From: Paenibacillus silvisoli
Lineage (GTDB): Bacteria > Bacillota > Bacilli > Paenibacillales > Paenibacillaceae
Direction of reading: 5' to 3'
Assembly: GCF_030866765.1 (NCBI RefSeq)
Contig: NZ_CP133017.1
Span: 6,056,501 to 6,120,500 of the forward strand
Length of the DNA: 64,000 nt
The notes beneath the pieces are model-generated. The model saw only the letters and a program-made list of their open reading frames with translations, was not told the DNA's origin and did no database searches. Of the stretch, positions 1 to 64,000 are shown piece after piece. Positions within the stretch are counted from its first letter, which is position 1. Every line of letters starts with the position of its first letter. The position numbers and the translations under genes are program-made.

Positions 1-686
1 TCATCGGCCACCTCTACGGCGCCTCCCTCGACGATCGCTGCCAATCGGCCCCCAAAACGCAACGCTTTGGTGGTCTCCTCGCTGCCATAACGAATAGGGT
101 GATCAACCGTTTGGTAGCTTGGCGCGACATACTCGGGAGCGACCCCGGTCATCACCAACTCGTCCCCTTCATGCGAAACACGGTGCCGAAGCGGACTGCT
201 TAGCTTGGCATGGAAGCCAATTCGGCCCTGCTCGCTTGACGTGAGCCTCATCACGATGACTCCGTCGGGATGCGAAGCGAACACTTCCCGTTTGTAGGCT
301 GCGTTTCCGATGCGGTAGCTTACTGTAGACACCGCTTCGTCGATCCTCAGCTCCCGGCGATAGTCCTGCGCAATATTCCCATGGTCGAACTGAAGCTGCA
401 AATGACCGAGCGGCAAATACGATTGCGTATAGGCTCCCATCATGCGCTTGCACATAAGATCCGCTTCCACGTAACGCTCTTCCGCAAGCAAACGTCGGAT
501 TTCCGGCAGCGCCGCCAGCGCCTCCGGATTGTTCCAGCCTTCGCCCGGTCCGGACCACAATGTATCTTCATTCAGCTGAAGCTGCTCGTTTTCGATGCCG
601 CCGAAAATCATGGCCCCTAATCGGCCGTTGCCGACCGGAAGCGCTTCCGTCCATACGCGGGCGGGTCTTGGATAATGCAGAATCAT
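1..686 (-). CDS. GH95-type alpha-L-fucosidase, N-terminal part (cut by window edge)
   Basis: About 228 N-terminal residues are visible; the gene runs off the left edge. Read on the minus strand from the ATG at 684-686, the protein opens with a Pro-Ala-Arg-Val-Trp-Thr-Glu-Ala-Leu-Pro-Val-Gly-Asn-Gly-Arg-Leu-Gly-Ala stretch, followed by NEDTLWSG and by MGAYTQSYLPLGHL. These are the hallmarks of the N-terminal beta-sandwich of GH95 enzymes, which remove alpha-1,2-L-fucose (some members act on alpha-L-galactose) from glycans. There is no signal peptide, so a cytoplasmic enzyme acting on imported oligosaccharides is likely. The gene upstream ends 3 bases before this start, so the two are cotranscribed. 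The catalytic domain lies outside the window and cannot be checked. Confidence 0.88.
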   Translation of the reverse strand, partial: MILHYPRPARVWTEALPVGNGRLGAMIFGGIENEQLQLNEDTLWSGPGEGWNNPEALAALPEIRRLLAEERYVEADLMCKRMMGAYTQSYLPLGHLQLQFDHGNIAQDYRRELRIDEAVSTVSYRIGNAAYKREVFASHPDGVIVMRLTSSEQGRIGFHAKLSSPLRHRVSHEGDELVMTGVAPEYVAPSYQTVDHPIRYGSEETTKALRFGGRLAAIVEGGAVEVAD

Positions 687-689
687 CGT

Positions 690-1673
690 TTACTCCCCCA
701 TTTTAGCTAATGCTTGATTAGGCTGATGCTCAGGCAGCTCCGCGATCGTGCCATCCGACTGCCGGATCCACGTCTCGAACCGGCGCTCGCCGGCTTGCAG
801 CCGGATGATCCGGGCGCCGGTTTGAAAATGATTCCGCAGCTCGCTGCCGACGTAGCTGACATACTTCGTTGCCCGTCCGTAGCATAGCTGGATGCCACGA
901 AGCGAACCGCTATAATCGTTGGCATGGTCATGGCCGACGAAGGTCCCCATCACATCGCCTCGCTCGCACATGGCCGCGAAAAATCCCGAGTTCAAGCGCG
1001 GACTGCTGCAGCCCTCGAAATGATGCCCCAGGCATACGGTCTTGCGCCAAACCTCCTCGTATTCGGGCAAAGGGATATGGAAAAAAGCCAGCGAAGGCAG
1101 CGGAGCGCCTCCGTTATTCGCCGCGAACGTCTCCGATTCGCGCACATACCAGTCGATCTGGTCCCGACGAATCCAGTCGTAGCCGCCTACGTTGGCCAGC
1201 GGCGAGTAATCCCCGCTATCCAGTAAATATAACGCAGCCGCCGGCTCCCCCTGCCCATCGAGAACGGTCAACACGAAATTGCCTGCGCCGCTTACGCCCG
1301 GAGGATCCGGCTCCGCCACGCAGCAGGCATGCTCGAGCTGCGCTTCGTGCATACGCCTCCTGGAGATATCGCCTTCGGAATCGTGATTGCCGAATACGGC
1401 CGCCCAAGGAATGCCGCTCTCTTCCGCTGCCGCAACGGCTCTTCGGAACGAATCCAGCGGGTCTCTCGCCCTCGCGCTTGCGATCACATCGCCGGTAAAC
1501 ACAATAAGGTCTGGTCGCTCGGTCTCAATGACCGTTTCCATCGTCCGGCGCGTCGCGGCGTCCAATGCCGGCGAATCCGGGTCGGCATCATAGCCATCGA
1601 TAAACTCGGTATCGGTAAACTGCGCGATGACGAACGTGCCGTCCTCCCGAAACCGAAGCTCGCGTTTCTGCAT
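690..1673 (-). CDS. Calcineurin-like metallophosphoesterase
   Basis: Predicted 327-residue binuclear-metal phosphoesterase. The metal-binding signatures occur in order: FTGDVI (GDxx), FGNHDSE (GNHD) and GTFVGHDHAND (GHxH type), plus an upstream D in the QFTD segment. The overall shape resembles the Dcr2/purple-acid-phosphatase-like group. An in-frame reading extends 9 codons further, but the ATG at 1671-1673 sits 7 bases after a strong AAAGGAAAGGAG ribosome site, so I take that start. No signal peptide is visible. It lies between the DUF5107-TPR gene (29-base gap) and the GH95 fucosidase gene (3-base gap), so it belongs to one operon with them. The substrate is unknown; dephosphorylation of a sugar phosphate or a sulfated/phosphorylated glycan is conceivable but not shown. 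Confidence 0.85.
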   Translation of the reverse strand: MQKRELRFREDGTFVIAQFTDTEFIDGYDADPDSPALDAATRRTMETVIETERPDLIVFTGDVIASARARDPLDSFRRAVAAAEESGIPWAAVFGNHDSEGDISRRRMHEAQLEHACCVAEPDPPGVSGAGNFVLTVLDGQGEPAAALYLLDSGDYSPLANVGGYDWIRRDQIDWYVRESETFAANNGGAPLPSLAFFHIPLPEYEEVWRKTVCLGHHFEGCSSPRLNSGFFAAMCERGDVMGTFVGHDHANDYSGSLRGIQLCYGRATKYVSYVGSELRNHFQTGARIIRLQAGERRFETWIRQSDGTIAELPEHQPNQALAKMGE

Positions 1674-1702
1674 AAACGTGCTCCTTTCCTTTCTCCACAA
1701 AG

Positions 1703-3799
1703 CTAGTCGCCAATCGTGCGAAAATCAATCTGCTTCGGCGGCGGACAGGTGGCCGCCGCTTCGTCGATCAGCGCCTGCGTCAGCTCTACGCCGCGCTGTG
1801 CGGCAAGCTTTTTCGCCCGATGCCGGTACCACAGCTCGATGACGAGCGTCTCGCCCTCGCGAATGACCGCGAACTCCGACGCGAAAAGCTTCTCCATAAA
1901 CGCGTCCCGGCCAAGCTCCAGCGCGGCGGCGCCGACGATAATCTGAATGCGTTCCCCCGCGGCGAGCGCCGGAGGCAAGCTCTCGTATACATGCCAAGCA
2001 CGCTCGAACTCCTTATGCTGCACGAGCAAATTCACGTATTCCTCGACGAAGGCGCGGTCCGGGAAAGCGCCCGAAACCGCATAGGCCTGCTCGTAATAAG
2101 CAAGCGCTCCTGCCATGTCGCCCTTCCGCTTCTCCGCCTCGGCCAGATTGCGGCACGCCCAAGCGGACGGCTGGATACGCAGCGATGCTTCCCAAGCCTC
2201 CATCGCCTCTGCGGCCTGTCCGCTCTCGTAGAGCATGACCCCATATTGCAAATACGCCGTCCACGTCCGGCCCTGCGGATGCCGCTCAAGGCTGGCGGCC
2301 AGCCGCTCCATCCATTCCGCTTGAATCATCCACGACGGCGGAATTGCCTCCGGCGAATGCTCCGGCAAATAACCGTCGCGCAGCAGGACAAGCCATGGCT
2401 GCTGCGCTGCCTCTAACGTCTCCTCGCCGAAGCCGAAGCCCTGCGGAATGCCGCGTCCTTGCTCCTCGTTCTCGCGGCGCACCTGCTCCAGCGCACCCCA
2501 ACCCGAGCCGCGGTGAAGCATTTCTTCCGGCGTCCGGACGGCCAGCGCCCGATGCCGCTCCAATGCTTCGTACGTCGCTTCGCTGCTAAGCGCATCGTCT
2601 ATGCGGCGTTCGACTTCGCTGCGGGCGGCTCCCCAGTCCGTCTGATACGCCGCAGCCGTGGCCTCTGCCGTATCTAAGTCCAGCATCCCGATCAGCTGCG
2701 TGAAATCCCAAACGGAATCCGCCGGCATCGTAATGCCGTGCAGCTGCGTCGGCGCCAGCCCCGCCTGCACTTCAATGTAGTTGCCCTCGCCGGGCCGGGC
2801 CAAGTAATCGCACCAGCGCCGGCCTCCGATATGATGGCCCCAGCAGAACATTTTCCGGTAGCGCAGCTTGGACGTCGACCGTTCGAAGAACAGCCGGCCA
2901 TCCTCGTAAGCGACCGCCTCCCAAGGCGACCTGACCGCAGCCGGCGTCTGGAAGAAATATTCGCTCGCATACGGAAAGGCCATCGGATACGAGGCGTCCG
3001 CGCCCGGCACGGCCGGCAGCTCCGGCATCCGGTCGAAGCCGTACCCCCGAGCCGTAGGATCGATGTAAATGACGTCCCCGGTCGAGGAGAATACACGGGA
3101 GCCGGCCGTTTCGTCTACGGCGATGTTCGTCCACCAATACATCGGGATTTCCGCCAGGTTGTCGTTGACGATGCGGACATGCACCTGAAGCTGCCGAGCG
3201 CCTTTTGGCAGATGGGCGTCGACTTGCCAGAACAGATTTTTGCACCGTTCATACTCGTACAGCCGGATAAATTCGTTGCCATCGTCGTCGGTCAGCTTGG
3301 CCGCATGCATGGAGGAGCAGGTCGAGAAGGTGTGTCCAAGGTGACCGATGTTCCACTCGATGCCACCTGAGAACCAGGCGTTGAGAATAGCTAAGTTGCC
3401 CGGCTGGAAGACCGGGTTCCGAAACAAAATCTCCCGATCGGCCCCCTTATCCCGAAGCGAGTACAGCCGTCCACCGTATTCGGGGAGGAATATGGCCTTC
3501 AGCGCGTCATTTTCCAATGTGATCGTCTTCAGCGGCATGAGCTCGCGCTGTCTGGAATACCGGTCCTGCATCCGGTACGGCAGGAAACGCTCTCCTGCGT
3601 TTTCGCCCATCTGCTGCCGCAGCTCATCCGTCAAGCTCCCGTTGTCCGTCACCTTCCGATGCGGATTGCCGCTCCTGAACATCGGCAGCGGATTTTCCCC
3701 CTCCAGCCTCGCGCCCTCGATCATCAACGTACCCGTGGTCACCTTCACCCTGCGGATCATCTCCTCCGTGATTGGACTCTTCGCTAACTCTATTCGCAT
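1703..3799 (-). CDS. DUF5107 domain protein with C-terminal TPR repeats
   Basis: About 698 residues. The N-terminal two thirds (roughly residues 60-400) look like the DUF5107 beta-rich domain, with segments such as LPEYGGRLYSL, NAWFSGGIEWNIG and YWWTNIAVDET; the fold resembles aldose-epimerase/galactose-mutarotase-like sandwiches. The C-terminal third (about 480-640) is helical with tetratricopeptide-like repeats. Such proteins recur in polysaccharide-utilisation loci and are proposed to bind or process sugars, but no reaction is established that I can name. It is the first gene of a minus-strand operon with the phosphoesterase and GH95 genes. No convincing ribosome site precedes the first ATG; a GGAGGAG lies within the first 15 codons, so the exact start is uncertain. 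Confidence 0.8.
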   Translation of the reverse strand: MRIELAKSPITEEMIRRVKVTTGTLMIEGARLEGENPLPMFRSGNPHRKVTDNGSLTDELRQQMGENAGERFLPYRMQDRYSRQRELMPLKTITLENDALKAIFLPEYGGRLYSLRDKGADREILFRNPVFQPGNLAILNAWFSGGIEWNIGHLGHTFSTCSSMHAAKLTDDDGNEFIRLYEYERCKNLFWQVDAHLPKGARQLQVHVRIVNDNLAEIPMYWWTNIAVDETAGSRVFSSTGDVIYIDPTARGYGFDRMPELPAVPGADASYPMAFPYASEYFFQTPAAVRSPWEAVAYEDGRLFFERSTSKLRYRKMFCWGHHIGGRRWCDYLARPGEGNYIEVQAGLAPTQLHGITMPADSVWDFTQLIGMLDLDTAEATAAAYQTDWGAARSEVERRIDDALSSEATYEALERHRALAVRTPEEMLHRGSGWGALEQVRRENEEQGRGIPQGFGFGEETLEAAQQPWLVLLRDGYLPEHSPEAIPPSWMIQAEWMERLAASLERHPQGRTWTAYLQYGVMLYESGQAAEAMEAWEASLRIQPSAWACRNLAEAEKRKGDMAGALAYYEQAYAVSGAFPDRAFVEEYVNLLVQHKEFERAWHVYESLPPALAAGERIQIIVGAAALELGRDAFMEKLFASEFAVIREGETLVIELWYRHRAKKLAAQRGVELTQALIDEAAATCPPPKQIDFRTIGD

Positions 3800-3832
3800 C
3801 GCGGTGGGGGATGTCCTGCCATAAGCTGTAAA

Positions 3833-4018
3833 GCTAACGAACCCAATAGCGCTTATTTGGCGAGAAATAGCCCTTTTTCCAAGCTAACGAACTCAGGAAG
3901 CGTTATTTAGGTGAAAATCGGTGATTAGCACGCCTTGGAGAGGAAATAAGGCTTCTGAGATTCGTTAGCCCTCCGAAACGGTCGATTTGGCCCAAATAAG
4001 CGCGCTGGGATTCGTTAC
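3833..4018. repeat. Four-core intergenic repeat, arranged two forward, two reverse
   Basis: Four related cores sit between two minus-strand operons. Forward cores begin GCTAACGAAC at 3833 and 3883 (50 bases apart), each continuing to a CGCTTATTT or GCGTTATTT segment. Reverse cores end with ATTCGTTAG at about 3969 and ATTCGTTAC at about 4018 (again about 50 apart), each preceded by the reverse-complement AAATAAG segment. The same arrangement recurs at 39484-39670. The four cores could fold into a cruciform or long-range RNA stem. It lies upstream of the DUF5107 operon and downstream of the GH172 terminator. Confidence 0.8.
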
Positions 4019-4033
4019 AATTTCTCGCCAAAC

Positions 4034-4075
4034 AAAAAAAAGACCCCGGGGCACCACAAAGTGCCCCAAGGTCCT
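4034..4075 (-). terminator. Rho-independent terminator of the GH172 operon
   Basis: On the minus strand, a GGACCTTGGGGCAC arm pairs with GTGCCCCGGGGTC around a short loop and is followed by eight T residues (complement of the A run at 4034-4041). It lies 16 bases after the GH172 stop codon and closes the five-gene leftward operon. Confidence 0.9.
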
Positions 4076-4090
4076 TGCTCTATTACTCGC

Positions 4091-5182
4091 TTAACGCGGC
4101 CATCTCTTCTCCTTCGGCAGCATCGCCGGGAATGGCGCATGCGGCTCCATCTGGTACCAGTACGCCACGGACGAAATATCGTCCGAACGCTCGAACAGCC
4201 CCTTATGGTCATGCCCGATTTGCTGAACGGTCACGCGCAGATCGGACTCGAACCGGATCGGGTCCGGCAAATGCCAGCGGTACATGCCGTGCATCGGCAC
4301 GTTGTGGCCGTACCACGGATCGATGTTCGCCGTTTCCTTATAGAATTTGTAGCCGAGGAACGGCGTGGTATACGACTCCGGCCCGTCCTCGCCGACGAAG
4401 CACCATGCGCCGCCGACGTAATCCTCGGTCCCGGTGCCGCAGATCGTCGGCCACTCGTCGTCGCCGTCCATGTAAAACTTCAGCTCGCCTTCGCCCCACC
4501 AGTTGCGCTCCAATGCCGCCCAAGCCAGGTACGTACCGATGTACTGTCCGGTACCTTTGACATTGTCGAGGATCGTGTAGTCCTTCGCGATTTCCGTCAC
4601 ATGCTCCCGGCGCCACTGCGCGTGAAAATAAGCGGTGTTCTCCGGCAACTCGTCCATCAGCGTATAGTTGAACGTGTAGAAAAACGCCCCGATATCGTAG
4701 GCATGCTGATTCTCGATCGTGATCTTAGCGGACTTGCGGAACGGCATCGGGAAATAGCAGTTCATGCCGCCCGTCGGATTGACCGAGATCGGCATCGAAT
4801 TGACGATCGTGCGGGTCGCAAAGCCGTTGCAGAAAAAATCGCCCAGCGGCACTTCGACCGACGGCTCCGTTTCGCCATCCCAATACATGCGCAGAACGAG
4901 ATCGCGCAGAACGAAGCTTGCGGCATGTCCCTTGTCCGGCGTCTTATCGGTTACCGTAATCCAGAAATGCTGCAGCACGCCCGTCCCGTCGATTTCCGCG
5001 AGGGTGACGGTTTCGCCTGCCGTTAACCGGATGCACGGACGGCCTTTGCGGCCTTGGCCGAGATTGCTGTAATCTTTGCCTCCCGCGCCTTTGGCCCCCG
5101 TAGGATTTTCGGCGGTGATGGAGCGGCTTCTTCCGTTGGTGACGAAAGGGGCGGTCGATAGGTCGTACGTAAATCCGTTCAT
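4091..5182 (-). CDS. GH172-family protein (DUF2961), first copy
   Basis: Predicted 363-residue protein of the DUF2961 family, now classed as glycoside hydrolase family 172, whose characterised members cleave alpha-D-fructofuranosyl or alpha-D-arabinofuranosyl linkages as single- or double-jelly-roll oligomers. Typical segments are AEIDGTGVLQHFWITV, the MYWDGETEPSVEVPLGDFFCNG block, and GTGTEDYVGGAWCF. There is no signal peptide. A GTG three codons upstream is in frame, but the ATG at 5180-5182 is 6 bases after AGGTG and is preferred. It is the last gene of the aminotransferase-GH4-GGT-SDR operon and is followed by a strong terminator. A paralogue lies at 38093-39241. The substrate cannot be read from sequence. 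Confidence 0.87.
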   Translation of the reverse strand: MNGFTYDLSTAPFVTNGRSRSITAENPTGAKGAGGKDYSNLGQGRKGRPCIRLTAGETVTLAEIDGTGVLQHFWITVTDKTPDKGHAASFVLRDLVLRMYWDGETEPSVEVPLGDFFCNGFATRTIVNSMPISVNPTGGMNCYFPMPFRKSAKITIENQHAYDIGAFFYTFNYTLMDELPENTAYFHAQWRREHVTEIAKDYTILDNVKGTGQYIGTYLAWAALERNWWGEGELKFYMDGDDEWPTICGTGTEDYVGGAWCFVGEDGPESYTTPFLGYKFYKETANIDPWYGHNVPMHGMYRWHLPDPIRFESDLRVTVQQIGHDHKGLFERSDDISSVAYWYQMEPHAPFPAMLPKEKRWPR

Positions 5183-5220
5183 GTTCTGCACCTCGTATGT
5201 GTTGGAAGTCTATTACGCAG

Positions 5221-5994
5221 TTAAATAAACGCCGATGTCGCGCCATCCGCGAAAATGCTCGCGCCCGTAATGGCCGTCGATTCGTCCGAAGCCAGGAACA
5301 GCACGACGTTCGCGATTTCGCGGACGGTGGCCATTTTGCCGGTCGGCTGCTGCTGCTTGATGATCGGATACAGCTTATCCATGCCGCCGACTTCTTCAAC
5401 GAGCTTCCGGTTCATTTCCGTATCGACCCAGCCGGGACAGATGGCGTTGCAGCGAACGCCTTGCTCCGCATACTCGACCGCGACCGCTTTGGTGAAGCCG
5501 ATAATGCCCGCCTTGGATGAGGTGTACCCGGTGTAGTGCGGCTCCGTAAGCGTGGACATGACGGAGGACGTGTTAATGATGGAACCGCCGCCGCGTTTCA
5601 GCATCTCCGGGATGACGCGCTTGCTGAGGAGGAACATCGCTTTCAGGTTGACGTCCATGACGCTGTCCCACGTTTCTTCCTCCATTTCGAGCACGGACAC
5701 GACCGGCATGATGCCGGCATTATTGAACAAAATATCGATGCCCCCGAACGCCTCGAGCCCCGCCGCCAGCACGCGGTCCGCCGTTTCGGACAGCGACACG
5801 TCGCCTGCGACCGCCACGACGGACGCGCCGCCGGCTTTCAGCTGCTCCGCCGCTTCCAGCAGCTTGGCCTCGTTATTATCGACAAGCACCAGCTGGGCGC
5901 CCTCTTCGGCGAACCGCTCCGCGGTGCCTCTGCCGATGCCGGATGCCGCGCCGGTAACGACCGCGATTTTGCCTGACAATCTGTTTCCTGCCAT
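5221..5994 (-). CDS. Short-chain dehydrogenase/reductase (SDR)
   Basis: Predicted 257-residue classical SDR. It has the cofactor motif TGAASGIG near the N terminus, NNAG in the middle and the catalytic YTSSK (Tyr-x-x-x-Lys), followed by NAICPGWVDT. After the first strand, an aspartate (LVLVD) suggests NAD(H) rather than NADP(H). The preferred start is the ATG at 5992-5994, eleven bases after AAAGGAG; a longer form would start seven codons earlier. It lies 38 bases after the next gene's region boundary (GH172 downstream) and 51 bases downstream of the GGT gene, in the same minus-strand operon. It probably oxidises or reduces a sugar or hydroxy-acid intermediate of the pathway. Confidence 0.9.
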   Translation of the reverse strand: MAGNRLSGKIAVVTGAASGIGRGTAERFAEEGAQLVLVDNNEAKLLEAAEQLKAGGASVVAVAGDVSLSETADRVLAAGLEAFGGIDILFNNAGIMPVVSVLEMEEETWDSVMDVNLKAMFLLSKRVIPEMLKRGGGSIINTSSVMSTLTEPHYTGYTSSKAGIIGFTKAVAVEYAEQGVRCNAICPGWVDTEMNRKLVEEVGGMDKLYPIIKQQQPTGKMATVREIANVVLFLASDESTAITGASIFADGATSAFI

Positions 5995-6045
5995 CTCCTC
6001 ATGCACTCCTTTCAAAATATCGCTGTTGCAGCAGCAACGCCTCTC

Positions 6046-7662
6046 CTACCAGCACGCCACCGAACCATCCGAGCGAAAATCGCTCGCGCCCGCAAAGCCT
6101 CCGCCATTCGGCAAGCGCCAAATGACATTTCCTCTGCCGAAGTTTCCGTTCGGACGACAGCCCGAAGTCAGCTGATGCCCTCTGCCGATAAGCTCGCGGG
6201 CAATGGCAGCCTCCTCCGGCAAGCCGCTTTCCATTTGGAACGCCAGCTTCTCCATCCACTGCCAGCGCGGCGCATCCAGCACCTGCTGCGGATTCATGCC
6301 GAAGTCGACGGTATTCATGATCATTTGCACATGGCCCTGCGGCTGCATGAAGCCGCCAACCATGCCGAACGGACCGATCGCCTCGCCGCCTCGGGTGAGG
6401 AAGGACGGGATAATGGTATGGAACGTTCTTTTGCCCGGCTGGAGGCAGTTGTCGTGGGACGGATCAAGCGAGAAATTGTGCCCTCTGTTCTGGAGACTGA
6501 TGCCGGTACCCGGAATAACCACGCCTGAGCCGAAGCCCATGTAATTGCTCTGGATCAGCGACACCATGTTCCCCTCGGAGTCCGCCGTGCAGACGTAAAC
6601 CGTTCCGCCCTTCTGCGGCTTTCCGACGAACGGCTCGCGTGCCGCGCTGCCAATCAGTCGTCTGCGCTCCTCCGCATACGCGTCGGACAGCAGGTCCTCG
6701 ACCTTCACCTTCATCATCCGCGAATCGGTGATGTAGGCTTTGCCGTCCGTGTAGGCGAGCTTCATCGCTTCGAACTGCTTATGCAGCGTCTCCGGCGAGT
6801 AAGGGCTGTCGAATTCGAAGCCCTTTAAAATATTTAACGCCATTAGCGCAACCAGCCCCTGGCCGTTCGGCGGGATTTCCCACACGTCATAGCCGCGGTA
6901 ATTGACGCTGATCGGCTCCACCCACTCCGGGCGGAACGCAGCCAGGTCGCTCTTCCGGAGATAGCCGCCGTGCTCGCGCATGAAGCGGTCAATCCGATCC
7001 GCGTACATGCCCACGTAAAATTCGGCCGCGCCGGTTTCTGCGATGCGCCTTAACGTTTCCGCATGGTGCGGCAGTCGGAACCGTTCGCCAGCCCGGGGCG
7101 CTTTGCCGCTGGCGTCGGCGAACGTCTCGAACCAGGTCCGCACTTCCGGTACCTTGGACGCCGCGTAAATATCGACGTGAAATTGCCACGCCTCCGCGGC
7201 CAGCGTAGCCACGTTGAAGCCGTCCTCGGCGTAGCCGATCGCCGGTGCCAACGACTCCGTGAGCGCCAGCCGTCCGAAGCGCCGGCTCAATTCCGCCCAC
7301 GCGCCGGGGGCTCCCGGCACCGTCACCGGGACAACGCCATGCGCGGGCATTTCCTTGAAGCCGCGCTCCGCCAGCTTCTCCAGCGAAATCGCCGCCGGAG
7401 CCGGCCCGCTCGCGTTCAAGCCGTGCAGCTTGCCGCCGCTCCAGACGAGCGCGAACGTGTCGCTGCCGATGCCGTTGTTGTTCGGCTCGACAACGGTCAA
7501 GCAGGCTGCCGCCGCAACCGCCGCATCGATGGCGTTGCCGCCTCGCTTCAGCATGTCGAGCCCTGCTTGCGCGGCCAGCGGCTGAGATGTGGACACCATG
7601 CCGCGTCCCGCATAAGTGCAGTACCGCATGGAAGGAAAATGGTATTGCTCCGCATTGAACAT
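6046..7662 (-). CDS. Gamma-glutamyltransferase family protein, apparently cytoplasmic
   Basis: Predicted 538-residue Ntn-hydrolase proenzyme. The KGGTVYV segment places the autoprocessing/catalytic threonine at about residue 354, separating a large and a small subunit as in gamma-glutamyltranspeptidases, and GGNAIDAAVA near the N terminus is typical. No signal peptide is present, as in the YwrD-like branch, so it should act inside the cell on a gamma-glutamyl or similar amide. A GAGGGGAG ribosome site precedes the ATG. It is the third gene of the leftward operon, between GH4 and SDR. This is an unusual neighbour for glycosidases and hints that the substrate carries an acyl/gamma-glutamyl-type amide. 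The true substrate is unknown. Confidence 0.9.
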   Translation of the reverse strand: MFNAEQYHFPSMRYCTYAGRGMVSTSQPLAAQAGLDMLKRGGNAIDAAVAAAACLTVVEPNNNGIGSDTFALVWSGGKLHGLNASGPAPAAISLEKLAERGFKEMPAHGVVPVTVPGAPGAWAELSRRFGRLALTESLAPAIGYAEDGFNVATLAAEAWQFHVDIYAASKVPEVRTWFETFADASGKAPRAGERFRLPHHAETLRRIAETGAAEFYVGMYADRIDRFMREHGGYLRKSDLAAFRPEWVEPISVNYRGYDVWEIPPNGQGLVALMALNILKGFEFDSPYSPETLHKQFEAMKLAYTDGKAYITDSRMMKVKVEDLLSDAYAEERRRLIGSAAREPFVGKPQKGGTVYVCTADSEGNMVSLIQSNYMGFGSGVVIPGTGISLQNRGHNFSLDPSHDNCLQPGKRTFHTIIPSFLTRGGEAIGPFGMVGGFMQPQGHVQMIMNTVDFGMNPQQVLDAPRWQWMEKLAFQMESGLPEEAAIARELIGRGHQLTSGCRPNGNFGRGNVIWRLPNGGGFAGASDFRSDGSVACW

Positions 7663-7698
7663 GTCCGTTCAACTCCCCTCGCATCTGAGCCTGCGCTT

Positions 7699-9060
7699 TT
7701 ACACCTTCGCCGCCGTACCGAAACGCTCCTTCATGCCCGACAAATAAGGCAGCGATAAAATATCGTCCAGCAGCGCATTCGCCTGCTCGATCGAACGCGT
7801 CCACGGGTCCATCATAATCAGCTGCAGCATCAAATCCCGGCTGCCGCTTTCGAATGCGGCCAGCTCGATTTCGATCGGAGCGACCCGGTCCCGAAGCGCG
7901 AAAGACAGCAGCTGCTGCGGCAGCCCTTTGGTCGGCAGCCCTTCCACGCCCGCAGCCGAGACGCGGCACGGCACCTCGACTTGGAAATCCTGCGGAATGC
8001 CCGGCACATAGTTGCCGTCATTAAGAATGTTCAAAATAATCGTGCGCGGCGAGTCGCATACGATCGCTTCAATAAACGGAATCATCGGCTCCGTCGAGTG
8101 CGTCATCGGAATCATGTCGCTGACCGCGCGGGTCGTGTCTTCCGCGATGCTCTTGATTTTGCGCGCTTCTTCTTCGCCATGGCGGAAATAGCCTTCATAC
8201 CACTCGGCAGGGTTTTCCTTCCACTTGCGCTCCGTTTCGTCGTCGGCATGGTACCAGTGGCCCCACGCGCCGCCGCCCGGATTGCCGGTGTCGCCGATCG
8301 GGTATGCGCCGAATTTGCGGTACAGGTCGACCATCTTCGGCCCCATCGAATCGCAGTCGCGGCACGCCTCGAAATGCGCCTCCGATTGCTCCTCGATCCA
8401 GCGGTTCAGCACCGGGAAGGCGTCCTCCCCTTTATGCTTAAACTCGGTTAACCATATAAAATGATTCACGCCCGGCACTTCGAATTCGATTTCGTTCGGG
8501 TCGAGACCCAGCCTGCTTGCGAGGTAGCGCACCCCGTTCGAGCCGTGGCAGAAGCCGGCGATGTTCGCCTCCGGATATTTGCGCTTCAAGTAGGTCACGC
8601 CGGCGCTGACCGGGTTCGCCACGAGCATGAACCACGCGTTCGGGCAAATGTCCAGCGTATCCTTCAGCACATCCTCCATCAGCTCCAGCTGGCAATAGTT
8701 GATCCAGAAGCCCTCGTCATGCACGATGTGCAGGCTGCCTCCGAACCGGTAGCCGTGCTTGCGGGCGATGGCCCAGCCGTCCTTCAGCCGTTGATGGCCG
8801 CCGACCAACGCGGCGAGAATGACGAAGTCCGCTCCCTCAAGCGCCTCTCTGCGATCCATCGTCTTGAGCAGCGTCAGCTCGGCGCCCGCTTCGGCGGCCA
8901 AACGCTCGCACAGCGCGTGCGCGCTGTTCAAGCGGCTTTCATCGATATCCATAAAATGAACCGTGCTGCCCGCCAGATTCGGCGTCAAGCATAAATCCCG
9001 AATCATGCTGAGCGAAAATACCGTCGTTCCCGCGCCGATAATGGCGATTTTAGCTGGCAT
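7699..9060 (-). CDS. GH4 family NAD/Mn-dependent glycosidase, first copy
   Basis: Predicted 453-residue GH4 enzyme (alpha-glucosidase/alpha-galactosidase/6-phospho-glycosidase family). It has the N-terminal Rossmann motif IIGAGTTVF, GSTVHFMDID, LVANPVS, a metal-ligand Cys in GFCHGS (about residue 171) and a metal-ligand His in PGVNHFIW (about 200). GH4 enzymes cleave by transient oxidation at C3, elimination and re-reduction. The ATG at 9058-9060 is chosen because GAGGGG lies 9 bases upstream; an in-frame TTG lies two codons earlier. It follows the aminotransferase gene by about 20 bases in the operon. A paralogue of nearly the same length is at 15429-16778. No PTS genes are nearby, so a non-phosphorylated glycoside is more likely. 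Confidence 0.92.
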   Translation of the reverse strand: MPAKIAIIGAGTTVFSLSMIRDLCLTPNLAGSTVHFMDIDESRLNSAHALCERLAAEAGAELTLLKTMDRREALEGADFVILAALVGGHQRLKDGWAIARKHGYRFGGSLHIVHDEGFWINYCQLELMEDVLKDTLDICPNAWFMLVANPVSAGVTYLKRKYPEANIAGFCHGSNGVRYLASRLGLDPNEIEFEVPGVNHFIWLTEFKHKGEDAFPVLNRWIEEQSEAHFEACRDCDSMGPKMVDLYRKFGAYPIGDTGNPGGGAWGHWYHADDETERKWKENPAEWYEGYFRHGEEEARKIKSIAEDTTRAVSDMIPMTHSTEPMIPFIEAIVCDSPRTIILNILNDGNYVPGIPQDFQVEVPCRVSAAGVEGLPTKGLPQQLLSFALRDRVAPIEIELAAFESGSRDLMLQLIMMDPWTRSIEQANALLDDILSLPYLSGMKERFGTAAKV

Positions 9061-9081
9061 ATCCAAATTCCCCTCTCTTCT

Positions 9082-10377
9082 CTATTTCTTCATCTCTTTG
9101 AGCACGGCTTCCATCGCTTCCAGCGTGTCGTCGATGTCTTTGTCCGTGTGGCTGTAGCCGATGGAATTGCGCTTGATGTTCATCGGCATTTTGAAAATCC
9201 CCCGCTCGATCAGCTTCTTCCGGTACGCCACGTAGAACTCCGCGTCGTTATGCTGCAGATCTCCGTAATGCTTCGGCTCGAAGCCCATGAAATACGTCGT
9301 CCAGACCGATCCGAAACCGGCGACATACGCTTCGATGCCTAGACGTTCCAGAATCTCCCGCAATCCGCCGCGAATCCGATCGCCAAGGCGGAAAACATGC
9401 TCGTGCACCGGCTCGTTCTCCATCATCTCGATCGTCGCGATCGATGCGGCCGTGCCGACGGCATGGCCATTATACGTGCCCGCGAACCAGACGTCGCCGC
9501 CAGGGTACGTGTTGAAGCGCTGCATGTACTGCTTTTTGCCGGCAACGGCGGCAATCGGGAAGCCGTTGGCCATCGCTTTGCCCATCGTGGTCAGGTCCGG
9601 CGTGACGCCGGCTACCTTTTGGAAGCCGCCGATGTCATGGCGGAAGCCGGTGATGACTTCATCGAAAATAAGCAGCGCGCCGTACTCCGTGCACAGCTTG
9701 CGCAGTCCCGCCAGGAATCCCGGCTCCGGCAAAATGCAGCCGACATTGTGCGGAATCGGCTCGACGATGAGCGCGGCGATTTCGCCTTTATTTTGGCGGA
9801 ACGTTTCTTCCACGCTGTTAAGGTCGTTAAACGTACAGATGAGCGTATTGTCGATCGCTTCATCCATCATGCCCGCGGATCCCGGGTCGCGCGTGCCGAT
9901 CTTATCCCAAGCGCTCAGCATGTTGCGCGCGACGTAATCGTGCCAGCCGTGGTAGCAGCCTTGGAATTTGATCAGCTTTTTGGCGCCGGTAATGGCCCGC
10001 GAAAGGCGAATCGCATGGTAAGTCGCTTCCGAGCCGGAGTTGCAGAACAGCACTTGCTCGGCGGACGGCATGTGCTTCGTAATCTTTTTCGCCAATTCGA
10101 TTTCGAGATCGGTCGTTCCGACGCCGTAGAGGTCCGTCCGGCCTAACGCCTCGATGACCTTGCCGTTCACATAAGGATGGTTATGGCCGAGAATGAACGG
10201 CCCGAACGCCGCCTGATAATCGATGTAACGGTTGCCGTCCGCATCGAACACGTAAGCTCCCTCCGCGCGCGTAAAAACCAAATGCGGCTCCACGTTACGA
10301 ATGGACGTGTGAACGCCGCCCGGCGAATACAGTTTAGCTTCCTCGTACAACCGGAGACTTTCCGGATAGCTTTTCAT
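9082..10377 (-). CDS. Class-III PLP aminotransferase, glutamate-1-semialdehyde mutase-like
   Basis: Predicted 431-residue fold-type-I, class-III PLP enzyme. Visible features are CNSGSEATYHAIRLSRA (phosphate-binding region), YHGWHDY, FDEVITGFR with the ring-nitrogen-contacting Asp, and TMGKAMANG with the Schiff-base Lys at about residue 267. The sequence resembles HemL (glutamate-1-semialdehyde 2,1-aminomutase), but the position as first gene of an IclR-controlled glycosidase/GGT operon argues for a catabolic transaminase or aminomutase acting on an amino sugar or amino acid derivative, rather than tetrapyrrole synthesis. There is no hem gene nearby. The start has AGAGGTGTC upstream and a recognisable promoter at 10432-10460. 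Confidence 0.88.
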   Translation of the reverse strand: MKSYPESLRLYEEAKLYSPGGVHTSIRNVEPHLVFTRAEGAYVFDADGNRYIDYQAAFGPFILGHNHPYVNGKVIEALGRTDLYGVGTTDLEIELAKKITKHMPSAEQVLFCNSGSEATYHAIRLSRAITGAKKLIKFQGCYHGWHDYVARNMLSAWDKIGTRDPGSAGMMDEAIDNTLICTFNDLNSVEETFRQNKGEIAALIVEPIPHNVGCILPEPGFLAGLRKLCTEYGALLIFDEVITGFRHDIGGFQKVAGVTPDLTTMGKAMANGFPIAAVAGKKQYMQRFNTYPGGDVWFAGTYNGHAVGTAASIATIEMMENEPVHEHVFRLGDRIRGGLREILERLGIEAYVAGFGSVWTTYFMGFEPKHYGDLQHNDAEFYVAYRKKLIERGIFKMPMNIKRNSIGYSHTDKDIDDTLEAMEAVLKEMKK

Positions 10378-10418
10378 AGGGAAGACACCTCTTTTATGTT
10401 CAGTATTTTAAAAATAAA

Positions 10419-10460
10419 TTCACTATACTGAATATAATGCGATATAATCGGAAGTGTCAA
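10419..10460 (-). promoter_or_regulatory. Promoter and operator-like box of the leftward operon
   Basis: On the minus strand, a TTGACA -35 (10455-10460), a 17-base spacer and a TTATAT -10 (10432-10437) are followed immediately by TTCAGTATAGTGAA (10419-10432), a near-palindrome of TTCAnTATAnTGAA type. The last T of the -10 is the first T of the box. The same box in the same phase occurs at the promoter downstream of the IclR gene. A further TTCAGTAT half site lies at 10399-10406. Confidence 0.72.
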
Positions 10461-10485
10461 GGTACTCGCATCGATAGATTACAGG

Positions 10486-10514
10486 TTGAAGTTATGCTAA
10501 TCTAGGTTCATAAA
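10486..10514 (+). promoter_or_regulatory. Possible iclR promoter
   Basis: TTGAAG at 10486-10491 and CATAAA at 10509-10514 are separated by 17 bases and lie 26 bases before the TTG start of the IclR-family gene. This is a moderate match to a sigma-A promoter, divergent from the leftward operon. Confidence 0.4.
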
Positions 10515-10540
10515 CAGACAAGAAACGGGGAATCCGCGCT

Positions 10541-11335
10541 TTGACTACCAAGAAAGATTATACGGTTCCGGCATTGGAAAAAGCGATCATGATATTGAAC
10601 GAAATCAGCGAAACCGGCGAGCTGTCCATCACCGAGATGCATCAGCGGCTGCAAATTCCGAAATCGACGACCTTTGTCATCTTGAGCACGCTCGAGAAGC
10701 ATCATTTAATCGAAAAATGCGCCGAGGGCAAGTTCCGCCTTGGCTCCGCCGTCCTTCATCTCGGCGCTGCGTTCGCCCGGCAGACGGACATTCGCGCCGT
10801 TGCCCGGCCGCATCTGGAGCTCCTCGTGCAAGGCACGCCGTTCACCGCCCATCTGGCGACGCTGGTCGGCAGCCAGCCGGTTTACATCGACAAGGCCGAG
10901 GGCGACGGCTTCGTCCGCTTCGCGACGACGATCGGGCAATCGCTGCCGCTGCACGCCTCGGGCGTCGGCAAAGCGCTTGCCGTCGGCATGAGCGACGAGG
11001 AAATCGTGGATGCCGTCGAGTCCAAGCTGGAGCCGCTGACCGGCAAAAGCTACCGGACGGTCGACGAGGTGCTCGAAGATATCCGGATGGCACGCAAGCT
11101 CGGCTATGCCATTGAGGACGAGCAAATGGAAGAAGGCATCCGCTGCATCGGCGCGCCGATCTTCAATGCAGCCGGCAAAGTCGCCGCTTCGGTCAGCATT
11201 ACGGCGCTCGCGAAGGATTTGCCGGTATTCAAGCTTCAGCAAATCGGCGAGCGGGTCAAAGAAATCGCCGATGCGATTTCCACGGACTTGGGCTACGTCT
11301 TCTCGGAGCGGAAATCGGAACGAGAGAACGGTTGA
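10541..11335 (+). CDS. IclR-family transcriptional regulator
   Basis: Predicted 264-residue regulator. Residues about 8-65 form the winged HTH (ALEKAIMILNEISETGELS, then RLQIPKSTTFVILSTLE); residues about 85-255 match the IclR effector-binding domain (LPLHASGVGKA, EDEQMEEGIRCIGAPIFN). The start is TTG at 10541. It lies between the leftward aminotransferase-GH4-GGT-SDR-GH172 operon and the rightward ceramidase-like/ADP-ribosylglycohydrolase genes. Its stop codon overlaps the -35 of the rightward promoter. Matching operator-like boxes at both flanking promoters, placed over the -10/+1 region, suggest that it represses both units until an effector (a pathway intermediate) binds. The effector is unknown. 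Confidence 0.92.
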   Translation: MTTKKDYTVPALEKAIMILNEISETGELSITEMHQRLQIPKSTTFVILSTLEKHHLIEKCAEGKFRLGSAVLHLGAAFARQTDIRAVARPHLELLVQGTPFTAHLATLVGSQPVYIDKAEGDGFVRFATTIGQSLPLHASGVGKALAVGMSDEEIVDAVESKLEPLTGKSYRTVDEVLEDIRMARKLGYAIEDEQMEEGIRCIGAPIFNAAGKVAASVSITALAKDLPVFKLQQIGERVKEIADAISTDLGYVFSERKSERENG

Positions 11336-11394
11336 CACCGTTATCTACCCATTTTATTATTCAGTATATAGAACACTGTTCATATAGATGAACA
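11332..11394 (+). promoter_or_regulatory. Promoter with nested operator-like dyads upstream of the ceramidase-like gene
   Basis: TTGACA (11332-11337), a 17-base spacer and TATTAT (11355-11360) form a near-consensus promoter. TTCAGTATATAGAA (11360-11373) begins at the last base of the -10, exactly as in the leftward promoter. It is followed by GAACACTGTTC and by the perfect inverted repeat TGTTCAT-ATAG-ATGAACA (11377-11394). These overlapping dyads are good candidates for IclR-family binding. Confidence 0.72.
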
Positions 11395-11411
11395 AGAAGG
11401 TGGGAGCCCTC

Positions 11412-12821
11412 ATGCTTACAGCCGGCGTTGCCCGTGCCAACATTACTCCGCCGCTTACCGTCCCTCACGCGGGATGGGGCGCGCAAACCCATGTATATCC
11501 CGAAGGCATCCATTACGACCTATGGGCAACCGTGCTCTGTCTTGCCCAAGACGGCGAGCTCGTCTGCTTGGCCGATCTCGACCTTTGTTACGTGACGATG
11601 CCGCAGGCGGAACTTTTGCGGGAACGCATCGCCGCCGCGCTTGGCATTGCTGCGTCTCGCGTCCGAATTTCGACCTCGCATACTCACGCAGGTCCGTTCA
11701 TCCATTCGAACTGGTACAAGGATGATGATGCGACCGTTACTTACATAAACGAAATGGTTGAGGCCATTGTTGGCTGCGCCGCAGAAGCCGCGCGGGAGCT
11801 CGTTCCGGTTCGCGTTGCCGCAGGCTTCGGCGAGTGCGGCATCGGCAAGCGCCGCATTCAGAAGCTGGACGATGGCCGTCTTATTACGGGTTACGACCCT
11901 AACGGCGCGACCGACCCGATCGTCGGCACGGTCAAGCTTGAGACTACCGACGGCGAGCTGCTGGCGAGTCTCCTGTACTTCTCTTGCCATCCGACGACGC
12001 TCGGACCGGACAACAAGCTGGTCAGCCCGGACTATCCCGGCGTAGCGCGGCGCGTCGTCGAGCAGCTGACCGGCGGCCGCTGCCTGTTCCTGCAAGGCTC
12101 GACCGGCGATATCGGGCCGGGGCCTGAAGGCTTCCGGAGCGACTACGCCGCCGTCGAGCGGATGGGGACGATACTCGGCAGCGAGGCAGCGAAGACGCTG
12201 CTTCAATTGGAAGCGGTCCCATCCGCGTGGCAGTTCGAGCGCGTCGTCGAGTCCGGGGCGTCGCTTGGCTTGTGGACGAACGCGGCAGACGTTTCGGACA
12301 GCAGTCCGGCTCCGTTGCTCGTCGCTTCCCGTATGATCGAGCTGCCGATTAAGCAGCTCGTGCCGACCGAGGAAGCGGAGCAGCTGTATCTGGCTTGCCA
12401 GTCCCGCATGCAGGAGCTGATCGAGCAAGGCGGCTCGGCCGACGACATCCGCGAGGCGACGTACAAGGTCAAACGCTCTCATAAAATATGGCAGCAATCG
12501 CTGCGCTACTACGGTCAAGCTAGCGCTAGTATCGAGGCGCATTTTATCGCCTTCTCGGACATCGTCCTCGCCGGCGTGCCTGTTGAGCCCTTCTCCAGCA
12601 CAGGCAAAGGGATTCGGGAGGCGTCGCCTTTCGCCTGCACGCTGTTCGGCGGCTACACCAACGGCTGGCTCGGCTATTTGCCGCCGGCCGAACAATATGC
12701 CGAGGGCGGCTACGAAATCGAAACGTCGCCTTTCGCCGAAGGTGCCGCCGAGCTGCTGGCCGGTCAAGTAACCGCGATTTTGCGCGAGCTATATGAACAA
12801 TCATCATCGACAAGGACGTGA
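11412..12821 (+). CDS. Neutral/alkaline ceramidase N-terminal-domain-like hydrolase
   Basis: Predicted 469-residue protein matching the N-terminal catalytic domain of neutral/alkaline non-lysosomal ceramidases: start region AGVARANITPPL, zinc-site-like STSHTHAGP, and FLQGSTGDIGPG. True ceramidases are about 650-780 residues, secreted, and carry a C-terminal immunoglobulin-like domain; this one is shorter, without signal peptide or that domain, so it is probably a cytoplasmic amide hydrolase of different specificity. The ATG at 11412 follows GGTGGGAG with 5-6 bases spacing; an upstream ATG at 11388 lies within the operator dyad and lacks a ribosome site. The next gene starts 10 bases after the stop. 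The lipid nature of the substrate should not be assumed. Confidence 0.82.
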   Translation: MLTAGVARANITPPLTVPHAGWGAQTHVYPEGIHYDLWATVLCLAQDGELVCLADLDLCYVTMPQAELLRERIAAALGIAASRVRISTSHTHAGPFIHSNWYKDDDATVTYINEMVEAIVGCAAEAARELVPVRVAAGFGECGIGKRRIQKLDDGRLITGYDPNGATDPIVGTVKLETTDGELLASLLYFSCHPTTLGPDNKLVSPDYPGVARRVVEQLTGGRCLFLQGSTGDIGPGPEGFRSDYAAVERMGTILGSEAAKTLLQLEAVPSAWQFERVVESGASLGLWTNAADVSDSSPAPLLVASRMIELPIKQLVPTEEAEQLYLACQSRMQELIEQGGSADDIREATYKVKRSHKIWQQSLRYYGQASASIEAHFIAFSDIVLAGVPVEPFSSTGKGIREASPFACTLFGGYTNGWLGYLPPAEQYAEGGYEIETSPFAEGAAELLAGQVTAILRELYEQSSSTRT

Positions 12822-12831
12822 ATCATCCGTT

Positions 12832-14226
12832 ATGTTTCCATCGCTTCCATATTTGAAAGGCCAGCTTACCGCCGTGATCGGCGAGCAATTCGCGCAAGGC
12901 CGGAGCACGTCCGGCTTTCTGGAGCGGCTGGAGCAGCTTCCGGCAAGCTACGACGCTTACTTGGCGTTTGCGGCTTCGCTCGCGGATATGCCGATGCGGG
13001 AAGACTGGCCCTACGTCGAGCCTGAGACGTGGGAAGACATTCAAGCGGCTTGCGATCCTGACCGGCCGCTTGGCGCGCTGCGCGAGATCGCTGCCGACGA
13101 CAGCCGCCGCCGCGTCGAGACCGCTTTTCTCGCTTCCGTTTGCGGCTCGATTCTGGGCAAGCCGCTTGAGATCAATCCGACGCTTCCGCAGCTGCGGGAA
13201 GCGTTCGAGCAAGCCGGCGAATGGCCGCTCGCCGATTACGTGTCCGAGCCGATGCTGCGCGCGCTCGGCAAGAGCCACTGGAGCTGGTTCGAAACGACAC
13301 GGGAGCGAATTCGCCACGTTGCGCCGGATGACGACGTCAATTACACGCTCATCGGCATGCTGGCCATCGAGCAGTTCGGCGTTGGCTTTACGAAACGGAA
13401 CATACGCGATCTATGGCTTAATCATTTGCCGCTCAGCACGACGTTCGGACCGGAGCGCACGATGCTGATCCGTTCCGGCATGAGCTACCTGGAGCACGAT
13501 AACCGCCCGTTTGATCATGCCGAGTTAGAGGCATGGCCGAGCCTGCTGTCTCCCGGCTCCGAGCTGTGCGGCGCGGCGATCCGGGCGGATGCCTACGGCT
13601 ACGCTTGTCCCGGCAACCCGGCGCTGGCCGCCGAGCTTGCTTGGCGCGACGCCAGCTTCACGCATCTTAAAACCGGCGTGTACGCGACGATGTTCATCGC
13701 CGCGGCGATAGCGGCCGCGCAGGTGCTCGATGACCGGCTCGCTATTGTGAACACGGCGCTTCAATTCGTGCCGCAGCGCAGCCGCTTCTACGAAATCGCA
13801 GTCGACTGCCGCGACATCGCGGCAAGCACCGACGATTGGCTGGACGCTTACGAGCGCATGCGCCAAAGCTACGGCGATTACCGCCATTGCCGGATCTATT
13901 TCGAAATCGGCACGCTGATCAACACGCTGCTGCATGCCGATAACGTCGGCGACGGCATCTGCAAGCAAGTGATGCAGGGCAACGACACCGACAGCTTCGG
14001 CGCTACGGCCGGCTCGCTGCTGGGCGCGTATTTCGGCCCCGAAGGCCTCGACCCGCGTTGGCTGGCGCCGTTCGGCGATACGATCCATACGGGTCTCGCC
14101 AATTTGAACGAGACGTCGCTGTCCGCGCTGGCTGCCCGCGTCTCCCTGCTGCCGGAAATCGTCCGCACCGGCTCCAGCCGCATCGAGCCGAGCGAGCTGT
14201 ATGTGTTCGAACATGTCATTGAGTAG
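12832..14226 (+). CDS. ADP-ribosylglycohydrolase-family protein
   Basis: Predicted 464-residue all-helical protein of the ADP-ribosylglycohydrolase (ADPRH/DraG) superfamily. The N-terminal ASVCGSILGKPLE, the acidic metal-binding DDDVNYTLIG and the C-terminal GNDTDSFGATAGSLLGA provide the Asp/Thr ligands for two Mg ions. Many family members in catabolic loci act on nucleoside-like or N-glycosidic compounds rather than protein ADP-ribose. I prefer the ATG at 12832; an alternative in-frame ATG at 12793 would overlap the preceding gene by 29 bases and has no ribosome site. The gene is cotranscribed with the ceramidase-like gene and ends in a terminator at 14235. Confidence 0.85.
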   Translation: MFPSLPYLKGQLTAVIGEQFAQGRSTSGFLERLEQLPASYDAYLAFAASLADMPMREDWPYVEPETWEDIQAACDPDRPLGALREIAADDSRRRVETAFLASVCGSILGKPLEINPTLPQLREAFEQAGEWPLADYVSEPMLRALGKSHWSWFETTRERIRHVAPDDDVNYTLIGMLAIEQFGVGFTKRNIRDLWLNHLPLSTTFGPERTMLIRSGMSYLEHDNRPFDHAELEAWPSLLSPGSELCGAAIRADAYGYACPGNPALAAELAWRDASFTHLKTGVYATMFIAAAIAAAQVLDDRLAIVNTALQFVPQRSRFYEIAVDCRDIAASTDDWLDAYERMRQSYGDYRHCRIYFEIGTLINTLLHADNVGDGICKQVMQGNDTDSFGATAGSLLGAYFGPEGLDPRWLAPFGDTIHTGLANLNETSLSALAARVSLLPEIVRTGSSRIEPSELYVFEHVIE

Positions 14227-14234
14227 GTTAGTAG

Positions 14235-14262
14235 AGACGGAGCTGGCGCTCCGTCTTTATTA
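14235..14262 (+). terminator. Terminator of the ceramidase-like/ADPRH operon
   Basis: AGACGGAGC (14235-14243), a TGGC loop and GCTCCGTCT (14248-14256) form a perfect 9-bp stem, followed by a T-rich tail. It begins 8 bases after the ADPRH-family stop. Confidence 0.85.
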
Positions 14263-14282
14263 TTGTGAACATAACGAGTAAC

Positions 14283-15318
14283 TGTAGTGCTCTACGGACT
14301 CTTCTTTCACTCTTTTGGCTCGCTTTCGGCGAAAGTAGTGCTCCACGGGCAAATTCCAGCGAATCGAACCAATGTGAGGTAACTGTTACCGCACATGAAG
14401 CAACTTCCGGCAAATCAAGCCCATGTGAGGTAACTGTTACCGTTCTTGAAGTAAATTTTGGGGCTATCGATCCAATGTGAGGTAACTGTTACCGCACATG
14501 AAGCAAATTTCAGCGAAACGGGCCAGTTTGGGGGAACTGTTCCCCTTCCTAGCCCGCTTTCCCACGATTCGAGCTAGTTTAGGGGAACCATTCCCCTTCC
14601 TAGCCCACTTTCCCAGCGAAACGGGCCAGATTGGGGGAACTATTCCCCTTCCTAGCCCGCTTTCCCACGATTCGAGCTAGTTTAGGGGAACCATTCCCCT
14701 TCCTAGCCCACTTTCCCAGCGATTCGGGCTAGTTTGGGGGAACTATTCCCCTTCCCAGCCCACTTTCCCACGATTCGAGCTAGTTTAGGGGAACTATTCC
14801 CCTTCCCAGCCCACTTTCCAGCGATTTGGGCTAGTTTGGGGGAACCGTTCCCCTTCCTAGCCCACTTTCCCAGCGATTCGGGCTAGTTTGGGGGAACCGT
14901 TCCCCTTCCTAGCCCACTTTCCCACGATTCGAGCTAGTTTAGGGGAACCATTCCCCTTCCTAGCCCACATTCCAGCGATTCGGGCCAGTTTGGGGGAACC
15001 GTTCCCCTTCCTAGCCCACTTTCCCAGCGATTCGGGCCAGTTTGGGGGGAACCGTTCCCCCTTCCTAGCCCGCTTTCCCACGATTCGAGCTAGTTTAGGG
15101 GAACTGTTCCCCTTCCTAGCCCACATTCCAGCGATTCGGGCCAGTTTGGGGGAACCGTTCCCCTTCCTAGCCCACTTTCCCATCGATTCGAGCTAGTTTG
15201 GGGGAACCGTTCCCCTTCCTAGCCCACTTTCCGGCGAAACGGGTCAGTTTGGGGAACTGTTCCCCTTCCCAGCCCACATTCCAGCGATTCTGGCCAGTTT
15301 TGAGGGAACTGTTCCCCT
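14283..15318. repeat. Tandem array of about 51-bp units, each centred on a perfect dyad
   Basis: The whole space between two convergent operons is filled by units of 50-53 bp. Three units (dyads at 14378, 14429, 14481) carry GGTAACTGTTACC. They are followed without a change of period by sixteen units carrying GGGAAC-centred dyads of the form GGGGAAC(nn)TTCCCC, starting at 14532, 14583, 14635, 14686, 14738, 14789, 14840, 14892, 14943, 14994, 15047, 15099, 15150, 15202, 15252 and 15304. Flanks are conserved: CCTAGCCCACTTTCC after the dyad and CGATTCGGGCTAGTTT before it. Two divergent units with GTAGTGCTCTAC and GTAGTGCTCCAC lie at 14283-14350. Unit length varies by single bases, so the array is not maintained as coding sequence. 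No gene is supported here. Confidence 0.93.
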
Positions 15319-15379
15319 TCTGGCAACTGCTCCCGCGCCTAGCGCGAACGCAGCCTCCGGCTGCAGCCCCCATATCCCA

Positions 15380-15412
15380 AGAAGAGACGGGGCAACAAGC
15401 CCCGTCTCTTCT
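15380..15412 (-). terminator. Stem-loop at the end of the second GH4 operon
   Basis: AGAAGAGACGGGGC (15380-15393) pairs perfectly with GCCCCGTCTCTTCT (15399-15412) around AACAA. It lies 16 bases beyond the minus-strand GH4 stop at 15429. There is no clear T run on either side, so it may act by stalling or as an RNA 3'-end stabiliser. Confidence 0.65.
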
Positions 15413-15428
15413 CAACCGCCCCAAACGA

Positions 15429-16778
15429 TTACCGATAATGCTCCGCCATATCGCGGTGATACGGCAGCGCGAGGATTTCATCCAGGAACGCGCTTGCCTG
15501 CTCGGTCGATCCCGACCATTTGTCCGTCAGGATCATCTCCAGCAGCAGGTCGCGGTCGCCTCTGTTGAACGCTTCCAGCTCCAGCTCGATCGGCGCTACC
15601 CGGTCGCGCAAAATATGCGCGATAATCGGCTTCGGCAGCCCCTTGTTCGCAATCGGCTGGATGCCGCGCTTGCTGCACAGCGCCGATACTTCGACCTGGA
15701 AGTCGGCCGGAATGCCCGGCACATAGTTGCCGCTGTTCAGCGTATTGACGACGAATACGCGCGGAATATCGCGAGCGATCGATTCGATGAGCGGAATCAT
15801 CAGCTCGTCGGTCAGCACCGGCGGGAACAGATCGGTCACCTTCACGCTAGGATCCTCGATCGCGCGCTGCAGCTGCCCCATGGCGTCGCTCAAGTTGTCG
15901 AAGAACCGGTTCCACACGCCCATCGGATTTTCCGCCCAGCGCTTCTCCTCCGCCTCGTCGCTATGGTACCACCACGGCCACGACGCGCTGCTCCAGCTTG
16001 CCGTATCGCCGATCGCGAACACGCCGTGCTTCTTGTACAGATCGACCCGCTTCGGCGTGAACGGCCAGTTCTCGCCGCCTTTAGCCCAGTGCGCCTCCGA
16101 CTTCTCCTCGATCCATTTATCGATCAGCGGGAACGCATCCTCGCCTTTATGATTGAAATCCGTCAGCCACAGGTGGTGGTTCACGCCCGTCACCTGATAC
16201 GTAATGTCCTTCTTCTCCAGCCCGAGCGCCTTCGCGACGTTATACGTGTCGACATAGCCGTGGCAGAGGCCGACCACCTTCGCCTGCGGATATTTGCGCA
16301 TAATATGCGTAACGCCCGTAATAACCGGATTCGCCAGCATCAGATGCCACGCATCCGGACAAATCTCCAGCATATCCTCCGTCAGCGATTCGAAAAACTT
16401 CAACTGGTAATAGTTGATCCAGAACGCCTCGTCGTACAAAATATGATAGCTGCCGCCAAGCTGATAGCCATGCTTCATCGCGATGTCCCAGCCCTCGCGC
16501 ATGCGGCCATAGCCGGCCGTCAGCGCCGTGTTGATGACGAAATCGGCGCCTTCCAGTGCCTCGCGGCGGTCCATCGTTTTTTGCAGATCGAGCCGGACGC
16601 CCCGCTCCTCCGCGTATTTCGTGCACAGCGCGTGAACGTTATCCAGACGCTCCTGATTGATATCCATAAAATGAATCGTGCTGCCTTCCAAGCTCGGCGT
16701 CAAGCAAATATCCCGTACCATTCCGATCGCGAACGTGCTGCTCCCAGCACCGATAATGCTAATTTTAATCGATTTCAT
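15429..16778 (-). CDS. GH4 family NAD/Mn-dependent glycosidase, second copy
   Basis: Predicted 449-residue GH4 enzyme. It has the Rossmann motif IIGAGSSTF, STIHFMDIN, LMLANPVI, a metal-binding Cys in GLCHGY (about 172) and a His in TGVNHHLW (about 201). The mechanism is the same oxidation-elimination scheme as in the copy at 7699, and the two are clearly paralogous along their whole length. It is the last gene of a seven-gene minus-strand operon (permeases, binding protein, sensor, serine hydrolase, GH109-like protein, GH4) and is 24 bases downstream of the GH109-like gene. It should act in the cytoplasm on the glycoside brought in by that transporter. Anomer and sugar specificity cannot be assigned. 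Confidence 0.92.
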   Translation of the reverse strand: MKSIKISIIGAGSSTFAIGMVRDICLTPSLEGSTIHFMDINQERLDNVHALCTKYAEERGVRLDLQKTMDRREALEGADFVINTALTAGYGRMREGWDIAMKHGYQLGGSYHILYDEAFWINYYQLKFFESLTEDMLEICPDAWHLMLANPVITGVTHIMRKYPQAKVVGLCHGYVDTYNVAKALGLEKKDITYQVTGVNHHLWLTDFNHKGEDAFPLIDKWIEEKSEAHWAKGGENWPFTPKRVDLYKKHGVFAIGDTASWSSASWPWWYHSDEAEEKRWAENPMGVWNRFFDNLSDAMGQLQRAIEDPSVKVTDLFPPVLTDELMIPLIESIARDIPRVFVVNTLNSGNYVPGIPADFQVEVSALCSKRGIQPIANKGLPKPIIAHILRDRVAPIELELEAFNRGDRDLLLEMILTDKWSGSTEQASAFLDEILALPYHRDMAEHYR

Positions 16779-16802
16779 ATCCGTCCCAGTCTCCTCTTCC
16801 TC

Positions 16803-17954
16803 TTACAATTTAATGATTTGATCCGCAAACGTAGCCGCCCCGCGGAAATCAGGCATTTCCATCTCCCGGCCGCCGTTCATGACCGACAGCTCGGACAGCA
16901 ACGCTACAGCCGTCCATTCGCAAGCGTCATAAACATCGATCGCCGGCTTGCATTCCCCGTTCACCGCGCGCACGAAATCCTGAGCGATGAAGAAGTCGCT
17001 GCCCCAGTGGCCGGCCTTCTTCTGCTCCTCGGTCAAGTTCCGGTAGCGCTCAGGCATGTACTCGCTGAAGTCCGACAGCGGACGCCATCTTTTCTCGCCC
17101 GGCTGTTCGCCTTCAGGTCCTTCGATCCATATTTTATGATCGTCGCCGAAGCCGCGGGGCGCTTCATAGCAGCCCTTCGTCCCCTGCAGCGAATAATAGG
17201 TCATGTTGTGAGGCCGCTTCGAAATGCAGTCCAGACGCAGCTTGATCAGCTTGCCGCTGGCCATCTTGAGCACCGTAATCGTCGTATCCTCCTGCCGGAA
17301 ACGCGGGTCCGTGTTCCAGCCGGTGCCGTAGCAGGACACCGAACGAATACGGTCTCCTTGAAACCACTGCATAACAGGGCCCAAGCTGTGCGTCGGATAA
17401 TACGCGCCTCGCTTGCCGAGCTGCCAATATTTGCGCCATGTCGGCTTCGCGCCCTCCTGAACAACCCCCACGTCCCGGTTGTACCGGTAAGCGAGCTCGC
17501 GGATATCGTGGATATATTCGCCTTCGCCAAAATAAACGTCGCCGAACAAACCTTGCTTCACCATTTTCAGAATCATCTGATTTTGCGGAATATAGCAATA
17601 ATTTTCCGCGAGCATGTAGGTGAGTCCGGTCTCTTCGACCGTTTCCTTCAGCCACCACAGCTCATCCATCGTCACGCCCGCCGTCACTTCGCACAACACG
17701 TGCTTGCCCGCATGCAGCGCCTGAATCGACTGCGGCACATGCAGCTGCATCGGCGTCGAGACGACGACCGCGTCGATGTCCGATTCCAGCATATCCTCGT
17801 ACACGCGGTACGTGCGCGGAATGCCGTTCGCCTCGGCCGCTTCCTTCAAATACGCTTCGTCCAGGTCGCACAAGGCGACGACTTCCGTACCCGGCAAGCT
17901 CTTGAAGCCTTGCACCGCGCTCAATCCGCGAGCGCCAACAATTCCGATTTTCAT
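16803..17954 (-). CDS. Gfo/Idh/MocA oxidoreductase, GH109-like type
   Basis: Predicted 383-residue two-domain protein. It has an N-terminal NAD-binding Rossmann fold (IGIVGARGLSAV, VVALCDLDEAY, VVVSTPMQLH) and a C-terminal alpha/beta substrate domain. The usual Glu-Lys-Pro motif is replaced by Glu-Val-Thr-Ala (in HVLCEVTAGVT), and the C-terminal domain has YYPTHSLGPVMQW. Both features are seen in GH109 glycosidases, which use bound NAD to oxidise C3 and cleave by elimination, rather than in ordinary sugar dehydrogenases. Its start overlaps the preceding stop (ATGA at 17951-17954), indicating translational coupling with the serine hydrolase. The adjacent GH4 uses an analogous NAD mechanism. 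It could be a glycosidase or a 3-keto-sugar-forming dehydrogenase. Confidence 0.83.
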   Translation of the reverse strand: MKIGIVGARGLSAVQGFKSLPGTEVVALCDLDEAYLKEAAEANGIPRTYRVYEDMLESDIDAVVVSTPMQLHVPQSIQALHAGKHVLCEVTAGVTMDELWWLKETVEETGLTYMLAENYCYIPQNQMILKMVKQGLFGDVYFGEGEYIHDIRELAYRYNRDVGVVQEGAKPTWRKYWQLGKRGAYYPTHSLGPVMQWFQGDRIRSVSCYGTGWNTDPRFRQEDTTITVLKMASGKLIKLRLDCISKRPHNMTYYSLQGTKGCYEAPRGFGDDHKIWIEGPEGEQPGEKRWRPLSDFSEYMPERYRNLTEEQKKAGHWGSDFFIAQDFVRAVNGECKPAIDVYDACEWTAVALLSELSVMNGGREMEMPDFRGAATFADQIIKL

Positions 17955-19438
17955 GCTCGACCGTCACTCCCATCCCATTTAGCCGCAACCGTATAGACAT
18001 CCTCGTACGAAGGGATGCCGACTTCAACCGAAAACACATCGCTATCTCCGTCAAAACGGAACGTCATTTGCTGCCGGAAGCCCGTCTCCATGCCTTCGTT
18101 ATGCAGGACGAACGTCGACTCGTCCAGCCAGCTGCCTCGGCGCCCGACCGTGTACGCCGGAAGCAGGCGCGGCAGCAGCGTGGCGAAATCGTGCACCAAT
18201 GCGATCCCATCCGCCGGTACGTCGATGTTTGGCCGAACGACGCTGACGCGGTAACGATTATCAAGCCCGAAGGAATACCGCTGAACGACTCCTCCGATAC
18301 CTATGACAACGTCCCCTTCCAAAGGCCGACCCGGTTCAAAATCAAACATCAGCGTCTCGATGCCGCACCGGCTCGGTTCGAACCGCAGCGTCCGACCCGT
18401 GATCCGTTTCGCCATGTCGGGCAGCCCGATCGTCGTCGTGACGGGCGCCTGCTCGGCGAGCAAAGCCCGCATCTCCAGCAGCGCCTGCGCTTCAGGGTTC
18501 GCAGGCAGCGGACCATCCGAAACGATCGCGCCCGTGAACAGGCCGATCGGCAGCTCATAGCCGCCCCCGTTGGTGACGGCCACGACAAGATTCGCATCGG
18601 GCACGACGTGAACATACTGACCGCCGTAGCCGGAAGCGGCGTATCGGCGCTCTTCTTCAAATACCCACCAGTGGTAGCCGTAACCGTTGTCCGTCCATTT
18701 GCGCGTCGACGTCCGAACCCATTCATCCGTGACGATGCGACTGCCTTGCCAGAGCCCTTCGTTCAAGTACAGCTGGCCGAACTTGACCATGTCCGACGGC
18801 TTCAAATGAGCGCCGAAGCCGCCGGTCAAGATGCCCTGCGGATCGGTGCTCCAGTAATACTCGGTAATGCCGAGCGGGCCGAACAAGTAACGCTCCGCGA
18901 ACACGGCGGTCGGCATGCCGATGACTTTATTCAAAATCGCCGTCAGCAAATGCGACCCGCCCGTGTTATAGCAGTAAACGGTACCCGGCTCTTCGGCCAT
19001 CGGCCTGCTGAGCACGTAACCGGCCCAATCGCCGCTCGACACGCAAGCCCTTAAATCGCTTCCGTCCTCCCACGCAAAGCCGCCGGTCATCGTCAGCACA
19101 TGCTCGATCGTGAGCGCGTCCTTCCGGGCGTCCGTATTGAGCCCGGCATGCTCGGGAAAGAAATCGAACACGCGCCGGTGGACGCCTTCAAGCAGTCCTT
19201 GCTTGATCGCAATGCCGATGAGCGCGGAGGTTAAGCTCTTCGTCACCGAAAATACGTTATGCCGCGTATCGCTCGTGTACGGGTAGAAGTACGTTTCGAA
19301 TACGAGCTCTCCGCCCCGCGCCGCATAAACGCCATGCGTCTCGCAAAACTTCCCGCCGATAATCTCGTCGAACACGTGCGCTAACTTGGCGGAATCCATC
19401 CCCTGCGCTTCAGGAGATGCCGTAAAGTGCTTCTTCAT
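17951..19438 (-). CDS. Serine hydrolase of the class-C beta-lactamase family
   Basis: Predicted 495-residue protein. An N-terminal beta-lactamase/DD-peptidase-type domain has the SxxK motif SVTK at residues 64-67 and a YxN motif in YCYNTGGS; a C-terminal beta-rich extension of about 150 residues follows. There is no signal peptide, so it is a cytoplasmic esterase or amidase rather than a cell-wall enzyme. The ATG at 19436-19438 follows GAGGGAGGGG; an in-frame TTG lies five codons upstream. It overlaps the GH109-like gene by four bases. In this operon it may remove an ester (acetyl, feruloyl or similar) from the imported glycoside before glycosidic cleavage; that role is inferred from context only. 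Confidence 0.85.
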   Translation of the reverse strand: MKKHFTASPEAQGMDSAKLAHVFDEIIGGKFCETHGVYAARGGELVFETYFYPYTSDTRHNVFSVTKSLTSALIGIAIKQGLLEGVHRRVFDFFPEHAGLNTDARKDALTIEHVLTMTGGFAWEDGSDLRACVSSGDWAGYVLSRPMAEEPGTVYCYNTGGSHLLTAILNKVIGMPTAVFAERYLFGPLGITEYYWSTDPQGILTGGFGAHLKPSDMVKFGQLYLNEGLWQGSRIVTDEWVRTSTRKWTDNGYGYHWWVFEEERRYAASGYGGQYVHVVPDANLVVAVTNGGGYELPIGLFTGAIVSDGPLPANPEAQALLEMRALLAEQAPVTTTIGLPDMAKRITGRTLRFEPSRCGIETLMFDFEPGRPLEGDVVIGIGGVVQRYSFGLDNRYRVSVVRPNIDVPADGIALVHDFATLLPRLLPAYTVGRRGSWLDESTFVLHNEGMETGFRQQMTFRFDGDSDVFSVEVGIPSYEDVYTVAAKWDGSDGRA

Positions 19439-19474
19439 GCGCCCCTCCCTCAAGAGGCCGTCCCGGCGCCCGGC

Positions 19475-21679
19475 TTATTCCGCCTGCCGGAATTTGCGGG
19501 CAATGAATTGCCCCGGCGACAGCCCCTCTTCCTTTTTGAATATCCGAATAAACGTATTCGTATTATTGCAGCCGACCCGCGCGGCAATGTCGTTCACCGT
19601 GTAGCCGCCCTCCTCCATGAGGAGCTTGGCTTGCGCGACGCGATAGGAATTCAAGTAGTCCTTGAAGTTCTGCCCGACGTTCGCCTTAAACATGAAGCTG
19701 ATGTAGTTGGGCGACATTTTCACGTGCTGGGCCAAATCCTGCAGCGAAATATCCCGCACATACTGGGTATGGACGAATTGCAGCATGCTGTCGGTGAGCA
19801 AATGGTCGAGCGACTTGCTCTTCTGCTCCGCCATCTCGAACACTTGCACGAATACAAGCATAAGAGAATCGATCAGCTGCTCGCTGCTTTGGCACTGCTC
19901 CAGCTGCTTGATCGGCGCATCTTCCTGGAACAGCTCCTCCATCGAGCTATTCAGCTGCTGGGCGATCCGGTACACGGTCGACTGCATCGCATACATGAAC
20001 TGATGGAACGAGCTGCGGTCGATGTGATCGAAATCGAATCGGCTCACCAAGCTTTGCAAAATATGCCGCACCTCGTGCTCGTTGCCCGATACGGCCGCGT
20101 TAATGAGGTTTTTCTCCAAATCGAGCGGATAGTAGAAGCCCGTGACGCCCGCCTTCTCCAAGTCCTGCTCCGTCAGCAAATGCTTGCGGTTCATCGGCAT
20201 CAGCTGCTCCATGACCCGCAGCGCGGAGTGATAAGACATGACCGCATCTTCCACGCTATCCTCTTTGCCGCCGAGAGCGATCGTCAGGCGAATCGGGTAA
20301 GCGCGGTGCACCTCATGAATGATCCGCTGCAGCATCGCCGGAACGTCGATGTCATCCGGTTCGAACAGCAGCAGCGCTTGACGATTGGCGTCGATCTTGA
20401 CCCATTCGGTGCCGGGCGCGCCTTCGATTTCGCTGCCGATCAGCGTCTCGAGCCCTTCGATAATTTGCGGATCGATCATGAAACCGCCGTATTCGTCCGA
20501 CAGGTGCAGCAGCGCGACGCATACGGGCACCTCCAGCAAATGCTTCATGTTCATCTGCTGCAGCTGCTTGGCCGCGTCGTCCTTGGACAGCACGCCGGTA
20601 ATCAAATCGCGCAGCAGCTTGCCTCGCAGCGGCTCGCGGTAGCGGTGCAGCTCCGTGCTCAGCTCCTGGTTGCTGCGGCGGATCGTGCTCGTAATGTTCC
20701 GGATCATGCCGAATTCATCCTGCGAATCGGCAATCGACGACTGCTCGTTCAAGGAATCCCCGATCACCTGGCGAAGCGTGCGCCGCACGGGACGATAGGT
20801 CATATAGGCGATCATGATGGCAAATACCGCCCCCACGACAATCGTGATGAGCGCAACCAATACAGACTTGGTCTTCAGCTGCTTCTCTTCCGCGGAGGAA
20901 ACAGGGACCTCCGGCAGATAAGACACCTTCCATTCCGGAAGCCGCTTTGAAGCGAGCGCGTAGGTATTGCTCGAGACGGAGCCCGCATCGGCGGCCGACC
21001 ACGGTCCTTTGCTGACAAGCTGTTCATCCCCGATGGACAACGAGTAGGAATCGTTGCCGCCTTGCGGGAACAACGTCGTATTTTTAAAGGAAACGAAGTA
21101 ATAGACGTTCACGACGCCGTTCTCTTTCAGCATGAAGACCAGATTGACCTCGTCGTCGCCGGACGCCTTCGATTCGGTCTTGAACGACTGCAGGCTGTAC
21201 ACGTTAAGCGTTTGGCTAATGGTCATGGCGGACAGCTTCTGCAGCACGACATTCGCGTCGAGTCCGCGCTCCGCCAAATAGTTGTCGACGCCGACCGTAT
21301 TCTCCGGCGTAATGACCGTTTGCGCGCCGCGCCTTAACACATCAATCTCATAGCCAAGGCGAGAAAACACCGCGAAATGTGCCCGCAGACGGTTATATAC
21401 CTGCGTGTTCACATAAGCATCTTCGCCGTCGCTGCGCGAATAGTTAAGCAGCTCGGAAGACGATTTCAACGTAAATATCGATTGGATGGCGTTCTCCAGC
21501 TTAAAGTCGATATTGTCCCTCACTTGCTCCAGCATGCCTTCATGCCGCTGCTTCAGCTCCTTGTTCATGAGCTGATTGCTTTCGATATAGTAATAAATCG
21601 AAGCGACCCCGCCGCAGAACACCGCGATCAGCAGGCAAGATAGCACCAGTTTTATCAAGTAAAGTCCGCGTAATCGCAT
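19475..21679 (-). CDS. Membrane-anchored AraC-family sensor-regulator
   Basis: Predicted 734-residue one-component regulator. A membrane segment at about residues 8-30 is followed by an extracytoplasmic sensor region (about 31-270), a second membrane segment (VLVALITIVVGAVFAIMIAY), a linker region and a C-terminal AraC HTH (DISLQDLAQHVKMSPNYISFMFKANVGQNFKDYLNSYRV..., about 640-730). Such proteins sense extracellular sugar, possibly via the solute-binding protein, and directly activate transport operons. The ATG at 21677-21679 is chosen because AAAGGATGG lies 8 bases upstream, whereas the ATG four codons earlier abuts that site. It sits inside the operon it probably controls, between the binding-protein and serine-hydrolase genes. 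Confidence 0.9.
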   Translation of the reverse strand: MRLRGLYLIKLVLSCLLIAVFCGGVASIYYYIESNQLMNKELKQRHEGMLEQVRDNIDFKLENAIQSIFTLKSSSELLNYSRSDGEDAYVNTQVYNRLRAHFAVFSRLGYEIDVLRRGAQTVITPENTVGVDNYLAERGLDANVVLQKLSAMTISQTLNVYSLQSFKTESKASGDDEVNLVFMLKENGVVNVYYFVSFKNTTLFPQGGNDSYSLSIGDEQLVSKGPWSAADAGSVSSNTYALASKRLPEWKVSYLPEVPVSSAEEKQLKTKSVLVALITIVVGAVFAIMIAYMTYRPVRRTLRQVIGDSLNEQSSIADSQDEFGMIRNITSTIRRSNQELSTELHRYREPLRGKLLRDLITGVLSKDDAAKQLQQMNMKHLLEVPVCVALLHLSDEYGGFMIDPQIIEGLETLIGSEIEGAPGTEWVKIDANRQALLLFEPDDIDVPAMLQRIIHEVHRAYPIRLTIALGGKEDSVEDAVMSYHSALRVMEQLMPMNRKHLLTEQDLEKAGVTGFYYPLDLEKNLINAAVSGNEHEVRHILQSLVSRFDFDHIDRSSFHQFMYAMQSTVYRIAQQLNSSMEELFQEDAPIKQLEQCQSSEQLIDSLMLVFVQVFEMAEQKSKSLDHLLTDSMLQFVHTQYVRDISLQDLAQHVKMSPNYISFMFKANVGQNFKDYLNSYRVAQAKLLMEEGGYTVNDIAARVGCNNTNTFIRIFKKEEGLSPGQFIARKFRQAE

Positions 21680-21737
21680 GTTGATCGCCATCCTTTCGCC
21701 TTGTATACGCTTGCACGGTTACCGTACAAAATCCGAT

Positions 21738-21778
21738 AACCGGGAGGTCCGCACCGTTTCGGCTCGGACTCCCCGGTT
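21738..21778 (-). terminator. Stem-loop after the solute-binding protein gene
   Basis: AACCGGGAGGTCCGCACC pairs imperfectly with GGCTCGGACTCCCCGGTT. It lies 11 bases beyond the stop of the binding-protein gene on the minus strand, with only a short ATTTT tail. A partial terminator that makes the binding protein more abundant than the downstream regulator and enzymes is likely. Confidence 0.65.
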
Positions 21779-21788
21779 TATTGTTGCG

Positions 21789-23432
21789 TTATTTTACATA
21801 TCGGTCATAAGCCGCTTGTTGAATTTGAACCATTTCGTCAAGCCCCATCTCTTTCATCTTGCCGACGAAAGCGTCGAAGGACTTGTCGTCTACAGGCTGA
21901 TTGCCCATGACCCATTTTTGGAACATTTCGTTAACGTACGTGTTGATCGCGCCGAGAATCTCGTCGTACCGTTTTTGTTCGTCTTCCAAGTAAGTCAGAA
22001 CCGGGAATTGCTCTCTCGGATAGTTGCCTTCCGAGTACATCTTGAACGCTTCGTTAACGATCGGCGTGTTTTGGAAACGGCTGAACGTCGGATCGACCGT
22101 ATGCGGGTATTCCAGCTGCGCGCCGACCAGATTCAAGTTCTCAAGCAGGTTGCCCTCCTTCACCTTCGGCGTCAGATCGATGCTGCCGCTGGCGTCGGTC
22201 GTATACGTGTCGTCCTTCACGCCGTAGTTCGCAAGCAGCTCGCCTTCTTTGCCGTACCAGAAATCGAAGTATTTGATCGCTTCGACCGGATGCTCGCTCT
22301 TCGAGCTGATGCCCCAGCCGTGCAGCAGGTACGTGGAGTTCTTCGTTTCTTCGACGTGCTGGCCGTTGATGTTCGCGGGAGGCGCGATCGGCTGCATTTG
22401 GAAGCCCGGCACTTGCTCTGCGATCGACTCATTGAACTTCGTCGTGCTTTGCATGAAGTCGTGCGTCGAGCCGCCGACGTTCGCGCCGAACAGCTCTTCC
22501 CTCGCTTGCGGGCCGCGGGTGAAAATTTCTTTGTCGATCAGACCTTCTTTATACCACTTCGCAATATTCGTTAACGCGTCTTTGAACTGCTGTTCGGCAG
22601 GGCCCCATGCGACTTTGCCGTCGCGCAGCTGCCAGCCGTAGTCCGCGTCCCAGAAGATCAGCAAATCCTGTACGCCGCCCGTGTTCCGGCTCATGTACGG
22701 CACTTCGTCGGCTTTGCCGTTGCCGTTCGGGTCTTTCTCTTTAAACGCCTTAAGCGTGTTGTAGTAGTCTTGGTACGTTTGCGGAACCGGCAGCTGCAGC
22801 TTATCCAGCCAGTCCTGACGGATCATCCAGCCCTTCGCGACGATGTTGTCCTGCGGCACGACGGATGGAATGAAGTACATTTTGCCGTCCGAAGCGCGAG
22901 CGTATTTCTCGATGCCCGGATCCGCATCCATCATCGCTTTGATGTTCGGCGCGTACTGGTTGATGAGATCCTTCAGGTCGATCAGCACGCCTTCCGGACC
23001 TTGCTGCTTCATCCAATCATGGAAACCGTGAATGATGTCCGGCAGCTCGCCGGATGCAAGCATGAGGTTCGCCATCTCGTAGCTGTCCGTTCCCGTTGTC
23101 GGCGTCGTGCCGTGCAGAGAAACGTTCGTCAGCTTCGCGGCTTCCTTGAAGACGGACCAGTTGTCGTCGAACGCCCAACGGTTGCCGTAGTGCATATGAA
23201 TCGTCAATTGAAGCGGATCTTTCGAAATCAGGCTGCCTGCAAGCGTTTCTTCAGCCGGTGCGTTTGCCGCATTTGTCTTCTCGGCTTCGGTTGCGTTCGC
23301 CGCGTTGGAGGACGCGTTCGTTTGGTTCTCGGTTTCGCCGCTCGTTGTATTGTTGTTCTTCGAGCAAGCGCTTACTAAACTGGCAAGCAAAGCCGTACAG
23401 GTAAGAATTGTCAACCATTTGCGTGTTTTCAA
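21789..23432 (-). CDS. CUT1-type extracellular solute-binding lipoprotein (LplA-like)
   Basis: Predicted 547-residue lipoprotein. It has a signal peptide with the lipobox LVSAC (Cys at about residue 23), a Asn/Ala/Glu-rich linker and then a large type-I periplasmic-binding fold of LplA/YtcQ-like size. The start is a TTG, placed 5-8 bases after AGGAGGGG; no ATG fits. It is the third gene of the transport operon after two permeases, separated from them by a stem-loop at 23503-23522. It captures an oligosaccharide outside the cell for the adjacent permeases. The ligand is unknown; the operon's GH4/GH109-like enzymes suggest a glycoside. Confidence 0.93.
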   Translation of the reverse strand: MKTRKWLTILTCTALLASLVSACSKNNNTTSGETENQTNASSNAANATEAEKTNAANAPAEETLAGSLISKDPLQLTIHMHYGNRWAFDDNWSVFKEAAKLTNVSLHGTTPTTGTDSYEMANLMLASGELPDIIHGFHDWMKQQGPEGVLIDLKDLINQYAPNIKAMMDADPGIEKYARASDGKMYFIPSVVPQDNIVAKGWMIRQDWLDKLQLPVPQTYQDYYNTLKAFKEKDPNGNGKADEVPYMSRNTGGVQDLLIFWDADYGWQLRDGKVAWGPAEQQFKDALTNIAKWYKEGLIDKEIFTRGPQAREELFGANVGGSTHDFMQSTTKFNESIAEQVPGFQMQPIAPPANINGQHVEETKNSTYLLHGWGISSKSEHPVEAIKYFDFWYGKEGELLANYGVKDDTYTTDASGSIDLTPKVKEGNLLENLNLVGAQLEYPHTVDPTFSRFQNTPIVNEAFKMYSEGNYPREQFPVLTYLEDEQKRYDEILGAINTYVNEMFQKWVMGNQPVDDKSFDAFVGKMKEMGLDEMVQIQQAAYDRYVK

Positions 23433-23502
23433 ATGAAACCCCTCCTGATTTGTATTTCCTATTCTAAGAGCTAAGCCCGCAGAATACCAGACTGGTAAAT
23501 GG

Positions 23503-23522
23503 GAGTTTGCCGGAGCAAACTC
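23503..23522 (-). promoter_or_regulatory. Intercistronic stem-loop between permease and binding-protein genes
   Basis: GAGTTTGC and GCAAACTC (8-bp perfect stem, CGGA loop) lie between the permease stop and the TTG start of the binding-protein gene. No T run follows on the minus strand, so it looks like an RNA stability or processing element rather than a terminator. Confidence 0.5.
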
Positions 23523-23538
23523 TCATTCCTGGAGAAGC

Positions 23539-24408
23539 CTAGCCTTTCAAGGACCCGATCATGACGCCCTTCACGAAATGCTTCTGAATCATCGGGTACA
23601 CCAGAATAATCGGAACGATCGCGACGATAATCGTGGCATAGATGACCGTTTCCGGCGAATACGGCATGACGTCCATCGTCTTCTTGATCTCCTCGGGAAC
23701 CTGGAGCTGGACGATGATTTTGTTCAAATACACCTGGAGCGGAATTTTGCTTTCCGACCGCAGAAGAATCATGGCCATAAAGTAAGAGTTCCAGTGGCCG
23801 ACCGCATAGAACAACCCGATTGTCGCGAGCGCCGGTCTGGATAGCGGCAGGTACACCTGCCACAGGATGCGCCAATCATGCGCGCCGTCAATCTTCGCGG
23901 ATTCTTCGAGCTCCTCCGGTATTTCCTGGAGAAACGTCCGCAGAATAATCAGGTTCATGGCCGATACCGCGCCGCCGAACAGGATCGCCCACCGGCTGTC
24001 CATCAGTCCAAGATCCTTATAGTTCAAATAGGAAGGGATTAATCCCGCCCCGAACAAAATCGTAAAGGCTATGAAAAATCCGATCGCGGTACGTCCGGCC
24101 AATCTCCGCTTGGACAACGGATAGGCACCCATGATGGTCAGCACCAGATTGAGCGCCGTACCTGCGATGGTATAGAAGAGCGTGTTGCCGTAAGACACCC
24201 AGATTTGCTTTTGCTCGAACACTTTCGCATACGATTCGAGATTCGCTTCGACCGGCCACAGCCAAACTCTGCCGGCCTGCACGCTGTCCGACGAACTGAA
24301 CGATGCGGACAGCACATAAATGAATGGATACAAACAGCATAGAGCCAGCACACCGAGCAGAATAGCGTTAAAGTATGGGAACAATTCCTTTTTTTTCTGA
24401 CTACTCAT
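23539..24408 (-). CDS. Carbohydrate ABC transporter permease (LplC-like)
   Basis: Predicted 289-residue inner-membrane permease with about six membrane segments. It carries the cytoplasmic EAA loop (EESAKIDGAHDWRILWQVYLP), which docks an ABC ATPase, and the C-terminal VYPMIQKHFVKGVMIGSLKG typical of LplC-type CUT1 permeases. The ATG at 24406-24408 is 6 bases after AGGTGA and is preferred over an in-frame GTG nine bases earlier. The upstream permease stop at 24418 is only 9 bases away. No ATP-binding protein is encoded in the operon, so it must share an MsmX-type ATPase encoded elsewhere. Confidence 0.94.
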   Translation of the reverse strand: MSSQKKKELFPYFNAILLGVLALCCLYPFIYVLSASFSSSDSVQAGRVWLWPVEANLESYAKVFEQKQIWVSYGNTLFYTIAGTALNLVLTIMGAYPLSKRRLAGRTAIGFFIAFTILFGAGLIPSYLNYKDLGLMDSRWAILFGGAVSAMNLIILRTFLQEIPEELEESAKIDGAHDWRILWQVYLPLSRPALATIGLFYAVGHWNSYFMAMILLRSESKIPLQVYLNKIIVQLQVPEEIKKTMDVMPYSPETVIYATIIVAIVPIILVYPMIQKHFVKGVMIGSLKG

Positions 24409-24417
24409 CCTTATCAC

Positions 24418-25404
24418 CTACCATAATCCGTTACCCGCGAATCTTCTGCTAACCCAGTTCGCAATGACGACCAGCACCAGACCGACCGTATTCGTGAACA
24501 AGCCTACCGCCGCGCCAAGATCGTAGTTGCCTTGCGCTAACCCCGTCCGATAAGCGTAGGTGCTGAACACGTCCGCCGTCTCGTACGTCACCGGCTGATA
24601 GAGCAAAATAATCGCTTCGTGTCCAACCTGGATGAAATTGCTGATGTTGAGGAGCAGCAATATAAGCACTGTCGGCATAATGCCGGGAAGGCTGATGTTC
24701 CACATCTTCCGCCAGCGTCCCGCTCCGTCCATCCCAGCCGCCTCGTACAGCTCCGGGTTGATCCCGGCCAAAGCGGCGATGTAGATGATCGCTCCGATTC
24801 CGATGTTCTGCCAGATGTCGAACGAAATGATGTAGATCGGCCGGAACATTTCAGGCAGTGTCAGAAAATAGATTTTGTCAAAGCCGAGCTTATCCAGCAC
24901 GATATTGATGAAGCCGTTCGTCGGAGCCAGGAAATTCGTTACGATTCCCGCCACGACGACGACGGAGACGAAGTACGGCAGATACGTCAGCGTCTGAATC
25001 CATCGCTTGTACGCGTAATTCCTCACCTCATTCAGCATCAGGGCCAAAATAATCGGCGCCGGAAAAGCGAACAGCGTCTGGCACACATTCATGAGCACCG
25101 TGTTTTTCAAATTCCGGAAAAAATACGGGCTGCGGAAAAACCGTTCGAAATTTTCAAATCCGACCCACTCGCTGCCCCGGATTCCTTTAAACAATGAATA
25201 GTCTTGAAACGCGATCGCCAAGCCGCCCATCGGCTTATAAACGAAAATGACGTAGTACGCCAATACAGGTATCAACATGAGATACAGCAGGAGGTCTCTT
25301 CTTAGATGAAAGATGACTTTCCCCGCCAATGTCCGTCTAGTTGTCCCGCCGTTGTGCCCGGGTGCGGTCTTCGCCGATCCCTCCAGCATGGCCTCTGTTC
25401 TCAA
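24418..25404 (-). CDS. Carbohydrate ABC transporter permease (LplB-like)
   Basis: Predicted 328-residue permease with an N-terminal cytoplasmic extension of about 30 residues, about six membrane segments and an EAA loop (EAAGMDGAGRWRKMWNISLPG). MLIPVLAYYVIFVYKPMGG at the first membrane segment is typical of LplB/YtcP-partner permeases. It is the first gene of the operon. The start is either TTG at 25404 or ATG 15 bases downstream; neither has an ideal ribosome site, so I keep the longer form. A cre-like sequence lies upstream at 25441-25455. Confidence 0.92.
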   Translation of the reverse strand: MRTEAMLEGSAKTAPGHNGGTTRRTLAGKVIFHLRRDLLLYLMLIPVLAYYVIFVYKPMGGLAIAFQDYSLFKGIRGSEWVGFENFERFFRSPYFFRNLKNTVLMNVCQTLFAFPAPIILALMLNEVRNYAYKRWIQTLTYLPYFVSVVVVAGIVTNFLAPTNGFINIVLDKLGFDKIYFLTLPEMFRPIYIISFDIWQNIGIGAIIYIAALAGINPELYEAAGMDGAGRWRKMWNISLPGIMPTVLILLLLNISNFIQVGHEAIILLYQPVTYETADVFSTYAYRTGLAQGNYDLGAAVGLFTNTVGLVLVVIANWVSRRFAGNGLW

Positions 25405-25440
25405 TGCCCTCGTTTCCCCCTTCCTTCTGTCCGTTAGTTT

Positions 25441-25455
25441 TGCAAGCGCTTTACA
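25441..25455. promoter_or_regulatory. Possible catabolite-responsive (cre-like) element
   Basis: TGCAAGCGCTTTACA contains the AAGCGCTT core of CcpA operators, but has one extra base in the right arm and a C at a usually A/T position. It lies 36 bases upstream of the first permease gene, where CcpA repression would act. Confidence 0.4.
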
Positions 25456-25520
25456 CCTCCAATATCACACCTTTTGAACCCTCGTGTATATGATGATTCC
25501 TTCCTGTTCATATCGAAAAG

Positions 25521-27932
25521 TTACGAATGAAGATGATCGGAAGTTTTCGAAATTCCGCATGAATACTGGCCTTTTCCGATGAACGCGGCGGTCGTGCCGT
25601 CCGGCAGCGCGAGCTCGATCGGAACGCTTGGTCCATCGACGCTAATGGTGAATCGCTCGTCTTGCAGATGCCACTCGACGGACACCGGTCCCTTCACCGT
25701 CGCGACTTTTCCTCTCGCCCATGCCAGCTTGCCGAGGGTCGGACGAACGGCGATTGTTTCGAAGCCCGGCGCCCCCGGCGCTACGCCCAGGATGCGGGAC
25801 GTGAATTCCGACAGCGGCAGCGCGCTCCAGCCATGGCAGTCGCTTCGCGGTCCGACGATATCTTCCTCGGGGAAGGTCGTCAGCTCCAGACCGATAAATT
25901 TGCGCCAGCGCTCCCAATAGGCCGGGCCCAGCTCGTCGTACAAACCGGCGGCGTTTAATGCCTGCAGCAGCTGGTACGTCATCGGCAGCGAGATGACGGG
26001 CAGGCTCTCGTCATGGAGCGAACGCTGGAGCAGCTGCCGGGCTGCATCCCCTTCGGTCAAGCCGGACAGGACGGCCCATACTTGCGGATGCTGGCTGAAG
26101 CTGCCGCTGCCCGGCGCGTCCTCGAACAGCTGCCGCTTCTCCGACCAGCAGGTCCGGATGACGGCCGCGTTCACGTCGGCTGCTTTGTCGCGGTACTCTG
26201 CGGCCAGCTCGGTCCAGCCGGACTGCTGCATCAGTTCCGCGGCCGCGTTTAGCGCCGCGGCGTACATGAGGCTGTGCAGCGTCATCGGCCGATCCTTCGG
26301 CAGCGGCGGCGATCCGCCCGGCCATTCGTTCACCCAGTCGAAATGGGTCCAATACCGCGGCGGCATGCCGCCGACGAGACCTTCCGCCGTCCGCGCGCGC
26401 TCGAACCAATCCAGCAGCGCGATGACGGTCGGGCGATAACGGCGGATTAGCTGAAGATCGCCGAAGTAAGCGAAATGCTCCTGCAGCATATAGATCCAAT
26501 CGAACGAGAACGCCGGGATAATATGCGTGAACATGGACGGCGTCCGGCACTGCAGCATGCCGCTCGGGAGCTGCGAGCTGTGGAAATCGAACATCGCCCG
26601 CTTCGCCAGCCGGTCGTCCGTGCTAATGCCGTATTGATAGCGCATCATGAGGCGCGTATCCTTCGTATATTGAAGCTGCTCGTAATACGGGCAATCCTCG
26701 TACGTTTCGTGCATGCAGAGCTGAAGCGTGCGAATGCCCATCGTCCACATCGTCTTGAAATCGGGATCGGAGCAGTCGAATTCGCTCTCGACCTCCAGCG
26801 GGTAGCCCGTTTCCCGGTAACCGATGCCGGTCAGCGCGAGCGCCTTCGGCCCGGTTTCGATTTCCAGCCGGACGTACCGAAACGTGCGGAACCAGAACGG
26901 CTCGTAGGCTTCCGGCTGCAGGCCGTCCTTGGTGAAGGCGCCTGTTCCGGCGACGCGGTAACTGTCGTATTCGCCCATCAGCTTGCCGCCTTCGCGCTGA
27001 TTGCGGATGCCCTTGACCCGCTTGCCGCGCGCGGAAATCTCCGGCTCGTAGCATTCCGCGCACAAGATCCGGATGAGCGCTCCTTGCCCGCCGGCCAGCT
27101 CGAGCCGGATGTAGCCGGTTGTCAGCTGGCCGGCGTCAAGCTCGACGACCATGCGGCTGTTCGGCGCGAGCTGCAGGCTGCCGCCGGTTGCAGCCGCTGG
27201 GCCGAGCAGAGACTGGAGCGCCGCTTCTGCAGCGCCTTCGGCATAAGCGATGCTTCGGAAGCCGCTCGTCCGTTCGTAGAGCGGCGGGATCGGCCGCGGC
27301 TCCAGCGACCACGGCGACAATTCGCCCCAATCGTTGCGCACGTCGTAGAACGGAACCGCCGCCGGCCAGCCCCCGTCGTCGTAGGCCGCCGTTTCCCAGC
27401 CTTGCGGCTGCTTCGCGCCGTCGACGCTTTCCAAGCCGCCGGCCCATTGCATCATCGGCACCGGCACATAGTCGTAGCCTTCGTCCTTCAAGCAGCGCCA
27501 GCTGCCGTCCGTATCCAGCCGCTCGATAAGCTCGCCGCTTTCGGCAGTGAGCGCGCCTTCGAGCAGAAAGCCGCCGGCTTCCGAGCGCCATACCGATACG
27601 GGGCCGTGCTCCGCCATTCGCCACGGGCTCGTGCCTCCGTAATGCAGCACCTTTGCCGCGAGCGCGTTTGGCGTACCGGGCAGCAGCTTGTCGCTGAGGT
27701 CGACCGTTTCGTAATAATGCGTATGGGCATCGCCCTTGCATGGGCCGACCGATACGGGCTCCCCGTTCAAGTACAGCCGGTATCGGCTGTCGGCCGACAC
27801 ATGCACGACCAGCTTGCCGCCCTCTTCGGGCACCGCGAAGCTGCGCCGGAAATAAACGAGCTCGTGACCGCGCGCATGCGCCAGCTCCTTGCGCCAAATC
27901 CATTTCGCCTGCCAATTCTTCCGATCTTCCAT
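25521..27932 (-). CDS. GH78 alpha-L-rhamnosidase family protein
   Basis: Predicted 803-residue enzyme. N-terminal accessory beta domains (ADSRYRLYLNGEPVSVGPCKGD, typical of bacterial rhamnosidase N-domains) are followed by a six-hairpin (alpha/alpha)6 barrel with MHETYEDCPYYEQLQYTKD, which contains the conserved acidic residues of GH78, and a C-terminal beta domain. It hydrolyses terminal alpha-L-rhamnose. There is no signal peptide, so it works on imported rhamnosides. A GGAGGG ribosome site precedes the ATG, and the GH36-like gene stops 4 bases upstream, so they are cotranscribed. It is the last gene of the operon that begins at 37917; no terminator is evident before the next operon. Confidence 0.9.
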   Translation of the reverse strand: MEDRKNWQAKWIWRKELAHARGHELVYFRRSFAVPEEGGKLVVHVSADSRYRLYLNGEPVSVGPCKGDAHTHYYETVDLSDKLLPGTPNALAAKVLHYGGTSPWRMAEHGPVSVWRSEAGGFLLEGALTAESGELIERLDTDGSWRCLKDEGYDYVPVPMMQWAGGLESVDGAKQPQGWETAAYDDGGWPAAVPFYDVRNDWGELSPWSLEPRPIPPLYERTSGFRSIAYAEGAAEAALQSLLGPAAATGGSLQLAPNSRMVVELDAGQLTTGYIRLELAGGQGALIRILCAECYEPEISARGKRVKGIRNQREGGKLMGEYDSYRVAGTGAFTKDGLQPEAYEPFWFRTFRYVRLEIETGPKALALTGIGYRETGYPLEVESEFDCSDPDFKTMWTMGIRTLQLCMHETYEDCPYYEQLQYTKDTRLMMRYQYGISTDDRLAKRAMFDFHSSQLPSGMLQCRTPSMFTHIIPAFSFDWIYMLQEHFAYFGDLQLIRRYRPTVIALLDWFERARTAEGLVGGMPPRYWTHFDWVNEWPGGSPPLPKDRPMTLHSLMYAAALNAAAELMQQSGWTELAAEYRDKAADVNAAVIRTCWSEKRQLFEDAPGSGSFSQHPQVWAVLSGLTEGDAARQLLQRSLHDESLPVISLPMTYQLLQALNAAGLYDELGPAYWERWRKFIGLELTTFPEEDIVGPRSDCHGWSALPLSEFTSRILGVAPGAPGFETIAVRPTLGKLAWARGKVATVKGPVSVEWHLQDERFTISVDGPSVPIELALPDGTTAAFIGKGQYSCGISKTSDHLHS

Positions 27933-27936
27933 CTCG

Positions 27937-30885
27937 TTAGCCCTCCATCCATTCGCCGTTTGCCGTCGTTACGATATAACCGGTCACTTGCGGCTCCGTC
28001 CCTTGCGCCGGCAGCTTGCTGCCGAAAGCCGGCCCGTACCACGCCAGCTTCAGCTCCGCCGTCTTGCCCCGCCACTCCGGACGAACCGGCATGCGCAGCA
28101 CCCAGGCGTTGCCTTCATGCAGCGTATTCCATTCCCAGCCGTGCAGCGGGAAGGTCGGGCTGGCGTCGATCAACGGCAGCTCCCCGCCTCCGTCGACCGT
28201 CAGCCAAGCGACGGCGACCTCTTGCAGCAGCGGCGCCTTCACTTCTTCCGGCAGCCGGCAGACAACGGCTAGATAAGAGCCTTCCGCTGCTTCCTCGATT
28301 ACAAAAGCATGGCTATACAGCTGAATCGGCTGACGATCCGTCAGCAAATTGTTTCCACGCCACAAGGAGCGGTCTGCTTCAACAAGCTGGCCGTTGCGAC
28401 GTTCCTTAATCGATATATCCTGCACGAGCAGGCCGTTGGCATGGATGCGCACATAACGGACCTTCGCGCCGACGACATGAGCCGCCGCCGCCGCAAACTC
28501 TCCGGCAATTAATGAGGTAAACGATCTATGAAAGCCTTGGCGCTCCCGGAACACGACGGCATGGCACGGAACCCAATCGATGCCGTCCGGCGACGCTTCG
28601 ATCAGCACCGGATCGGCAAGCCGTCTGCCCTCGTCCTCTTCGAACACGGCGCCAGGCGAACGCTGCGAGAGCGTAATTTCGATGTTGGCCGCATCTATTG
28701 GCTCGCCTAGGTCGAGACGCCAAATGTTGTCATGGTGCTTCCAATGCAACGGATCGCCCCACGCCGTCCGGTCGTCGCCGTCCCAGGCGTTGGCGGCGAT
28801 GCCGTGCAGCTTTTTGATTTTGCCGCGGAACGCCTCGCGAATCGCATTCACTTCCGGGTACGCGGACGGCGCGAGGCGCTGCAGCAGCTGCTCCTCGGCA
28901 GGGTCGCTGCGCAGCGCGAATTTGGTCCGTTCCGCGGCGCCCTCGGACGCGGCGTTCAGCTGCTCGCGCTCGAAGCGGCCGAGGTAGACGGAGGAGCCAG
29001 CCATCCGTTCGGCCGACAGCGTCGAAAGGACGGCCTCGCCGCCGTCCGCGGACTCGCCGTTGTCCGCCGGCACGAGCTCGACGAGCGCCACGCCGAACGG
29101 ATGCAGCTCGACGCGAAGCTTACCGCCGCGGCTTACGATCACGCCCGGCTCCGCGCTGTCCGCCTCGGCACGCCACGGATAGCGCAGCACCGCTTTGACC
29201 CGCTCCGCACCGGCGGCTTGGCCAAGCACCTCGTCCACCGCGATTTCCTTGCTTGTTTTATCCCATGAATCATTCATGATGCAAAGCAGCGCCCGCGAGC
29301 CGCCATGCTGATGCGTGTACATGTTCATCGCGGAATCGAACGTCGTCGCCGTACGCGAAGCGCGGAACTCCTCCGCCAACCGCAGCAGCCGGCCGAACGC
29401 GGTCAACTCGGCTTCGTTCAACAGGAACAGCGTGCCGTACGCTTCCGGCGACAGCATCAGCGAACGGCCGAACGCATGGATGACCGTCTCGTCCGCCCAT
29501 CCCGCCACGTCGCCGTTGATGCAAATGCCGCAGTCCTCCAGCAGCTCGCTGTACACGCCGAAGTAGGTCGGCTCCCCGAAGCCGTGCTGCGCATAGCGGG
29601 TGAAGAGCCTCGGCTTGTCGCGATTGACCATATGAACGTCGGGATACGTCTCCCGTCCTTCCCATAGCGTGGAATCCAGAATCGTTAAGATGTACGGCGA
29701 ATAGCTCGCGCGATGATTAATGACGATAAGCTCCGGGTTAATCGCCCGGCACTCCGCGATCAGCCGCTCAAGTCCGCGCATCGCGTGCTCGTTCGCGTAC
29801 GGATCGTCGCCCAGCAGCTGCGCAACGGCGGTGTCCAGCTTGATGAGCGAGACGTTCCAATCCCGCACCATTGCGGTCACTTCCGCGATCCGCCGCTCCA
29901 AGCGGCTTCCCATCTCGCCGAACTCGTTCGGGCCGATCCAGATGCCGAACTCCATGCCCATGTCCTTGACCCGGTCGGCATGCGGCTGCAGCCCGTTCGG
30001 CAGCAGCTTCTCGTGCATATGCCGGTAGCGCTCGTAGCCGTAATGGTTCGTTTCGATGACGCCCGCATCGACGGCGTAAATATCGAATTGGATGCCGAAG
30101 GTTTCCCGCGCGCGCTCGAAGAAGTCGAGATTGAGCTCCAGCTCCTCGTCCGTAAGCCCTTCCCACGAATGGGTCAGCCACGAGAAATAGAAGCTTGCCC
30201 GTCTCGTCTCCCTGCCGCGCAGCTCCTTCAAATGCGCGAGAAACCGTTCCGCCATGCGGCCTTCCTCGCAGGCGCCGACCGTGACCGAACGGCTGCGGAA
30301 CGTCTGGCCCGGCGCCAGCGTATCGGCGCAATACTGCCGGCACGTAATCCGGCGGCCGTCCGTCAGCACGTCCGCAACCGGCCAATCGACGCCAAGAAAC
30401 AGGCGATCCCCAATATTGACCGGGTAGCCCGTCGCATGATTGACGTCCTTCTCTTCCATCCAGTCCGCCTCGCCGAGATCTAACCGGATATGCTGCTGAA
30501 ACTGTCGCACCGGCGCGTTCGACACCGCATCGAACAGGTCGATATGGCGAAGCGCCGCCTCACGTTCGCCCTCGTTCACGAGCTCGAGCCGCCAGCTTGC
30601 CTTATGTTCCGCCACGCGGCAGATCCACGTTAAGCGCAGCGTAAACGTCTCGTCCTGCAGCAGATAGACGAACGCTTCCTCGCCATCCCTGCTTTCTCGG
30701 CCAATCCACGCAAAATCGCTGGCCGACCGCACGACCTCGCCGTCACCGCCGAAATACAGCTTCGGTTCATTTTCTTCGAATCGAAAAGCAAGCTCCTCCT
30801 GGAACGGATTCACGGAGCCGATCCCGAATGCCGCGCGCTTCTCAAAGCGGAAAACGGAATGCTGCCGGGTTGCCGTTGTCATCAT
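27937..30885 (-). CDS. Large GH36/clan GH-D-like glycosidase with C-terminal discoidin-like region
   Basis: Predicted 982-residue protein. An N-terminal beta-supersandwich is followed by a TIM barrel at about residues 220-520 with FDIYAVDAGVIE, MGMEFGIWIGPNEFG and VSLIKLDTAV. The Lys-Leu-Asp resembles the K-x-D nucleophile motif of clan GH-D alpha-galactosidases. Residues about 700-850 (NAWDGDDRTAWGD..., IEASPDGIDWVP, VRYVRIHANG) look like an F5/8-type carbohydrate-binding module. No signal peptide is seen. The total length exceeds bacterial GH36 enzymes (about 700-750). It is probably an alpha-galactosidase-like or alpha-N-acetylgalactosaminidase-like enzyme, but sequence similarity is loose and it could belong to an unassigned family. 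It is in one operon with GH78 and yesMN-like genes. Confidence 0.75.
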   Translation of the reverse strand: MMTTATRQHSVFRFEKRAAFGIGSVNPFQEELAFRFEENEPKLYFGGDGEVVRSASDFAWIGRESRDGEEAFVYLLQDETFTLRLTWICRVAEHKASWRLELVNEGEREAALRHIDLFDAVSNAPVRQFQQHIRLDLGEADWMEEKDVNHATGYPVNIGDRLFLGVDWPVADVLTDGRRITCRQYCADTLAPGQTFRSRSVTVGACEEGRMAERFLAHLKELRGRETRRASFYFSWLTHSWEGLTDEELELNLDFFERARETFGIQFDIYAVDAGVIETNHYGYERYRHMHEKLLPNGLQPHADRVKDMGMEFGIWIGPNEFGEMGSRLERRIAEVTAMVRDWNVSLIKLDTAVAQLLGDDPYANEHAMRGLERLIAECRAINPELIVINHRASYSPYILTILDSTLWEGRETYPDVHMVNRDKPRLFTRYAQHGFGEPTYFGVYSELLEDCGICINGDVAGWADETVIHAFGRSLMLSPEAYGTLFLLNEAELTAFGRLLRLAEEFRASRTATTFDSAMNMYTHQHGGSRALLCIMNDSWDKTSKEIAVDEVLGQAAGAERVKAVLRYPWRAEADSAEPGVIVSRGGKLRVELHPFGVALVELVPADNGESADGGEAVLSTLSAERMAGSSVYLGRFEREQLNAASEGAAERTKFALRSDPAEEQLLQRLAPSAYPEVNAIREAFRGKIKKLHGIAANAWDGDDRTAWGDPLHWKHHDNIWRLDLGEPIDAANIEITLSQRSPGAVFEEDEGRRLADPVLIEASPDGIDWVPCHAVVFRERQGFHRSFTSLIAGEFAAAAAHVVGAKVRYVRIHANGLLVQDISIKERRNGQLVEADRSLWRGNNLLTDRQPIQLYSHAFVIEEAAEGSYLAVVCRLPEEVKAPLLQEVAVAWLTVDGGGELPLIDASPTFPLHGWEWNTLHEGNAWVLRMPVRPEWRGKTAELKLAWYGPAFGSKLPAQGTEPQVTGYIVTTANGEWMEG

Positions 30886-30918
30886 CTATCCCTCTCTCCT
30901 CGTTAGTCATTGTCTCTC

Positions 30919-32592
30919 TTAGTACCGATCACGGTACTCTTGCGGGGTCATCCGCGTATACTTCTTGAAAAATCGCGAGAAATACGCCGGCGAATCGAAG
31001 CCGACCGCCTTGCTGATATCGGTAATCCGCAGCTGCGCGCTGTTCACGAGCAGCTCCTTCGCCTTGCCGATCTTCGTTTCGGCAATGAAATCGGTCAAAA
31101 TGCTGCCGGTAATTTGCTTGTACAGCCTGCACAGATAGCTCGGATTGAGCGACACGACTTCGCCGAGCCGCGTCAAGGACACATCCCCCGACAAATGCTG
31201 CTCGATGTACGCGTGCAGCCGCAGCACCAGCTCGTTCGTCCGCTCCTCCTGATCGTCATGGCGCTGGTCGAACAGGACGGCCGCCGCATCGAGCAAATAC
31301 CAGACCGCCGCGGCTTCGCCCGCATGCCGCTCGTAGTGGAACAGCAAATCGAACCGCGCCGGAAGCTCGCCTTCTTCCTTGCGCCGCCGCAGCCGGTTCA
31401 CGCAGGCGTAAAGCCGGAGCGCCACCGCATAATAGGTTTCCTTGCGCATATCGCCGCGGCCCGCCGGAATACCGGCGAACGCTTCCAGCACCAGCTTGCG
31501 GAATTCCTCCTGCTTGCCGCTTTCCAGCAGCCGGTCCATCATCTCCGCTTGGCCCGGCGCGGACAGCAGCTGCTGCCCCGCCAGCTCCGCGGCCGCATCC
31601 CGCGACGCGCGCGCGTCCGCGTTCTCCAGGACGAGCATTTCGCCGCCGGTGCCAAGCCCCTCGGCCAGCAGCAGCGAGAACTCGCGCACCTTCGCGGCCA
31701 CGCTGGTCCAAGGAGCAGGCGAGCTCCCCGCCGCGATGGAAATCGGCTGTTTCAGAAGCGACCGGCAGGCGCTCTGGATCGCATCGATCGTGCCATGCAC
31801 GAAGGACACGCAGCGTCCCCAGCTATCGCCGCCGCCAACTGTATCCGCCTCCTCGCCGCCGCCAGCAGCCGACCCCGGCTGCATTAACCATATAAAATCG
31901 CCGGCATCGCCGATAACCGCCTGGAACCGTACAGCCGGAGAGAGAAATTCCTCGGCGATGTTTTGGATGCCGTACAGCAGCAGCGACCGATCGTAGGGAC
32001 CGGCCGCATGCTTCCACTCGTCGACTCTGCCGATCGCAAGCAGGCAGTCGGCATCGGCGTCAAGCGGAATGTCGAGCTCCTTAAACTTCTGCGTCCGACT
32101 GTCCGCCGACAGCGTTTCTCCCTGCGCCAGCCGCAGGAGCAAATCCTTTTGCAGCACCGGAAGCGCCGCCCGAAGGCGCTGCTTTACGCCTTCCACCAAG
32201 CGCGTCTCCTCCGAATCCTCGTTGCATTTGCGGATGGCCCGGCGGATCGCCGCGACGATCTTCGATTCATCCTCCGTCTTGAGCAGAAAATCGACGGCCT
32301 CGCTGCGCAGCGCGGATTGAACGTAATCGAACTGGTTGTAGCCGGTCAGGAAGATAATCTTCGTCCGCGGCCACCATTCCCGTACCTTCTGTGCCAGCTC
32401 GAGACCGCTCATGCCGGGCATCTGAATATCCGTGATGAGAATGTCCATCCGCGTCGCTTGCAGCCGCGCGACCGCTTCATCCGCCGAGTACGCGCAGAAC
32501 ACGTCCAATTCGTACTCCTGCATATCGGCGCATAGATCCTGCAAACCGCTCACGATGTATGGCTCGTCATCCACAATCATGATTTTGTACAT
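30919..32592 (-). CDS. YesN-type response regulator with AraC HTH
   Basis: Predicted 557-residue regulator. An N-terminal receiver (MIVDDEPYIVSG; phosphoacceptor Asp in ILITDIQMPGMSG; switch Thr in FLTGY; Lys in FLLKTE) is followed by a central variable region and a C-terminal double HTH of AraC type (DVSLTRLGEVVSLNPSYLCRLYKQITGS, KAVGFDSPAYFSRFFKKYTRMTPQEY). The ATG at 32590-32592 is chosen because AAAGGGGGC lies 6 bases upstream; the longer reading would extend deep into the kinase gene. It overlaps the kinase gene by 26 bases and is its partner. Probable target: the promoter upstream of 37917, where TTTTGACTT-type repeats spaced by 20 bases occur. Confidence 0.94.
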   Translation of the reverse strand: MYKIMIVDDEPYIVSGLQDLCADMQEYELDVFCAYSADEAVARLQATRMDILITDIQMPGMSGLELAQKVREWWPRTKIIFLTGYNQFDYVQSALRSEAVDFLLKTEDESKIVAAIRRAIRKCNEDSEETRLVEGVKQRLRAALPVLQKDLLLRLAQGETLSADSRTQKFKELDIPLDADADCLLAIGRVDEWKHAAGPYDRSLLLYGIQNIAEEFLSPAVRFQAVIGDAGDFIWLMQPGSAAGGGEEADTVGGGDSWGRCVSFVHGTIDAIQSACRSLLKQPISIAAGSSPAPWTSVAAKVREFSLLLAEGLGTGGEMLVLENADARASRDAAAELAGQQLLSAPGQAEMMDRLLESGKQEEFRKLVLEAFAGIPAGRGDMRKETYYAVALRLYACVNRLRRRKEEGELPARFDLLFHYERHAGEAAAVWYLLDAAAVLFDQRHDDQEERTNELVLRLHAYIEQHLSGDVSLTRLGEVVSLNPSYLCRLYKQITGSILTDFIAETKIGKAKELLVNSAQLRITDISKAVGFDSPAYFSRFFKKYTRMTPQEYRDRY

Positions 32593-34336
32593 CGAGTCGC
32601 CCCCTTTGGTACGGTATGACCAGTTCGACGCGGAGCCCTCCGCCGGCGCCTCCGGACAGCCGCAGACCGGCGTCCTCGCCATACTTCAGCTGCAACCGCC
32701 GGTGAACGTTGATCATGCCGGTGCTCTCCAGCCCCTCCGATCGGTCGCCAAGCGCCCTTTCCAGCCTTGCGATACTATCGCCGTCGATCCCCTGCCCATT
32801 GTCCTCCACGCTGACGATCACCTGCTCCCGGTCGAGCCGGAAGCCGATCGCCACTTTGCCGCCTCCCGGCCTGCCCTCCACGCCATGCTTATAGGCGTTT
32901 TCGATCAGCGGCTGGATAATGAGCCTCGGAACGGTTACCCCTTTTGCCGCTTCCGGCAGCTGGCCGAATTCGGCCTGAATCCGATTGTGAAACCGTATAT
33001 TTTGAATTTCCGCGAAGGACCGGGAGAAGCTCACCTCGTCCTCCAGCGGAATTTCTTCTTTCGTATCCCGGGTAATGAAGCGGAAATATTCGCCCAAATG
33101 ATTCGCGAAGGGCATCAAATTGTCATAGTCCTGAAGCTTGATCATTCTGCCGAGCGTGAAAAAGCTGTTATATAGAAAGTGCGGATTGATCTGCGATTGC
33201 AGCTGCTTGAGCTCCGCCTTCTGCGCCCTGTATTTAAGCACGTAACCGTCTTGGATGGAGGCCTCGAGCCGCCGGACCATTTTATTGAACTGCACGTACA
33301 GAAACCGAAACTCGTCATTGCTCCGATGCTTGATATCCAGATCCAAATTGCCGCGCTCCAGCAGCCGGAACGCGACGATCATATTTTTGAACGGCTTGTG
33401 GATCAGCCGGTGCATCCAGTAGGAGTAGAGCAGGATGACGACCAGCGCCAGCGCCGCCAGCACCCACAGCCAAATGCGGTACTGCTTCAGCGGTCCCAGC
33501 ACCTCAGCCTCCGGAATGAACTGCAGCAGCGTCACGTCCAGCCGTCCGGAAGGCTGCTGCGCGACGATGTACCGCCGCCCGTCCGCTTCGACGGTCGCAA
33601 TGCCTTCGCTGCCCTTCATCAGCTGCTCGAACGCCCCTTCGAGCGCGGCCGGCAGCTTCTCGCCCGCGCCTTGGTCGATGCGCCAATCGAGCGAGTTGCC
33701 CAGCAGCACCATGCCGCCGTCATAGTTGCCGCTGAACCGGGTCAGCTCCGAAGCGATCGCGGTCCGGCTCAGCTCCAGCGACAGCAGGGCGATCGGATCG
33801 CTGCCCTGACTGAGGTCGGGCTGCCGCTTGACGATAAACAGCCGGTCGTTCCATTCGACGATCTCGCCTCGCTTTCGCCGGTCGCTCGTAACGAGGCCAT
33901 CGAACGTTCTCCGGTCCAAATCGTCGAGCAGTTGGTCGGAAGCAATCGTCCGGTTAATGAGCGGAATATACGCGGAAGCGCTGCGGATAAAATTGCTCGA
34001 GTTGCGGATCATCAGCAGCTTGCGCTGCAGGTTGAGAATCGCGGTCCGCCGCTCGTTCTCCGACAGCACGGTATCCGCTACGCTTAAGTAGAGCAGGTCG
34101 TTATCGACGACCATTTCGTACTGCAAGCCGATCATCCGGTCGAGCTCCGCCTCCAAGGTGTTCATATCGTACCGGACCTTCGTTTGCAGCATCGTCGTGA
34201 TTTCCTCCCTGACGCTTGCCGCTCCCTTCAGGTTCAGCGCGAGCCCGATGGCGAACATCGGGAGAACCACGACGAAGAAGGAGAGCATGATTTTGATGAA
34301 AATCGGATCGTATGGCGAGCTTCTCATCCGTTTCAT
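32567..34336 (-). CDS. YesM-type sensor histidine kinase
   Basis: Predicted 589-residue membrane kinase. A membrane segment at about residues 14-35, an extracytoplasmic sensor region, a second membrane segment (LWVLAALALVVILLYSYW), a HAMP-like linker, the His-kinase motif QINPHFLYNSFFTLGRM with the phosphorylated His, and a GHKL ATPase domain (PRLIIQPLIENAYKHG; VEDNGQGI) appear in order. This is the LytS/YesM class that senses sugars outside the cell. A GGAGG site lies 7 bases before the ATG. The neighbours are the permease gene upstream (18-base gap) and the regulator gene overlapping its end. Confidence 0.95.
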   Translation of the reverse strand: MKRMRSSPYDPIFIKIMLSFFVVVLPMFAIGLALNLKGAASVREEITTMLQTKVRYDMNTLEAELDRMIGLQYEMVVDNDLLYLSVADTVLSENERRTAILNLQRKLLMIRNSSNFIRSASAYIPLINRTIASDQLLDDLDRRTFDGLVTSDRRKRGEIVEWNDRLFIVKRQPDLSQGSDPIALLSLELSRTAIASELTRFSGNYDGGMVLLGNSLDWRIDQGAGEKLPAALEGAFEQLMKGSEGIATVEADGRRYIVAQQPSGRLDVTLLQFIPEAEVLGPLKQYRIWLWVLAALALVVILLYSYWMHRLIHKPFKNMIVAFRLLERGNLDLDIKHRSNDEFRFLYVQFNKMVRRLEASIQDGYVLKYRAQKAELKQLQSQINPHFLYNSFFTLGRMIKLQDYDNLMPFANHLGEYFRFITRDTKEEIPLEDEVSFSRSFAEIQNIRFHNRIQAEFGQLPEAAKGVTVPRLIIQPLIENAYKHGVEGRPGGGKVAIGFRLDREQVIVSVEDNGQGIDGDSIARLERALGDRSEGLESTGMINVHRRLQLKYGEDAGLRLSGGAGGGLRVELVIPYQRGRLDVQNHDCG

Positions 34337-34354
34337 GCCTTCGCCTCCTCCCGC

Positions 34355-35236
34355 CTATTCCTTCACGCTGCCGAGCACGATGCCTTTAATGAAATATTTC
34401 TGCAGAAACGGGTACACGAGCAAAATCGGCAGCGCCCCCATAAATATTTGCGCCGCCTTCGACGTGCGCTCCGATACCTCGGCCAGTTTATCGAGATTTT
34501 GCGAAGCAACCCGCATCAGATCCTGCTGGATGATGACCGTTTGCAAATAGCTTTGCAGCGGATAATTTTCCGGCCGGTTCATGAAGATTAAGCCGTCGAA
34601 CCAGGAATTCCAATGGCCCACGATCGTGAACAGGACGATCGTCGCCAGCGCTGGCGCGGAAAGCGGTACCAAAATACGCCAAAGCACCGTCCAGTAACCC
34701 GCACCGTCCACGAACGACGCTTCTTCCAGCTCGCGCGGCAAGCCGCGGAAGAAGTTGAGCAGCAAGATGACATTGAACACGGGCACGGCGCCGGGAATGA
34801 TCAACGCCCAGATCGTATCCATCAAGTACGTTTTGTTCACGATCATGTACGTCGGAATAAGTCCGCCGCTGAACAGGATGGTCAGCACGAAGTACCAGGC
34901 GTACGCCGTCCGGTATTTGAAATCCCGCACTTCCTTCGCGAGCGGATAAGCAATTAAGATCGTTAAGAACATATTGATCAGCGTGCCGAGCCCAACCCGC
35001 TGCACCGTAATAAGGAGCGCGTCCAAAAATTCCGGCTTGGATAGCACGTAATCGTACGATTTGAAGGTGAAGCCGACCGGCCAGAACAGGACGGAGCCTG
35101 CCGCGGCGGCCGTTTTGGAGCTGAGCGAGATCGCCAGCACATGAATGAACGGAAGAATGCAAAGCAGGGAGATGCCGATTAAGAACGTATAGTTTGCCGT
35201 TTGAAACACTTTTCTGCTATCGAGATAAGCTCGCAT
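34355..35236 (-). CDS. Carbohydrate ABC transporter permease (LplC-like), second operon
   Basis: Predicted 293-residue CUT1 permease with about six membrane segments, the EAA loop EEASFVDGAGYWTVLWRILVPLS and the typical C terminus LVYPFLQKYFIKGIVLGSVKE. The ATG at 35234-35236 is preferred, because the in-frame GTG at 35245 is only about 2 bases from the AGAAGG ribosome site. It follows the LplB-like gene by 18 bases. Confidence 0.94.
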   Translation of the reverse strand: MRAYLDSRKVFQTANYTFLIGISLLCILPFIHVLAISLSSKTAAAAGSVLFWPVGFTFKSYDYVLSKPEFLDALLITVQRVGLGTLINMFLTILIAYPLAKEVRDFKYRTAYAWYFVLTILFSGGLIPTYMIVNKTYLMDTIWALIIPGAVPVFNVILLLNFFRGLPRELEEASFVDGAGYWTVLWRILVPLSAPALATIVLFTIVGHWNSWFDGLIFMNRPENYPLQSYLQTVIIQQDLMRVASQNLDKLAEVSERTSKAAQIFMGALPILLVYPFLQKYFIKGIVLGSVKE

Positions 35237-35254
35237 GTCGCGCACCGCCTTCTT

Positions 35255-36151
35255 CTAGAAAATGCGATAGTTGGCCAGACGATAAGCCAGCAGGTAGGAT
35301 ACGGAAATGAACGCCAGCGACACGATCGATTTGAACAGCCCGACCGCCGTGGCCGGTCCGAATTGCGCGTCGACCAAGCCTAGCCGGTACACGAACGTGT
35401 CGATAATATCGCCGCTCTCGTACACCTGCGGAGAATACATGTTGAAAATCTGGTCGAAGCCGGCGTTCAAAATGCTCCCCAAGCTCAGCGTCGTCAGCAG
35501 CACGATGATCGGCATCATCCCCGGCAGCGTAATATGCCACGTCTGCTTCCACCGGTTCGCTCCGTCGACGATCGCCGCCTCGTACAGGTTCGGATTGATC
35601 GACGTCAGCGCCGCCAAGTAGACGATCGTGGCGAAGCCGAATTCCTTCCACAGGTCGGTGATGACGACCGTAAACGGAAACCAGCGGTTATCCCCTAGAA
35701 AATAAACCGACGGCAGCCCGATTCCTTCAAGCACGCGGTTCACGATCCCCGAGGAAGGCGAAAGCACGTCGATCAGAATGCCGCCGAGAATGATCCAGGA
35801 TAGAAAGTGCGGCAAATAGATCAGCGTCTGGATGGACCGCTTGATGAACGTCTTGCCGATTTCGTTGAGCAGAATCGCGATCGCAATCGGCACCACCAGC
35901 CCGGCGACGATCTTCATGAGGGCGATGTAGACGGTGTTGTAAAGCACTTGAAAGGTGCTCGGAAGATCGACGATGTACGAAAAGTTGCCGATTCCAACCC
36001 ACTCCGAGCGGAAGAAGCCGAAAGCCGGCTTGAAATTTTGAAAAGCCATGATGATCCCGAACATCGGGCCATAACAGTAGATAAGGACGAGAATAGCGCC
36101 CGGCAGCAGCATCAGATGCAGCGGCATTTCCTTGATCCGTTTGCTTCGCAT
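35255..36151 (-). CDS. Carbohydrate ABC transporter permease (LplB-like), second operon
   Basis: Predicted 298-residue permease with about six membrane segments, beginning MPLHLMLLPGAILVLIYCYGPMFG after a short charged N terminus. It carries the EAA loop EAAIVDGANRWKQTWHITLPG. An AGGTGA ribosome site lies 6 bases before the ATG. It follows the binding-protein gene across a strong stem-loop at 36203-36229. Like the other operon it has no ATPase partner gene. Confidence 0.95.
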   Translation of the reverse strand: MRSKRIKEMPLHLMLLPGAILVLIYCYGPMFGIIMAFQNFKPAFGFFRSEWVGIGNFSYIVDLPSTFQVLYNTVYIALMKIVAGLVVPIAIAILLNEIGKTFIKRSIQTLIYLPHFLSWIILGGILIDVLSPSSGIVNRVLEGIGLPSVYFLGDNRWFPFTVVITDLWKEFGFATIVYLAALTSINPNLYEAAIVDGANRWKQTWHITLPGMMPIIVLLTTLSLGSILNAGFDQIFNMYSPQVYESGDIIDTFVYRLGLVDAQFGPATAVGLFKSIVSLAFISVSYLLAYRLANYRIF

Positions 36152-36202
36152 CGCGGTTCACCTCGGTCTGTAGGATAGTGATTTTGCCGATAAGGCGAAA
36201 CG

Positions 36203-36229
36203 GCTGCGCCGTCCTTTTGGCGGCGCAGC
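36203..36229 (-). terminator. Intercistronic stem-loop (probable attenuator) after the binding-protein gene
   Basis: GCTGCGCCG (36203-36211) pairs perfectly with CGGCGCAGC (36221-36229) around a 9-base loop. On the minus strand it is followed by a short CGTTTC tail. It lies between the highly expressed binding-protein gene and the permease genes and probably reduces read-through to them. Confidence 0.7.
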
Positions 36230-36261
36230 ACGTTTCATTCCGGAAGGCAGGCAGCCCCGGC

Positions 36262-37917
36262 CTATTTGTTTTTGGCGTACCAATCGTTGACTTCCGTCGT
36301 CATTTGATCCCCGCCCAGGCTCTTCCAATCCTCGACGAATTTATCGAACGTATCCAGCGATGCGCCCAAGATGATCTTCGTGAACGTTTCCAGCTGCATC
36401 TTCTCGAGCGTCGCCTTCTTCTCGACCATCGTCTTCGTAGGGGCTCCGTAGAACTTCGAGATTTCCAGGCTCTGCGTTTTGTCCTTGTACATGTCTTCAA
36501 TCACCTTGTACGAGCTGTCATGCCCGAACACGCGCAACGTTCCCCAGCCCGAGCGGTCGCCGCCGTTGAAAGCTACGATTTTGTCGTAATAGCCCTTCTG
36601 CTCCGGATTGAGACCCGCCGGGTCGTTCGCGTCCAGCGCAGCGGTCACCTGCTTGTAATGCCCGAAGTTGCCGCCGACCGGGTTCGAGCCCGCGTCCTGC
36701 ACGACGCGCTCGAAGAAGTGCTCGTACGTTTTATCGCCAACGACTTCGCTGTGGAATTTCGTCGCGTCCGCCGTGCCGCTGAAGAGCTTTTCGTTATCCA
36801 GGTTAAACAGCTCGATCAGCGCTTCCGGATGCTTCATCTTCTTGTTCGCGACGGTAAACCGGTCAAATTCGATATTGACGCTGTTCTTCGCCGGCTGGCC
36901 GTCGTTCGAAACGAGCGGCCATACGCCCCAGTCCGCTTGCGCGTTGTTCGTCACGCTGTCCTGCAGCGGCCATAGCGAGTTCCAGAGCGCGCCGAAGTTG
37001 ACGCCGACTTTGCCGGACGTGAAATCTTCGCCGACTTTATTGCTGTCCTTGACGCCGAATTCGCGGTCGATGAGCCCTTCCTTGTACCACTCCTGCAGCT
37101 TCGCGAGCGCCGCTTTCACTTCCGGCTGAATCGAGCCGTTGACCAGCTTGCCGTCCGCGCCTTCGATCCAGATGCCCGGATACGCATGGAAGGCGCTGAA
37201 CACGCCGGACGAAACGCCGACGCCGTTGCCGTACAAATCCTTCGTGAGCGCAATGCCGTACGTGTCGGCTTTGCCGTTGCCGTCCGGATCCTGCGTCTTG
37301 AACGCGCGCATCACGTTCTCAAGCTCCTGAAAACTCTTCGGCGGCTGCAGGTTCAGCTTGCTCAGCCAGTCCGTGCGAAGCCAGAGGAAGCTCAGCTTGC
37401 CGTCATAGTCTTCATCCGGCGGAAGCGCCATCAATTTGCCGTCGAACGTCGCGGAGGCTTTGGCGAGCTGGCCCAGCTCGATCGATTTTTTCGTCAGCTC
37501 GGAGCCGTGTTTCTCGTATACGTCCGACAGATCGGCAAGCAGGCCGGCTTCGACCAGCTGCTTCAGCTGCGACGCGTTGACCTTGAAGATGTCCGGCAGG
37601 TCGCCCGACGAAATCGCGATGTTGAGCTTCGCTTCGAACTGATCCTCCGGCACGATCCAGTTGTACTTCACCTTGATGCCCAGCTCTTCCAGGTACGCCT
37701 TGGTGTAGTTGTTGTTCTCGAAATCCTCGCCCTCTTTGAACGCCATCGACGACGGCTGGTCCCGAATCGCCGTAACCGTAATCGGAGGATCGAATTTTCC
37801 TGTCTCGTCTGAGCTCGACCCGCCATTGTTCCCCTCATTGCCGTTGCTGCTGCACGCCGTTACCAGCATTACAGTCGCCGCTAACTGCACAAGCATGATC
37901 TGTTTCCATCTCGCCAT
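36262..37917 (-). CDS. CUT1-type extracellular solute-binding lipoprotein, second operon
   Basis: Predicted 551-residue lipoprotein. It has a signal peptide with the lipobox LVTAC (Cys about residue 22), a Gly/Asn/Ser linker and then a large type-I solute-binding fold similar in size to LplA/YtcQ. A GGAGGCAGGCGG ribosome site precedes the ATG. It is the first gene of the operon with LplB- and LplC-like permeases, YesMN-like regulators, the GH36-like protein and the GH78 rhamnosidase, so the ligand is probably a rhamnose- and galactose-containing oligosaccharide of plant origin. Confidence 0.94.
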   Translation of the reverse strand: MARWKQIMLVQLAATVMLVTACSSNGNEGNNGGSSSDETGKFDPPITVTAIRDQPSSMAFKEGEDFENNNYTKAYLEELGIKVKYNWIVPEDQFEAKLNIAISSGDLPDIFKVNASQLKQLVEAGLLADLSDVYEKHGSELTKKSIELGQLAKASATFDGKLMALPPDEDYDGKLSFLWLRTDWLSKLNLQPPKSFQELENVMRAFKTQDPDGNGKADTYGIALTKDLYGNGVGVSSGVFSAFHAYPGIWIEGADGKLVNGSIQPEVKAALAKLQEWYKEGLIDREFGVKDSNKVGEDFTSGKVGVNFGALWNSLWPLQDSVTNNAQADWGVWPLVSNDGQPAKNSVNIEFDRFTVANKKMKHPEALIELFNLDNEKLFSGTADATKFHSEVVGDKTYEHFFERVVQDAGSNPVGGNFGHYKQVTAALDANDPAGLNPEQKGYYDKIVAFNGGDRSGWGTLRVFGHDSSYKVIEDMYKDKTQSLEISKFYGAPTKTMVEKKATLEKMQLETFTKIILGASLDTFDKFVEDWKSLGGDQMTTEVNDWYAKNK

Positions 37918-38020
37918 ATCGTCCGCCTGCCTCCTTGATTGGGATTTTGGATGTGTACGACTTCAAGATAGAACGGCGGGTGCAAGTTGTATACGCGAAC
38001 TTCTTTACGCCGCTTGCCCG

Positions 38021-38070
38021 ATTTTGACATCGGGCCGTGAAAGTCAAAATTGCGCAACGGAAGTCAAAAA
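38021..38070 (-). promoter_or_regulatory. Candidate AraC-type operator upstream of the rhamnoside transport operon
   Basis: AAGTCAAAA occurs at 38041-38049 and 38061-38069 (20-base spacing, same helical face), and ATTTTGACA in opposite orientation at 38021-38029. These lie 104-153 bases upstream of the binding-protein start. Direct repeats of about two helical turns are typical of AraC-family dimers, so the YesN-like regulator is the likely binder. Confidence 0.55.
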
Positions 38071-38092
38071 TAAGCTTCGCGTTGGTTGGGAC

Positions 38093-39241
38093 TTAGCCTT
38101 CGGTTTCGCCCGGCTTGCGCGTGCGCCACTCGTCGCCCCACAGCTTCGTGCCGGAGCCGAACGCCTTGCGGTACTCCTGCCGCCAGTAGTGGATGTCATG
38201 CAGCGTAATCGCCGGCATGTTCTGGCGCTCCGCCGCCGGCGGCAGCGGCGCGAACGGCTTATGCGGCTCGGTCTGGTACCAATACGCCACCGTCGCGATG
38301 TCCAGCGTCAGGCAGTTGTTATGGCCGTGCTCGACGCTGCCCCGCAGCGATTTTTCAAAATAAATCGGGTCCTCGAGCAGAAACCGGTAGCTGTGCGTGC
38401 GTCCAAGGAAGCCGCCGATTTTGTCCGGTACCTTGGCATAGCCGAAGAACGGATGCAGGTACTGTTCGTCCGGGCAATACGCCGTGTTGAAGAAGTCTTC
38501 GGTGCCCGTTCCGTGCAGGGAGCCCGGCCACGCTTCGCCGTCGATCATCCACATGTCGTCGCCTTCGCCATACCACATCGTGCTCGGATTATCCACGTAG
38601 TAGTTGAGCCCGACGAAATGTCCCTTGCCCTCGATATCCGCGAAGACATAGTTGTGCTCGTCGCTTTGGTTCGGCTTTTGCGGCACGAGCCCGAGGTGCT
38701 CGTTCTCGCCTTGCTCCGGGTCGGCGTCCGTCAGCTCGCGTCTCCACTGGGCATGGAAGCGTCCGGCATCGTCTTGCATTTCGTCATGCTCCTCGTAATC
38801 GATATAGAAGTAGAGCGAGTCGAGCTCCTTGTCGGACTCGTTATCGACGACGATGACCGCGCCATTGCCGAACGGCATCGGAAAATAGCAGTTCAGCGCA
38901 TAGCCTCTCCTTGGCGCGGCAGCCAGCGGCAGCGACGTGAAATTGTACTGCTCGCCCCAGCCTTGGCCGAAGAAGTCGCCGAGCGGCGATTCGACGCTGG
39001 GCTCGGTCTCCCCGTCCCAATACATGCGGATGACCGCATTGCGGCGGATCATCGGATCGGGCGAGCTGTGCGTGATCCAGATGTGGCGGATGACGCCCGC
39101 GCCTTCGATGCGCGCCAGCTCCTTTCTCGTGCCCGGCGGCACCGGCACGGAATCGTCGTTACTGCCTCCGCGGTCGTAGCTGGAAATCCGCTTGCTTCGG
39201 ACGCCGGAGCGGAGCTTATATAGATCGTCGAGTTTTTTCAT
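38093..39241 (-). CDS. GH172-family protein (DUF2961), second copy
   Basis: Predicted 382-residue DUF2961/GH172 protein with IEGAGVIRHIWIT, RMYWDGETEPSVESPLGDFFGQGWG and GTGTEDFFNTAYCP. It corresponds along most of its length to the protein at 4091-5182, but differs enough to suggest different specificity. It has no signal peptide. It stands alone: the transport operon promoter lies downstream and a 463-base non-coding region upstream. GH172 members act on furanosides such as alpha-D-fructofuranose or alpha-D-arabinofuranose; the sugar here is unassigned. Confidence 0.87.
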   Translation of the reverse strand: MKKLDDLYKLRSGVRSKRISSYDRGGSNDDSVPVPPGTRKELARIEGAGVIRHIWITHSSPDPMIRRNAVIRMYWDGETEPSVESPLGDFFGQGWGEQYNFTSLPLAAAPRRGYALNCYFPMPFGNGAVIVVDNESDKELDSLYFYIDYEEHDEMQDDAGRFHAQWRRELTDADPEQGENEHLGLVPQKPNQSDEHNYVFADIEGKGHFVGLNYYVDNPSTMWYGEGDDMWMIDGEAWPGSLHGTGTEDFFNTAYCPDEQYLHPFFGYAKVPDKIGGFLGRTHSYRFLLEDPIYFEKSLRGSVEHGHNNCLTLDIATVAYWYQTEPHKPFAPLPPAAERQNMPAITLHDIHYWRQEYRKAFGSGTKLWGDEWRTRKPGETEG

Positions 39242-39483
39242 GATTTTTCAGTCCCCCTGTTTGTGCAGCGCCGCGAGCGCTTGCGGTTCATGAACGCGCT
39301 TTCTCGTTCGTATGTTTGATGTTCGCCTTCGGCGGGGCGAAAGTAAATCTTCAAAATCTACGATCGTATCGATAAATCAATAAACGCAGAAAAAGCCAGC
39401 ATCGGCGGTGTGCCGGCACTGACCTGTGTTTGGTGCATTTGACATCATTTACTAGTTTGCGATCAAGCCGCTCACGAGTGCGT

Positions 39484-39670
39484 TCTAACGAATCGTATCG
39501 CGCTTATTTGAGGCAAAAAGGGCGATATTGTGCTCTAACGAATCGTATAGACGTTATTTGGCGGATTTGTCCTGTTTTGGGCCTGGTTTGCGCGAAATAA
39601 CGCTTCTGGAGTTCGTTAGATGTGGAGAAGGGGCTATTTGGGTGAAATAGCGTCGCTGGAGTTCGTTAGT
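39484..39670. repeat. Second four-core intergenic repeat, two forward, two reverse
   Basis: Forward cores start TCTAACGAATCGTAT at 39484 and about 39534 (50 apart), each continuing to CGCTTATTT or CGTTATTT. Reverse cores end GGAGTTCGTTAG at about 39619 and 39669 (50 apart), each preceded by GAAATAACG or GAAATAGCG. Order, orientation and spacing match the element at 3833-4018. It fills the 3' part of the 463-base gap 39242-39704; the rest of that gap holds a perfect GTTCATGAAC palindrome at 39286-39295 and nothing else I can assign. Confidence 0.8.
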
Positions 39671-39704
39671 CGGTTACGACAGTCGTCCCGCCACGGACGC
39701 CGCT

Positions 39705-40577
39705 CTATTTCCGCATCCGATACTCATGCGGCGTGACGCCGATCTGCTTGCGGAACAGCTGCGAGAAATACGAGGCGTTCCCGATGCCGACTTCCATGCC
39801 GATCATTTCGATCGGGAAGGAGGTCGCGCGCAACAGCTGGCACGCCTCCTTCAATCGCCGGGCGATCAAGTATTCGGTGATGCTGCTCCCCGTCTCCGTT
39901 CGGAAGACGCGGGAGAGATGGAACTTGGACAGGTGCATCGCTTCGGCCAGCTCCTCGAGCTCGAACTTGTCCCGGTAATGCGCATTGATCCATTTCATGA
40001 TGCGCTCGGAATGTCTCGCGCTCCCGCTTCCGCCCGGCACCGCGCATCCGCCCGAAGCGGTCAGCTCGGCTCTCGTGCGGACGAGCTGCATGAGCTGCGC
40101 CAGGAACAGCGTGCCGGCTTCCGATTGCCAGCCCGCGGCCCCTCCCAACGCATCGGCAAAATACCGCAACAGCTGCTCGAGCAGCTCCTGCTGCTCGCCG
40201 AGCTCGAATGCCTGCTGGGCAAGACGTCCTTGCGACAGCTGCATGAAGAAGCGGTGCAGCTCCGGGAAGGCGCGAAGCGGCTCTTCCAGCATGAACGGCA
40301 AGAAATGCAGGATCGTCCGCTCGTACGGCGCATCAGCCTCAATGTCCGCATGGACCCGATGCAGCTGATCGGGCTGAAAGAAGAAGAGCGTGCCCGCCTT
40401 CAGCTCATAGGTCCGCTCCCGCACGACGACCTTCCCCCGCCCCCGGTGCACGAACAGCAGCTCGGCCGCTTGATGGCTGTGGTAGTAACCGTCGAACGGC
40501 TGATCCGACCGCAGCCGATAATCGAACGCATACGGCCTTGCGCTGCTCTCGAACAAATCTTTGCCGCTGACCTTCAT
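39705..40577 (-). CDS. AraC-family regulator with N-terminal cupin domain
   Basis: Predicted 290-residue regulator. Residues about 15-110 form a sugar-sensing cupin (HSHQAAELLFVHRGRGKVVV, AGTLFFFQPDQLHRV), and residues about 190-290 a C-terminal AraC double HTH (FELEELAEAMHLSKFHLSRVFRTETG, GIGNASYFSQLFRKQIGVTPHEY). The ATG at 40575-40577 is 7 bases after GGGAGG; the longer in-frame reading runs through the divergent promoter region and is rejected. It is divergent from the GH88 gene 157 bases away and is its likely activator. Confidence 0.92.
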   Translation of the reverse strand: MKVSGKDLFESSARPYAFDYRLRSDQPFDGYYHSHQAAELLFVHRGRGKVVVRERTYELKAGTLFFFQPDQLHRVHADIEADAPYERTILHFLPFMLEEPLRAFPELHRFFMQLSQGRLAQQAFELGEQQELLEQLLRYFADALGGAAGWQSEAGTLFLAQLMQLVRTRAELTASGGCAVPGGSGSARHSERIMKWINAHYRDKFELEELAEAMHLSKFHLSRVFRTETGSSITEYLIARRLKEACQLLRATSFPIEMIGMEVGIGNASYFSQLFRKQIGVTPHEYRMRK

Positions 40578-40734
40578 TTCCGTCCCTCCCCATCTGCATC
40601 CGATAACCGACCACCACCAACAACCAACTACCAACATAGCAACAGAACAACATTTTCGCGCAACGGGCCGTAATCGGTCCTCGCCGTCCGCAAGTACAAT
40701 TAGCTTGTAACTATCCAACCGAGGTGAATGAGCG

Positions 40735-41856
40735 ATGGCAGCTATCGATACCCCATACTTCAATCAAGTGATGGAACGGCTTCAACATAAAGCAGACGGC
40801 ATGATCCCCCGCATCGGAGACAAATGTCCCGAGGCCGCAGGCGCGGACGGCGTATACAGCAACCGGGAGGACGACTATTGGACGTCCGGCTTCTGGCCCG
40901 GCCTGCTGTGGATCATGTACGCACAGACGGGCAAGGAGCATTACAAGGAAGCGGCATGGAACTGGGACGCGCGGATCGGCGAGTACCTGAACAAGCCTAC
41001 CCACAACATTCACCACGACGTCGGCTTCCAGTTTCTATCCACCGCCGTCATCAAGCATAAGCTGACCGGCGACCCGGAAGGCTTGCGCATCGGCCTGCAA
41101 GCGGCCAATTTCCTTGCGGGACGCTTTAATCCCGCGGGCAATTTCATCCGTGCTTGGGGCTATCATTTTACCGGCTGGGCGATCATCGACTGCATGATGA
41201 ATCTGTCGCTGCTGTTCTGGGCGTCGGAGACGGCGGAGGACCCTCGCTTCAAGCATATCGCGGTTCGCCATGCCGATACGGCGCTGCAGCACTTCATCCG
41301 CCTGGACGGCTCCGTGAACCATATTGTCAGCTTCGATCCGGAAAGCGGCGCGTTCATCGAGTCGCTTGGCGGCCAAGGCTACTCGCCGACGTCCGCTTGG
41401 AGCCGCGGCGCTTCTTGGGCGCTGTATGGCTTCGCCAATGCGTACCGCTACACCGGCGATGCCAAATACTTGGACGCCTCCAAGCGGGTCGCCCATTTCT
41501 TCCTCGCCTCCCTGCCGGAAAACGGCGTGCCGCCATGGGATTTCCGCGCGCCGGATGCCGAATCGGCGCCTAGAGATACGTCCGCGGCGGCGATAGCGGC
41601 CTCCGGCCTGTTGGAGCTGGCCAAGCTGGTGCCTGCGGATGAGAGCGGCACCTATTCCGGCTGGGCGGCGCGAATCGTACGGTCGCTGACCGAGCAGTAC
41701 GCGACCTGGGGGCAGCCGGAGCACGAAGCGATTCTGCTTGAAGGCACCGGGCATCTGCCCGCAGGCCAAAATATCGGCGTGTCGCTCATCTACGGCGATT
41801 ACTTCTATGCGGAAGCCGTCGCGAAGCTGTGCGGGTGGACGGAAAACGTCTACTAA
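40735..41856 (+). CDS. GH88 unsaturated uronyl hydrolase
   Basis: Predicted 373-residue (alpha/alpha)6-barrel enzyme of GH88, which hydrates and thereby releases delta-4,5-unsaturated uronic acid from the non-reducing end of oligosaccharides made by polysaccharide lyases. Two conserved aspartates are in place: Asp95 in NIHHDVGFQF and Asp152 in WAIIDCMMN, spaced as in the characterised Bacillus unsaturated glucuronyl hydrolase. There is no signal peptide. A GAGGTGA site precedes the ATG. It is divergent from the cupin AraC regulator. Its stop shares the CTAA tetranucleotide with the convergent DUF429 gene. Presence of this enzyme implies a lyase elsewhere in the genome. Confidence 0.93.
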   Translation: MAAIDTPYFNQVMERLQHKADGMIPRIGDKCPEAAGADGVYSNREDDYWTSGFWPGLLWIMYAQTGKEHYKEAAWNWDARIGEYLNKPTHNIHHDVGFQFLSTAVIKHKLTGDPEGLRIGLQAANFLAGRFNPAGNFIRAWGYHFTGWAIIDCMMNLSLLFWASETAEDPRFKHIAVRHADTALQHFIRLDGSVNHIVSFDPESGAFIESLGGQGYSPTSAWSRGASWALYGFANAYRYTGDAKYLDASKRVAHFFLASLPENGVPPWDFRAPDAESAPRDTSAAAIAASGLLELAKLVPADESGTYSGWAARIVRSLTEQYATWGQPEHEAILLEGTGHLPAGQNIGVSLIYGDYFYAEAVAKLCGWTENVY

Positions 41857-42638
41857 AGCTTCGCGTAGACGATCTCGACCGGAAGGCCGGTCGGATCGTC
41901 TTCCGGCGGATCCTCCGTTAACCGCACCAGACTGTCGGGATGCTCAACGATTCGCTGCGCGGTCAGCGCCAGTATCGTCGCGTCGAGCAGATCGTCGAGC
42001 TTGGCCGATACGCCGGCGGCGCCGTTCCAGACAAGGCTACCGCTCTTCGCCATATAGTCGATGTAATTCGGAAAATGCTTCTCGATGACCGCAAGCCGTT
42101 CGAAGATACCGGGCAGGCGATGCTTGCTGGAGAAGCTGTCGCGGTTGCCTAACGCCATAAAACAAATCTCCGGATGCGCCTCCGACGCCAGCGCCCGGTC
42201 CGGCAGGCTTAACACGAACTCGCGCACGTTCGCGATTCTCGGAACCAGCGCATAACCGGGCGGCGTCAGCTTGAGCCCCGTGTCCCGAACATTCGGGCCG
42301 TTAATGGCATCGTACCGCTCCCGCGGCGATAATCGGCTGCCTTCGTCAGTCTGCAGCCGCTGCCATTCCTTCAGCGCATGATAGCTGGGCGAATGGAAGC
42401 ATCGCTTCTTATTGACCGGGCCGAGCAGCTCCATCACTTGCTCCTCGGAGCTGCGTTTGCCGGACGCGCGCAGCCCGAGCGGCATATCGATAAGCAGCTT
42501 CCGGCAGCCGGCGCCGTATTCCGCCCACAGCTCCTCAAGCTGCGCAACTTGAACGTAACGAATCGTCTGCACGCCTTGAACGCGATCCGCGATTGCGGCA
42601 ACCCACTGGCTTTGGGCGCCGTCGACTCCAATATACAT
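41853..42638 (-). CDS. DUF429 domain protein (predicted RNase H-like fold)
   Basis: Predicted 261-residue protein with the DUF429 signature: an N-terminal YIGVDGAQSQWVAA, with an Asp in the RNase H-like first strand, LLIDMPLGL and a CFHSPSYHALKEWQ region, and a C-terminal LDDLLDATILALTAQ. The family is predicted to be a nuclease of the RNase H-like superfamily, but its biological role is unknown to me. A GGAGGG ribosome site precedes the ATG. Its 3' end overlaps the GH88 gene by four bases, tail to tail. A perfect 14-bp stem-loop lies just upstream at 42663-42703. Confidence 0.85.
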   Translation of the reverse strand: MYIGVDGAQSQWVAAIADRVQGVQTIRYVQVAQLEELWAEYGAGCRKLLIDMPLGLRASGKRSSEEQVMELLGPVNKKRCFHSPSYHALKEWQRLQTDEGSRLSPRERYDAINGPNVRDTGLKLTPPGYALVPRIANVREFVLSLPDRALASEAHPEICFMALGNRDSFSSKHRLPGIFERLAVIEKHFPNYIDYMAKSGSLVWNGAAGVSAKLDDLLDATILALTAQRIVEHPDSLVRLTEDPPEDDPTGLPVEIVYAKL

Positions 42639-42662
42639 CGTTGCTTTATACCCTCCATTTGA

Positions 42663-42703
42663 AATGCCCTTAATCGCTTTTCATAGAAACGATTAAGGGC
42701 ATT
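42663..42703 (-). terminator. Perfect 14-bp stem-loop between GH30 remnant and DUF429 gene
   Basis: AATGCCCTTAATCG (42663-42676) and CGATTAAGGGCATT (42690-42703) form a perfect stem with a 13-base loop. It lies downstream of the GH30 stop and about 25 bases before the DUF429 start, both on the minus strand. The tail is ATTTC, so termination may be weak. Confidence 0.55.
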
Positions 42704-42798
42704 AGCTATGCATAATGCTATCATTGCAAGAGATGCCAAGGGTGTCAATTCGGGAACGCGCATCATTTTTTACAATGCGTATCGATTTCTTACGCTGC

Positions 42799-43989
42799 CT
42801 ATGGAGCGGCTATGCCCGAAATGCCCGTGATGACAAACGTGCTGACCGATCCCGCCGGCACCGCTGCCGTAAATTGTTTATTCGAAAGCGTCAGACCGGA
42901 GACCTCAGCCAAATTTTCGGCGCCGCTGGTCCGATACCCGGCAACGGAACCCGTCACGTTCGTGAATTGCGACAGATCGTAGGTCACCGTATTGGAAGCG
43001 GAGGAATCGTTGATCGTAACGATGACGAGCTTTCCGCTTGCGCCGTCGTATGCCGCAATCGAATCATTATCGGCGATATCGACGATTTTATACCCCGGGC
43101 GAATGAATGTGCTCCACTGGGCCATGGCGTAATATTTTTTCTTGATCGTATAGGTGCCCAGATTGGCGCTCGCATCGTTCAGATCGGTCTCGATCATGCC
43201 CCAGCCGCCCGGCGTCTCCACTGCCTGCCAATACACCCACGCAGCGTTCCCCATAGATTTGATGTCCCGCAAAATATTCCGCGACATCGTCAGCCCGCTC
43301 GCATCCCCATCGCCATGCTCGGAATTCCAAATCCGTTTGCCGCCGGTTGCATCGTGCAAGCCTGCGCGGTCGCTCCCCCCGTACGTATGCGAATTAAACT
43401 GGTCGAGCTTCTCCTTGGTCGCCTCGGAGTAGCTGTTGATCGAATCCCTCGCAAGATCGATGCTCGTTTCTTCCGGTGCGCTAATGCCTGTCGTCATTCC
43501 TTTGGCGGTCAGCGAATGATGCAGAGCGTCGATCATCATCTGCTGGCTGGCGGGGTACATCCGATTGCCCTCTTGGCGATTGCCGAATGACCAATAATCG
43601 GAGCTTGGCTCGTTAAAAGCGGATAACGTGCGGAACGTAATGCCCCAGCTGCTCTGAAAATGCTGCGTGACCGTCGTCAGATAGTCCGCGAACGCATCGT
43701 ACATGTCCGTTTTCAGGTTCTCGTCGGCATTCGTATTTCCGGTGACGCTGCCGCTCTTCGTCATCCACCACGGCGGCGAATTGGCGAACGCCTCGGCAAT
43801 GAACTCGCTTGGGGCGATCCGCGACTTGGCGGCCTCCAGCATCCACCGCTGATTCGCATCCCGCGTCCAGTCGTAGGCCGCGGCTGCGGAAGCTTTAAAG
43901 CTGGGTACTCTCGCCCGCAGCTCCATAACGATGTAAGCGTTGTCAATTTGAGGATTCATCTGTTCTGGCAAAACATAAAGGCGTGTCAA
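42799..43989 (-). pseudogene. 5'-truncated GH30 glycosidase (endo-beta-1,6-galactanase-like)
   Basis: About 396 codons remain open. The product matches the second half of the GH30 TIM barrel and the C-terminal beta-sandwich: SNSPPWWMTKSG-like AFANSPPWWMTKSGSVTGN, the acid/base Glu in LSAFNEPSSDYW, and the nucleophile Glu in IWNSEHGDG. The signal peptide and the first part of the barrel (roughly 80-120 residues in secreted relatives) are missing, and the reading frame begins within the terminator stem-loop of the neighbouring dehydratase gene with no ribosome site. Relatives that degrade beta-1,6-galactan (arabinogalactan side chains) are secreted. I therefore call it a truncated, probably inactive gene, although no internal stop or frameshift is present. 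Confidence 0.72.
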
Positions 43990-44019
43990 ACGGGGACTCC
44001 CATTTGCACGCCTTTATGT
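43967..44019 (-). terminator. Terminator of the IlvD/Edd-type dehydratase gene
   Basis: ACATAAAGGCGTG (43973-43985) and CACGCCTTTATGT (44007-44019) form a perfect 13-bp stem with a 21-base loop, followed on the minus strand by TTTTGCC. It starts 17 bases after the dehydratase stop and overlaps the beginning of the truncated GH30 frame. Confidence 0.7.
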
Positions 44020-44036
44020 GTTTCGCTTTCGCCTGA

Positions 44037-45755
44037 CTACCCCCGGCCCACGACCGGCGGCACGAACCGGACTTCCGTTTCGTCGGCCGGACGCAGAAAC
44101 GACAGGTCGCAGCCCTCGTGCGCCTGCAGCACCGTATCGTTAAATAAACGCGGATAGCCCCGCTTATGCTTCTTCTCCGCAGGCTTCCAAGCCTTCCTCC
44201 GCTCCTCCAGCTCCTCATCGGATACGTCGAGCGTCAACCGGCCCTCGCCGATATTGATCTCGATCCAGTCCCCGGTATGGACGAGCGCGAGCGGACCGCC
44301 CGCGGCAGCCTCCGGCGATACGTGCAAAATCACCGTGCCATAGCTCGTCCCGCTCATCCGCGCATCGCTGATCCGCACCATGTCGCGCACGCCTTCGCGC
44401 AGCAGCTTGCGCGGAATCGGGATCGCGCCCCATTCCGGCATGCCCGCGCCGATCGGGCCGCAATTGCGCAGGATCAACACCGTATCGGCATCGACGTCGA
44501 GCGACTCGTCCGCCAGCTGGTCCAGCATCCGCTCGTAATCGTCGAAGACGAACGCCTTGCCGCGGTGCTGCTCCCGGAGCTTCGATGCCGACAGCTTCAG
44601 CACCGCTCCGTTCGGCGCGAGATTGCCTTTGAGCACGGCAATGCCCGACACCGCCGATAGCGGCCGCTCCGGCGATAGGACAACGTCGGTATGCCGCGGC
44701 GCGCTCGCGTAGGCTTCCCCAACGGTCGTGCCGAGCGCCGTCAAGCTGTCGCCGTGCAGCCACGGCAGCAGCTCGCGGATGACGGCAGGCAATCCGCCCG
44801 CGTTGAAGAAATCGTCCATGCCGTAGCGGCCGCTCGGCTGCAGATCGACGAGCAGCGGCACGCCCTGCGACAGCTCCGCGTACCGCTCCAGCGGAATGCG
44901 GATGCCGAGCCGCCCGGCGATCGCGGTCAAATGGATGACCGCGTTCGTCGAGCCGCCGAGCGCGGCGAGCAGCCGGATCGCATTGTCGAAGGCTTGCTCG
45001 GTCAGCAGCTTGTCCACCGTCAAGCCATCGCGCACCATGGCGACAATGCGCTTGCCCGTTTCCTCCGCCGCGATCTTCCGCAGCGAATGCGAGGCCGGGA
45101 TCGAGGACGACCCCGGCAGCATGACGCCGAGCATCTCGGCCATGCTCTTCATCGTCGACGCCGTGCCCATGACCGGACAGCCGCCGCGCGAGCAGGACAT
45201 GCACTGCTCCAGCTCCCGAACGTCCTCGTCGCTTAATTTGCCGGCGGCGTATTCGTCCATATAGGTCCACAAGTCCGTGCCGTAGTGGACCGGCTTGCCG
45301 CGGAAGCTGCCGGAAGCCCGGTGGCCCGCCGCCAGCAGGAGCGCCGGAAGCCGGCTGCTGGCCGCGCCCATGAGCTGCGCGGGCGTCGTTTTGTCGCATT
45401 CGCAGAGCAGCACGACGCCGTCGATCGGCAGCGCGCGGATTTGCTCCTCCACATCCATCGCCATCAAATTCCGGTACGGAAGATCGGACGGCTTCATGAA
45501 ATCGGAAGGCGTCGTGATCGTATGCATCTCAATCGGGTAGCCCCCCGCCAGCAGGATGCCCCGCTTCACGTATTCCACCAATTCTTTATGCGGCATATTG
45601 CAGCTGTTTAAGTCATTCCACGAATTAAATATCCCGATCACGGGCTTGCCCACGAACGAGTCCGGCACATGGCCGTTCGAGCGCATCGCCGAACGATGCT
45701 GAAATCGCGTCTCTGCAGACGGATGGTTGAACCACGCTTCGCTTCTAAGCTTCAT
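44037..45755 (-). CDS. IlvD/Edd family dehydratase, probably sugar-acid dehydratase
   Basis: Predicted 572-residue Fe-S dehydratase. Cluster and metal ligands appear as NSCNMPHKEL, LCECDKTTPAQLMGAAS and CMSCSRGGCPVMGTASTM. These segments, together with GKPVHYGTDLWTYMDE, resemble L-arabinonate/D-xylonate-type dehydratases of the family more than the branched-chain DHAD enzymes, and no ilv genes are adjacent. It would convert an aldonic acid to a 2-keto-3-deoxy acid. A GGGGAGAG ribosome site precedes the ATG. Direct TTACG repeats spaced 20 bases (45846-45870) lie upstream. The precise substrate is not determinable from sequence. Confidence 0.87.
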   Translation of the reverse strand: MKLRSEAWFNHPSAETRFQHRSAMRSNGHVPDSFVGKPVIGIFNSWNDLNSCNMPHKELVEYVKRGILLAGGYPIEMHTITTPSDFMKPSDLPYRNLMAMDVEEQIRALPIDGVVLLCECDKTTPAQLMGAASSRLPALLLAAGHRASGSFRGKPVHYGTDLWTYMDEYAAGKLSDEDVRELEQCMSCSRGGCPVMGTASTMKSMAEMLGVMLPGSSSIPASHSLRKIAAEETGKRIVAMVRDGLTVDKLLTEQAFDNAIRLLAALGGSTNAVIHLTAIAGRLGIRIPLERYAELSQGVPLLVDLQPSGRYGMDDFFNAGGLPAVIRELLPWLHGDSLTALGTTVGEAYASAPRHTDVVLSPERPLSAVSGIAVLKGNLAPNGAVLKLSASKLREQHRGKAFVFDDYERMLDQLADESLDVDADTVLILRNCGPIGAGMPEWGAIPIPRKLLREGVRDMVRISDARMSGTSYGTVILHVSPEAAAGGPLALVHTGDWIEINIGEGRLTLDVSDEELEERRKAWKPAEKKHKRGYPRLFNDTVLQAHEGCDLSFLRPADETEVRFVPPVVGRG

Positions 45756-45845
45756 TTTCTCTCCCCATCCCCTGGAAGTTTCGAATATCGTCCTAAAAGT
45801 AGCATGCGGCAGGCATAGGAATCAATCGTCCGAGCACACCGATTT

Positions 45846-45876
45846 TTACGCTTTATCTCGATTTCTTACGTTTTAT
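45846..45876 (-). promoter_or_regulatory. Possible operator upstream of the dehydratase gene
   Basis: TTACGCTTTAT at 45846 and TTACGTTTTAT at 45866 are direct repeats with 20-base spacing, about 95 bases upstream of the dehydratase start, in an AT-rich tract. This is compatible with an AraC-type site or promoter region. Confidence 0.35.
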
Positions 45877-45898
45877 TTACTTTTTTGCCGACGACCGC

Positions 45899-45942
45899 AA
45901 AAAAAGCCGGGCCGCTCAAGCTTTCGCCTGAACCGCCCGGCT
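45899..45942 (-). terminator. Terminator of the ATPase gene
   Basis: AGCCGGGC on the minus strand pairs with GCCCGGCT across an imperfect stem and a central loop, then seven T residues follow (complement of 45899-45905). The ATPase stop codon TAG is part of the 5' arm. Confidence 0.88.
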
Positions 45943-46651
45943 ATTCGTCCTCCTCAAACAGCTCGTCCAGCACCTTTTCCCGGTTCTCCAGAAACCGTCT
46001 TGTTACTATATAATGCAGCGTATCCTCGTAGCGGATTTCCCGCACCGGCTGTTCGTCGAAATTCAATATCCGCGCGTCGGGATAGCCAAGTAGAATCGGT
46101 GAATGCGTAGCGATAATGAATTGCGCTTCATGCTCCAGATCCTTGATGATCCGAAGCAGGGCCAGCTGCCGCGCAGGCGAGAGCGCCGCCTCGGGCTCGT
46201 CCAGCAGGTAAATCGCCCGTTTGCCGAACCGGTTGTTGAACAGCGACAAAAACGCTTCGCCGTGCGACTGCTTATGCAGCGAACGGCCGCCATAGTAGGG
46301 CAGGCTCTCCGGCATTGTGTCCAAATGGGAAGCGAAATGATAGAACGTTTCCGCCCGCATGAAGAAGCCGTTCGTTATTTTGGGCATCCAGGAGAGCCGG
46401 ATGTAATCGCCCAAGCCGGCATGCGACGCATCGACCTCGTAGGCGTTGTTCCGGCCGCCGCCTGCCGTATTGAATCCGCACTGATAGGCGATCGCCTCCA
46501 GCAGCGTCGATTTGCCCGAGCCGTTCTCCCCGACGAAGAACGTCACGTTCGTCTCGAATGTCAGCGACTTCATCCGCTGCAGCGACGGTATGCTGAAGGG
46601 ATAGTCGTTCGAGCCCTCCGGATTCGTAACCTCAAGCCTTCGCAGAAACAT
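45941..46651 (-). CDS. AAA family ATPase (RecF/SMC-like predicted ATPase)
   Basis: Predicted 236-residue P-loop ATPase. It has Walker A GENGSGKSTL near residue 42, a Walker B region AIYLLDEPEAALSP (hhhhDEPE) near 150, the preceding short signature segment, and a switch His in IIATHSPILLGYPDA. The compact form with only a short insert resembles OLD/ABC-type stand-alone ATPases of unknown function that are common in Firmicutes. A GAGGAG sequence precedes the ATG. The gene is monocistronic, with its own terminator. It does not show nuclease or TOPRIM domains, so a Gabija- or OLD-type defence role is not supported. Confidence 0.85.
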   Translation of the reverse strand: MFLRRLEVTNPEGSNDYPFSIPSLQRMKSLTFETNVTFFVGENGSGKSTLLEAIAYQCGFNTAGGGRNNAYEVDASHAGLGDYIRLSWMPKITNGFFMRAETFYHFASHLDTMPESLPYYGGRSLHKQSHGEAFLSLFNNRFGKRAIYLLDEPEAALSPARQLALLRIIKDLEHEAQFIIATHSPILLGYPDARILNFDEQPVREIRYEDTLHYIVTRRFLENREKVLDELFEEDE

Positions 46652-46702
46652 CTCCTCTTCCCCCTAACTCCAAAACTCCTATGCCCCGACCGAACGCGAC
46701 CG

Positions 46703-46966
46703 CTATTTGCTCTTAATCAGCAGCTGCACCGCTTCGGCAACCAGCTTGCCCGTATCGCCGCCGGCCGCCTGCTCCTCGCGCAGGCACTGCTCCAGGTTCT
46801 TCGCGACGATGTACGCGATCGCCTTGTCCGCGGCGCTCCGAATGGCGGATATTTGCGCCACCACGTCCTTGCAGTGCTTCTCTTCTTCCATCATATTGAG
46901 CACGCCCCGGACCTGGCCTTCCAGCCTGCGCATGCGCTTCTTCAAATCGTCGTCATAGACGTACAC
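46703..46966 (-). CDS. CsoR/RcnR-family (DUF156) repressor, CstR-like ligand pattern
   Basis: Predicted 87-residue all-helical repressor: LKKRMRRLEGQVRGVLNMMEEEKHCKDVVAQISAIRSAADKA is the family signature. The first ligand Cys is present (HCKDV) and the third (EQCLRE) as well, but the middle position that is His in copper-sensing CsoR is Asn here (VAKNLEQC). Cys-Asn-Cys-like patterns occur in persulfide-sensing CstR-type members, so sulfur sensing rather than copper sensing is possible. The start is GTG at 46964-46966, 5 bases after GGAGGG. No target transporter or rhodanese gene is adjacent. Confidence 0.88.
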   Translation of the reverse strand: MYVYDDDLKKRMRRLEGQVRGVLNMMEEEKHCKDVVAQISAIRSAADKAIAYIVAKNLEQCLREEQAAGGDTGKLVAEAVQLLIKSK

Positions 46967-47072
46967 GCCATCCCTCCATCCATACCCCCGCCCGTTTAGC
47001 TTCTATTATGATCCGAAACGATTTCGATCACAACTTAAAGCAGCCTGCCCGGCCAAGGCAGACTGCATAATC

Positions 47073-47768
47073 CTACAGCGTCATCGCCTGGCCATACCGG
47101 GCCAGAAACGCTTCCTTCTCTTTGAAGTCCGGCATGACGCTCCCCACGCGCCGCCAGAACGAGCGATCGTGATTCATATGCGTCAGATGGCAAAGCTCAT
47201 GAACGATGACGTAATCAATGACCTCGACAGGCGCCATGGCCAGCCGATAATTGAAGGTCAACTGCTTGCCCGAGCTGCAGCTGCCCCACTTCGTGCTGGA
47301 CTCTACGATCTCAATCGACTTCGGCGCAACCTTTAGCTGCTTCTGATAGCCTTGGATCCGCTCCAGCACCACCTTCTTGCAGCTTGCAAAATAAAACTTT
47401 TTCAGCCGCAGCCGCAGCTCTTCTTCATCCAGCCCCGTCGTGTCGATGAGCTCTTGCAGCCGATAAAACTTGCCGAGATGCAGAAATTTGCCCTGCTCCT
47501 GATATTCCTTCAGCTGCGGCGCTTCGCGGGCCCTTTCGATCGCATCGAGCCGTGCCGCGATTTGATCCCCGTGCTGCTTCACCGCCCGCGCGATGCCTTC
47601 CTCGCTTGAACCGTTAGGGGCCTTAACCGTTACCAGCCCGCTCGGCTCGATCTGTATGGACAGCTTCTTGCCCGGACCATACGACACATGAACGTCAATG
47701 ACGCGCTGCGTTAATTCTATTCTCATAATCCCCATCGCTTCTTCGTTTGATTTCATCCATCGTACCAC
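47073..47768 (-). CDS. YgjP-like (DUF45) zinc metallopeptidase domain protein
   Basis: Predicted up to 231 residues. Family hallmarks are STKWGSCS, LTFNYRLAMAP, and the zinc motif HELCHLTHMNHDRSFW (HExxH plus a downstream His) near the C terminus. The function of this bacterial WSS1/SprT-related family is not well defined. The start is uncertain: GTG at 47768 gives the longest form, and ATG codons follow 4, 11 and 14 codons later. It is convergent with nothing nearby and separated from the DUF2935 gene by a short divergent promoter region. Confidence 0.85.
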   Translation of the reverse strand: MVRWMKSNEEAMGIMRIELTQRVIDVHVSYGPGKKLSIQIEPSGLVTVKAPNGSSEEGIARAVKQHGDQIAARLDAIERAREAPQLKEYQEQGKFLHLGKFYRLQELIDTTGLDEEELRLRLKKFYFASCKKVVLERIQGYQKQLKVAPKSIEIVESSTKWGSCSSGKQLTFNYRLAMAPVEVIDYVIVHELCHLTHMNHDRSFWRRVGSVMPDFKEKEAFLARYGQAMTL

Positions 47769-47849
47769 ATTCCGCGAAGCATCGGACTAGGCACACGCAA
47801 CATAGGGTGATAGAAGAATGAATGTCTGTTGAGAAAAGGAGCTGCGAAA

Positions 47850-48656
47850 ATGGACTTTGAGAACGGCGCGCTCTATGAGCTCCGATTTTGGCTGCAAGTG
47901 TTTGGCGATCATGCGAGGTTTATCCGGGACGGTCTCGCGCCGGGAGAAGCGGCGGAAATCGCCCGCGCGCAGCAGTTCATTCAGGCCTATGATACGCTGC
48001 TGGATTCCGCCCGGCGTACCCTCGACCGCGAGGGCATTGCAACCCTTCTGCAGTCCGCCAATCCATTAACGATGCAGCTGCGCGCGTATAAGCTTCACTT
48101 GCTGCAGCGATCCCTGACGGGAAAGCTCGTCATCTCGTTAGGTCCGACGTTCTTGAATCATATGGTGAACGAGCTCGAGGAAGCGATGCGCGTATTCGCG
48201 TCGCTGACGCAGGGGCAGCTGCCTCCGCCGGGGCCGGCGGTTCACCAGCATCTATTATGGCTGCAGGACGCCTTCGGCCACGCCGGCATTCTGTCCGCCA
48301 ATTTCGATTTGGTCGAGAAAGGCTGGAAGAAGAGAAGCGAGAGCTTCCAGCGCGATTTCGAAGCCTTCTATTTAAAGGCGGTTGAGCTGGCGGGTTACAT
48401 GCGTACCGGCTTGACGGATTTCCCGGCGTTGCAGCGGTTCAATCAGGACGCCAATGCCGTGATGCTCATCTTCATGAAGTTTCTGCAGGAAGCGGAGGAG
48501 CTCACCGGGGGCAAAGAATTGTTAGGCACGTTAACGACGCTCGTCCCCGACCATATGTTCCGGGAAGAGTGCTACTATTTGACGAAGCTCTCCCAGCTCG
48601 CCCCAGGCGTGTCTAAGCCGAATTGCGATCCGACCTCGCCTCGAAACGAAAGCTAA
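47850..48656 (+). CDS. DUF2935 domain protein
   Basis: Predicted 268-residue helical protein with two related four-helix units (ALYELRFWLQVFGDHARFIRDGL near the start; HLLWLQDAFGHAGILSANFD near residue 140). His and Glu residues recur at equivalent positions in both halves, consistent with a metal-binding ferritin-like bundle. The family is frequent in spore-forming Firmicutes; no function is known to me. The ATG at 47850 follows AAAGGAG by 8 bases. It is convergent with the germination operon and shares the CTAA stop tetranucleotide with its last gene. Confidence 0.83.
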   Translation: MDFENGALYELRFWLQVFGDHARFIRDGLAPGEAAEIARAQQFIQAYDTLLDSARRTLDREGIATLLQSANPLTMQLRAYKLHLLQRSLTGKLVISLGPTFLNHMVNELEEAMRVFASLTQGQLPPPGPAVHQHLLWLQDAFGHAGILSANFDLVEKGWKKRSESFQRDFEAFYLKAVELAGYMRTGLTDFPALQRFNQDANAVMLIFMKFLQEAEELTGGKELLGTLTTLVPDHMFREECYYLTKLSQLAPGVSKPNCDPTSPRNES

Positions 48657-49738
48657 CGGCTCCGTCTTATAAACGAGCAGAACAGCAGCAGCAAAGGAAT
48701 CGCCCACTGGAACGGCATCGAGAGCCATGGCCAGACATGCTTCTGAAATTCGATCACGTCCAGCTGGCTCGGATGCAGAAACATGGACAGCTCAACGAGC
48801 GCCAATCCAAGAGGGAGGATGAAAACCCGGTAATTCCGGCTCCCGATCGTCTGTGCCAGCGCAAGCGAGGCGGCAAACAGGCAGACGGTCAGCTTCATGA
48901 ATTCGCCGTACATCCAGATGATAAAGACCAGCGGCTCGATCCGTTCGAAAAAGTCCCCGACCGAGATATACATCGCGGTCGTATACGAAGGAAAGACTTG
49001 TTTATTCGAAAGCTCGCCCAACACGAGAATATTGATGAAATGCGTATTCATGAGAACGAAGCCGGCCGCGCCGACCACGGTGAGGACCGTCTTCTTTGTT
49101 TTTCCGATACGGTTGATGAACGGAATGATCATGACGAACAGCACCGTCTCTCCCAACGGGAAGGTGGCGATTTGCGCGGCTCCGTCGAACACGGTGCGCC
49201 AGCTCGTTTCAAAAATCGGCAATAGGTTGCCGGGGTCCATTTCCGGGATCACGAGCACGGTAAACAGCGTAATTTGCACGATGACGATGACCACCAGAAT
49301 AAGCGCGCATCTGCAAATGACTTCAATCCCTTGATAAGCGGCCCATGACGCGACGGCGATCATAATCAAGCTGATGACAGCGACAGGAGTCCGCGGCAGC
49401 AGCACCGTTACGGTCAGATCCTCAAAATTGCGCAGCACATAGGAGCCAAGCTCGAAGGCGTACCAGGTATACAGAATGCCGACGACTTTCCCGGCCCATG
49501 TGCCGAGGAGCGTTTGGGCAATATGGATGATCGATTTCTGCGGGAAGGCGCTGCACAGCTTTACATAGATCCATGCGATGCAGAGCCCGGCCAATCCGCC
49601 GAGAATGGCCGATATCCAGGAATCATGCCCGGAAGTATATCCGATCGGCAATGACATGGAGCTGGCGATAATAAAGACAAACATGAGCGACCAAAGCTCC
49701 GTGTTCGAGATCTGGTTGTTTTGTCCATAGCTTTTCAT
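48653..49738 (-). CDS. GerB-type spore germination permease
   Basis: Predicted 361-residue inner-membrane protein with about ten membrane segments, related to amino acid/polyamine permeases of the GerAB/GerKB family (QISNTELWSLMFVFIIASSMSLPIGY at the N terminus). It forms the B subunit of the nutrient germinant receptor, which binds the germinant in the spore inner membrane. It is the last gene of the operon gerA-gerC-small gene-gerB. The nutrient specificity cannot be read from sequence. Confidence 0.94.
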   Translation of the reverse strand: MKSYGQNNQISNTELWSLMFVFIIASSMSLPIGYTSGHDSWISAILGGLAGLCIAWIYVKLCSAFPQKSIIHIAQTLLGTWAGKVVGILYTWYAFELGSYVLRNFEDLTVTVLLPRTPVAVISLIMIAVASWAAYQGIEVICRCALILVVIVIVQITLFTVLVIPEMDPGNLLPIFETSWRTVFDGAAQIATFPLGETVLFVMIIPFINRIGKTKKTVLTVVGAAGFVLMNTHFINILVLGELSNKQVFPSYTTAMYISVGDFFERIEPLVFIIWMYGEFMKLTVCLFAASLALAQTIGSRNYRVFILPLGLALVELSMFLHPSQLDVIEFQKHVWPWLSMPFQWAIPLLLLFCSFIRRSR

Positions 49739-49766
49739 CCGCGAATCCCTTTCTCCGAGCCGTCAG

Positions 49767-49976
49767 TCATTTCACCAGCTGCGAGAGCCATCGCTGCAGC
49801 ATCATATCGGGGCTCGTCAGCTGCATCCCCATCGACAGACAGAGCCCGATCACGATTGCCAGCGACAAAATGAGCCCTACCGTCACATAATCCTTCTTCT
49901 GCGCCGTCGGTTTCATGAGCTTCCATTGCCCCCAGAGGAGAAAGGAAACGAGCAGCACGTACATCGGCGTATTCAT
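49767..49976 (-). CDS. Small two-helix membrane protein of the germination operon (GerD/X-type)
   Basis: Predicted 69-residue protein with two membrane segments (MYVLLVSFLLWGQWKLM and TVGLILSLAIVIGLCLSMG). It lies between gerC and gerB and overlaps gerC by four bases (ATGA), so it is translationally coupled. Small two-helix proteins encoded in ger operons can modulate receptor activity. Assignment is by position and topology only. Confidence 0.8.
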   Translation of the reverse strand: MNTPMYVLLVSFLLWGQWKLMKPTAQKKDYVTVGLILSLAIVIGLCLSMGMQLTSPDMMLQRWLSQLVK

Positions 49977-51133
49977 GATTCGTTGAACGTCGAGCTCGTC
50001 ATCCCGGCTCTCCGCAGGTGGATGTCGGTCTTTACGTCGACCTCCGCGTTAGCAAACATCAAGTCCCACTCCTTCCTCACCTTTTTCCATGTGCCGTAAT
50101 GATATTGATGCAGCTCCATGCCGAAGCCGAAGATATCGGAATTCATTTCCTTCTGCGCTTTCTTTACGGTGCGAACCGTCTGCTCCGAAATCAATTTTTC
50201 GAGACCCTTTTCGATGACGTCCACGTTTTCCCGCCGGCTGATATCCAGCTTGACGTTCGTTTCATGCAGCAGTCCTTCGCCGCTCAGCTCGACGTGCAAG
50301 GTGGCTTTGCCGTCCTTTATGACCGTGTTTATTTTTTTCCTCGTATGGATCAGTACGACGCCGACGCTCCCTCCGGCCTCCGGAATCGTGTCCGCCACAT
50401 ATTCATGCTTCAATTCGCCTTTGATCCACCTTAGGCTTCGCGTTTCGATGTCGTCCAGATAGCCGACCAGCTTGTAATCTTTCATGACCGCCGTCGACGA
50501 AAGACGAAATACGTTTTGCTTCCGCTTCTCGCCGTCCTTTTGTTCAACAACCTCTACCGCTCCCACTACCGGCACGATGCCTTCCCGGCTTTGATTGATC
50601 AGGAAGTCTCGAAAGGTGACCGCCGTACCGACCTGGGTCCGTTCCAGCTCGCGAACCTCCTCGGACGGGATCCGTTCGAACGGGTGGTCGGTTCGGAGCA
50701 GTTCATCTGCCTTCTTGCCTTTGGCCACGACGAGATACGTGCGAAGACGGGTTCCCGGGTCCCGGGAGTAGTAATCCATAATATCCTTGATCCCTTTTCG
50801 GGCGAACTCTTCTCCGATAAAAACAACCCGGCGCTGCCCTTTGAAAAATTTCCGCGACAGCTGCTGCTGGCACTTGCGCTCGACATCGTAAATATTCGTT
50901 CCCGTGGCGGACATGACGTAGTACGTTTTGCCAAGCATGCCGGCCGTCGCTCCTCCCGTAACGGGGAGAGGGATCTGAATCGAGATGAGCATGCGGCCGT
51001 CGTCGGACCGATCGAGCGAAGAGGCCATGAAGAAGGCGACGTCATTCATTTCGATCCTGTCCCAACAGCCGCTTACAAGCGGAAGCGGAAGCAGCGCTAG
51101 CAGCAGAAGCAGCCTCCTCGTCGTGTTGCTCAT
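49973..51133 (-). CDS. GerC-type germination receptor lipoprotein (Ger(x)C family)
   Basis: Predicted 386-residue lipoprotein. It has a signal peptide ending in the lipobox LVSGC followed by WDRIEMNDVAFF, which is the family start. The remainder matches the three-domain Ger(x)C fold (QRRVVFIGEEFARKGIKD; YYSRDPGTRLRTYLVVAKG). The ATG at 51131-51133 is used because of the GAGGAGGGAG site; a longer in-frame reading into gerA is rejected. The stop overlaps the start of the small membrane-protein gene. Confidence 0.94.
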   Translation of the reverse strand: MSNTTRRLLLLLALLPLPLVSGCWDRIEMNDVAFFMASSLDRSDDGRMLISIQIPLPVTGGATAGMLGKTYYVMSATGTNIYDVERKCQQQLSRKFFKGQRRVVFIGEEFARKGIKDIMDYYSRDPGTRLRTYLVVAKGKKADELLRTDHPFERIPSEEVRELERTQVGTAVTFRDFLINQSREGIVPVVGAVEVVEQKDGEKRKQNVFRLSSTAVMKDYKLVGYLDDIETRSLRWIKGELKHEYVADTIPEAGGSVGVVLIHTRKKINTVIKDGKATLHVELSGEGLLHETNVKLDISRRENVDVIEKGLEKLISEQTVRTVKKAQKEMNSDIFGFGMELHQYHYGTWKKVRKEWDLMFANAEVDVKTDIHLRRAGMTSSTFNES

Positions 51134-51156
51134 ACCGATCTCCCTCCTCTCTCGCG

Positions 51157-52683
51157 CTACGGTTTTTGCCCTTTCGGTATGCGGGTCGAACGCGGCTTCC
51201 CGTCCATCTGCGGCCGGAAATACATCGTCCAAATCGGAGCCCGGAATATCGAATCTTTCAGTCCTTGGAAGCTGACGGGCGCATGCGGAAATAAATACGG
51301 CACGCCGAGCGACTTCAGCCCCGCCAAGTGGATGAGCAAGCAAAGCAGCCCTACCGTTATGCCGTACAGCCCGAACATGCCGGCCAGCAGAATCATCGGG
51401 AACCTCAGAATCCGAAACGCGAACGAAAAATTGTACCGGGGGATCGCGAACGACGCGATACCGGTTAACGACACGACGATGACCATCGGGGCCGAAACGA
51501 TGCCGGCCTGCACGGCCGCTTGGCCGACGACGAGGCCGCCCACGATGCTGACCGCTTGACCGACCTGCTTCGGCAGCCGGACGCCGGCTTCGCGTAAGCC
51601 TTCGAACGTGGCCTCCATCAGCAGCGCCTCCACCAATGCGGGAAACGGCACGCCTTCCCTCGCGGCTGAAACGCTCAGCAGCAGCTTCGTCGGAATCATT
51701 TGCTGATGGAACGTCGTTAACGCTACATAAATGGAAGGCAACAGCAAGGCGACCATCGTTAAGACCAGCCGAATGCAGCGAATCAAATTGGCGAACAGCA
51801 CGCGGTCATAATAATCCTCTCCCGCCTGAAGAAAGCCCCAGAACGTCATCGGCCCGCTGATGACGAACGGAGACCCGTCGGTCAGAATCGCCACTCGCCC
51901 CTCCAATAAAGCGGCTACGATATAATCCGGCCGCTCCGTGACGAGATATTGAGGAAAGGGTGAAAACGCGCGTTCTTCGATAAACTGCTCGATATAGCCC
52001 GATTCCAGCACGCCGTCGATCTGAATGCCCGAAATGCGGGACTTCAGCTCTTGGACGACGTCATCATTCGCGAGCTCTTCCACGTAGGCGATCGCCACTT
52101 CCGTTTGGGTGAGCTCCCCTACGGTGATCGTCTCGATCTTCAGCCGGGCGGAACGGAGTCGTCTGCGGATCAGGCTCGTATTGGTCCGAATGCTCTCGGT
52201 GAACGAATCGCGCGGGCCGCGGATCGTCGTTTCCGAGGAATTTTGCTCGACCGATCTCGTTTTCCCGCCCGAGACGTTAAAGTCGAGCCCTTCCGTTTGG
52301 CCATCGATGAGGACGACGATCGAGCCTTTCAGCACGTCCTGCACAATGGCTGCGCGATCCGATACCCGCTTCAACTGGCTGACCGAAACGACTTGGTTTT
52401 GCAGAAACGAAAGCATATCCTGCTCGGAAGCAAGCTGCTCGGACGGGCTGCCCAGCATCAACGGCTTCAGCAGGGATTCGTCCAGCTGATTCTCGTCGAT
52501 TAAACCGTCTACATAGAAGAGAAGAGCGTTCCATCTGCCGCGGATTTGAAAGGAGCGGAACACCACGTCGGAGCAGGAACGGAACGCCTGCTTGAATGCC
52601 GCTTCGTTTTCCTGCAATGAGGAGGTCAGCACGCTGCTCGCCGCTTCGTTTGACGGCGATTTGTCTTGGTATACTTTCCGCAT
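51157..52683 (-). CDS. GerA-type spore germination receptor subunit
   Basis: Predicted 508-residue membrane protein of the GerA/SpoVAF family. It has a large N-terminal cytoplasmic domain (about 1-270; DVVFRSFQIRGRWNALLFYVDGL, RGPRDSFTESIRTNTSLIRRRLR) and about five membrane segments in the C-terminal half (RCIRLVLTMVALLLPSIYVAL onward). It is the first gene of the germination operon. The ATG at 52681-52683 lies 10 bases after GGAGGA; an in-frame ATG six codons earlier lacks a site. Expression in the forespore under sigma-G is expected, but I did not identify the promoter. Confidence 0.94.
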   Translation of the reverse strand: MRKVYQDKSPSNEAASSVLTSSLQENEAAFKQAFRSCSDVVFRSFQIRGRWNALLFYVDGLIDENQLDESLLKPLMLGSPSEQLASEQDMLSFLQNQVVSVSQLKRVSDRAAIVQDVLKGSIVVLIDGQTEGLDFNVSGGKTRSVEQNSSETTIRGPRDSFTESIRTNTSLIRRRLRSARLKIETITVGELTQTEVAIAYVEELANDDVVQELKSRISGIQIDGVLESGYIEQFIEERAFSPFPQYLVTERPDYIVAALLEGRVAILTDGSPFVISGPMTFWGFLQAGEDYYDRVLFANLIRCIRLVLTMVALLLPSIYVALTTFHQQMIPTKLLLSVSAAREGVPFPALVEALLMEATFEGLREAGVRLPKQVGQAVSIVGGLVVGQAAVQAGIVSAPMVIVVSLTGIASFAIPRYNFSFAFRILRFPMILLAGMFGLYGITVGLLCLLIHLAGLKSLGVPYLFPHAPVSFQGLKDSIFRAPIWTMYFRPQMDGKPRSTRIPKGQKP

Positions 52684-52764
52684 CGGGATCCATTCCTCCA
52701 TGTAAGCATGGCAACGATTAGAAGTAGTATGAGCCCGCGCTATCCACTTTATGACAATTGCCGG

Positions 52765-52810
52765 GTAAAGAAAGAACCCCCGGCCCTTTTTGCAAGGACC
52801 GGGGGGGGTT
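52765..52810 (-). terminator. Terminator of the epoxide hydrolase gene
   Basis: On the minus strand an AACCCCCCCCGGTCCTT arm pairs with AAGGGCCGGGGGTT and is followed by CTTTCTTT. It begins about 13 bases after the stop at 52823. Confidence 0.85.
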
Positions 52811-52822
52811 GCAGGACTGCGG

Positions 52823-54031
52823 TTAACGCAGCGATTTGAACACCGTGCGAAGCTCGGAAACCATATGCTCCGGCTGCTCCCAAGCCGCGAAGTGTCCGCC
52901 CTTGGGAAGCTTGTTGAAGTGGATCAGATTCGGGTACGCCCGCTCCGTCCAGCTCTTCGGCGCTTCGTACATTTCGTCCGGGAATACGCTGACGGCAACC
53001 GGAAGCTTCACGCCTTTGACGGCGAAGAAGGAGATGCCCGCATGCCCGTTCTCCCAATAGAGACGAGCCGCGGAAATGGCCGTGTTCGTCAACCAGAAGA
53101 GCGTAATATTGTCCAGGACGTCGTCGCGCGTCAGACCTTCTTGAACGCCGGCAAACGATCTCGCAATCAAAGCATGGCTCTTCCAATCGTGATCGATCAT
53201 GAAGGACGCCAAGCCGATCGGCGAATCCGCCAGACCCGTCAGCGTTTGCGGACGCGTGCCCATCATGAAGGCGTAGTAAAATTTATTTTCGCGCACTTGC
53301 TCGCATGCTTTCTTCTCTTCGTCCGAGAGACCGGATGGCAGCGGATTGCCGGACCAGATCGCCGCATCGACTTCGGGCGGAATCACCTCAGGCATGTTGG
53401 TGTGAATGGCGAGCAAGCCTTTCGGCTCTTGAACGCCCATCTGGTTGACGACGATCGAACCCCAGTCGCCGCCTTGCGCGACATAGCTGTCGTAGCCAAG
53501 ACGAGTCATCAGCTCGCTATAAGCGCGCGCGATCCGTTTCGGATTCCAGCCGGTTTCGGTCGGCTTGCCCGAGAAGCCGTAGCCCGGCATCGACGGAATG
53601 ACGACATGGAAAGCGTCCGCTTCGGTGCCTCCGTGCGCCGTCGGATTCGTCAGCGGGTCGATCAGCTTCATCTGCTCGATGATCGAGCCCGGCCATCCGT
53701 GCGCAATGAGCATCGGCATCGCGTTCTCATGCTTCGAACGAACGTGAATGAAGTGGAAGTCGAGCCCGTCGATCTCGGTCAAGAAATGCGGGTAGGCGTT
53801 CATTTTCGACTCGATGCTGCGCCAGTCGTATTCATTGGCCCAGTAACGCGCAAGCTCTTGAATCGTTCCGAGCGTCGTGCCCTGCGATTGGTCCGAGACC
53901 GTTTCTTTCTCGGGCCATCTGGTCGCATTGATCCGATTGCGCAAATCGGTCAGTTCCGCTTCGGGAATGTTTATGTGGAAGGGACGAATCGCGTTCCCAT
54001 TGCTTAGTTGCGCGGTTGTTGTTTGTGTCAT
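52823..54031 (-). CDS. Epoxide hydrolase family protein (EHN domain plus alpha/beta hydrolase)
   Basis: Predicted 402-residue protein. An N-terminal EHN domain (PFHINIPEAELTDLRNRINATRWPE) is followed by an alpha/beta-hydrolase fold: HGWPGS oxyanion region, nucleophile Asp in GGDWGS, and catalytic His in GGHFAAWEQPE. These fit microsomal-type epoxide hydrolases, which open epoxides to diols. No signal peptide is seen. It is monocistronic, with an upstream region of 182 bases shared with the end of the MocR gene and a strong terminator downstream. The substrate is unknown. Confidence 0.92.
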   Translation of the reverse strand: MTQTTTAQLSNGNAIRPFHINIPEAELTDLRNRINATRWPEKETVSDQSQGTTLGTIQELARYWANEYDWRSIESKMNAYPHFLTEIDGLDFHFIHVRSKHENAMPMLIAHGWPGSIIEQMKLIDPLTNPTAHGGTEADAFHVVIPSMPGYGFSGKPTETGWNPKRIARAYSELMTRLGYDSYVAQGGDWGSIVVNQMGVQEPKGLLAIHTNMPEVIPPEVDAAIWSGNPLPSGLSDEEKKACEQVRENKFYYAFMMGTRPQTLTGLADSPIGLASFMIDHDWKSHALIARSFAGVQEGLTRDDVLDNITLFWLTNTAISAARLYWENGHAGISFFAVKGVKLPVAVSVFPDEMYEAPKSWTERAYPNLIHFNKLPKGGHFAAWEQPEHMVSELRTVFKSLR

Positions 54032-54213
54032 CGGTTTTCTCTCCTCTTATCCCTGTTGGTTTTGGTTTGCTGCATGGCCGGCCAAGCGTGTGCAGTAAAT
54101 CTACCGCGTTTAGAACTATATCAGCGCTTGGAGGGTCCGTACACATCCAAAACAACCTTTCCCGAGCAATCCATAACCGGGATCGGAGGAGGAATGACAT
54201 TTAACAGGTCGAA

Positions 54214-55659
54214 CTATGAACGCAATAAAACATCCGCCAGTTGGGCGACTCCCTCTTCGATCGCCGTCTCGTCCGCTTTCGCAAACCCGAGCACCCAGCC
54301 CCTCCGGTCGCTGGCCATACAATAGAGGCTTAACGGATACACGCGAATCCCTCGCCGCAGCAGCTGCGAGGTCGCGCTTCGATCATCGAATAACGGCTCG
54401 GCTTCCAGCAGCATATGCGAGCCCGTCTCGATGCCGGTGAAGGCGAACCGCTTCGTTAAGCCGCTGGCCGCGATGGCTTTGGTCATGATTTCGTGCTTAC
54501 GCCGGTACACGTTCCTCACGCGCCGCATATGCCGCATAAAATGGCCCTGCTCCATAAAGCGGGTCAGCGTCGCCGCCTCCATAATCGGAACATGACGGTA
54601 AATCAGCTCTTGAACGCGGGCCATCTGCGCAATCGCTTGGGCTGACCCGACGAGCGCCGATAGCCGGAGTCCCGGCGCGAGCATTTTGGAGAAGCTCAAC
54701 ATATAGAGCGTATGATTCGGTGCCTGGCTAAACAGCGTCGGCAGCGGGTCTCCCCGGTACCGGTACTCGCTGTCGTAGTCGTCCTCCACGATCCAGCTCC
54801 GGTTCTTCGCGGCCATGCACAGCAGCCGCTGCCTCCGCTGCGCCGACAGCACCGAGCCGACCGCGCATTGGTGGGACGGCGTGACGAAGGTCAGCTTGGA
54901 TTCCGGCGGAACAAGATCCACGACAAGCCCATACTCGTCGACGGGTACAGGGACGACATGCATGCGGCGGTCTTTCATGACCATCCAAGAGGCCGGGAAT
55001 CCCGGATCCTCGGTTGTGACCGTATCCCCTTCGGTCAGCAGCGCATGAGCGATTAGGTAAAGGCTATGATGCGCGCCGGAGGTCAGCAAAATTTGATCGC
55101 TCTGCACATGGATGCCGCGCTCCAGCGATAAGTAACGCTTGATTTGTTCGCGCAATGGCGTATGCCCGTAGCTATCCCCGTACGTCCAGTCGCGAATGTC
55201 CAGAGAGGATGAAGCCTGCAGATACGTTTGCCTCCATTGCTTCAGGAAGATGTGATCGACATAAGGCTCATGCGGGCTCAAATCGATCGTGACCTCGCCG
55301 CCTTCCTCTCCTTTGAGCCAATCCTTCAGCCTGTCGGCCGAAGAGGTTAAGAGCGGCATCGCCGGAATCGCGGGGCCTTCAAGCGTCTCCAATGCCGGTC
55401 TCTCCGCCGGAACGCCGGTATTCCAGAGCGGGTTTACCCGCGTCCCTCCTCGCCGCGACGTCACGATGTACCCGCGCGCGAGCAATTCCTCATAAACGAG
55501 CTGGATGGTCGAACGGGAGACGCCTACCTGCTGCGCCAGCTCCCGGGACGGAAGCAGCTGCTCGCCGGGCGGCCAATTTCCGTTCGAAATATGGCCGATG
55601 GCTTGATCCAGCAATTGCTGCCAGATCGGTTTGGGATCATTACGGTTCACGATTAACAT
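54214..55659 (-). CDS. MocR-type GntR-family PLP regulator
   Basis: Predicted 481-residue regulator. A GntR winged HTH (residues about 8-75: PIWQQLLDQAIGHISNGNWPPGEQLLPSRELAQQVGVSRSTI, with key SRSTIQLVYEELLARGYI) is fused to a class-I aminotransferase-like domain with the PLP-binding Lys in YMLSFSKMLAPGLRL. MocR proteins respond to PLP, amino acids or GABA. The ATG at 55657-55659 gives the family N terminus; a longer in-frame reading crosses the divergent promoter. It is divergent from the MOSC gene 158 bases away, and may regulate it or the epoxide hydrolase gene. Confidence 0.93.
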   Translation of the reverse strand: MLIVNRNDPKPIWQQLLDQAIGHISNGNWPPGEQLLPSRELAQQVGVSRSTIQLVYEELLARGYIVTSRRGGTRVNPLWNTGVPAERPALETLEGPAIPAMPLLTSSADRLKDWLKGEEGGEVTIDLSPHEPYVDHIFLKQWRQTYLQASSSLDIRDWTYGDSYGHTPLREQIKRYLSLERGIHVQSDQILLTSGAHHSLYLIAHALLTEGDTVTTEDPGFPASWMVMKDRRMHVVPVPVDEYGLVVDLVPPESKLTFVTPSHQCAVGSVLSAQRRQRLLCMAAKNRSWIVEDDYDSEYRYRGDPLPTLFSQAPNHTLYMLSFSKMLAPGLRLSALVGSAQAIAQMARVQELIYRHVPIMEAATLTRFMEQGHFMRHMRRVRNVYRRKHEIMTKAIAASGLTKRFAFTGIETGSHMLLEAEPLFDDRSATSQLLRRGIRVYPLSLYCMASDRRGWVLGFAKADETAIEEGVAQLADVLLRS

Positions 55660-55817
55660 GATGGGGATGCACCTGCATTCAAAGTTATGGACTGCGCGAA
55701 ACCGGACGGTTTGGACGTGTACCCCCATGCCATCGCCTGCTATAGTAACAAGGCAAAGAGGCCAAGACACGCCATAGTTAAGCTATATTCTTCGCAATGA
55801 AGGGGAGTCCGATTCCG

Positions 55818-56501
55818 ATGCAGCACGGACAATTGATTTCGCTCAATATCGGCATGCCGACGCTCATGCGGTATAACCAGAAGGACGTGTTAACCGGCAT
55901 TTTCAAGCTGCCGGCGTACAGACCGTTGGAGCTGCTCCGGGAAGGCTTCGAAGGAGACGGACAAGCCGATCTGGAGCATCACGGGGGAAAAGACAAAGCG
56001 GTATGCGTTTATAGTTATGAGCACTACCCCTTCTGGGAACAGGAACTGGGGAGACGATTGCCTTTCGGGGCTTTCGGAGAAAATGTAACGACGAAAGGCA
56101 TCGCAGAGCCGGACGTTTGCATCGGCGATATTTATCAGCTGGGCAGCGCCATCGTGCAGGTCAGCCAACCCCGGCAGCCCTGCTTCAAGCTGGCAGCACG
56201 TTATCAGCATCCCGGATTACCATTAAAGGTCCAGGAGACCGGATATACGGGCTTTTATTTCCGCGTGCTTCAGCAGGGGAAGGTGCAAGTTCACGATAAC
56301 CTGGTTCTTCTGCGCAAGCATCCGCAAGCGCTCTCGGTAGCCTTCGCCAATCGGATTATGCATCATGACAAGAACCATCACGAGGCAATGGAAAGGCTGC
56401 TGAGCGTGTACGAATTATCCGCAAGCTGGAGAAGCACGTTTGCAAAACGGCTCCTAGGCGTGCGAAGCGATATCAGCGCTCGCATCGAGGGGCGCAACTA
56501 A
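55818..56501 (+). CDS. MOSC domain protein (YiiM-like)
   Basis: Predicted 227-residue protein with an N-terminal MOSC beta-barrel: GDGQADLEHHGGKDKAVCVY, FGENVTTKGI, and a conserved Cys in QPRQPCFKLA that in MOSC proteins can hold a sulfur or molybdenum-ligand. A YiiM-type C-terminal helical tail follows. YiiM-like proteins take part in molybdenum-cofactor-dependent reductions of N-hydroxylated compounds. The ATG at 55818 follows AAGGGGAG; an ATG seven codons earlier precedes that site. It has its own terminator immediately after the stop. Confidence 0.9.
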   Translation: MQHGQLISLNIGMPTLMRYNQKDVLTGIFKLPAYRPLELLREGFEGDGQADLEHHGGKDKAVCVYSYEHYPFWEQELGRRLPFGAFGENVTTKGIAEPDVCIGDIYQLGSAIVQVSQPRQPCFKLAARYQHPGLPLKVQETGYTGFYFRVLQQGKVQVHDNLVLLRKHPQALSVAFANRIMHHDKNHHEAMERLLSVYELSASWRSTFAKRLLGVRSDISARIEGRN

Positions 56502-56526
56502 AAAAGCCGCGGCTTCGCGGCTTTTT
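56501..56526. terminator. Bidirectional terminator between MOSC and YhcN genes
   Basis: AAAAAGCCGCG-GCTT-CGCGGCTTTTT is a symmetrical stem-loop with A and T runs on both sides, directly between convergent stop codons. Confidence 0.92.
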
Positions 56527-56531
56527 GGTTA

Positions 56532-57236
56532 TTATTCGTGATTGCTTCCGCCCTGACTCTCCACGATCTGAAGCAGCGCCTGAATTTCTCCCGCGATCTT
56601 AGCCGGTGACAGCTTGTCCGCCGTGGCATCCGTACGAATTTGCTCAATCGTCCGAACCGCTTCGGCGCTTTCCACGGTCAGCACCTTTACCTTCCCGCCC
56701 ATGAAATTCTGGATCTGGCCCGCCGCCAGCGCCAGATTATCATGATTGGAGGTATCGGTTCCCGACATCCCGCCTAGTCCACGACCAGGTGCGGCTCCTT
56801 TGCCCGAAAGGCCCTCATTCGAGCTGAGCAGCGTCCGCTGCACGTCGTCGTATTGAGAGGCGCTCGGTCCTTTCTTCGCGGTCGCAAGAACGACCGTATC
56901 ATCGAACACGAACACGCGGACATCGGAGATGCCGACGCCGCTCAGCCTTGATTCCAAATGAGCGGAGAAGCCGGCGGAATGCAGCCCGGAGCTGCCGATC
57001 ATGCTGTATACCGTCGTGCCCATCCCGTTCGTCGTGCTTCCGTTCCGGTTCGTTGTCATCGTTTTCGCGCCGTTCTCGGCCGGAATCACGTATGGATTTC
57101 TCGCCGCCGCCTCGTGAAGCGCATGCCCCGCCTGCGACTCCTGCTGCTTCATCTCCGTTTTGGCGCTGGCGCAGCCGCCAAGCAGCAGCATCGCTCCCGC
57201 TGCCGACGCCATGACCATGATTGATTTCTTCTTCAT
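56532..57236 (-). CDS. YhcN/YlaJ-type sporulation lipoprotein
   Basis: Predicted 234-residue lipoprotein. It has a signal peptide with the lipobox LLGGC (Cys about residue 22), a low-complexity Asn/Thr/Gly linker, and a YhcN/YlaJ domain (LESRLSGVGISDVRVFVFDDTVVLAT). The family is part of the spore inner-membrane/cortex proteome. The ATG at 57234-57236 follows GGGGGGA; a longer in-frame reading crosses the divergent promoter. It is divergent from the gluconate-dehydrogenase-like gene. Confidence 0.9.
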   Translation of the reverse strand: MKKKSIMVMASAAGAMLLLGGCASAKTEMKQQESQAGHALHEAAARNPYVIPAENGAKTMTTNRNGSTTNGMGTTVYSMIGSSGLHSAGFSAHLESRLSGVGISDVRVFVFDDTVVLATAKKGPSASQYDDVQRTLLSSNEGLSGKGAAPGRGLGGMSGTDTSNHDNLALAAGQIQNFMGGKVKVLTVESAEAVRTIEQIRTDATADKLSPAKIAGEIQALLQIVESQGGSNHE

Positions 57237-57364
57237 CGTGAAAGTCCCCCCTGCTTGAGGCTTGTTGCTGAAGTTAGCATATCCTTGCCTCCGAAATGAA
57301 TATTCATGTCCCCTTGGAAAATAATAACCCCACACGCAGGAATTTCATTTCAGGAGGGACAAGT

Positions 57365-58219
57365 GTGACTCAATCCGTTAAAGAGAGCCCGTCCGAAGAA
57401 CCGCAAGACACTGTTTCCGTCGAACCGCCCGCGTCCGCGTCCGGGTCCGAGGATTCGGTCTTCAACAGCTCACGCCGCCATTTTTTGAAAACGACCGGCT
57501 ATACGATCGGCAGCCTCGTGATCGGCGGCGCGCTTAGCTCCATCATCGGCTGCGGCAAGAAGGAAGACACGACCAACAACAATACGTCTGCCGCTGCGCC
57601 GCCGGCGAATACGGATACGACGAAGGAAGAAGCCCGCAACTATAACCGGGCTTTGATGTTCTTTACGCAGGAGCAGTTCCGGATCGTGGAGAGCGCGTCA
57701 GAGCGCATCTTTCCGGAGGATGAGAACGGACCGGGCGCCAAATCGCTTGGCGTCGCCTTCTTCATCGACCATCAGCTGGCCGGCGATTACGGGTTCAACG
57801 GACGCGATTATATGAGCCCGCCGTTTTATTCCGGGGAGAAGGAGCAGGGCTACCAGGGCCGGCTGAAGCGGCGCGAGATCTACGAGATCGGTCTCCGCGA
57901 GCTGGAGAACTACAGCAATGCCAAGTATCAGAAGGGCTTCGCGGCGCTTGCGCCCGAAGAGATGGATACCGTGCTGAAGGACTTCGAGTCCGATACGGCC
58001 AAGCTGACCACGATATCGGCGAGCGGCTTTTTCAAAATGCTGCGCACCAATACGCTCGAAGGCGCCTACAGCGACCCGTTATATGGCGGCAATACGAATA
58101 TGAACGGCTGGCGGATGCGCGGGTACCCGGGCAATCAGATGAGCTACGCCGCAACGATCGACAAAGGGTATACGAAGCTGGAGCCGAGCAGCCTGCAGGA
58201 TCACCTCGCCTCTCATTAG
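57365..58219 (+). CDS. Gluconate 2-dehydrogenase subunit 3-like protein, Tat lipoprotein
   Basis: Predicted 284-residue small subunit of a GMC-type membrane dehydrogenase. The start is GTG at 57365, 6 bases after AGGAGGG. A long N-region (about 37 residues) precedes the twin-arginine motif SRRHFLKTTGY, a hydrophobic stretch and SIIGC, which looks like a lipobox, so the protein is probably exported folded by Tat and then lipidated. The remainder (TQEQFRIVESASERIFPEDENGPGAKSLGVAFFID...) matches the gluconate 2-dehydrogenase subunit 3 family. The flavoprotein subunit follows 18 bases downstream, and tatA/tatC genes are close by. Confidence 0.92.
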   Translation: MTQSVKESPSEEPQDTVSVEPPASASGSEDSVFNSSRRHFLKTTGYTIGSLVIGGALSSIIGCGKKEDTTNNNTSAAAPPANTDTTKEEARNYNRALMFFTQEQFRIVESASERIFPEDENGPGAKSLGVAFFIDHQLAGDYGFNGRDYMSPPFYSGEKEQGYQGRLKRREIYEIGLRELENYSNAKYQKGFAALAPEEMDTVLKDFESDTAKLTTISASGFFKMLRTNTLEGAYSDPLYGGNTNMNGWRMRGYPGNQMSYAATIDKGYTKLEPSSLQDHLASH

Positions 58220-58237
58220 CTTACAAAGGAGACTGAC

Positions 58238-59953
58238 ATGGCAAAAACATTACCGAAAACAGATGTCGTCATCGTCGGCGTCGGCTGGACCGGCGGCATT
58301 ATCGCCGCCGAGCTGACGAAGGCCGGCCTGAATGTCGTCGGCCTCGAGCGCGGGAAGGAACGGAAAACCGAAGATTATTACATGGTCCATGACGAGCTTC
58401 GCTATGCGCTCCGCTACGAGCTGTTCCAGGACTTGTCCAAGGAAACGATCACGTTCCGCAGCAACGAGAAGGTCCGCGCCCTGCCGATGCGTTCGTACGG
58501 CTCCTTCCTGCTCGGCACCGGGCTTGGCGGCGCGGGCGTCCACTGGAACGGCCATACGTACCGCTTCCTGCCGTACGACTTCCAAATCCGCAGCAAGACG
58601 ATCGAACGGTACGGCAAGAACAAGCTTCCTGCCGGCATGTCCATTCAGGACTGGGGCATTACGTACGATCAGCTGGAGCCGTACTATGACAAATTCGAGA
58701 AAACCTGCGGCATTTCGGGAGAGACGAATCCGCTCGGCGGCAAACGAAGCAGCCCGTATCCGACGCCTCCGATGAAGAAGTCGCCTGCGTTGCAGAAGTT
58801 TACGGATGCCGCATCGCGCTTAAAGCTCCATCCGTATACGATGCCTTCCGCCAACCTGTCGGAAAACTACACGAACCCGGATGGCGTATCGCGTGCCGCC
58901 TGCCAATATTGCGGCTACTGCGAGCGGTTCGGCTGCGAATACGGCGCGAAGGCGGATCCGGTCGTCACGGTCATTCCCGTCGCGCACAAAACCGGCAAAT
59001 TCGAAATTCGCAGCCACTCCGACGTAAGGCGGGTTCTGCATAAGGGAGGCAAAGCAACCGGGGTCATGTACATCGACGTGACGACGGGCGAAGAAATCAT
59101 CCAGCCCGCCGACGTCGTCGTGGCAGCCAGCTATGTGTTCAATAATACGCGGCTGCTCCTGTTATCCGGATTGGGCAAGCGTTATGACCCCGCTTCCGGC
59201 AAAGGCGCGATCGGCAAAAACTACGCGTACCAGGTCATCAAAGGAAGCGCGGCGGGCTTCTTCGAGAAGGAAGAGTTCAATACATATGCCGGCGCAGGCG
59301 CTCTTGGCGTTTCGGTCGACGACTTTAACGGCGACAACTTCGACCACAGCGGCCTGAACTTTATCCACGGCGGCGTCATTACGCTGGCTCAAGCCGGCGC
59401 TCGGCCGATCCAGAACAACCCGGTCCCGTCGGGAACGACGACCTGGGGCAAGGATTTCAAGGCCGCTTCCCTCAAATACGCGAACCGGACGCTGAGCATC
59501 GGTACTCAAGGCGCATCGATGGCTTATAAGCACCACTACCTCGATCTTGATCCGACCTATAAGGATGCGTTCGGCGACCCGCTCGTCCGGATTACGTTCG
59601 ATTTCGAAGAGCAGGATCGGGAGATGGCGAAGTTTCTGGCGCTCAAATGCTCGTCGATCATGAAGGAAATGGGCGCTGACCACGTCGACTACTTGAAGGA
59701 TCTTGGTCCCTATGAGATTATGACGTACCAGTCGACCCACAATACGGGCGGCGTCATTATGGGGGCGGATGCGGGGGATTCGGCGGTCAACAATTACAGC
59801 CAGATGTGGGACGCGGAGAACGTATTCGTCGTAGGCGCAAGCTCCTTCCCGCAAAACGCCGGCTACAACCCTACTGACACGGTCGGCGCGCTTGCCTACC
59901 GGACGGCCGAGGGCATATTGACCTATCGCCAAAAAGGCGGTCTGCTCGTTTGA
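58238..59953 (+). CDS. GMC-family flavoprotein dehydrogenase (gluconate 2-dehydrogenase-like large subunit)
   Basis: Predicted 571-residue FAD enzyme. An N-terminal ADP-binding motif GVGWTGGIIAAELTKAG, GTGLGGAGVHWNGHTYR, and the C-terminal GMC signature with the catalytic His in STHNTGGVIMG and the Asn in FPQNAGYNPTDTVGALAYR are visible. Members oxidise sugars or sugar acids (gluconate, 2-ketogluconate, fructose, sorbitol) on the outer face of the membrane and pass electrons to cytochrome c or quinone. It has no signal peptide and is presumably carried out together with the Tat-exported subunit 3. Four cysteines cluster at about residues 222-231 (CQYCGYCERFGC), unusual for simple GMC enzymes and suggestive of an Fe-S cluster as in fructose dehydrogenase-like complexes. 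Confidence 0.92.
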   Translation: MAKTLPKTDVVIVGVGWTGGIIAAELTKAGLNVVGLERGKERKTEDYYMVHDELRYALRYELFQDLSKETITFRSNEKVRALPMRSYGSFLLGTGLGGAGVHWNGHTYRFLPYDFQIRSKTIERYGKNKLPAGMSIQDWGITYDQLEPYYDKFEKTCGISGETNPLGGKRSSPYPTPPMKKSPALQKFTDAASRLKLHPYTMPSANLSENYTNPDGVSRAACQYCGYCERFGCEYGAKADPVVTVIPVAHKTGKFEIRSHSDVRRVLHKGGKATGVMYIDVTTGEEIIQPADVVVAASYVFNNTRLLLLSGLGKRYDPASGKGAIGKNYAYQVIKGSAAGFFEKEEFNTYAGAGALGVSVDDFNGDNFDHSGLNFIHGGVITLAQAGARPIQNNPVPSGTTTWGKDFKAASLKYANRTLSIGTQGASMAYKHHYLDLDPTYKDAFGDPLVRITFDFEEQDREMAKFLALKCSSIMKEMGADHVDYLKDLGPYEIMTYQSTHNTGGVIMGADAGDSAVNNYSQMWDAENVFVVGASSFPQNAGYNPTDTVGALAYRTAEGILTYRQKGGLLV

Positions 59954-59974
59954 GCATAGCCAACAACTACTATA

Positions 59975-60024
59975 AAAAAGGAAAGGGCCTCTATCCGCTA
60001 CCCGGATAAAGGCCCTTTCCTTTT
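59975..60024. terminator. Bidirectional terminator between GMC and tatA genes
   Basis: AAAAGGAAAGGGCCT and AGGCCCTTTCCTTTT form a long stem with an inner ATCC/GGAT extension; A and T runs flank it on both sides. It separates convergent genes. Confidence 0.92.
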
Positions 60025-60043
60025 ACATGCGCGCCGCAGCAGC

Positions 60044-60244
60044 TTACAGCAGCTTCTGGTCCTTCTGCTCCAGCTCGGCCGGACCGTGCGTGTCCTCCTC
60101 GACAATGCCTCGCGTGGAGCTGCGGAATTCGCGCAGCGTGTCGCCGAAGGCGCGGCCCAGCATCGGCAGCTTGGACGGACCGAATACGATCAGCGCAATG
60201 AGCAAAATAATGATTAACCCTGAAACGCCAATGTTATTGAACAT
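60044..60244 (-). CDS. tatA: TatA-type Sec-independent translocase subunit
   Basis: Predicted 66-residue protein. One N-terminal membrane helix ([19 protein letters not shown]) is followed by the FGPSKLP hinge, an amphipathic helix ([17 protein letters not shown]) and an acidic tail: the standard TatA architecture. The ATG at 60242-60244 lies 6 bases after AGGAG; the ATG two codons earlier abuts it. It is downstream of tatC in a two-gene operon and tail-to-tail with the Tat-dependent dehydrogenase genes. Confidence 0.95.
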
Positions 60245-60270
60245 GTGCATTCTCCTTTTCGTACGTGTAC

Positions 60271-61014
60271 TTAGGCGGGATCGGGATGCGGATGCGGAAA
60301 CAGCGCCTGCCGCCGGGCGTAACGCTTCGATAAAAGCGCGCTGATCTCGAACAGCGCAATCAGCGGTACCGTCACCGATAAATGCGAGACGAAATCCGGC
60401 GGCGAAATGCAGGAGCCGACGATGGCCAGGCCGACATAGGCGTATTTCCGCGACGTATTCAGCCTCTCCGGCGTAAGCAGGCCCAGTCTCGTCAGAAACA
60501 GCATGACCAGGGGCATCTCGAACGCTACGCCGAGCGGGAACACCACGCTGAACAAAAACACGAAATACCGGTCAATGCCGTACGTTTCCGTCGCCCCGAC
60601 CGTCTGGTTCATCTGCATCATGAAGCGGAGCATCATCGGGAACACCAAAAAGTAGCTGAACGACACGCCCCCAAGGAACAGCAGGAACGATACCGGAACG
60701 TAAGCCAGCGTTCCCTTCGCCTCCTTGTAGGTCAGACCCGGTCTCACGAACGCCCAGGTATGATAGAGGGCGATCGGCAGCGTGAACAGCATCGCCAGCA
60801 GAAACGCGCAGCGCAGATAGATGAACAAGCCGTCCGTGAAGGAAAACACGTTCCACTCTACCGCTTTTGCCGCCGAGCCTTCTTTTATGTACCGCAAAAT
60901 GCGGGGCGACAAATACAGGCCGCCGCACATGGACAATAGGAAGCAGCCGAGGACAAGCAGCAGTCTTCGCCGCAGCTCCGTCAAATGCCTGACGACATCT
61001 TCGTTGATGTCCAT
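60271..61014 (-). CDS. tatC: TatC Sec-independent translocase subunit
   Basis: Predicted 247-residue membrane protein with six membrane segments. It has the TatC signatures [10 protein letters not shown] at the N terminus (recognises the twin-arginine motif), [32 protein letters not shown] and a short charged C-terminal tail. It pairs with the TatA gene 26 bases downstream to form a minimal Firmicute-type TatAC translocase, probably serving the adjacent subunit-3 lipoprotein and its flavoprotein partner. Confidence 0.96.
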
Positions 61015-61164
61015 TCGCGCTCACCGCCTGTCATTATTTTCAAATCCCATGCTTAGATTGTCCATCTTCCGCGGGGTTATGCGAATTGCGGGGATTGGCC
61101 GAATACGGCGAGGAGATTGAGGGAATCGTATGAAAATAATTCTAGGAATGAGGTGTACCTGAAG

Positions 61165-61575
61165 ATGGTGAAGTCCAAATGGCTGATCGCGACGGCAGGT
61201 CTTGCGCTTGCTCTATCGCTCAGCGCCTGCGGCGGCAATAACAATGCCGGCAACAATAATACCGGAAACACGACGAACAACGGCGGAACGACGACGAATA
61301 CGCCCGAGGCGTCAACCGGCAATAATGCCGGAGCCGGCGGTACCGTGGATGCGTCCGCTGCCGAAGAGGTGTATAAAGCGAACTGCGTCGGCTGCCATGC
61401 GGCGGATTTGTCCGGCGGCATGGGGCCTAATCTGCAGAAGATCGGCGGCACGTTGAAGAGGGATCAAATCTCGGACAAAATTCACAACGGGGGCGGCGGC
61501 ATGCCGGCTTTCAAAGGCCAACTGAGCGAAGACGAAATCGCCAACCTCGCCGGCTGGCTGGAATCAAAGAAGTAG
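61165..61575 (+). CDS. Cytochrome c lipoprotein (c550/c551-like)
   Basis: Predicted 136-residue small cytochrome. It has a signal peptide with the lipobox LSLSAC, an Asn/Thr/Gly-rich flexible linker of about 40 residues, and then a class-I cytochrome c domain with the heme motif CVGCH and a probable axial Met in GGGGMPAFKGQL. The ATG at 61165 has GAGGTG 9 bases upstream; the longer in-frame reading is rejected because it delays the signal peptide. The protein is membrane-anchored and faces outward, where it could accept electrons from the GMC dehydrogenase encoded just upstream of the tat genes. Confidence 0.93.
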   Translation: MVKSKWLIATAGLALALSLSACGGNNNAGNNNTGNTTNNGGTTTNTPEASTGNNAGAGGTVDASAAEEVYKANCVGCHAADLSGGMGPNLQKIGGTLKRDQISDKIHNGGGGMPAFKGQLSEDEIANLAGWLESKK

Positions 61576-61585
61576 TCGTTTAAAT

Positions 61586-61636
61586 AAAGGGTTGCCCGGA
61601 AGGCCGAGTAAAGGCCTTGTGCGGGCAACCCTTTTT
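61586..61636 (+). terminator. Terminator of the cytochrome c gene
   Basis: AAAGGGTTGCCCG pairs with CGGGCAACCCTTT; an inner AAGGCC/GGCCTT stem extends it, and a T run follows. The rest of the 61637-61897 gap is AT-rich, has no gene, and holds the promoter region of the liv-type operon; I could not fix the -35 and -10 with confidence. Confidence 0.92.
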
Positions 61637-61897
61637 CAATTGGCCATTCCATCCAGCCCCAAGGAAAATACAAACAATAATTGGCAAATTTCCGCGACCG
61701 CGGTATTTGACTATTTTCCCAATCCGATCCGGACTTTTCGCCATGAACATAGTGCTATCTAACCATCTCTATATTGGCAAATAATTTAAAAAAATAGAAT
61801 ATAGACAGCATGTCAACTTTATTATACTATTACATTCAAGTAATGGAACCGTATACTTTTCTTTACCTAATACAACGAAAGATTATGGGGGAGACAC

Positions 61898-63079
61898 ATG
61901 AAGAAGAGCATTTTGGGCAAGCTGTCTTATTCGGTTGTGAGCACGGCACTAATCGCGGGTTTGCTGGCTGGCTGCGGAGCTAAAGGAACGAACGGAGGTT
62001 CGTCCGACGATGTCATCAAGATCGGCGTTAACTTAGAGCTTTCCGGAGCGGTAGCTTCGTACGGTCAATCGATCGCTGAAGGGATCGAGCTTGGCGTCGA
62101 AGAAATCAACGCGAAGGGCGGCATCGACGGCAAAAAAATCGAACTCGTCAAAGCCGATAATAAATCGGATGCTGCAGAGGCAACGAATGCAGCCATTAAA
62201 TTGACGAGCCAAGATAAAGTAGCGGCGATTATCGGCGCGGCGACAAGCGGCAACACGAAAGCGCAGGTTCAAATCGCTCAGGACAACAAAACGGTCCTGC
62301 TTACGCCATCGGGTACAAGCCCTGACCTAACGGGAACGGACAGCGTAAACGATTATATTTTCCGTACATGCTTCATCGATCCTTTCCAAGGCAGCGTAGC
62401 GGCTAACTTCGCGGCAACGAAGCTGAACATCAAGAACGCGGCAATCTTCGCGGACAGCGCGAGCGATTATGCGAAAGGCCTTGCCGCTTCCTTTAAAGAA
62501 ACGTTCGCGGCAGCAGGCGGCACAGTCGTAGCCGAAGAAGCTTACGCGGCGAAAGATACGGACTTCCGCGCGACGCTGACTCGCATTAAAGCGGCAAATC
62601 CTGAGTTTGTCTTCATCCCTGGCTATTATGAAGAAGTAGGCCTCATCATCAAGCAAGCGCGCGAAATGGGCATTACCGTTCCGTTCATGGGCGGCGACGG
62701 CTGGGATTCGCCGAAGCTGGTCGAGCTGGCTGGCGCAGACGCGCTGAACAACACGTTCATTACGAACCACTACTCCTCCGGAGACCCGGATGCGAAGATC
62801 CAGAAATTCGTAGAATCGTTTAAAGGGAAATACAGCGACAAATCTCCGGATGCGTTCAACGCTCTTGGTTACGACTCGATCTACCTGCTGTCCGACAGCA
62901 TCGATCGTGCCGACTCGACGGACGGCGAGAGAATCAAAGATGCGATGGCGCAAACGAAAGATTTGGGTCTGATCTCCGGTACATTCACGTTCGACGAGAT
63001 GCACAACCCGATCAAGACGGCAACGGTTCTGAAATACGAAGGCGGCAAGCAAGTGTTTGAAACGAAGGTTAATCCATAA
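61898..63079 (+). CDS. Branched-chain amino acid-type ABC transporter binding lipoprotein (LivJ/LivK-like)
   Basis: Predicted 393-residue lipoprotein. It has a signal peptide with the lipobox LLAGC (Cys about residue 26), then a type-I Leu/Ile/Val-binding fold: IKIGVNLELSGAVASYGQSIAEGIELGVEEINAKGGIDGKKIELV, AAIIGAATSGNT, and TPSGTSPDLT. It captures branched-chain amino acids or related compounds (some members bind amides or urea). It is the first gene of the operon; the LivH-like permease follows after a stem-loop. Confidence 0.94.
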   Translation: MKKSILGKLSYSVVSTALIAGLLAGCGAKGTNGGSSDDVIKIGVNLELSGAVASYGQSIAEGIELGVEEINAKGGIDGKKIELVKADNKSDAAEATNAAIKLTSQDKVAAIIGAATSGNTKAQVQIAQDNKTVLLTPSGTSPDLTGTDSVNDYIFRTCFIDPFQGSVAANFAATKLNIKNAAIFADSASDYAKGLAASFKETFAAAGGTVVAEEAYAAKDTDFRATLTRIKAANPEFVFIPGYYEEVGLIIKQAREMGITVPFMGGDGWDSPKLVELAGADALNNTFITNHYSSGDPDAKIQKFVESFKGKYSDKSPDAFNALGYDSIYLLSDSIDRADSTDGERIKDAMAQTKDLGLISGTFTFDEMHNPIKTATVLKYEGGKQVFETKVNP

Positions 63080-63084
63080 TAGTC

Positions 63085-63120
63085 GAAAGCGGGCGGGGTC
63101 TCCCCCGCCCCTTTCATTTT
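63085..63120 (+). terminator. Attenuator-like stem-loop between livJ-like and livH-like genes
   Basis: GAAAGCGGGCGGGG and CCCCGCCCCTTTC form a GC-rich stem followed by ATTTTT. It probably limits read-through from the abundant binding-protein transcript into the permease gene. Confidence 0.8.
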
Positions 63121-63140
63121 TAAGGGGGTAAAGGGCAGCA

Positions 63141-64000
63141 ATGGATTGGTTGCAGCAGATCATTAACGGTATCTCGCTTGGCAGTATCTATGCGCTGATC
63201 GCGCTTGGCTACACCATGGTGTACGGCATCATTCGATTAATCAACTTCGCGCACGGCGACGTGTTTATGGTGGGCTCGTTCGTGGGCTTCTACGCCATCA
63301 CGCGCTTGGACCTGGGCATTTTCCCTGCTCTTATTCTAGCGATGGCCGTTTGCGCGCTCCTTGGCGTCGTCATTGAACGCATCGCGTACAAACGGCTGCG
63401 GAACGCCAGCCGAATAGCGGCTCTCATTACGGCGATCGGGATCTCCCTGCTGATTGAGTACGGCACGATCTATTTCCGCGGCGCGCAGCCGGAAGCATTC
63501 CCGAACGCGCTTCCGTCCAAAAGCTTCGAGCTATGGGGCGCAACCATTAGCATCCAGTCGATTCTGATTCTTTCCATCTCCGTCGTCTTGATGATTATTT
63601 TGCAATTCATCGTGCGCCGGACGAAGGTCGGCAAAGCGATGCGCGCGGTTTCTCACGACGTGGAAGCGGCAAAGCTGATGGGGATCAACGTGGATCGCAC
63701 GATTTCGGCGACGTTCGCGATCGGCTCGGCGCTCGCGGGAGCGGCCGGCGTTGTGTTCGGCATCTACTATACGAAGATTGAACCGCTCATGGGCGTTATT
63801 CCAGGCTTGAAAGCCTTTGTAGCCGCCGTACTGGGCGGTATCGGCATCATCCCCGGCGCTGCCATCGGCGGCTTGGTTCTCGGCTTGGTCGAAACCGGGG
63901 TAAGCGCGCTTGGCTACTCGATGTGGCGGGACGCTGCCGCTTTCATCATCTTGATCTTGATTCTGATCTTTAAACCATCCGGCATCCTGGGCAAGAACAG
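63141..64000 (+). CDS. Branched-chain amino acid ABC transporter permease (LivH-like), cut by window edge
   Basis: About 286 residues are visible, close to the full length of about 290-300; the gene runs off the right edge without a stop. The start WLQQIINGISLGSIYALIA, then YTMVYGIIRLINFAHGDVFM and GKAMRAVSHDVEAAKLMGIN are typical LivH features, with about eight membrane segments. An AAGGGGGTAAAGGG sequence precedes the ATG. LivM, LivG and LivF genes are expected beyond the window. Confidence 0.95.
   Translation, partial: MDWLQQIINGISLGSIYALIALGYTMVYGIIRLINFAHGDVFMVGSFVGFYAITRLDLGIFPALILAMAVCALLGVVIERIAYKRLRNASRIAALITAIGISLLIEYGTIYFRGAQPEAFPNALPSKSFELWGATISIQSILILSISVVLMIILQFIVRRTKVGKAMRAVSHDVEAAKLMGINVDRTISATFAIGSALAGAAGVVFGIYYTKIEPLMGVIPGLKAFVAAVLGGIGIIPGAAIGGLVLGLVETGVSALGYSMWRDAAAFIILILILIFKPSGILGKN

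Follow-up and report, generated by a model that had tools for sequence, protein, structure and literature searches.

What does one IclR-type regulator gene control when it stands between a leftward five-gene operon, with intergenic gaps of 15-36 bp, and a rightward pair of genes drawn from seemingly unrelated enzyme families? We examined this question in a 64,000-nucleotide stretch of the genome of the soil bacterium Paenibacillus silvisoli (hereafter the window), where an original prediction had read the seven enzyme genes around the regulator as one conserved pathway. The window ORF list contains all eight genes, the best Pfam family of each exceeds its curated cut-off, and the families agree with those originally predicted.

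The regulator gene (10541-11335, plus strand; Pfam IclR_C, 6.5e-36) encodes both IclR regulator domains (PF09339, 38.1 against a cut-off of 22; PF01614, 123.9 against 24). The two best promoter-like sites of the region, each with 11/12 matches, lie upstream of the class III aminotransferase gene AT3 (TTGACA-18-TATATT, 10431-10460, minus strand, read 10460..10431) and in the gap between the IclR gene and the ceramidase-fold gene Cer (TTGACA-17-TATTAT, 11332-11360, plus strand), ahead of Cer and the ADP-ribosylglycohydrolase-family gene ADPRH. The glycosidase gene GH172, last of the leftward operon, is followed by a strong terminator with a 17-pair stem and a T tail (4039-4076, minus strand, read 4076-4039), whereas the sole terminator after the right arm (14282-14297) is weak; the idea that each arm has its own promoter and terminator is thus supported only in part. 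Such elements are only slightly in excess over shuffled sequence, both for promoter-like sites (7 against a mean of 4.3, sd 1.9) and for terminators (17 against 13.6, sd 3.9). A single transcript may span IclR, Cer and ADPRH, with an extra promoter ahead of Cer.

The palindrome TTCANTATANTGAA matches the window twice at no more than one mismatch, once in the start region of each arm (expected 0.10). None of 100 shuffles had two or more matches, and 1 of 399 shuffled palindromes likewise gave two. The predicted operator between the divergent AT3 and IclR promoters is exact (TTCACTATACTGAA, 10419-10432), the second, at the Cer promoter, has one mismatch (TTCAGTATATAGAA, 11360-11373), and both are kept in the sister species P. 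montanisoli. Because one member of this pair lies where each arm starts, a single IclR regulon is supported, and both arms are probably switched together by one IclR regulator, as had been proposed from the sequence. We tested the motif in 45 upstream sets, comprising 39 of 53 AT3 loci, L138, L144-L147 and the window. Outside the five discovery loci (L037, L039, L044, L048 and L059), it occurs upstream of AT3 or the IclR gene in 11/40 loci, a count that includes the window and P. montanisoli and is to be read knowing that the L047 and L057 palindromes were already apparent when the motif was first seen; the 399 shuffled palindromes gave a mean of 0.18 and a maximum of 8. The operator was not found in 29 of the 45 loci examined, and 24 places genome-wide match the motif at no more than one mismatch.

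Several genes point to sugar release and oxidation. The GH4 glycosidase gene (GH4a; 7699-9066, minus strand; Pfam 4e-38) encodes both the N- and C-terminal GH4 domains, with CHGS at what we take to be the specificity motif of the family; its closest solved structure is AglA (1obb), and it scores under the AglA equivalog cut-off in NCBIfam. GH172 (4091-5191, minus strand; Pfam 4.5e-94) has the DUF2961 domain and the presumably catalytic Glu pair in WWGEG and GTGTEDY, and is closest to the exo-alpha-D-arabinofuranosidase 8ic8 (PDB 4.8e-80). The short-chain oxidoreductase (SDR; 5221-6015, minus strand), identified by Pfam and NCBIfam, passes the broad NCBIfam subfamily 'glucose 1-dehydrogenase' (232.6 against 215) and is 60-64% identical to the SDR adjoining GH4 in nine other loci, similarities from which it is likely a sugar 1-dehydrogenase. 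All nine other GH4a loci contain the set SDR, GH4a, aldose epimerase, IlvD, p318 and ALDH (at 66-68%); one of these ALDHs reaches 860 bits against the alpha-KG-semialdehyde dehydrogenase model (cut-off 770), and the remaining eight are 87-95% identical to it. The window has an IlvD/EDD-family dehydratase gene of its own (44037-45755, minus strand), 68-70% identical to the IlvD of these nine operons, which passes the broad dihydroxy-acid dehydratase subfamily (742.7 against 539), misses the L-arabinonate dehydratase equivalog (691.4 against 882) and is likely a missing step of the cluster's proposed pathway; the window motif scan found no operator at this gene. In the P. silvisoli genome no alpha-KG-semialdehyde dehydrogenase exceeds the cut-off (best 424.8 against 770; exceeded in 1 of 14 control genomes), and a search run without a positive control found no p318 homologue; for these two reasons the end of the pathway differs or is absent in this genome.

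The other enzymes suggest chemistry on amides and amines. The GGT-like Ntn hydrolase (6046-7662, minus strand; Pfam GGT, 5.3e-147) belongs to the broad Pfam family, misses the GGT equivalog TIGR00066 in NCBIfam (325.8 against 357.85) and is a relative of 2nlz, a structure deposited as a cephalosporin acylase. Its Thr354 aligns with position 391 of E. coli GGT (Ala in chain 2e0w), which we take to be the Thr nucleophile at the processing site, and the nucleophile is thus retained. The residues presumed to bind the gamma-glutamyl group in E. coli GGT (Arg114, Asn411, Gln430, Asp433, Ser462 and Ser463) correspond to Ser85, Tyr374, Arg393, Asn396, His415 and Thr416; on this loss of the site we reject gamma-glutamyl chemistry, on which the first reading of the locus had leaned, and the protein is likely an amidase or acylase. 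Cer (11388-12821, plus strand; Pfam Ceramidase_alk, 1.4e-10), a ceramidase-fold metallohydrolase-like protein of a short type, passes the Pfam ceramidase N-terminal domain (40.9 against 32.1), and both HTHxGP and the second His, to which we ascribe a metal role in this fold, are aligned, as in members of the superfamily. It misses the neutral ceramidase equivalog (24.5 against 1200) and, at 477 aa against 646 in 2zws with an alignment that is chiefly N-terminal, falls short of the two-domain length; it too is likely an amidase. ADPRH (12793-14226, plus strand; Pfam ADP_ribosyl_GH, 6.9e-33), whose start may be 12832, the start of the P. montanisoli ORF as called in our analysis, passes its Pfam family (115 against 26.2) and misses the DRAG (ADP-ribosyl-dinitrogenase hydrolase) equivalog (31 against 337.05).

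AT3 (9082-10377, minus strand; Pfam Aminotran_3, 2.1e-64) resembles HemL (GSAM) in that its best solved relatives are GSAM and it passes the broad GSAM subfamily model NF000818 (413.3 against 398). It differs in scoring under the HemL equivalog cut-off (TIGR00713, 403.4 against 527.3) and in having Lys at the position of Glu406, which we take to be a functional residue of GSAM/HemL; by eye, Lys also occupies this position in the 43 complete rows of a 45-row AT3 alignment. Its next-best family matches, which we take to be HemL, are 37-41% identical. We judge a HemL duplicate unlikely, given the missed cut-off and the Glu406 to Lys change, even though the broad model is passed. Several family labels therefore fail as functions, that of the GGT-like protein on its residues and those of AT3, Cer and ADPRH on equivalog models. 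Plasmid carriage was rejected on a search of 72,556 plasmid records, which gave no match for AT3 at 1e-120 or for Cer at 1e-40.

Our preferred reading, to which we give a probability of roughly 45%, is a divergent regulon, repressed by IclR, through which an amide- or amine-bearing glycoside (N-acylated or amino-sugar) would be broken down in the cytosol by a non-phosphorylative sugar-acid route. GH4 and GH172 would release the sugar and the SDR would oxidise it toward a sugar acid; the amine would be freed by the GGT-like acylase, the ceramidase-fold protein or both, and be transaminated by AT3, if the enzyme runs in that direction. The IlvD encoded at 44 kb, acting as a sugar-acid dehydratase, would take the carbon to a 2-keto-3-deoxy acid, and ADPRH may participate. 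IclR bound to TTCANTATANTGAA at both promoters would keep both arms off until an inducer arrives. The sugar-plus-amine/amide theme of the original prediction is supported. ORFs and Pfam matches show no transporter gene within 4.0-14.3 kb, as that prediction held, but a solute-binding protein and two permease-like genes (permease-like by our reading of the ORFs) lie at 21.8-25.4 kb. Glycoside hydrolase and ABC-type genes are numerous across the window. Next to the cluster are GH4b (15429-16778, minus strand) and a Gfo/Idh gene (16803-17954, minus strand), whose relatives (67% and 74%) are grouped with IclR, SDR and IlvD in another genome (G105, locus L138).

How far is this combination conserved? 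Neighbours were counted by tblastn in 53 AT3 loci found by a contig scan that detects only places matching short peptide patterns; several of these loci are closely related, making the counts non-independent, 7/53 are under 14 kb, where neighbours can be missed, and some loci of high GC content, such as L037, L044, L052 and L057, had antisense frames picked and are absent from the 45-row AT3 cluster. IclR lies near AT3 in 33/53 loci against 0/22 control loci, SDR in 36/53 against 2/22 and IlvD in 27/53 against 0/22; a mandelate-racemase-type dehydratase alone is not enriched (9/53 against 2/22). Because relatives of GGT or ADPRH served as anchors for these 22 loci, they are no control for those two genes. 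In the genome G121, an AT3 paralogue (56%) shares a strand with an SDR (63%), IlvD and an aldose epimerase. Two modules thus meet in the window cluster: one consists of IclR and AT3 with sugar-acid genes, the other of SDR and GH4, a pair that belongs to an oxidative sugar operon in 9/9 other loci. GGT, GH4, GH172 and ADPRH each occur within 10 kb of AT3 in 1/53 loci, that of P. montanisoli, where the gene order of the leftward operon is kept; the whole combination is confined, as seen, to these two sister species, and the conserved seven-gene system that had been predicted does not hold together in other relatives, so that the first half of the refutation test set with that prediction goes against it. 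Within the family the GGT-like protein is widespread (76/295 genomes at E<=1e-200), with other neighbourhoods in 7/7 loci examined. ADPRH is found in 25/295 genomes, its 16 examined loci stand in other contexts, and its link to AT3 is rejected, with no co-occurrence beyond the sister pair (p=1).

Such a distribution would also fit a co-regulated patchwork with no single pathway, in which an IclR-AT3-Cer locus of earlier origin, within a sugar-catabolism region, took in GH4-SDR, GH172, the GGT-like gene and ADPRH, and each acts on a separate substrate, the substrates occurring together in decaying plant or microbial matter. The 1/53 counts, the other contexts of the 7 GGT and 16 ADPRH loci and the richness of the window in glycoside hydrolase and ABC-type genes make this quite possible, if short of probable; against it stand the predicted operator at each arm, the tight leftward operon with its order kept in P. 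montanisoli, and the company of SDR and the AT3 paralogue in G121.

A broader proposal, which we find rather doubtful, is that the IclR-AT3 module, joined in some lineages by Cer and a sugar-acid dehydratase, encodes an oxidative route, so far undescribed, by which N-acyl amino-sugar acids are used. Deacylation would fall to a ceramidase-fold or M20 amidase, a GSAM-like aminotransferase would take off the nitrogen with no lyase and no phosphate-dependent deaminase, and in the window's version a GH4/GH172 front end would have been added by fusion. Contigs carrying the module come from Bacillota, Thermomicrobiaceae and Opitutaceae. Cer lies within 4 kb of AT3 in 5/53 loci (Bacillota L035, L048 and L058, the Thermomicrobiaceae MAG L071 and the Opitutaceae MAG L083) and is distant from it in G097 and G121. 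Among 295 genomes, Cer occurs in 4, only within the 7 that have AT3 (p=1.1e-7; 2.3e-4 without the sister pair). Cer alone near AT3 gave 4/46 against 0/22 controls (p=0.3), and enrichment of amidases as a class was tested and found not significant (11/53 against 7/22, the controls being partly anchored on GGT itself). A close scheme is the ong cluster for oxidative chitin catabolism in Pseudoalteromonas, in which, according to the portion of its description used here, the oxidised amino sugar is deacetylated and then deaminated in the cytoplasm, so that a 2-keto-3-deoxy acid forms ahead of any phosphorylation step, and a repressor exerts part of the control (PMC9537276). The scheme proposed from the window genes resembles it in both respects. 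The parts that this portion names, namely a D-aminoacylase-like deacetylase, a D-amino-acid-deaminase-like enzyme, KdgK, beta-hexosaminidase and a MurR/RpiR regulator (PMC9537276), have no counterpart in kind among the window's eight genes by Pfam.

Use of D-arabinan or a D-arabinoside, in which GH172 would free D-arabinose, the SDR oxidise it and IlvD dehydrate D-arabonate while AT3 and the amidases take amine substituents, is suggested by the match of GH172 to 8ic8. The related GH4-SDR-IlvD operons moreover end in alpha-KG-semialdehyde dehydrogenase, the enzyme in which pentose pathways terminate. We consider it unlikely, since the genome has no such dehydrogenase over the cut-off, IlvD scores 691 against 882 for L-arabinonate dehydratase, no gene of the GH183 or GH116 kind is among the 20 window genes assigned by Pfam, and fructofuranosidases are also among GH172 members in the excerpted account (PMC10509167). 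The D-arabinan clusters in that account share with the window a GH172 enzyme and nearby ABC transport, but differ by their GH183 and GH116 enzymes and by a scheme that leads D-arabinose to D-ribulose-5-phosphate (PMC10509167). The oxidative non-phosphorylative pentose pathways (Weimberg/Dahms), in the part of the source drawn on, have a dehydrogenase and an IlvD-type dehydratase in common with the window (PMC9795676), and the nine related operons add the aldose epimerase and alpha-KG-semialdehyde dehydrogenase; unlike the Weimberg/Dahms pathways, the window combines GH4/GH172, aminotransferase and amidase-like genes, and with the terminal dehydrogenase not over the cut-off in its genome, a plain Weimberg pathway is unsupported in this organism. 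Finally, the view first proposed, in which seven enzymes form a pathway dedicated to one gamma-glutamyl or N-glycosidic glycoconjugate, would suit the adjacency and predicted shared regulation but is highly improbable given a set not conserved past the sister species, the lost gamma-glutamyl-binding residues and an ADPRH score of 31 bits against the 337-bit DRAG equivalog cut-off.

The original interpretation as a whole is partly supported. Among the matches listed from open-licence PMC literature, titles and abstract starts do not contain this gene combination; the parts are of known kinds, and together they look like a locally assembled toolkit for dismantling an unusual sugar-plus-amine compound. 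If our preferred reading of an IclR-controlled route for an amide- or amine-bearing glycoside is true, it would give functions at once to a GSAM-like non-HemL aminotransferase, to short ceramidase-fold proteins and to GGT-like acylases, would supply an operator that can be tested for one group of Bacillales IclR regulators, and would point to a not-yet-named sugar-plus-amine nutrient of soil bacteria.

The window corresponds to G000:C1:6056501-6120500 in a host genome of 6.73 Mb held on a single contig. ORF calls and family profile matches bore out the eight genes of the original prediction, each with its expected family. The leftward operon, encoding a class III aminotransferase (AT3), GH4a, a GGT-like protein, an SDR and GH172, is compact (intergenic gaps of 15-36 bp), and the rightward genes for IclR, a short ceramidase-fold protein (Cer) and an ADP-ribosylglycohydrolase-family protein (ADPRH) are likewise closely spaced, the promoter-like site of Cer overlapping the 3' end of iclR. 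The gene that comes directly after the GH172 terminator, reading in the same direction, encodes a DUF5107 protein with weak TPR matches (1703-3799), which has no match in the Paenibacillus montanisoli locus L035, a locus extending about 5 kb beyond GH172. Numerous glycoside hydrolase and ABC-type genes occupy 15-46 kb of the window; a second GH172 (DUF2961), GH88-type and GH30-type genes lie at 38093-39241 and 40735-43989, and the gene at 27937-30885, for a 982-aa protein with no Pfam match at 1e-5, adjoins an alpha-L-rhamnosidase-type gene.

The genes of the two arms had been proposed to form a seven-enzyme catabolic system, and a survey of 53 AT3 loci from GTDB species genomes asked whether five or more of these seven families recur next to an IclR gene. 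For GGT, GH4, GH172 and ADPRH alike, a single locus of the 53 has the gene no more than 10 kb from AT3, in every case that of P. montanisoli, a species whose strain RA17 has the AT3 locus nearest to the window (96% identical) of all those found. The system is thus unsupported as a conserved unit outside one species pair. Across 295 Paenibacillaceae genomes, AT3 was found in seven (at least 56% identity), the GGT-like protein in 76 (E<=1e-200), GH4a in 10 (E<=1e-150), ADPRH in 25 (E<=1e-100) and Cer in four (E<=1e-90). All four Cer genomes also have AT3 (p=1.1e-7; 2.3e-4 without the two sister species), and the two genes are far apart in genomes G097 and G121.

The neighborhood that recurs around AT3 is a different one. 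By Pfam assignments of representatives, the 53 loci carry, near AT3, IclR (33), SDR (36), IlvD/EDD-family dehydratase (IlvD; 27), mandelate-racemase-type (MR) dehydratase (9), amidohydrolase (27), fumarylacetoacetate-hydrolase-type enzyme (17), Gfo/Idh (17), SMP-30 lactonase (7), M20 deacylase-like (6) and Cer (5) genes, counts that are not independent because several of the loci are near relatives. One or other dehydratase, IlvD or MR, is present in 36 of the 53. The controls, 22 loci centered on a GGT or ADPRH gene, gave IclR 0, IlvD 0, MR 2 and SDR 2. A Thermomicrobiaceae MAG contig (L071) has the order IclR-AT3-MR-Cer on one strand, and in an Opitutaceae MAG contig (L083) AT3 adjoins a Cer-like gene (30%). 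Three AT3 loci (L049, L144, L146) also have an M20-type gene, IlvD, a gene labeled PIG-L-like from reading the sequence, and a 316-329 aa protein, of which the L144 copy has no Pfam match.

GH4a belongs to a second recurrent arrangement. Nine other GH4a loci, at 66-68% identity (G175 and G141 with two each; G041, G229, G275, G279 and G283), all have the order SDR-GH4a-aldose epimerase-IlvD-p318-aldehyde dehydrogenase, adjoining ABC permease-like genes. NCBIfam identifies the aldehyde dehydrogenase of one of them, L136, as an alpha-ketoglutarate-semialdehyde dehydrogenase (860 bits; cut-off 770), with which the enzymes of the remaining eight share 87-95% identity. Between IlvD and this enzyme, all nine operons encode p318, a 318-aa protein (L136:5786-6742; the copies in the eight sister loci L137 and L191-L197 are 84-96% identical to that of L136); neither Pfam (at 1e-4) nor NCBIfam (at 1e-20) gives a match for the L136 copy, and gene position makes p318 a candidate unrecognized 2-keto-3-deoxy-sugar-acid dehydratase. 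Genome G105 encodes a GH4 relative (54% identical to GH4a and 67% to GH4b, the window gene at 15429-16778 on the minus strand) among IclR, DHDPS-type, ABC, SDR (62%), SMP-30, Gfo (74%) and IlvD genes. In G121, one strand carries an AT3 paralogue (56%), the window type of SDR (63%), IlvD and a relative of aldose epimerase; next come genes for a 2-hydroxyacid dehydrogenase and a DHDPS-type protein. This group bridges the AT3 and GH4a modules, so that the cluster in the window resembles the two modules fused together. The host has three IlvD/EDD genes; the dehydratase encoded by one of them, at 44037-45755 in the window, is 68-70% identical to the IlvDs of the GH4 operons.

A screen of related loci found a palindrome, TTCANTATANTGAA, recurring in AT3/IclR upstream regions. 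At up to one mismatch the 64 kb window holds exactly two copies (expected 0.10; two copies in 0 of 100 shuffles). The exact copy (10419-10432) sits where the AT3 and IclR promoters diverge, touching the AT3 -10 box and spanning the -35 of a weaker iclR promoter-like site; the other (11360-11373, one mismatch) begins on the final base of the -10 box 5' of Cer. Both are present in P. montanisoli, weak evidence alone because the species are very close. The upstream regions compared numbered 45, from 39 of the 53 AT3 loci, five further loci and the window; in 16 of them the palindrome lies upstream of AT3 or IclR. Excluding the five discovery loci leaves 11/40, the window and P. montanisoli counted among the 11, whereas 399 shuffled palindromes scored 0.18 on average and 8 at most, and one of them likewise gave two window matches. 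Upstream stretches hold 19 of the 28 matches across these loci, and additional copies directly precede the SDR gene of L038 and the Gfo gene of L048. Single one-mismatch copies carry little weight, since the whole genome contains 24 matches with no more than one mismatch, two being exact; two copies less than 1 kb apart at two promoters mean more. The other exact copy (G000:C1:4221370, L218; also in P. montanisoli, L217) falls in a coding frame read by eye as a citramalate/isopropylmalate-synthase-like protein and is probably a coding coincidence rather than an operator. The predicted operator pair strengthens the earlier claim, and supports the view, that a single IclR regulon takes in both arms.

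Several enzymes depart from their family names. The GGT-like protein falls below the GGT equivalog cut-off and best matches 2nlz, deposited as a cephalosporin acylase (E 1e-215); it retains the Thr nucleophile and is changed at 6/6 positions that we take, from E. coli GGT, to bind the gamma-glutamyl group. AT3 is below the HemL equivalog cut-off and passes that of a broad GSAM subfamily (413.3 vs 398); Lys stands at the GSAM Glu406 position in the window AT3 and, as read by eye, in the 43 complete rows of 45 printed, which we take as favoring, short of proof, an intermolecular aminotransferase rather than a mutase. For the SDR, the score exceeds the cut-off of a broad subfamily model labeled glucose 1-dehydrogenase (232.6 vs 215). 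Cer is short and far under the ceramidase equivalog cut-off, but retains the two His motifs that the N-terminal domain of ceramidases carries. GH4 contains the motif CHGS, which presumably puts it near the CHGx uronidase-type group. The nearest match of GH172 is an exo-alpha-D-arabinofuranosidase, and its family also cleaves alpha-D-fructofuranosides, according to PMC10509167.

From these assignments, a glycoside would be taken up, perhaps via the ABC genes at 21.8-25.4 kb, and cut by GH4/GH172; the SDR would oxidize the sugar, the GGT-like acylase and/or Cer would free an amine for transamination by AT3, and IlvD may form a 2-keto-3-deoxy acid. A complete Weimberg route in the host is not supported: its genome has no alpha-ketoglutarate-semialdehyde dehydrogenase above cut-off, and no p318 homologue was found there (a search without a positive control) or in the window. 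The nearest described logic, set out in PMC9537276 and PMC12017989, is the ong pathway for oxidized chitin sugars, in which cytoplasmic deacetylation precedes amino-sugar acid deamination and the cluster is partly repressor-controlled; none of the ong enzyme kinds described there is represented among the window's eight genes. D-arabinan GH172 clusters, as PMC10509167 describes them, have one family in common with the locus. Among the open-literature matches listed, no title or abstract opening concerned the IclR-AT3-Cer-dehydratase combination. A wider IclR-AT3 sugar-acid module, with the Cer gene an occasional member, is a better lead than the seven-enzyme system.
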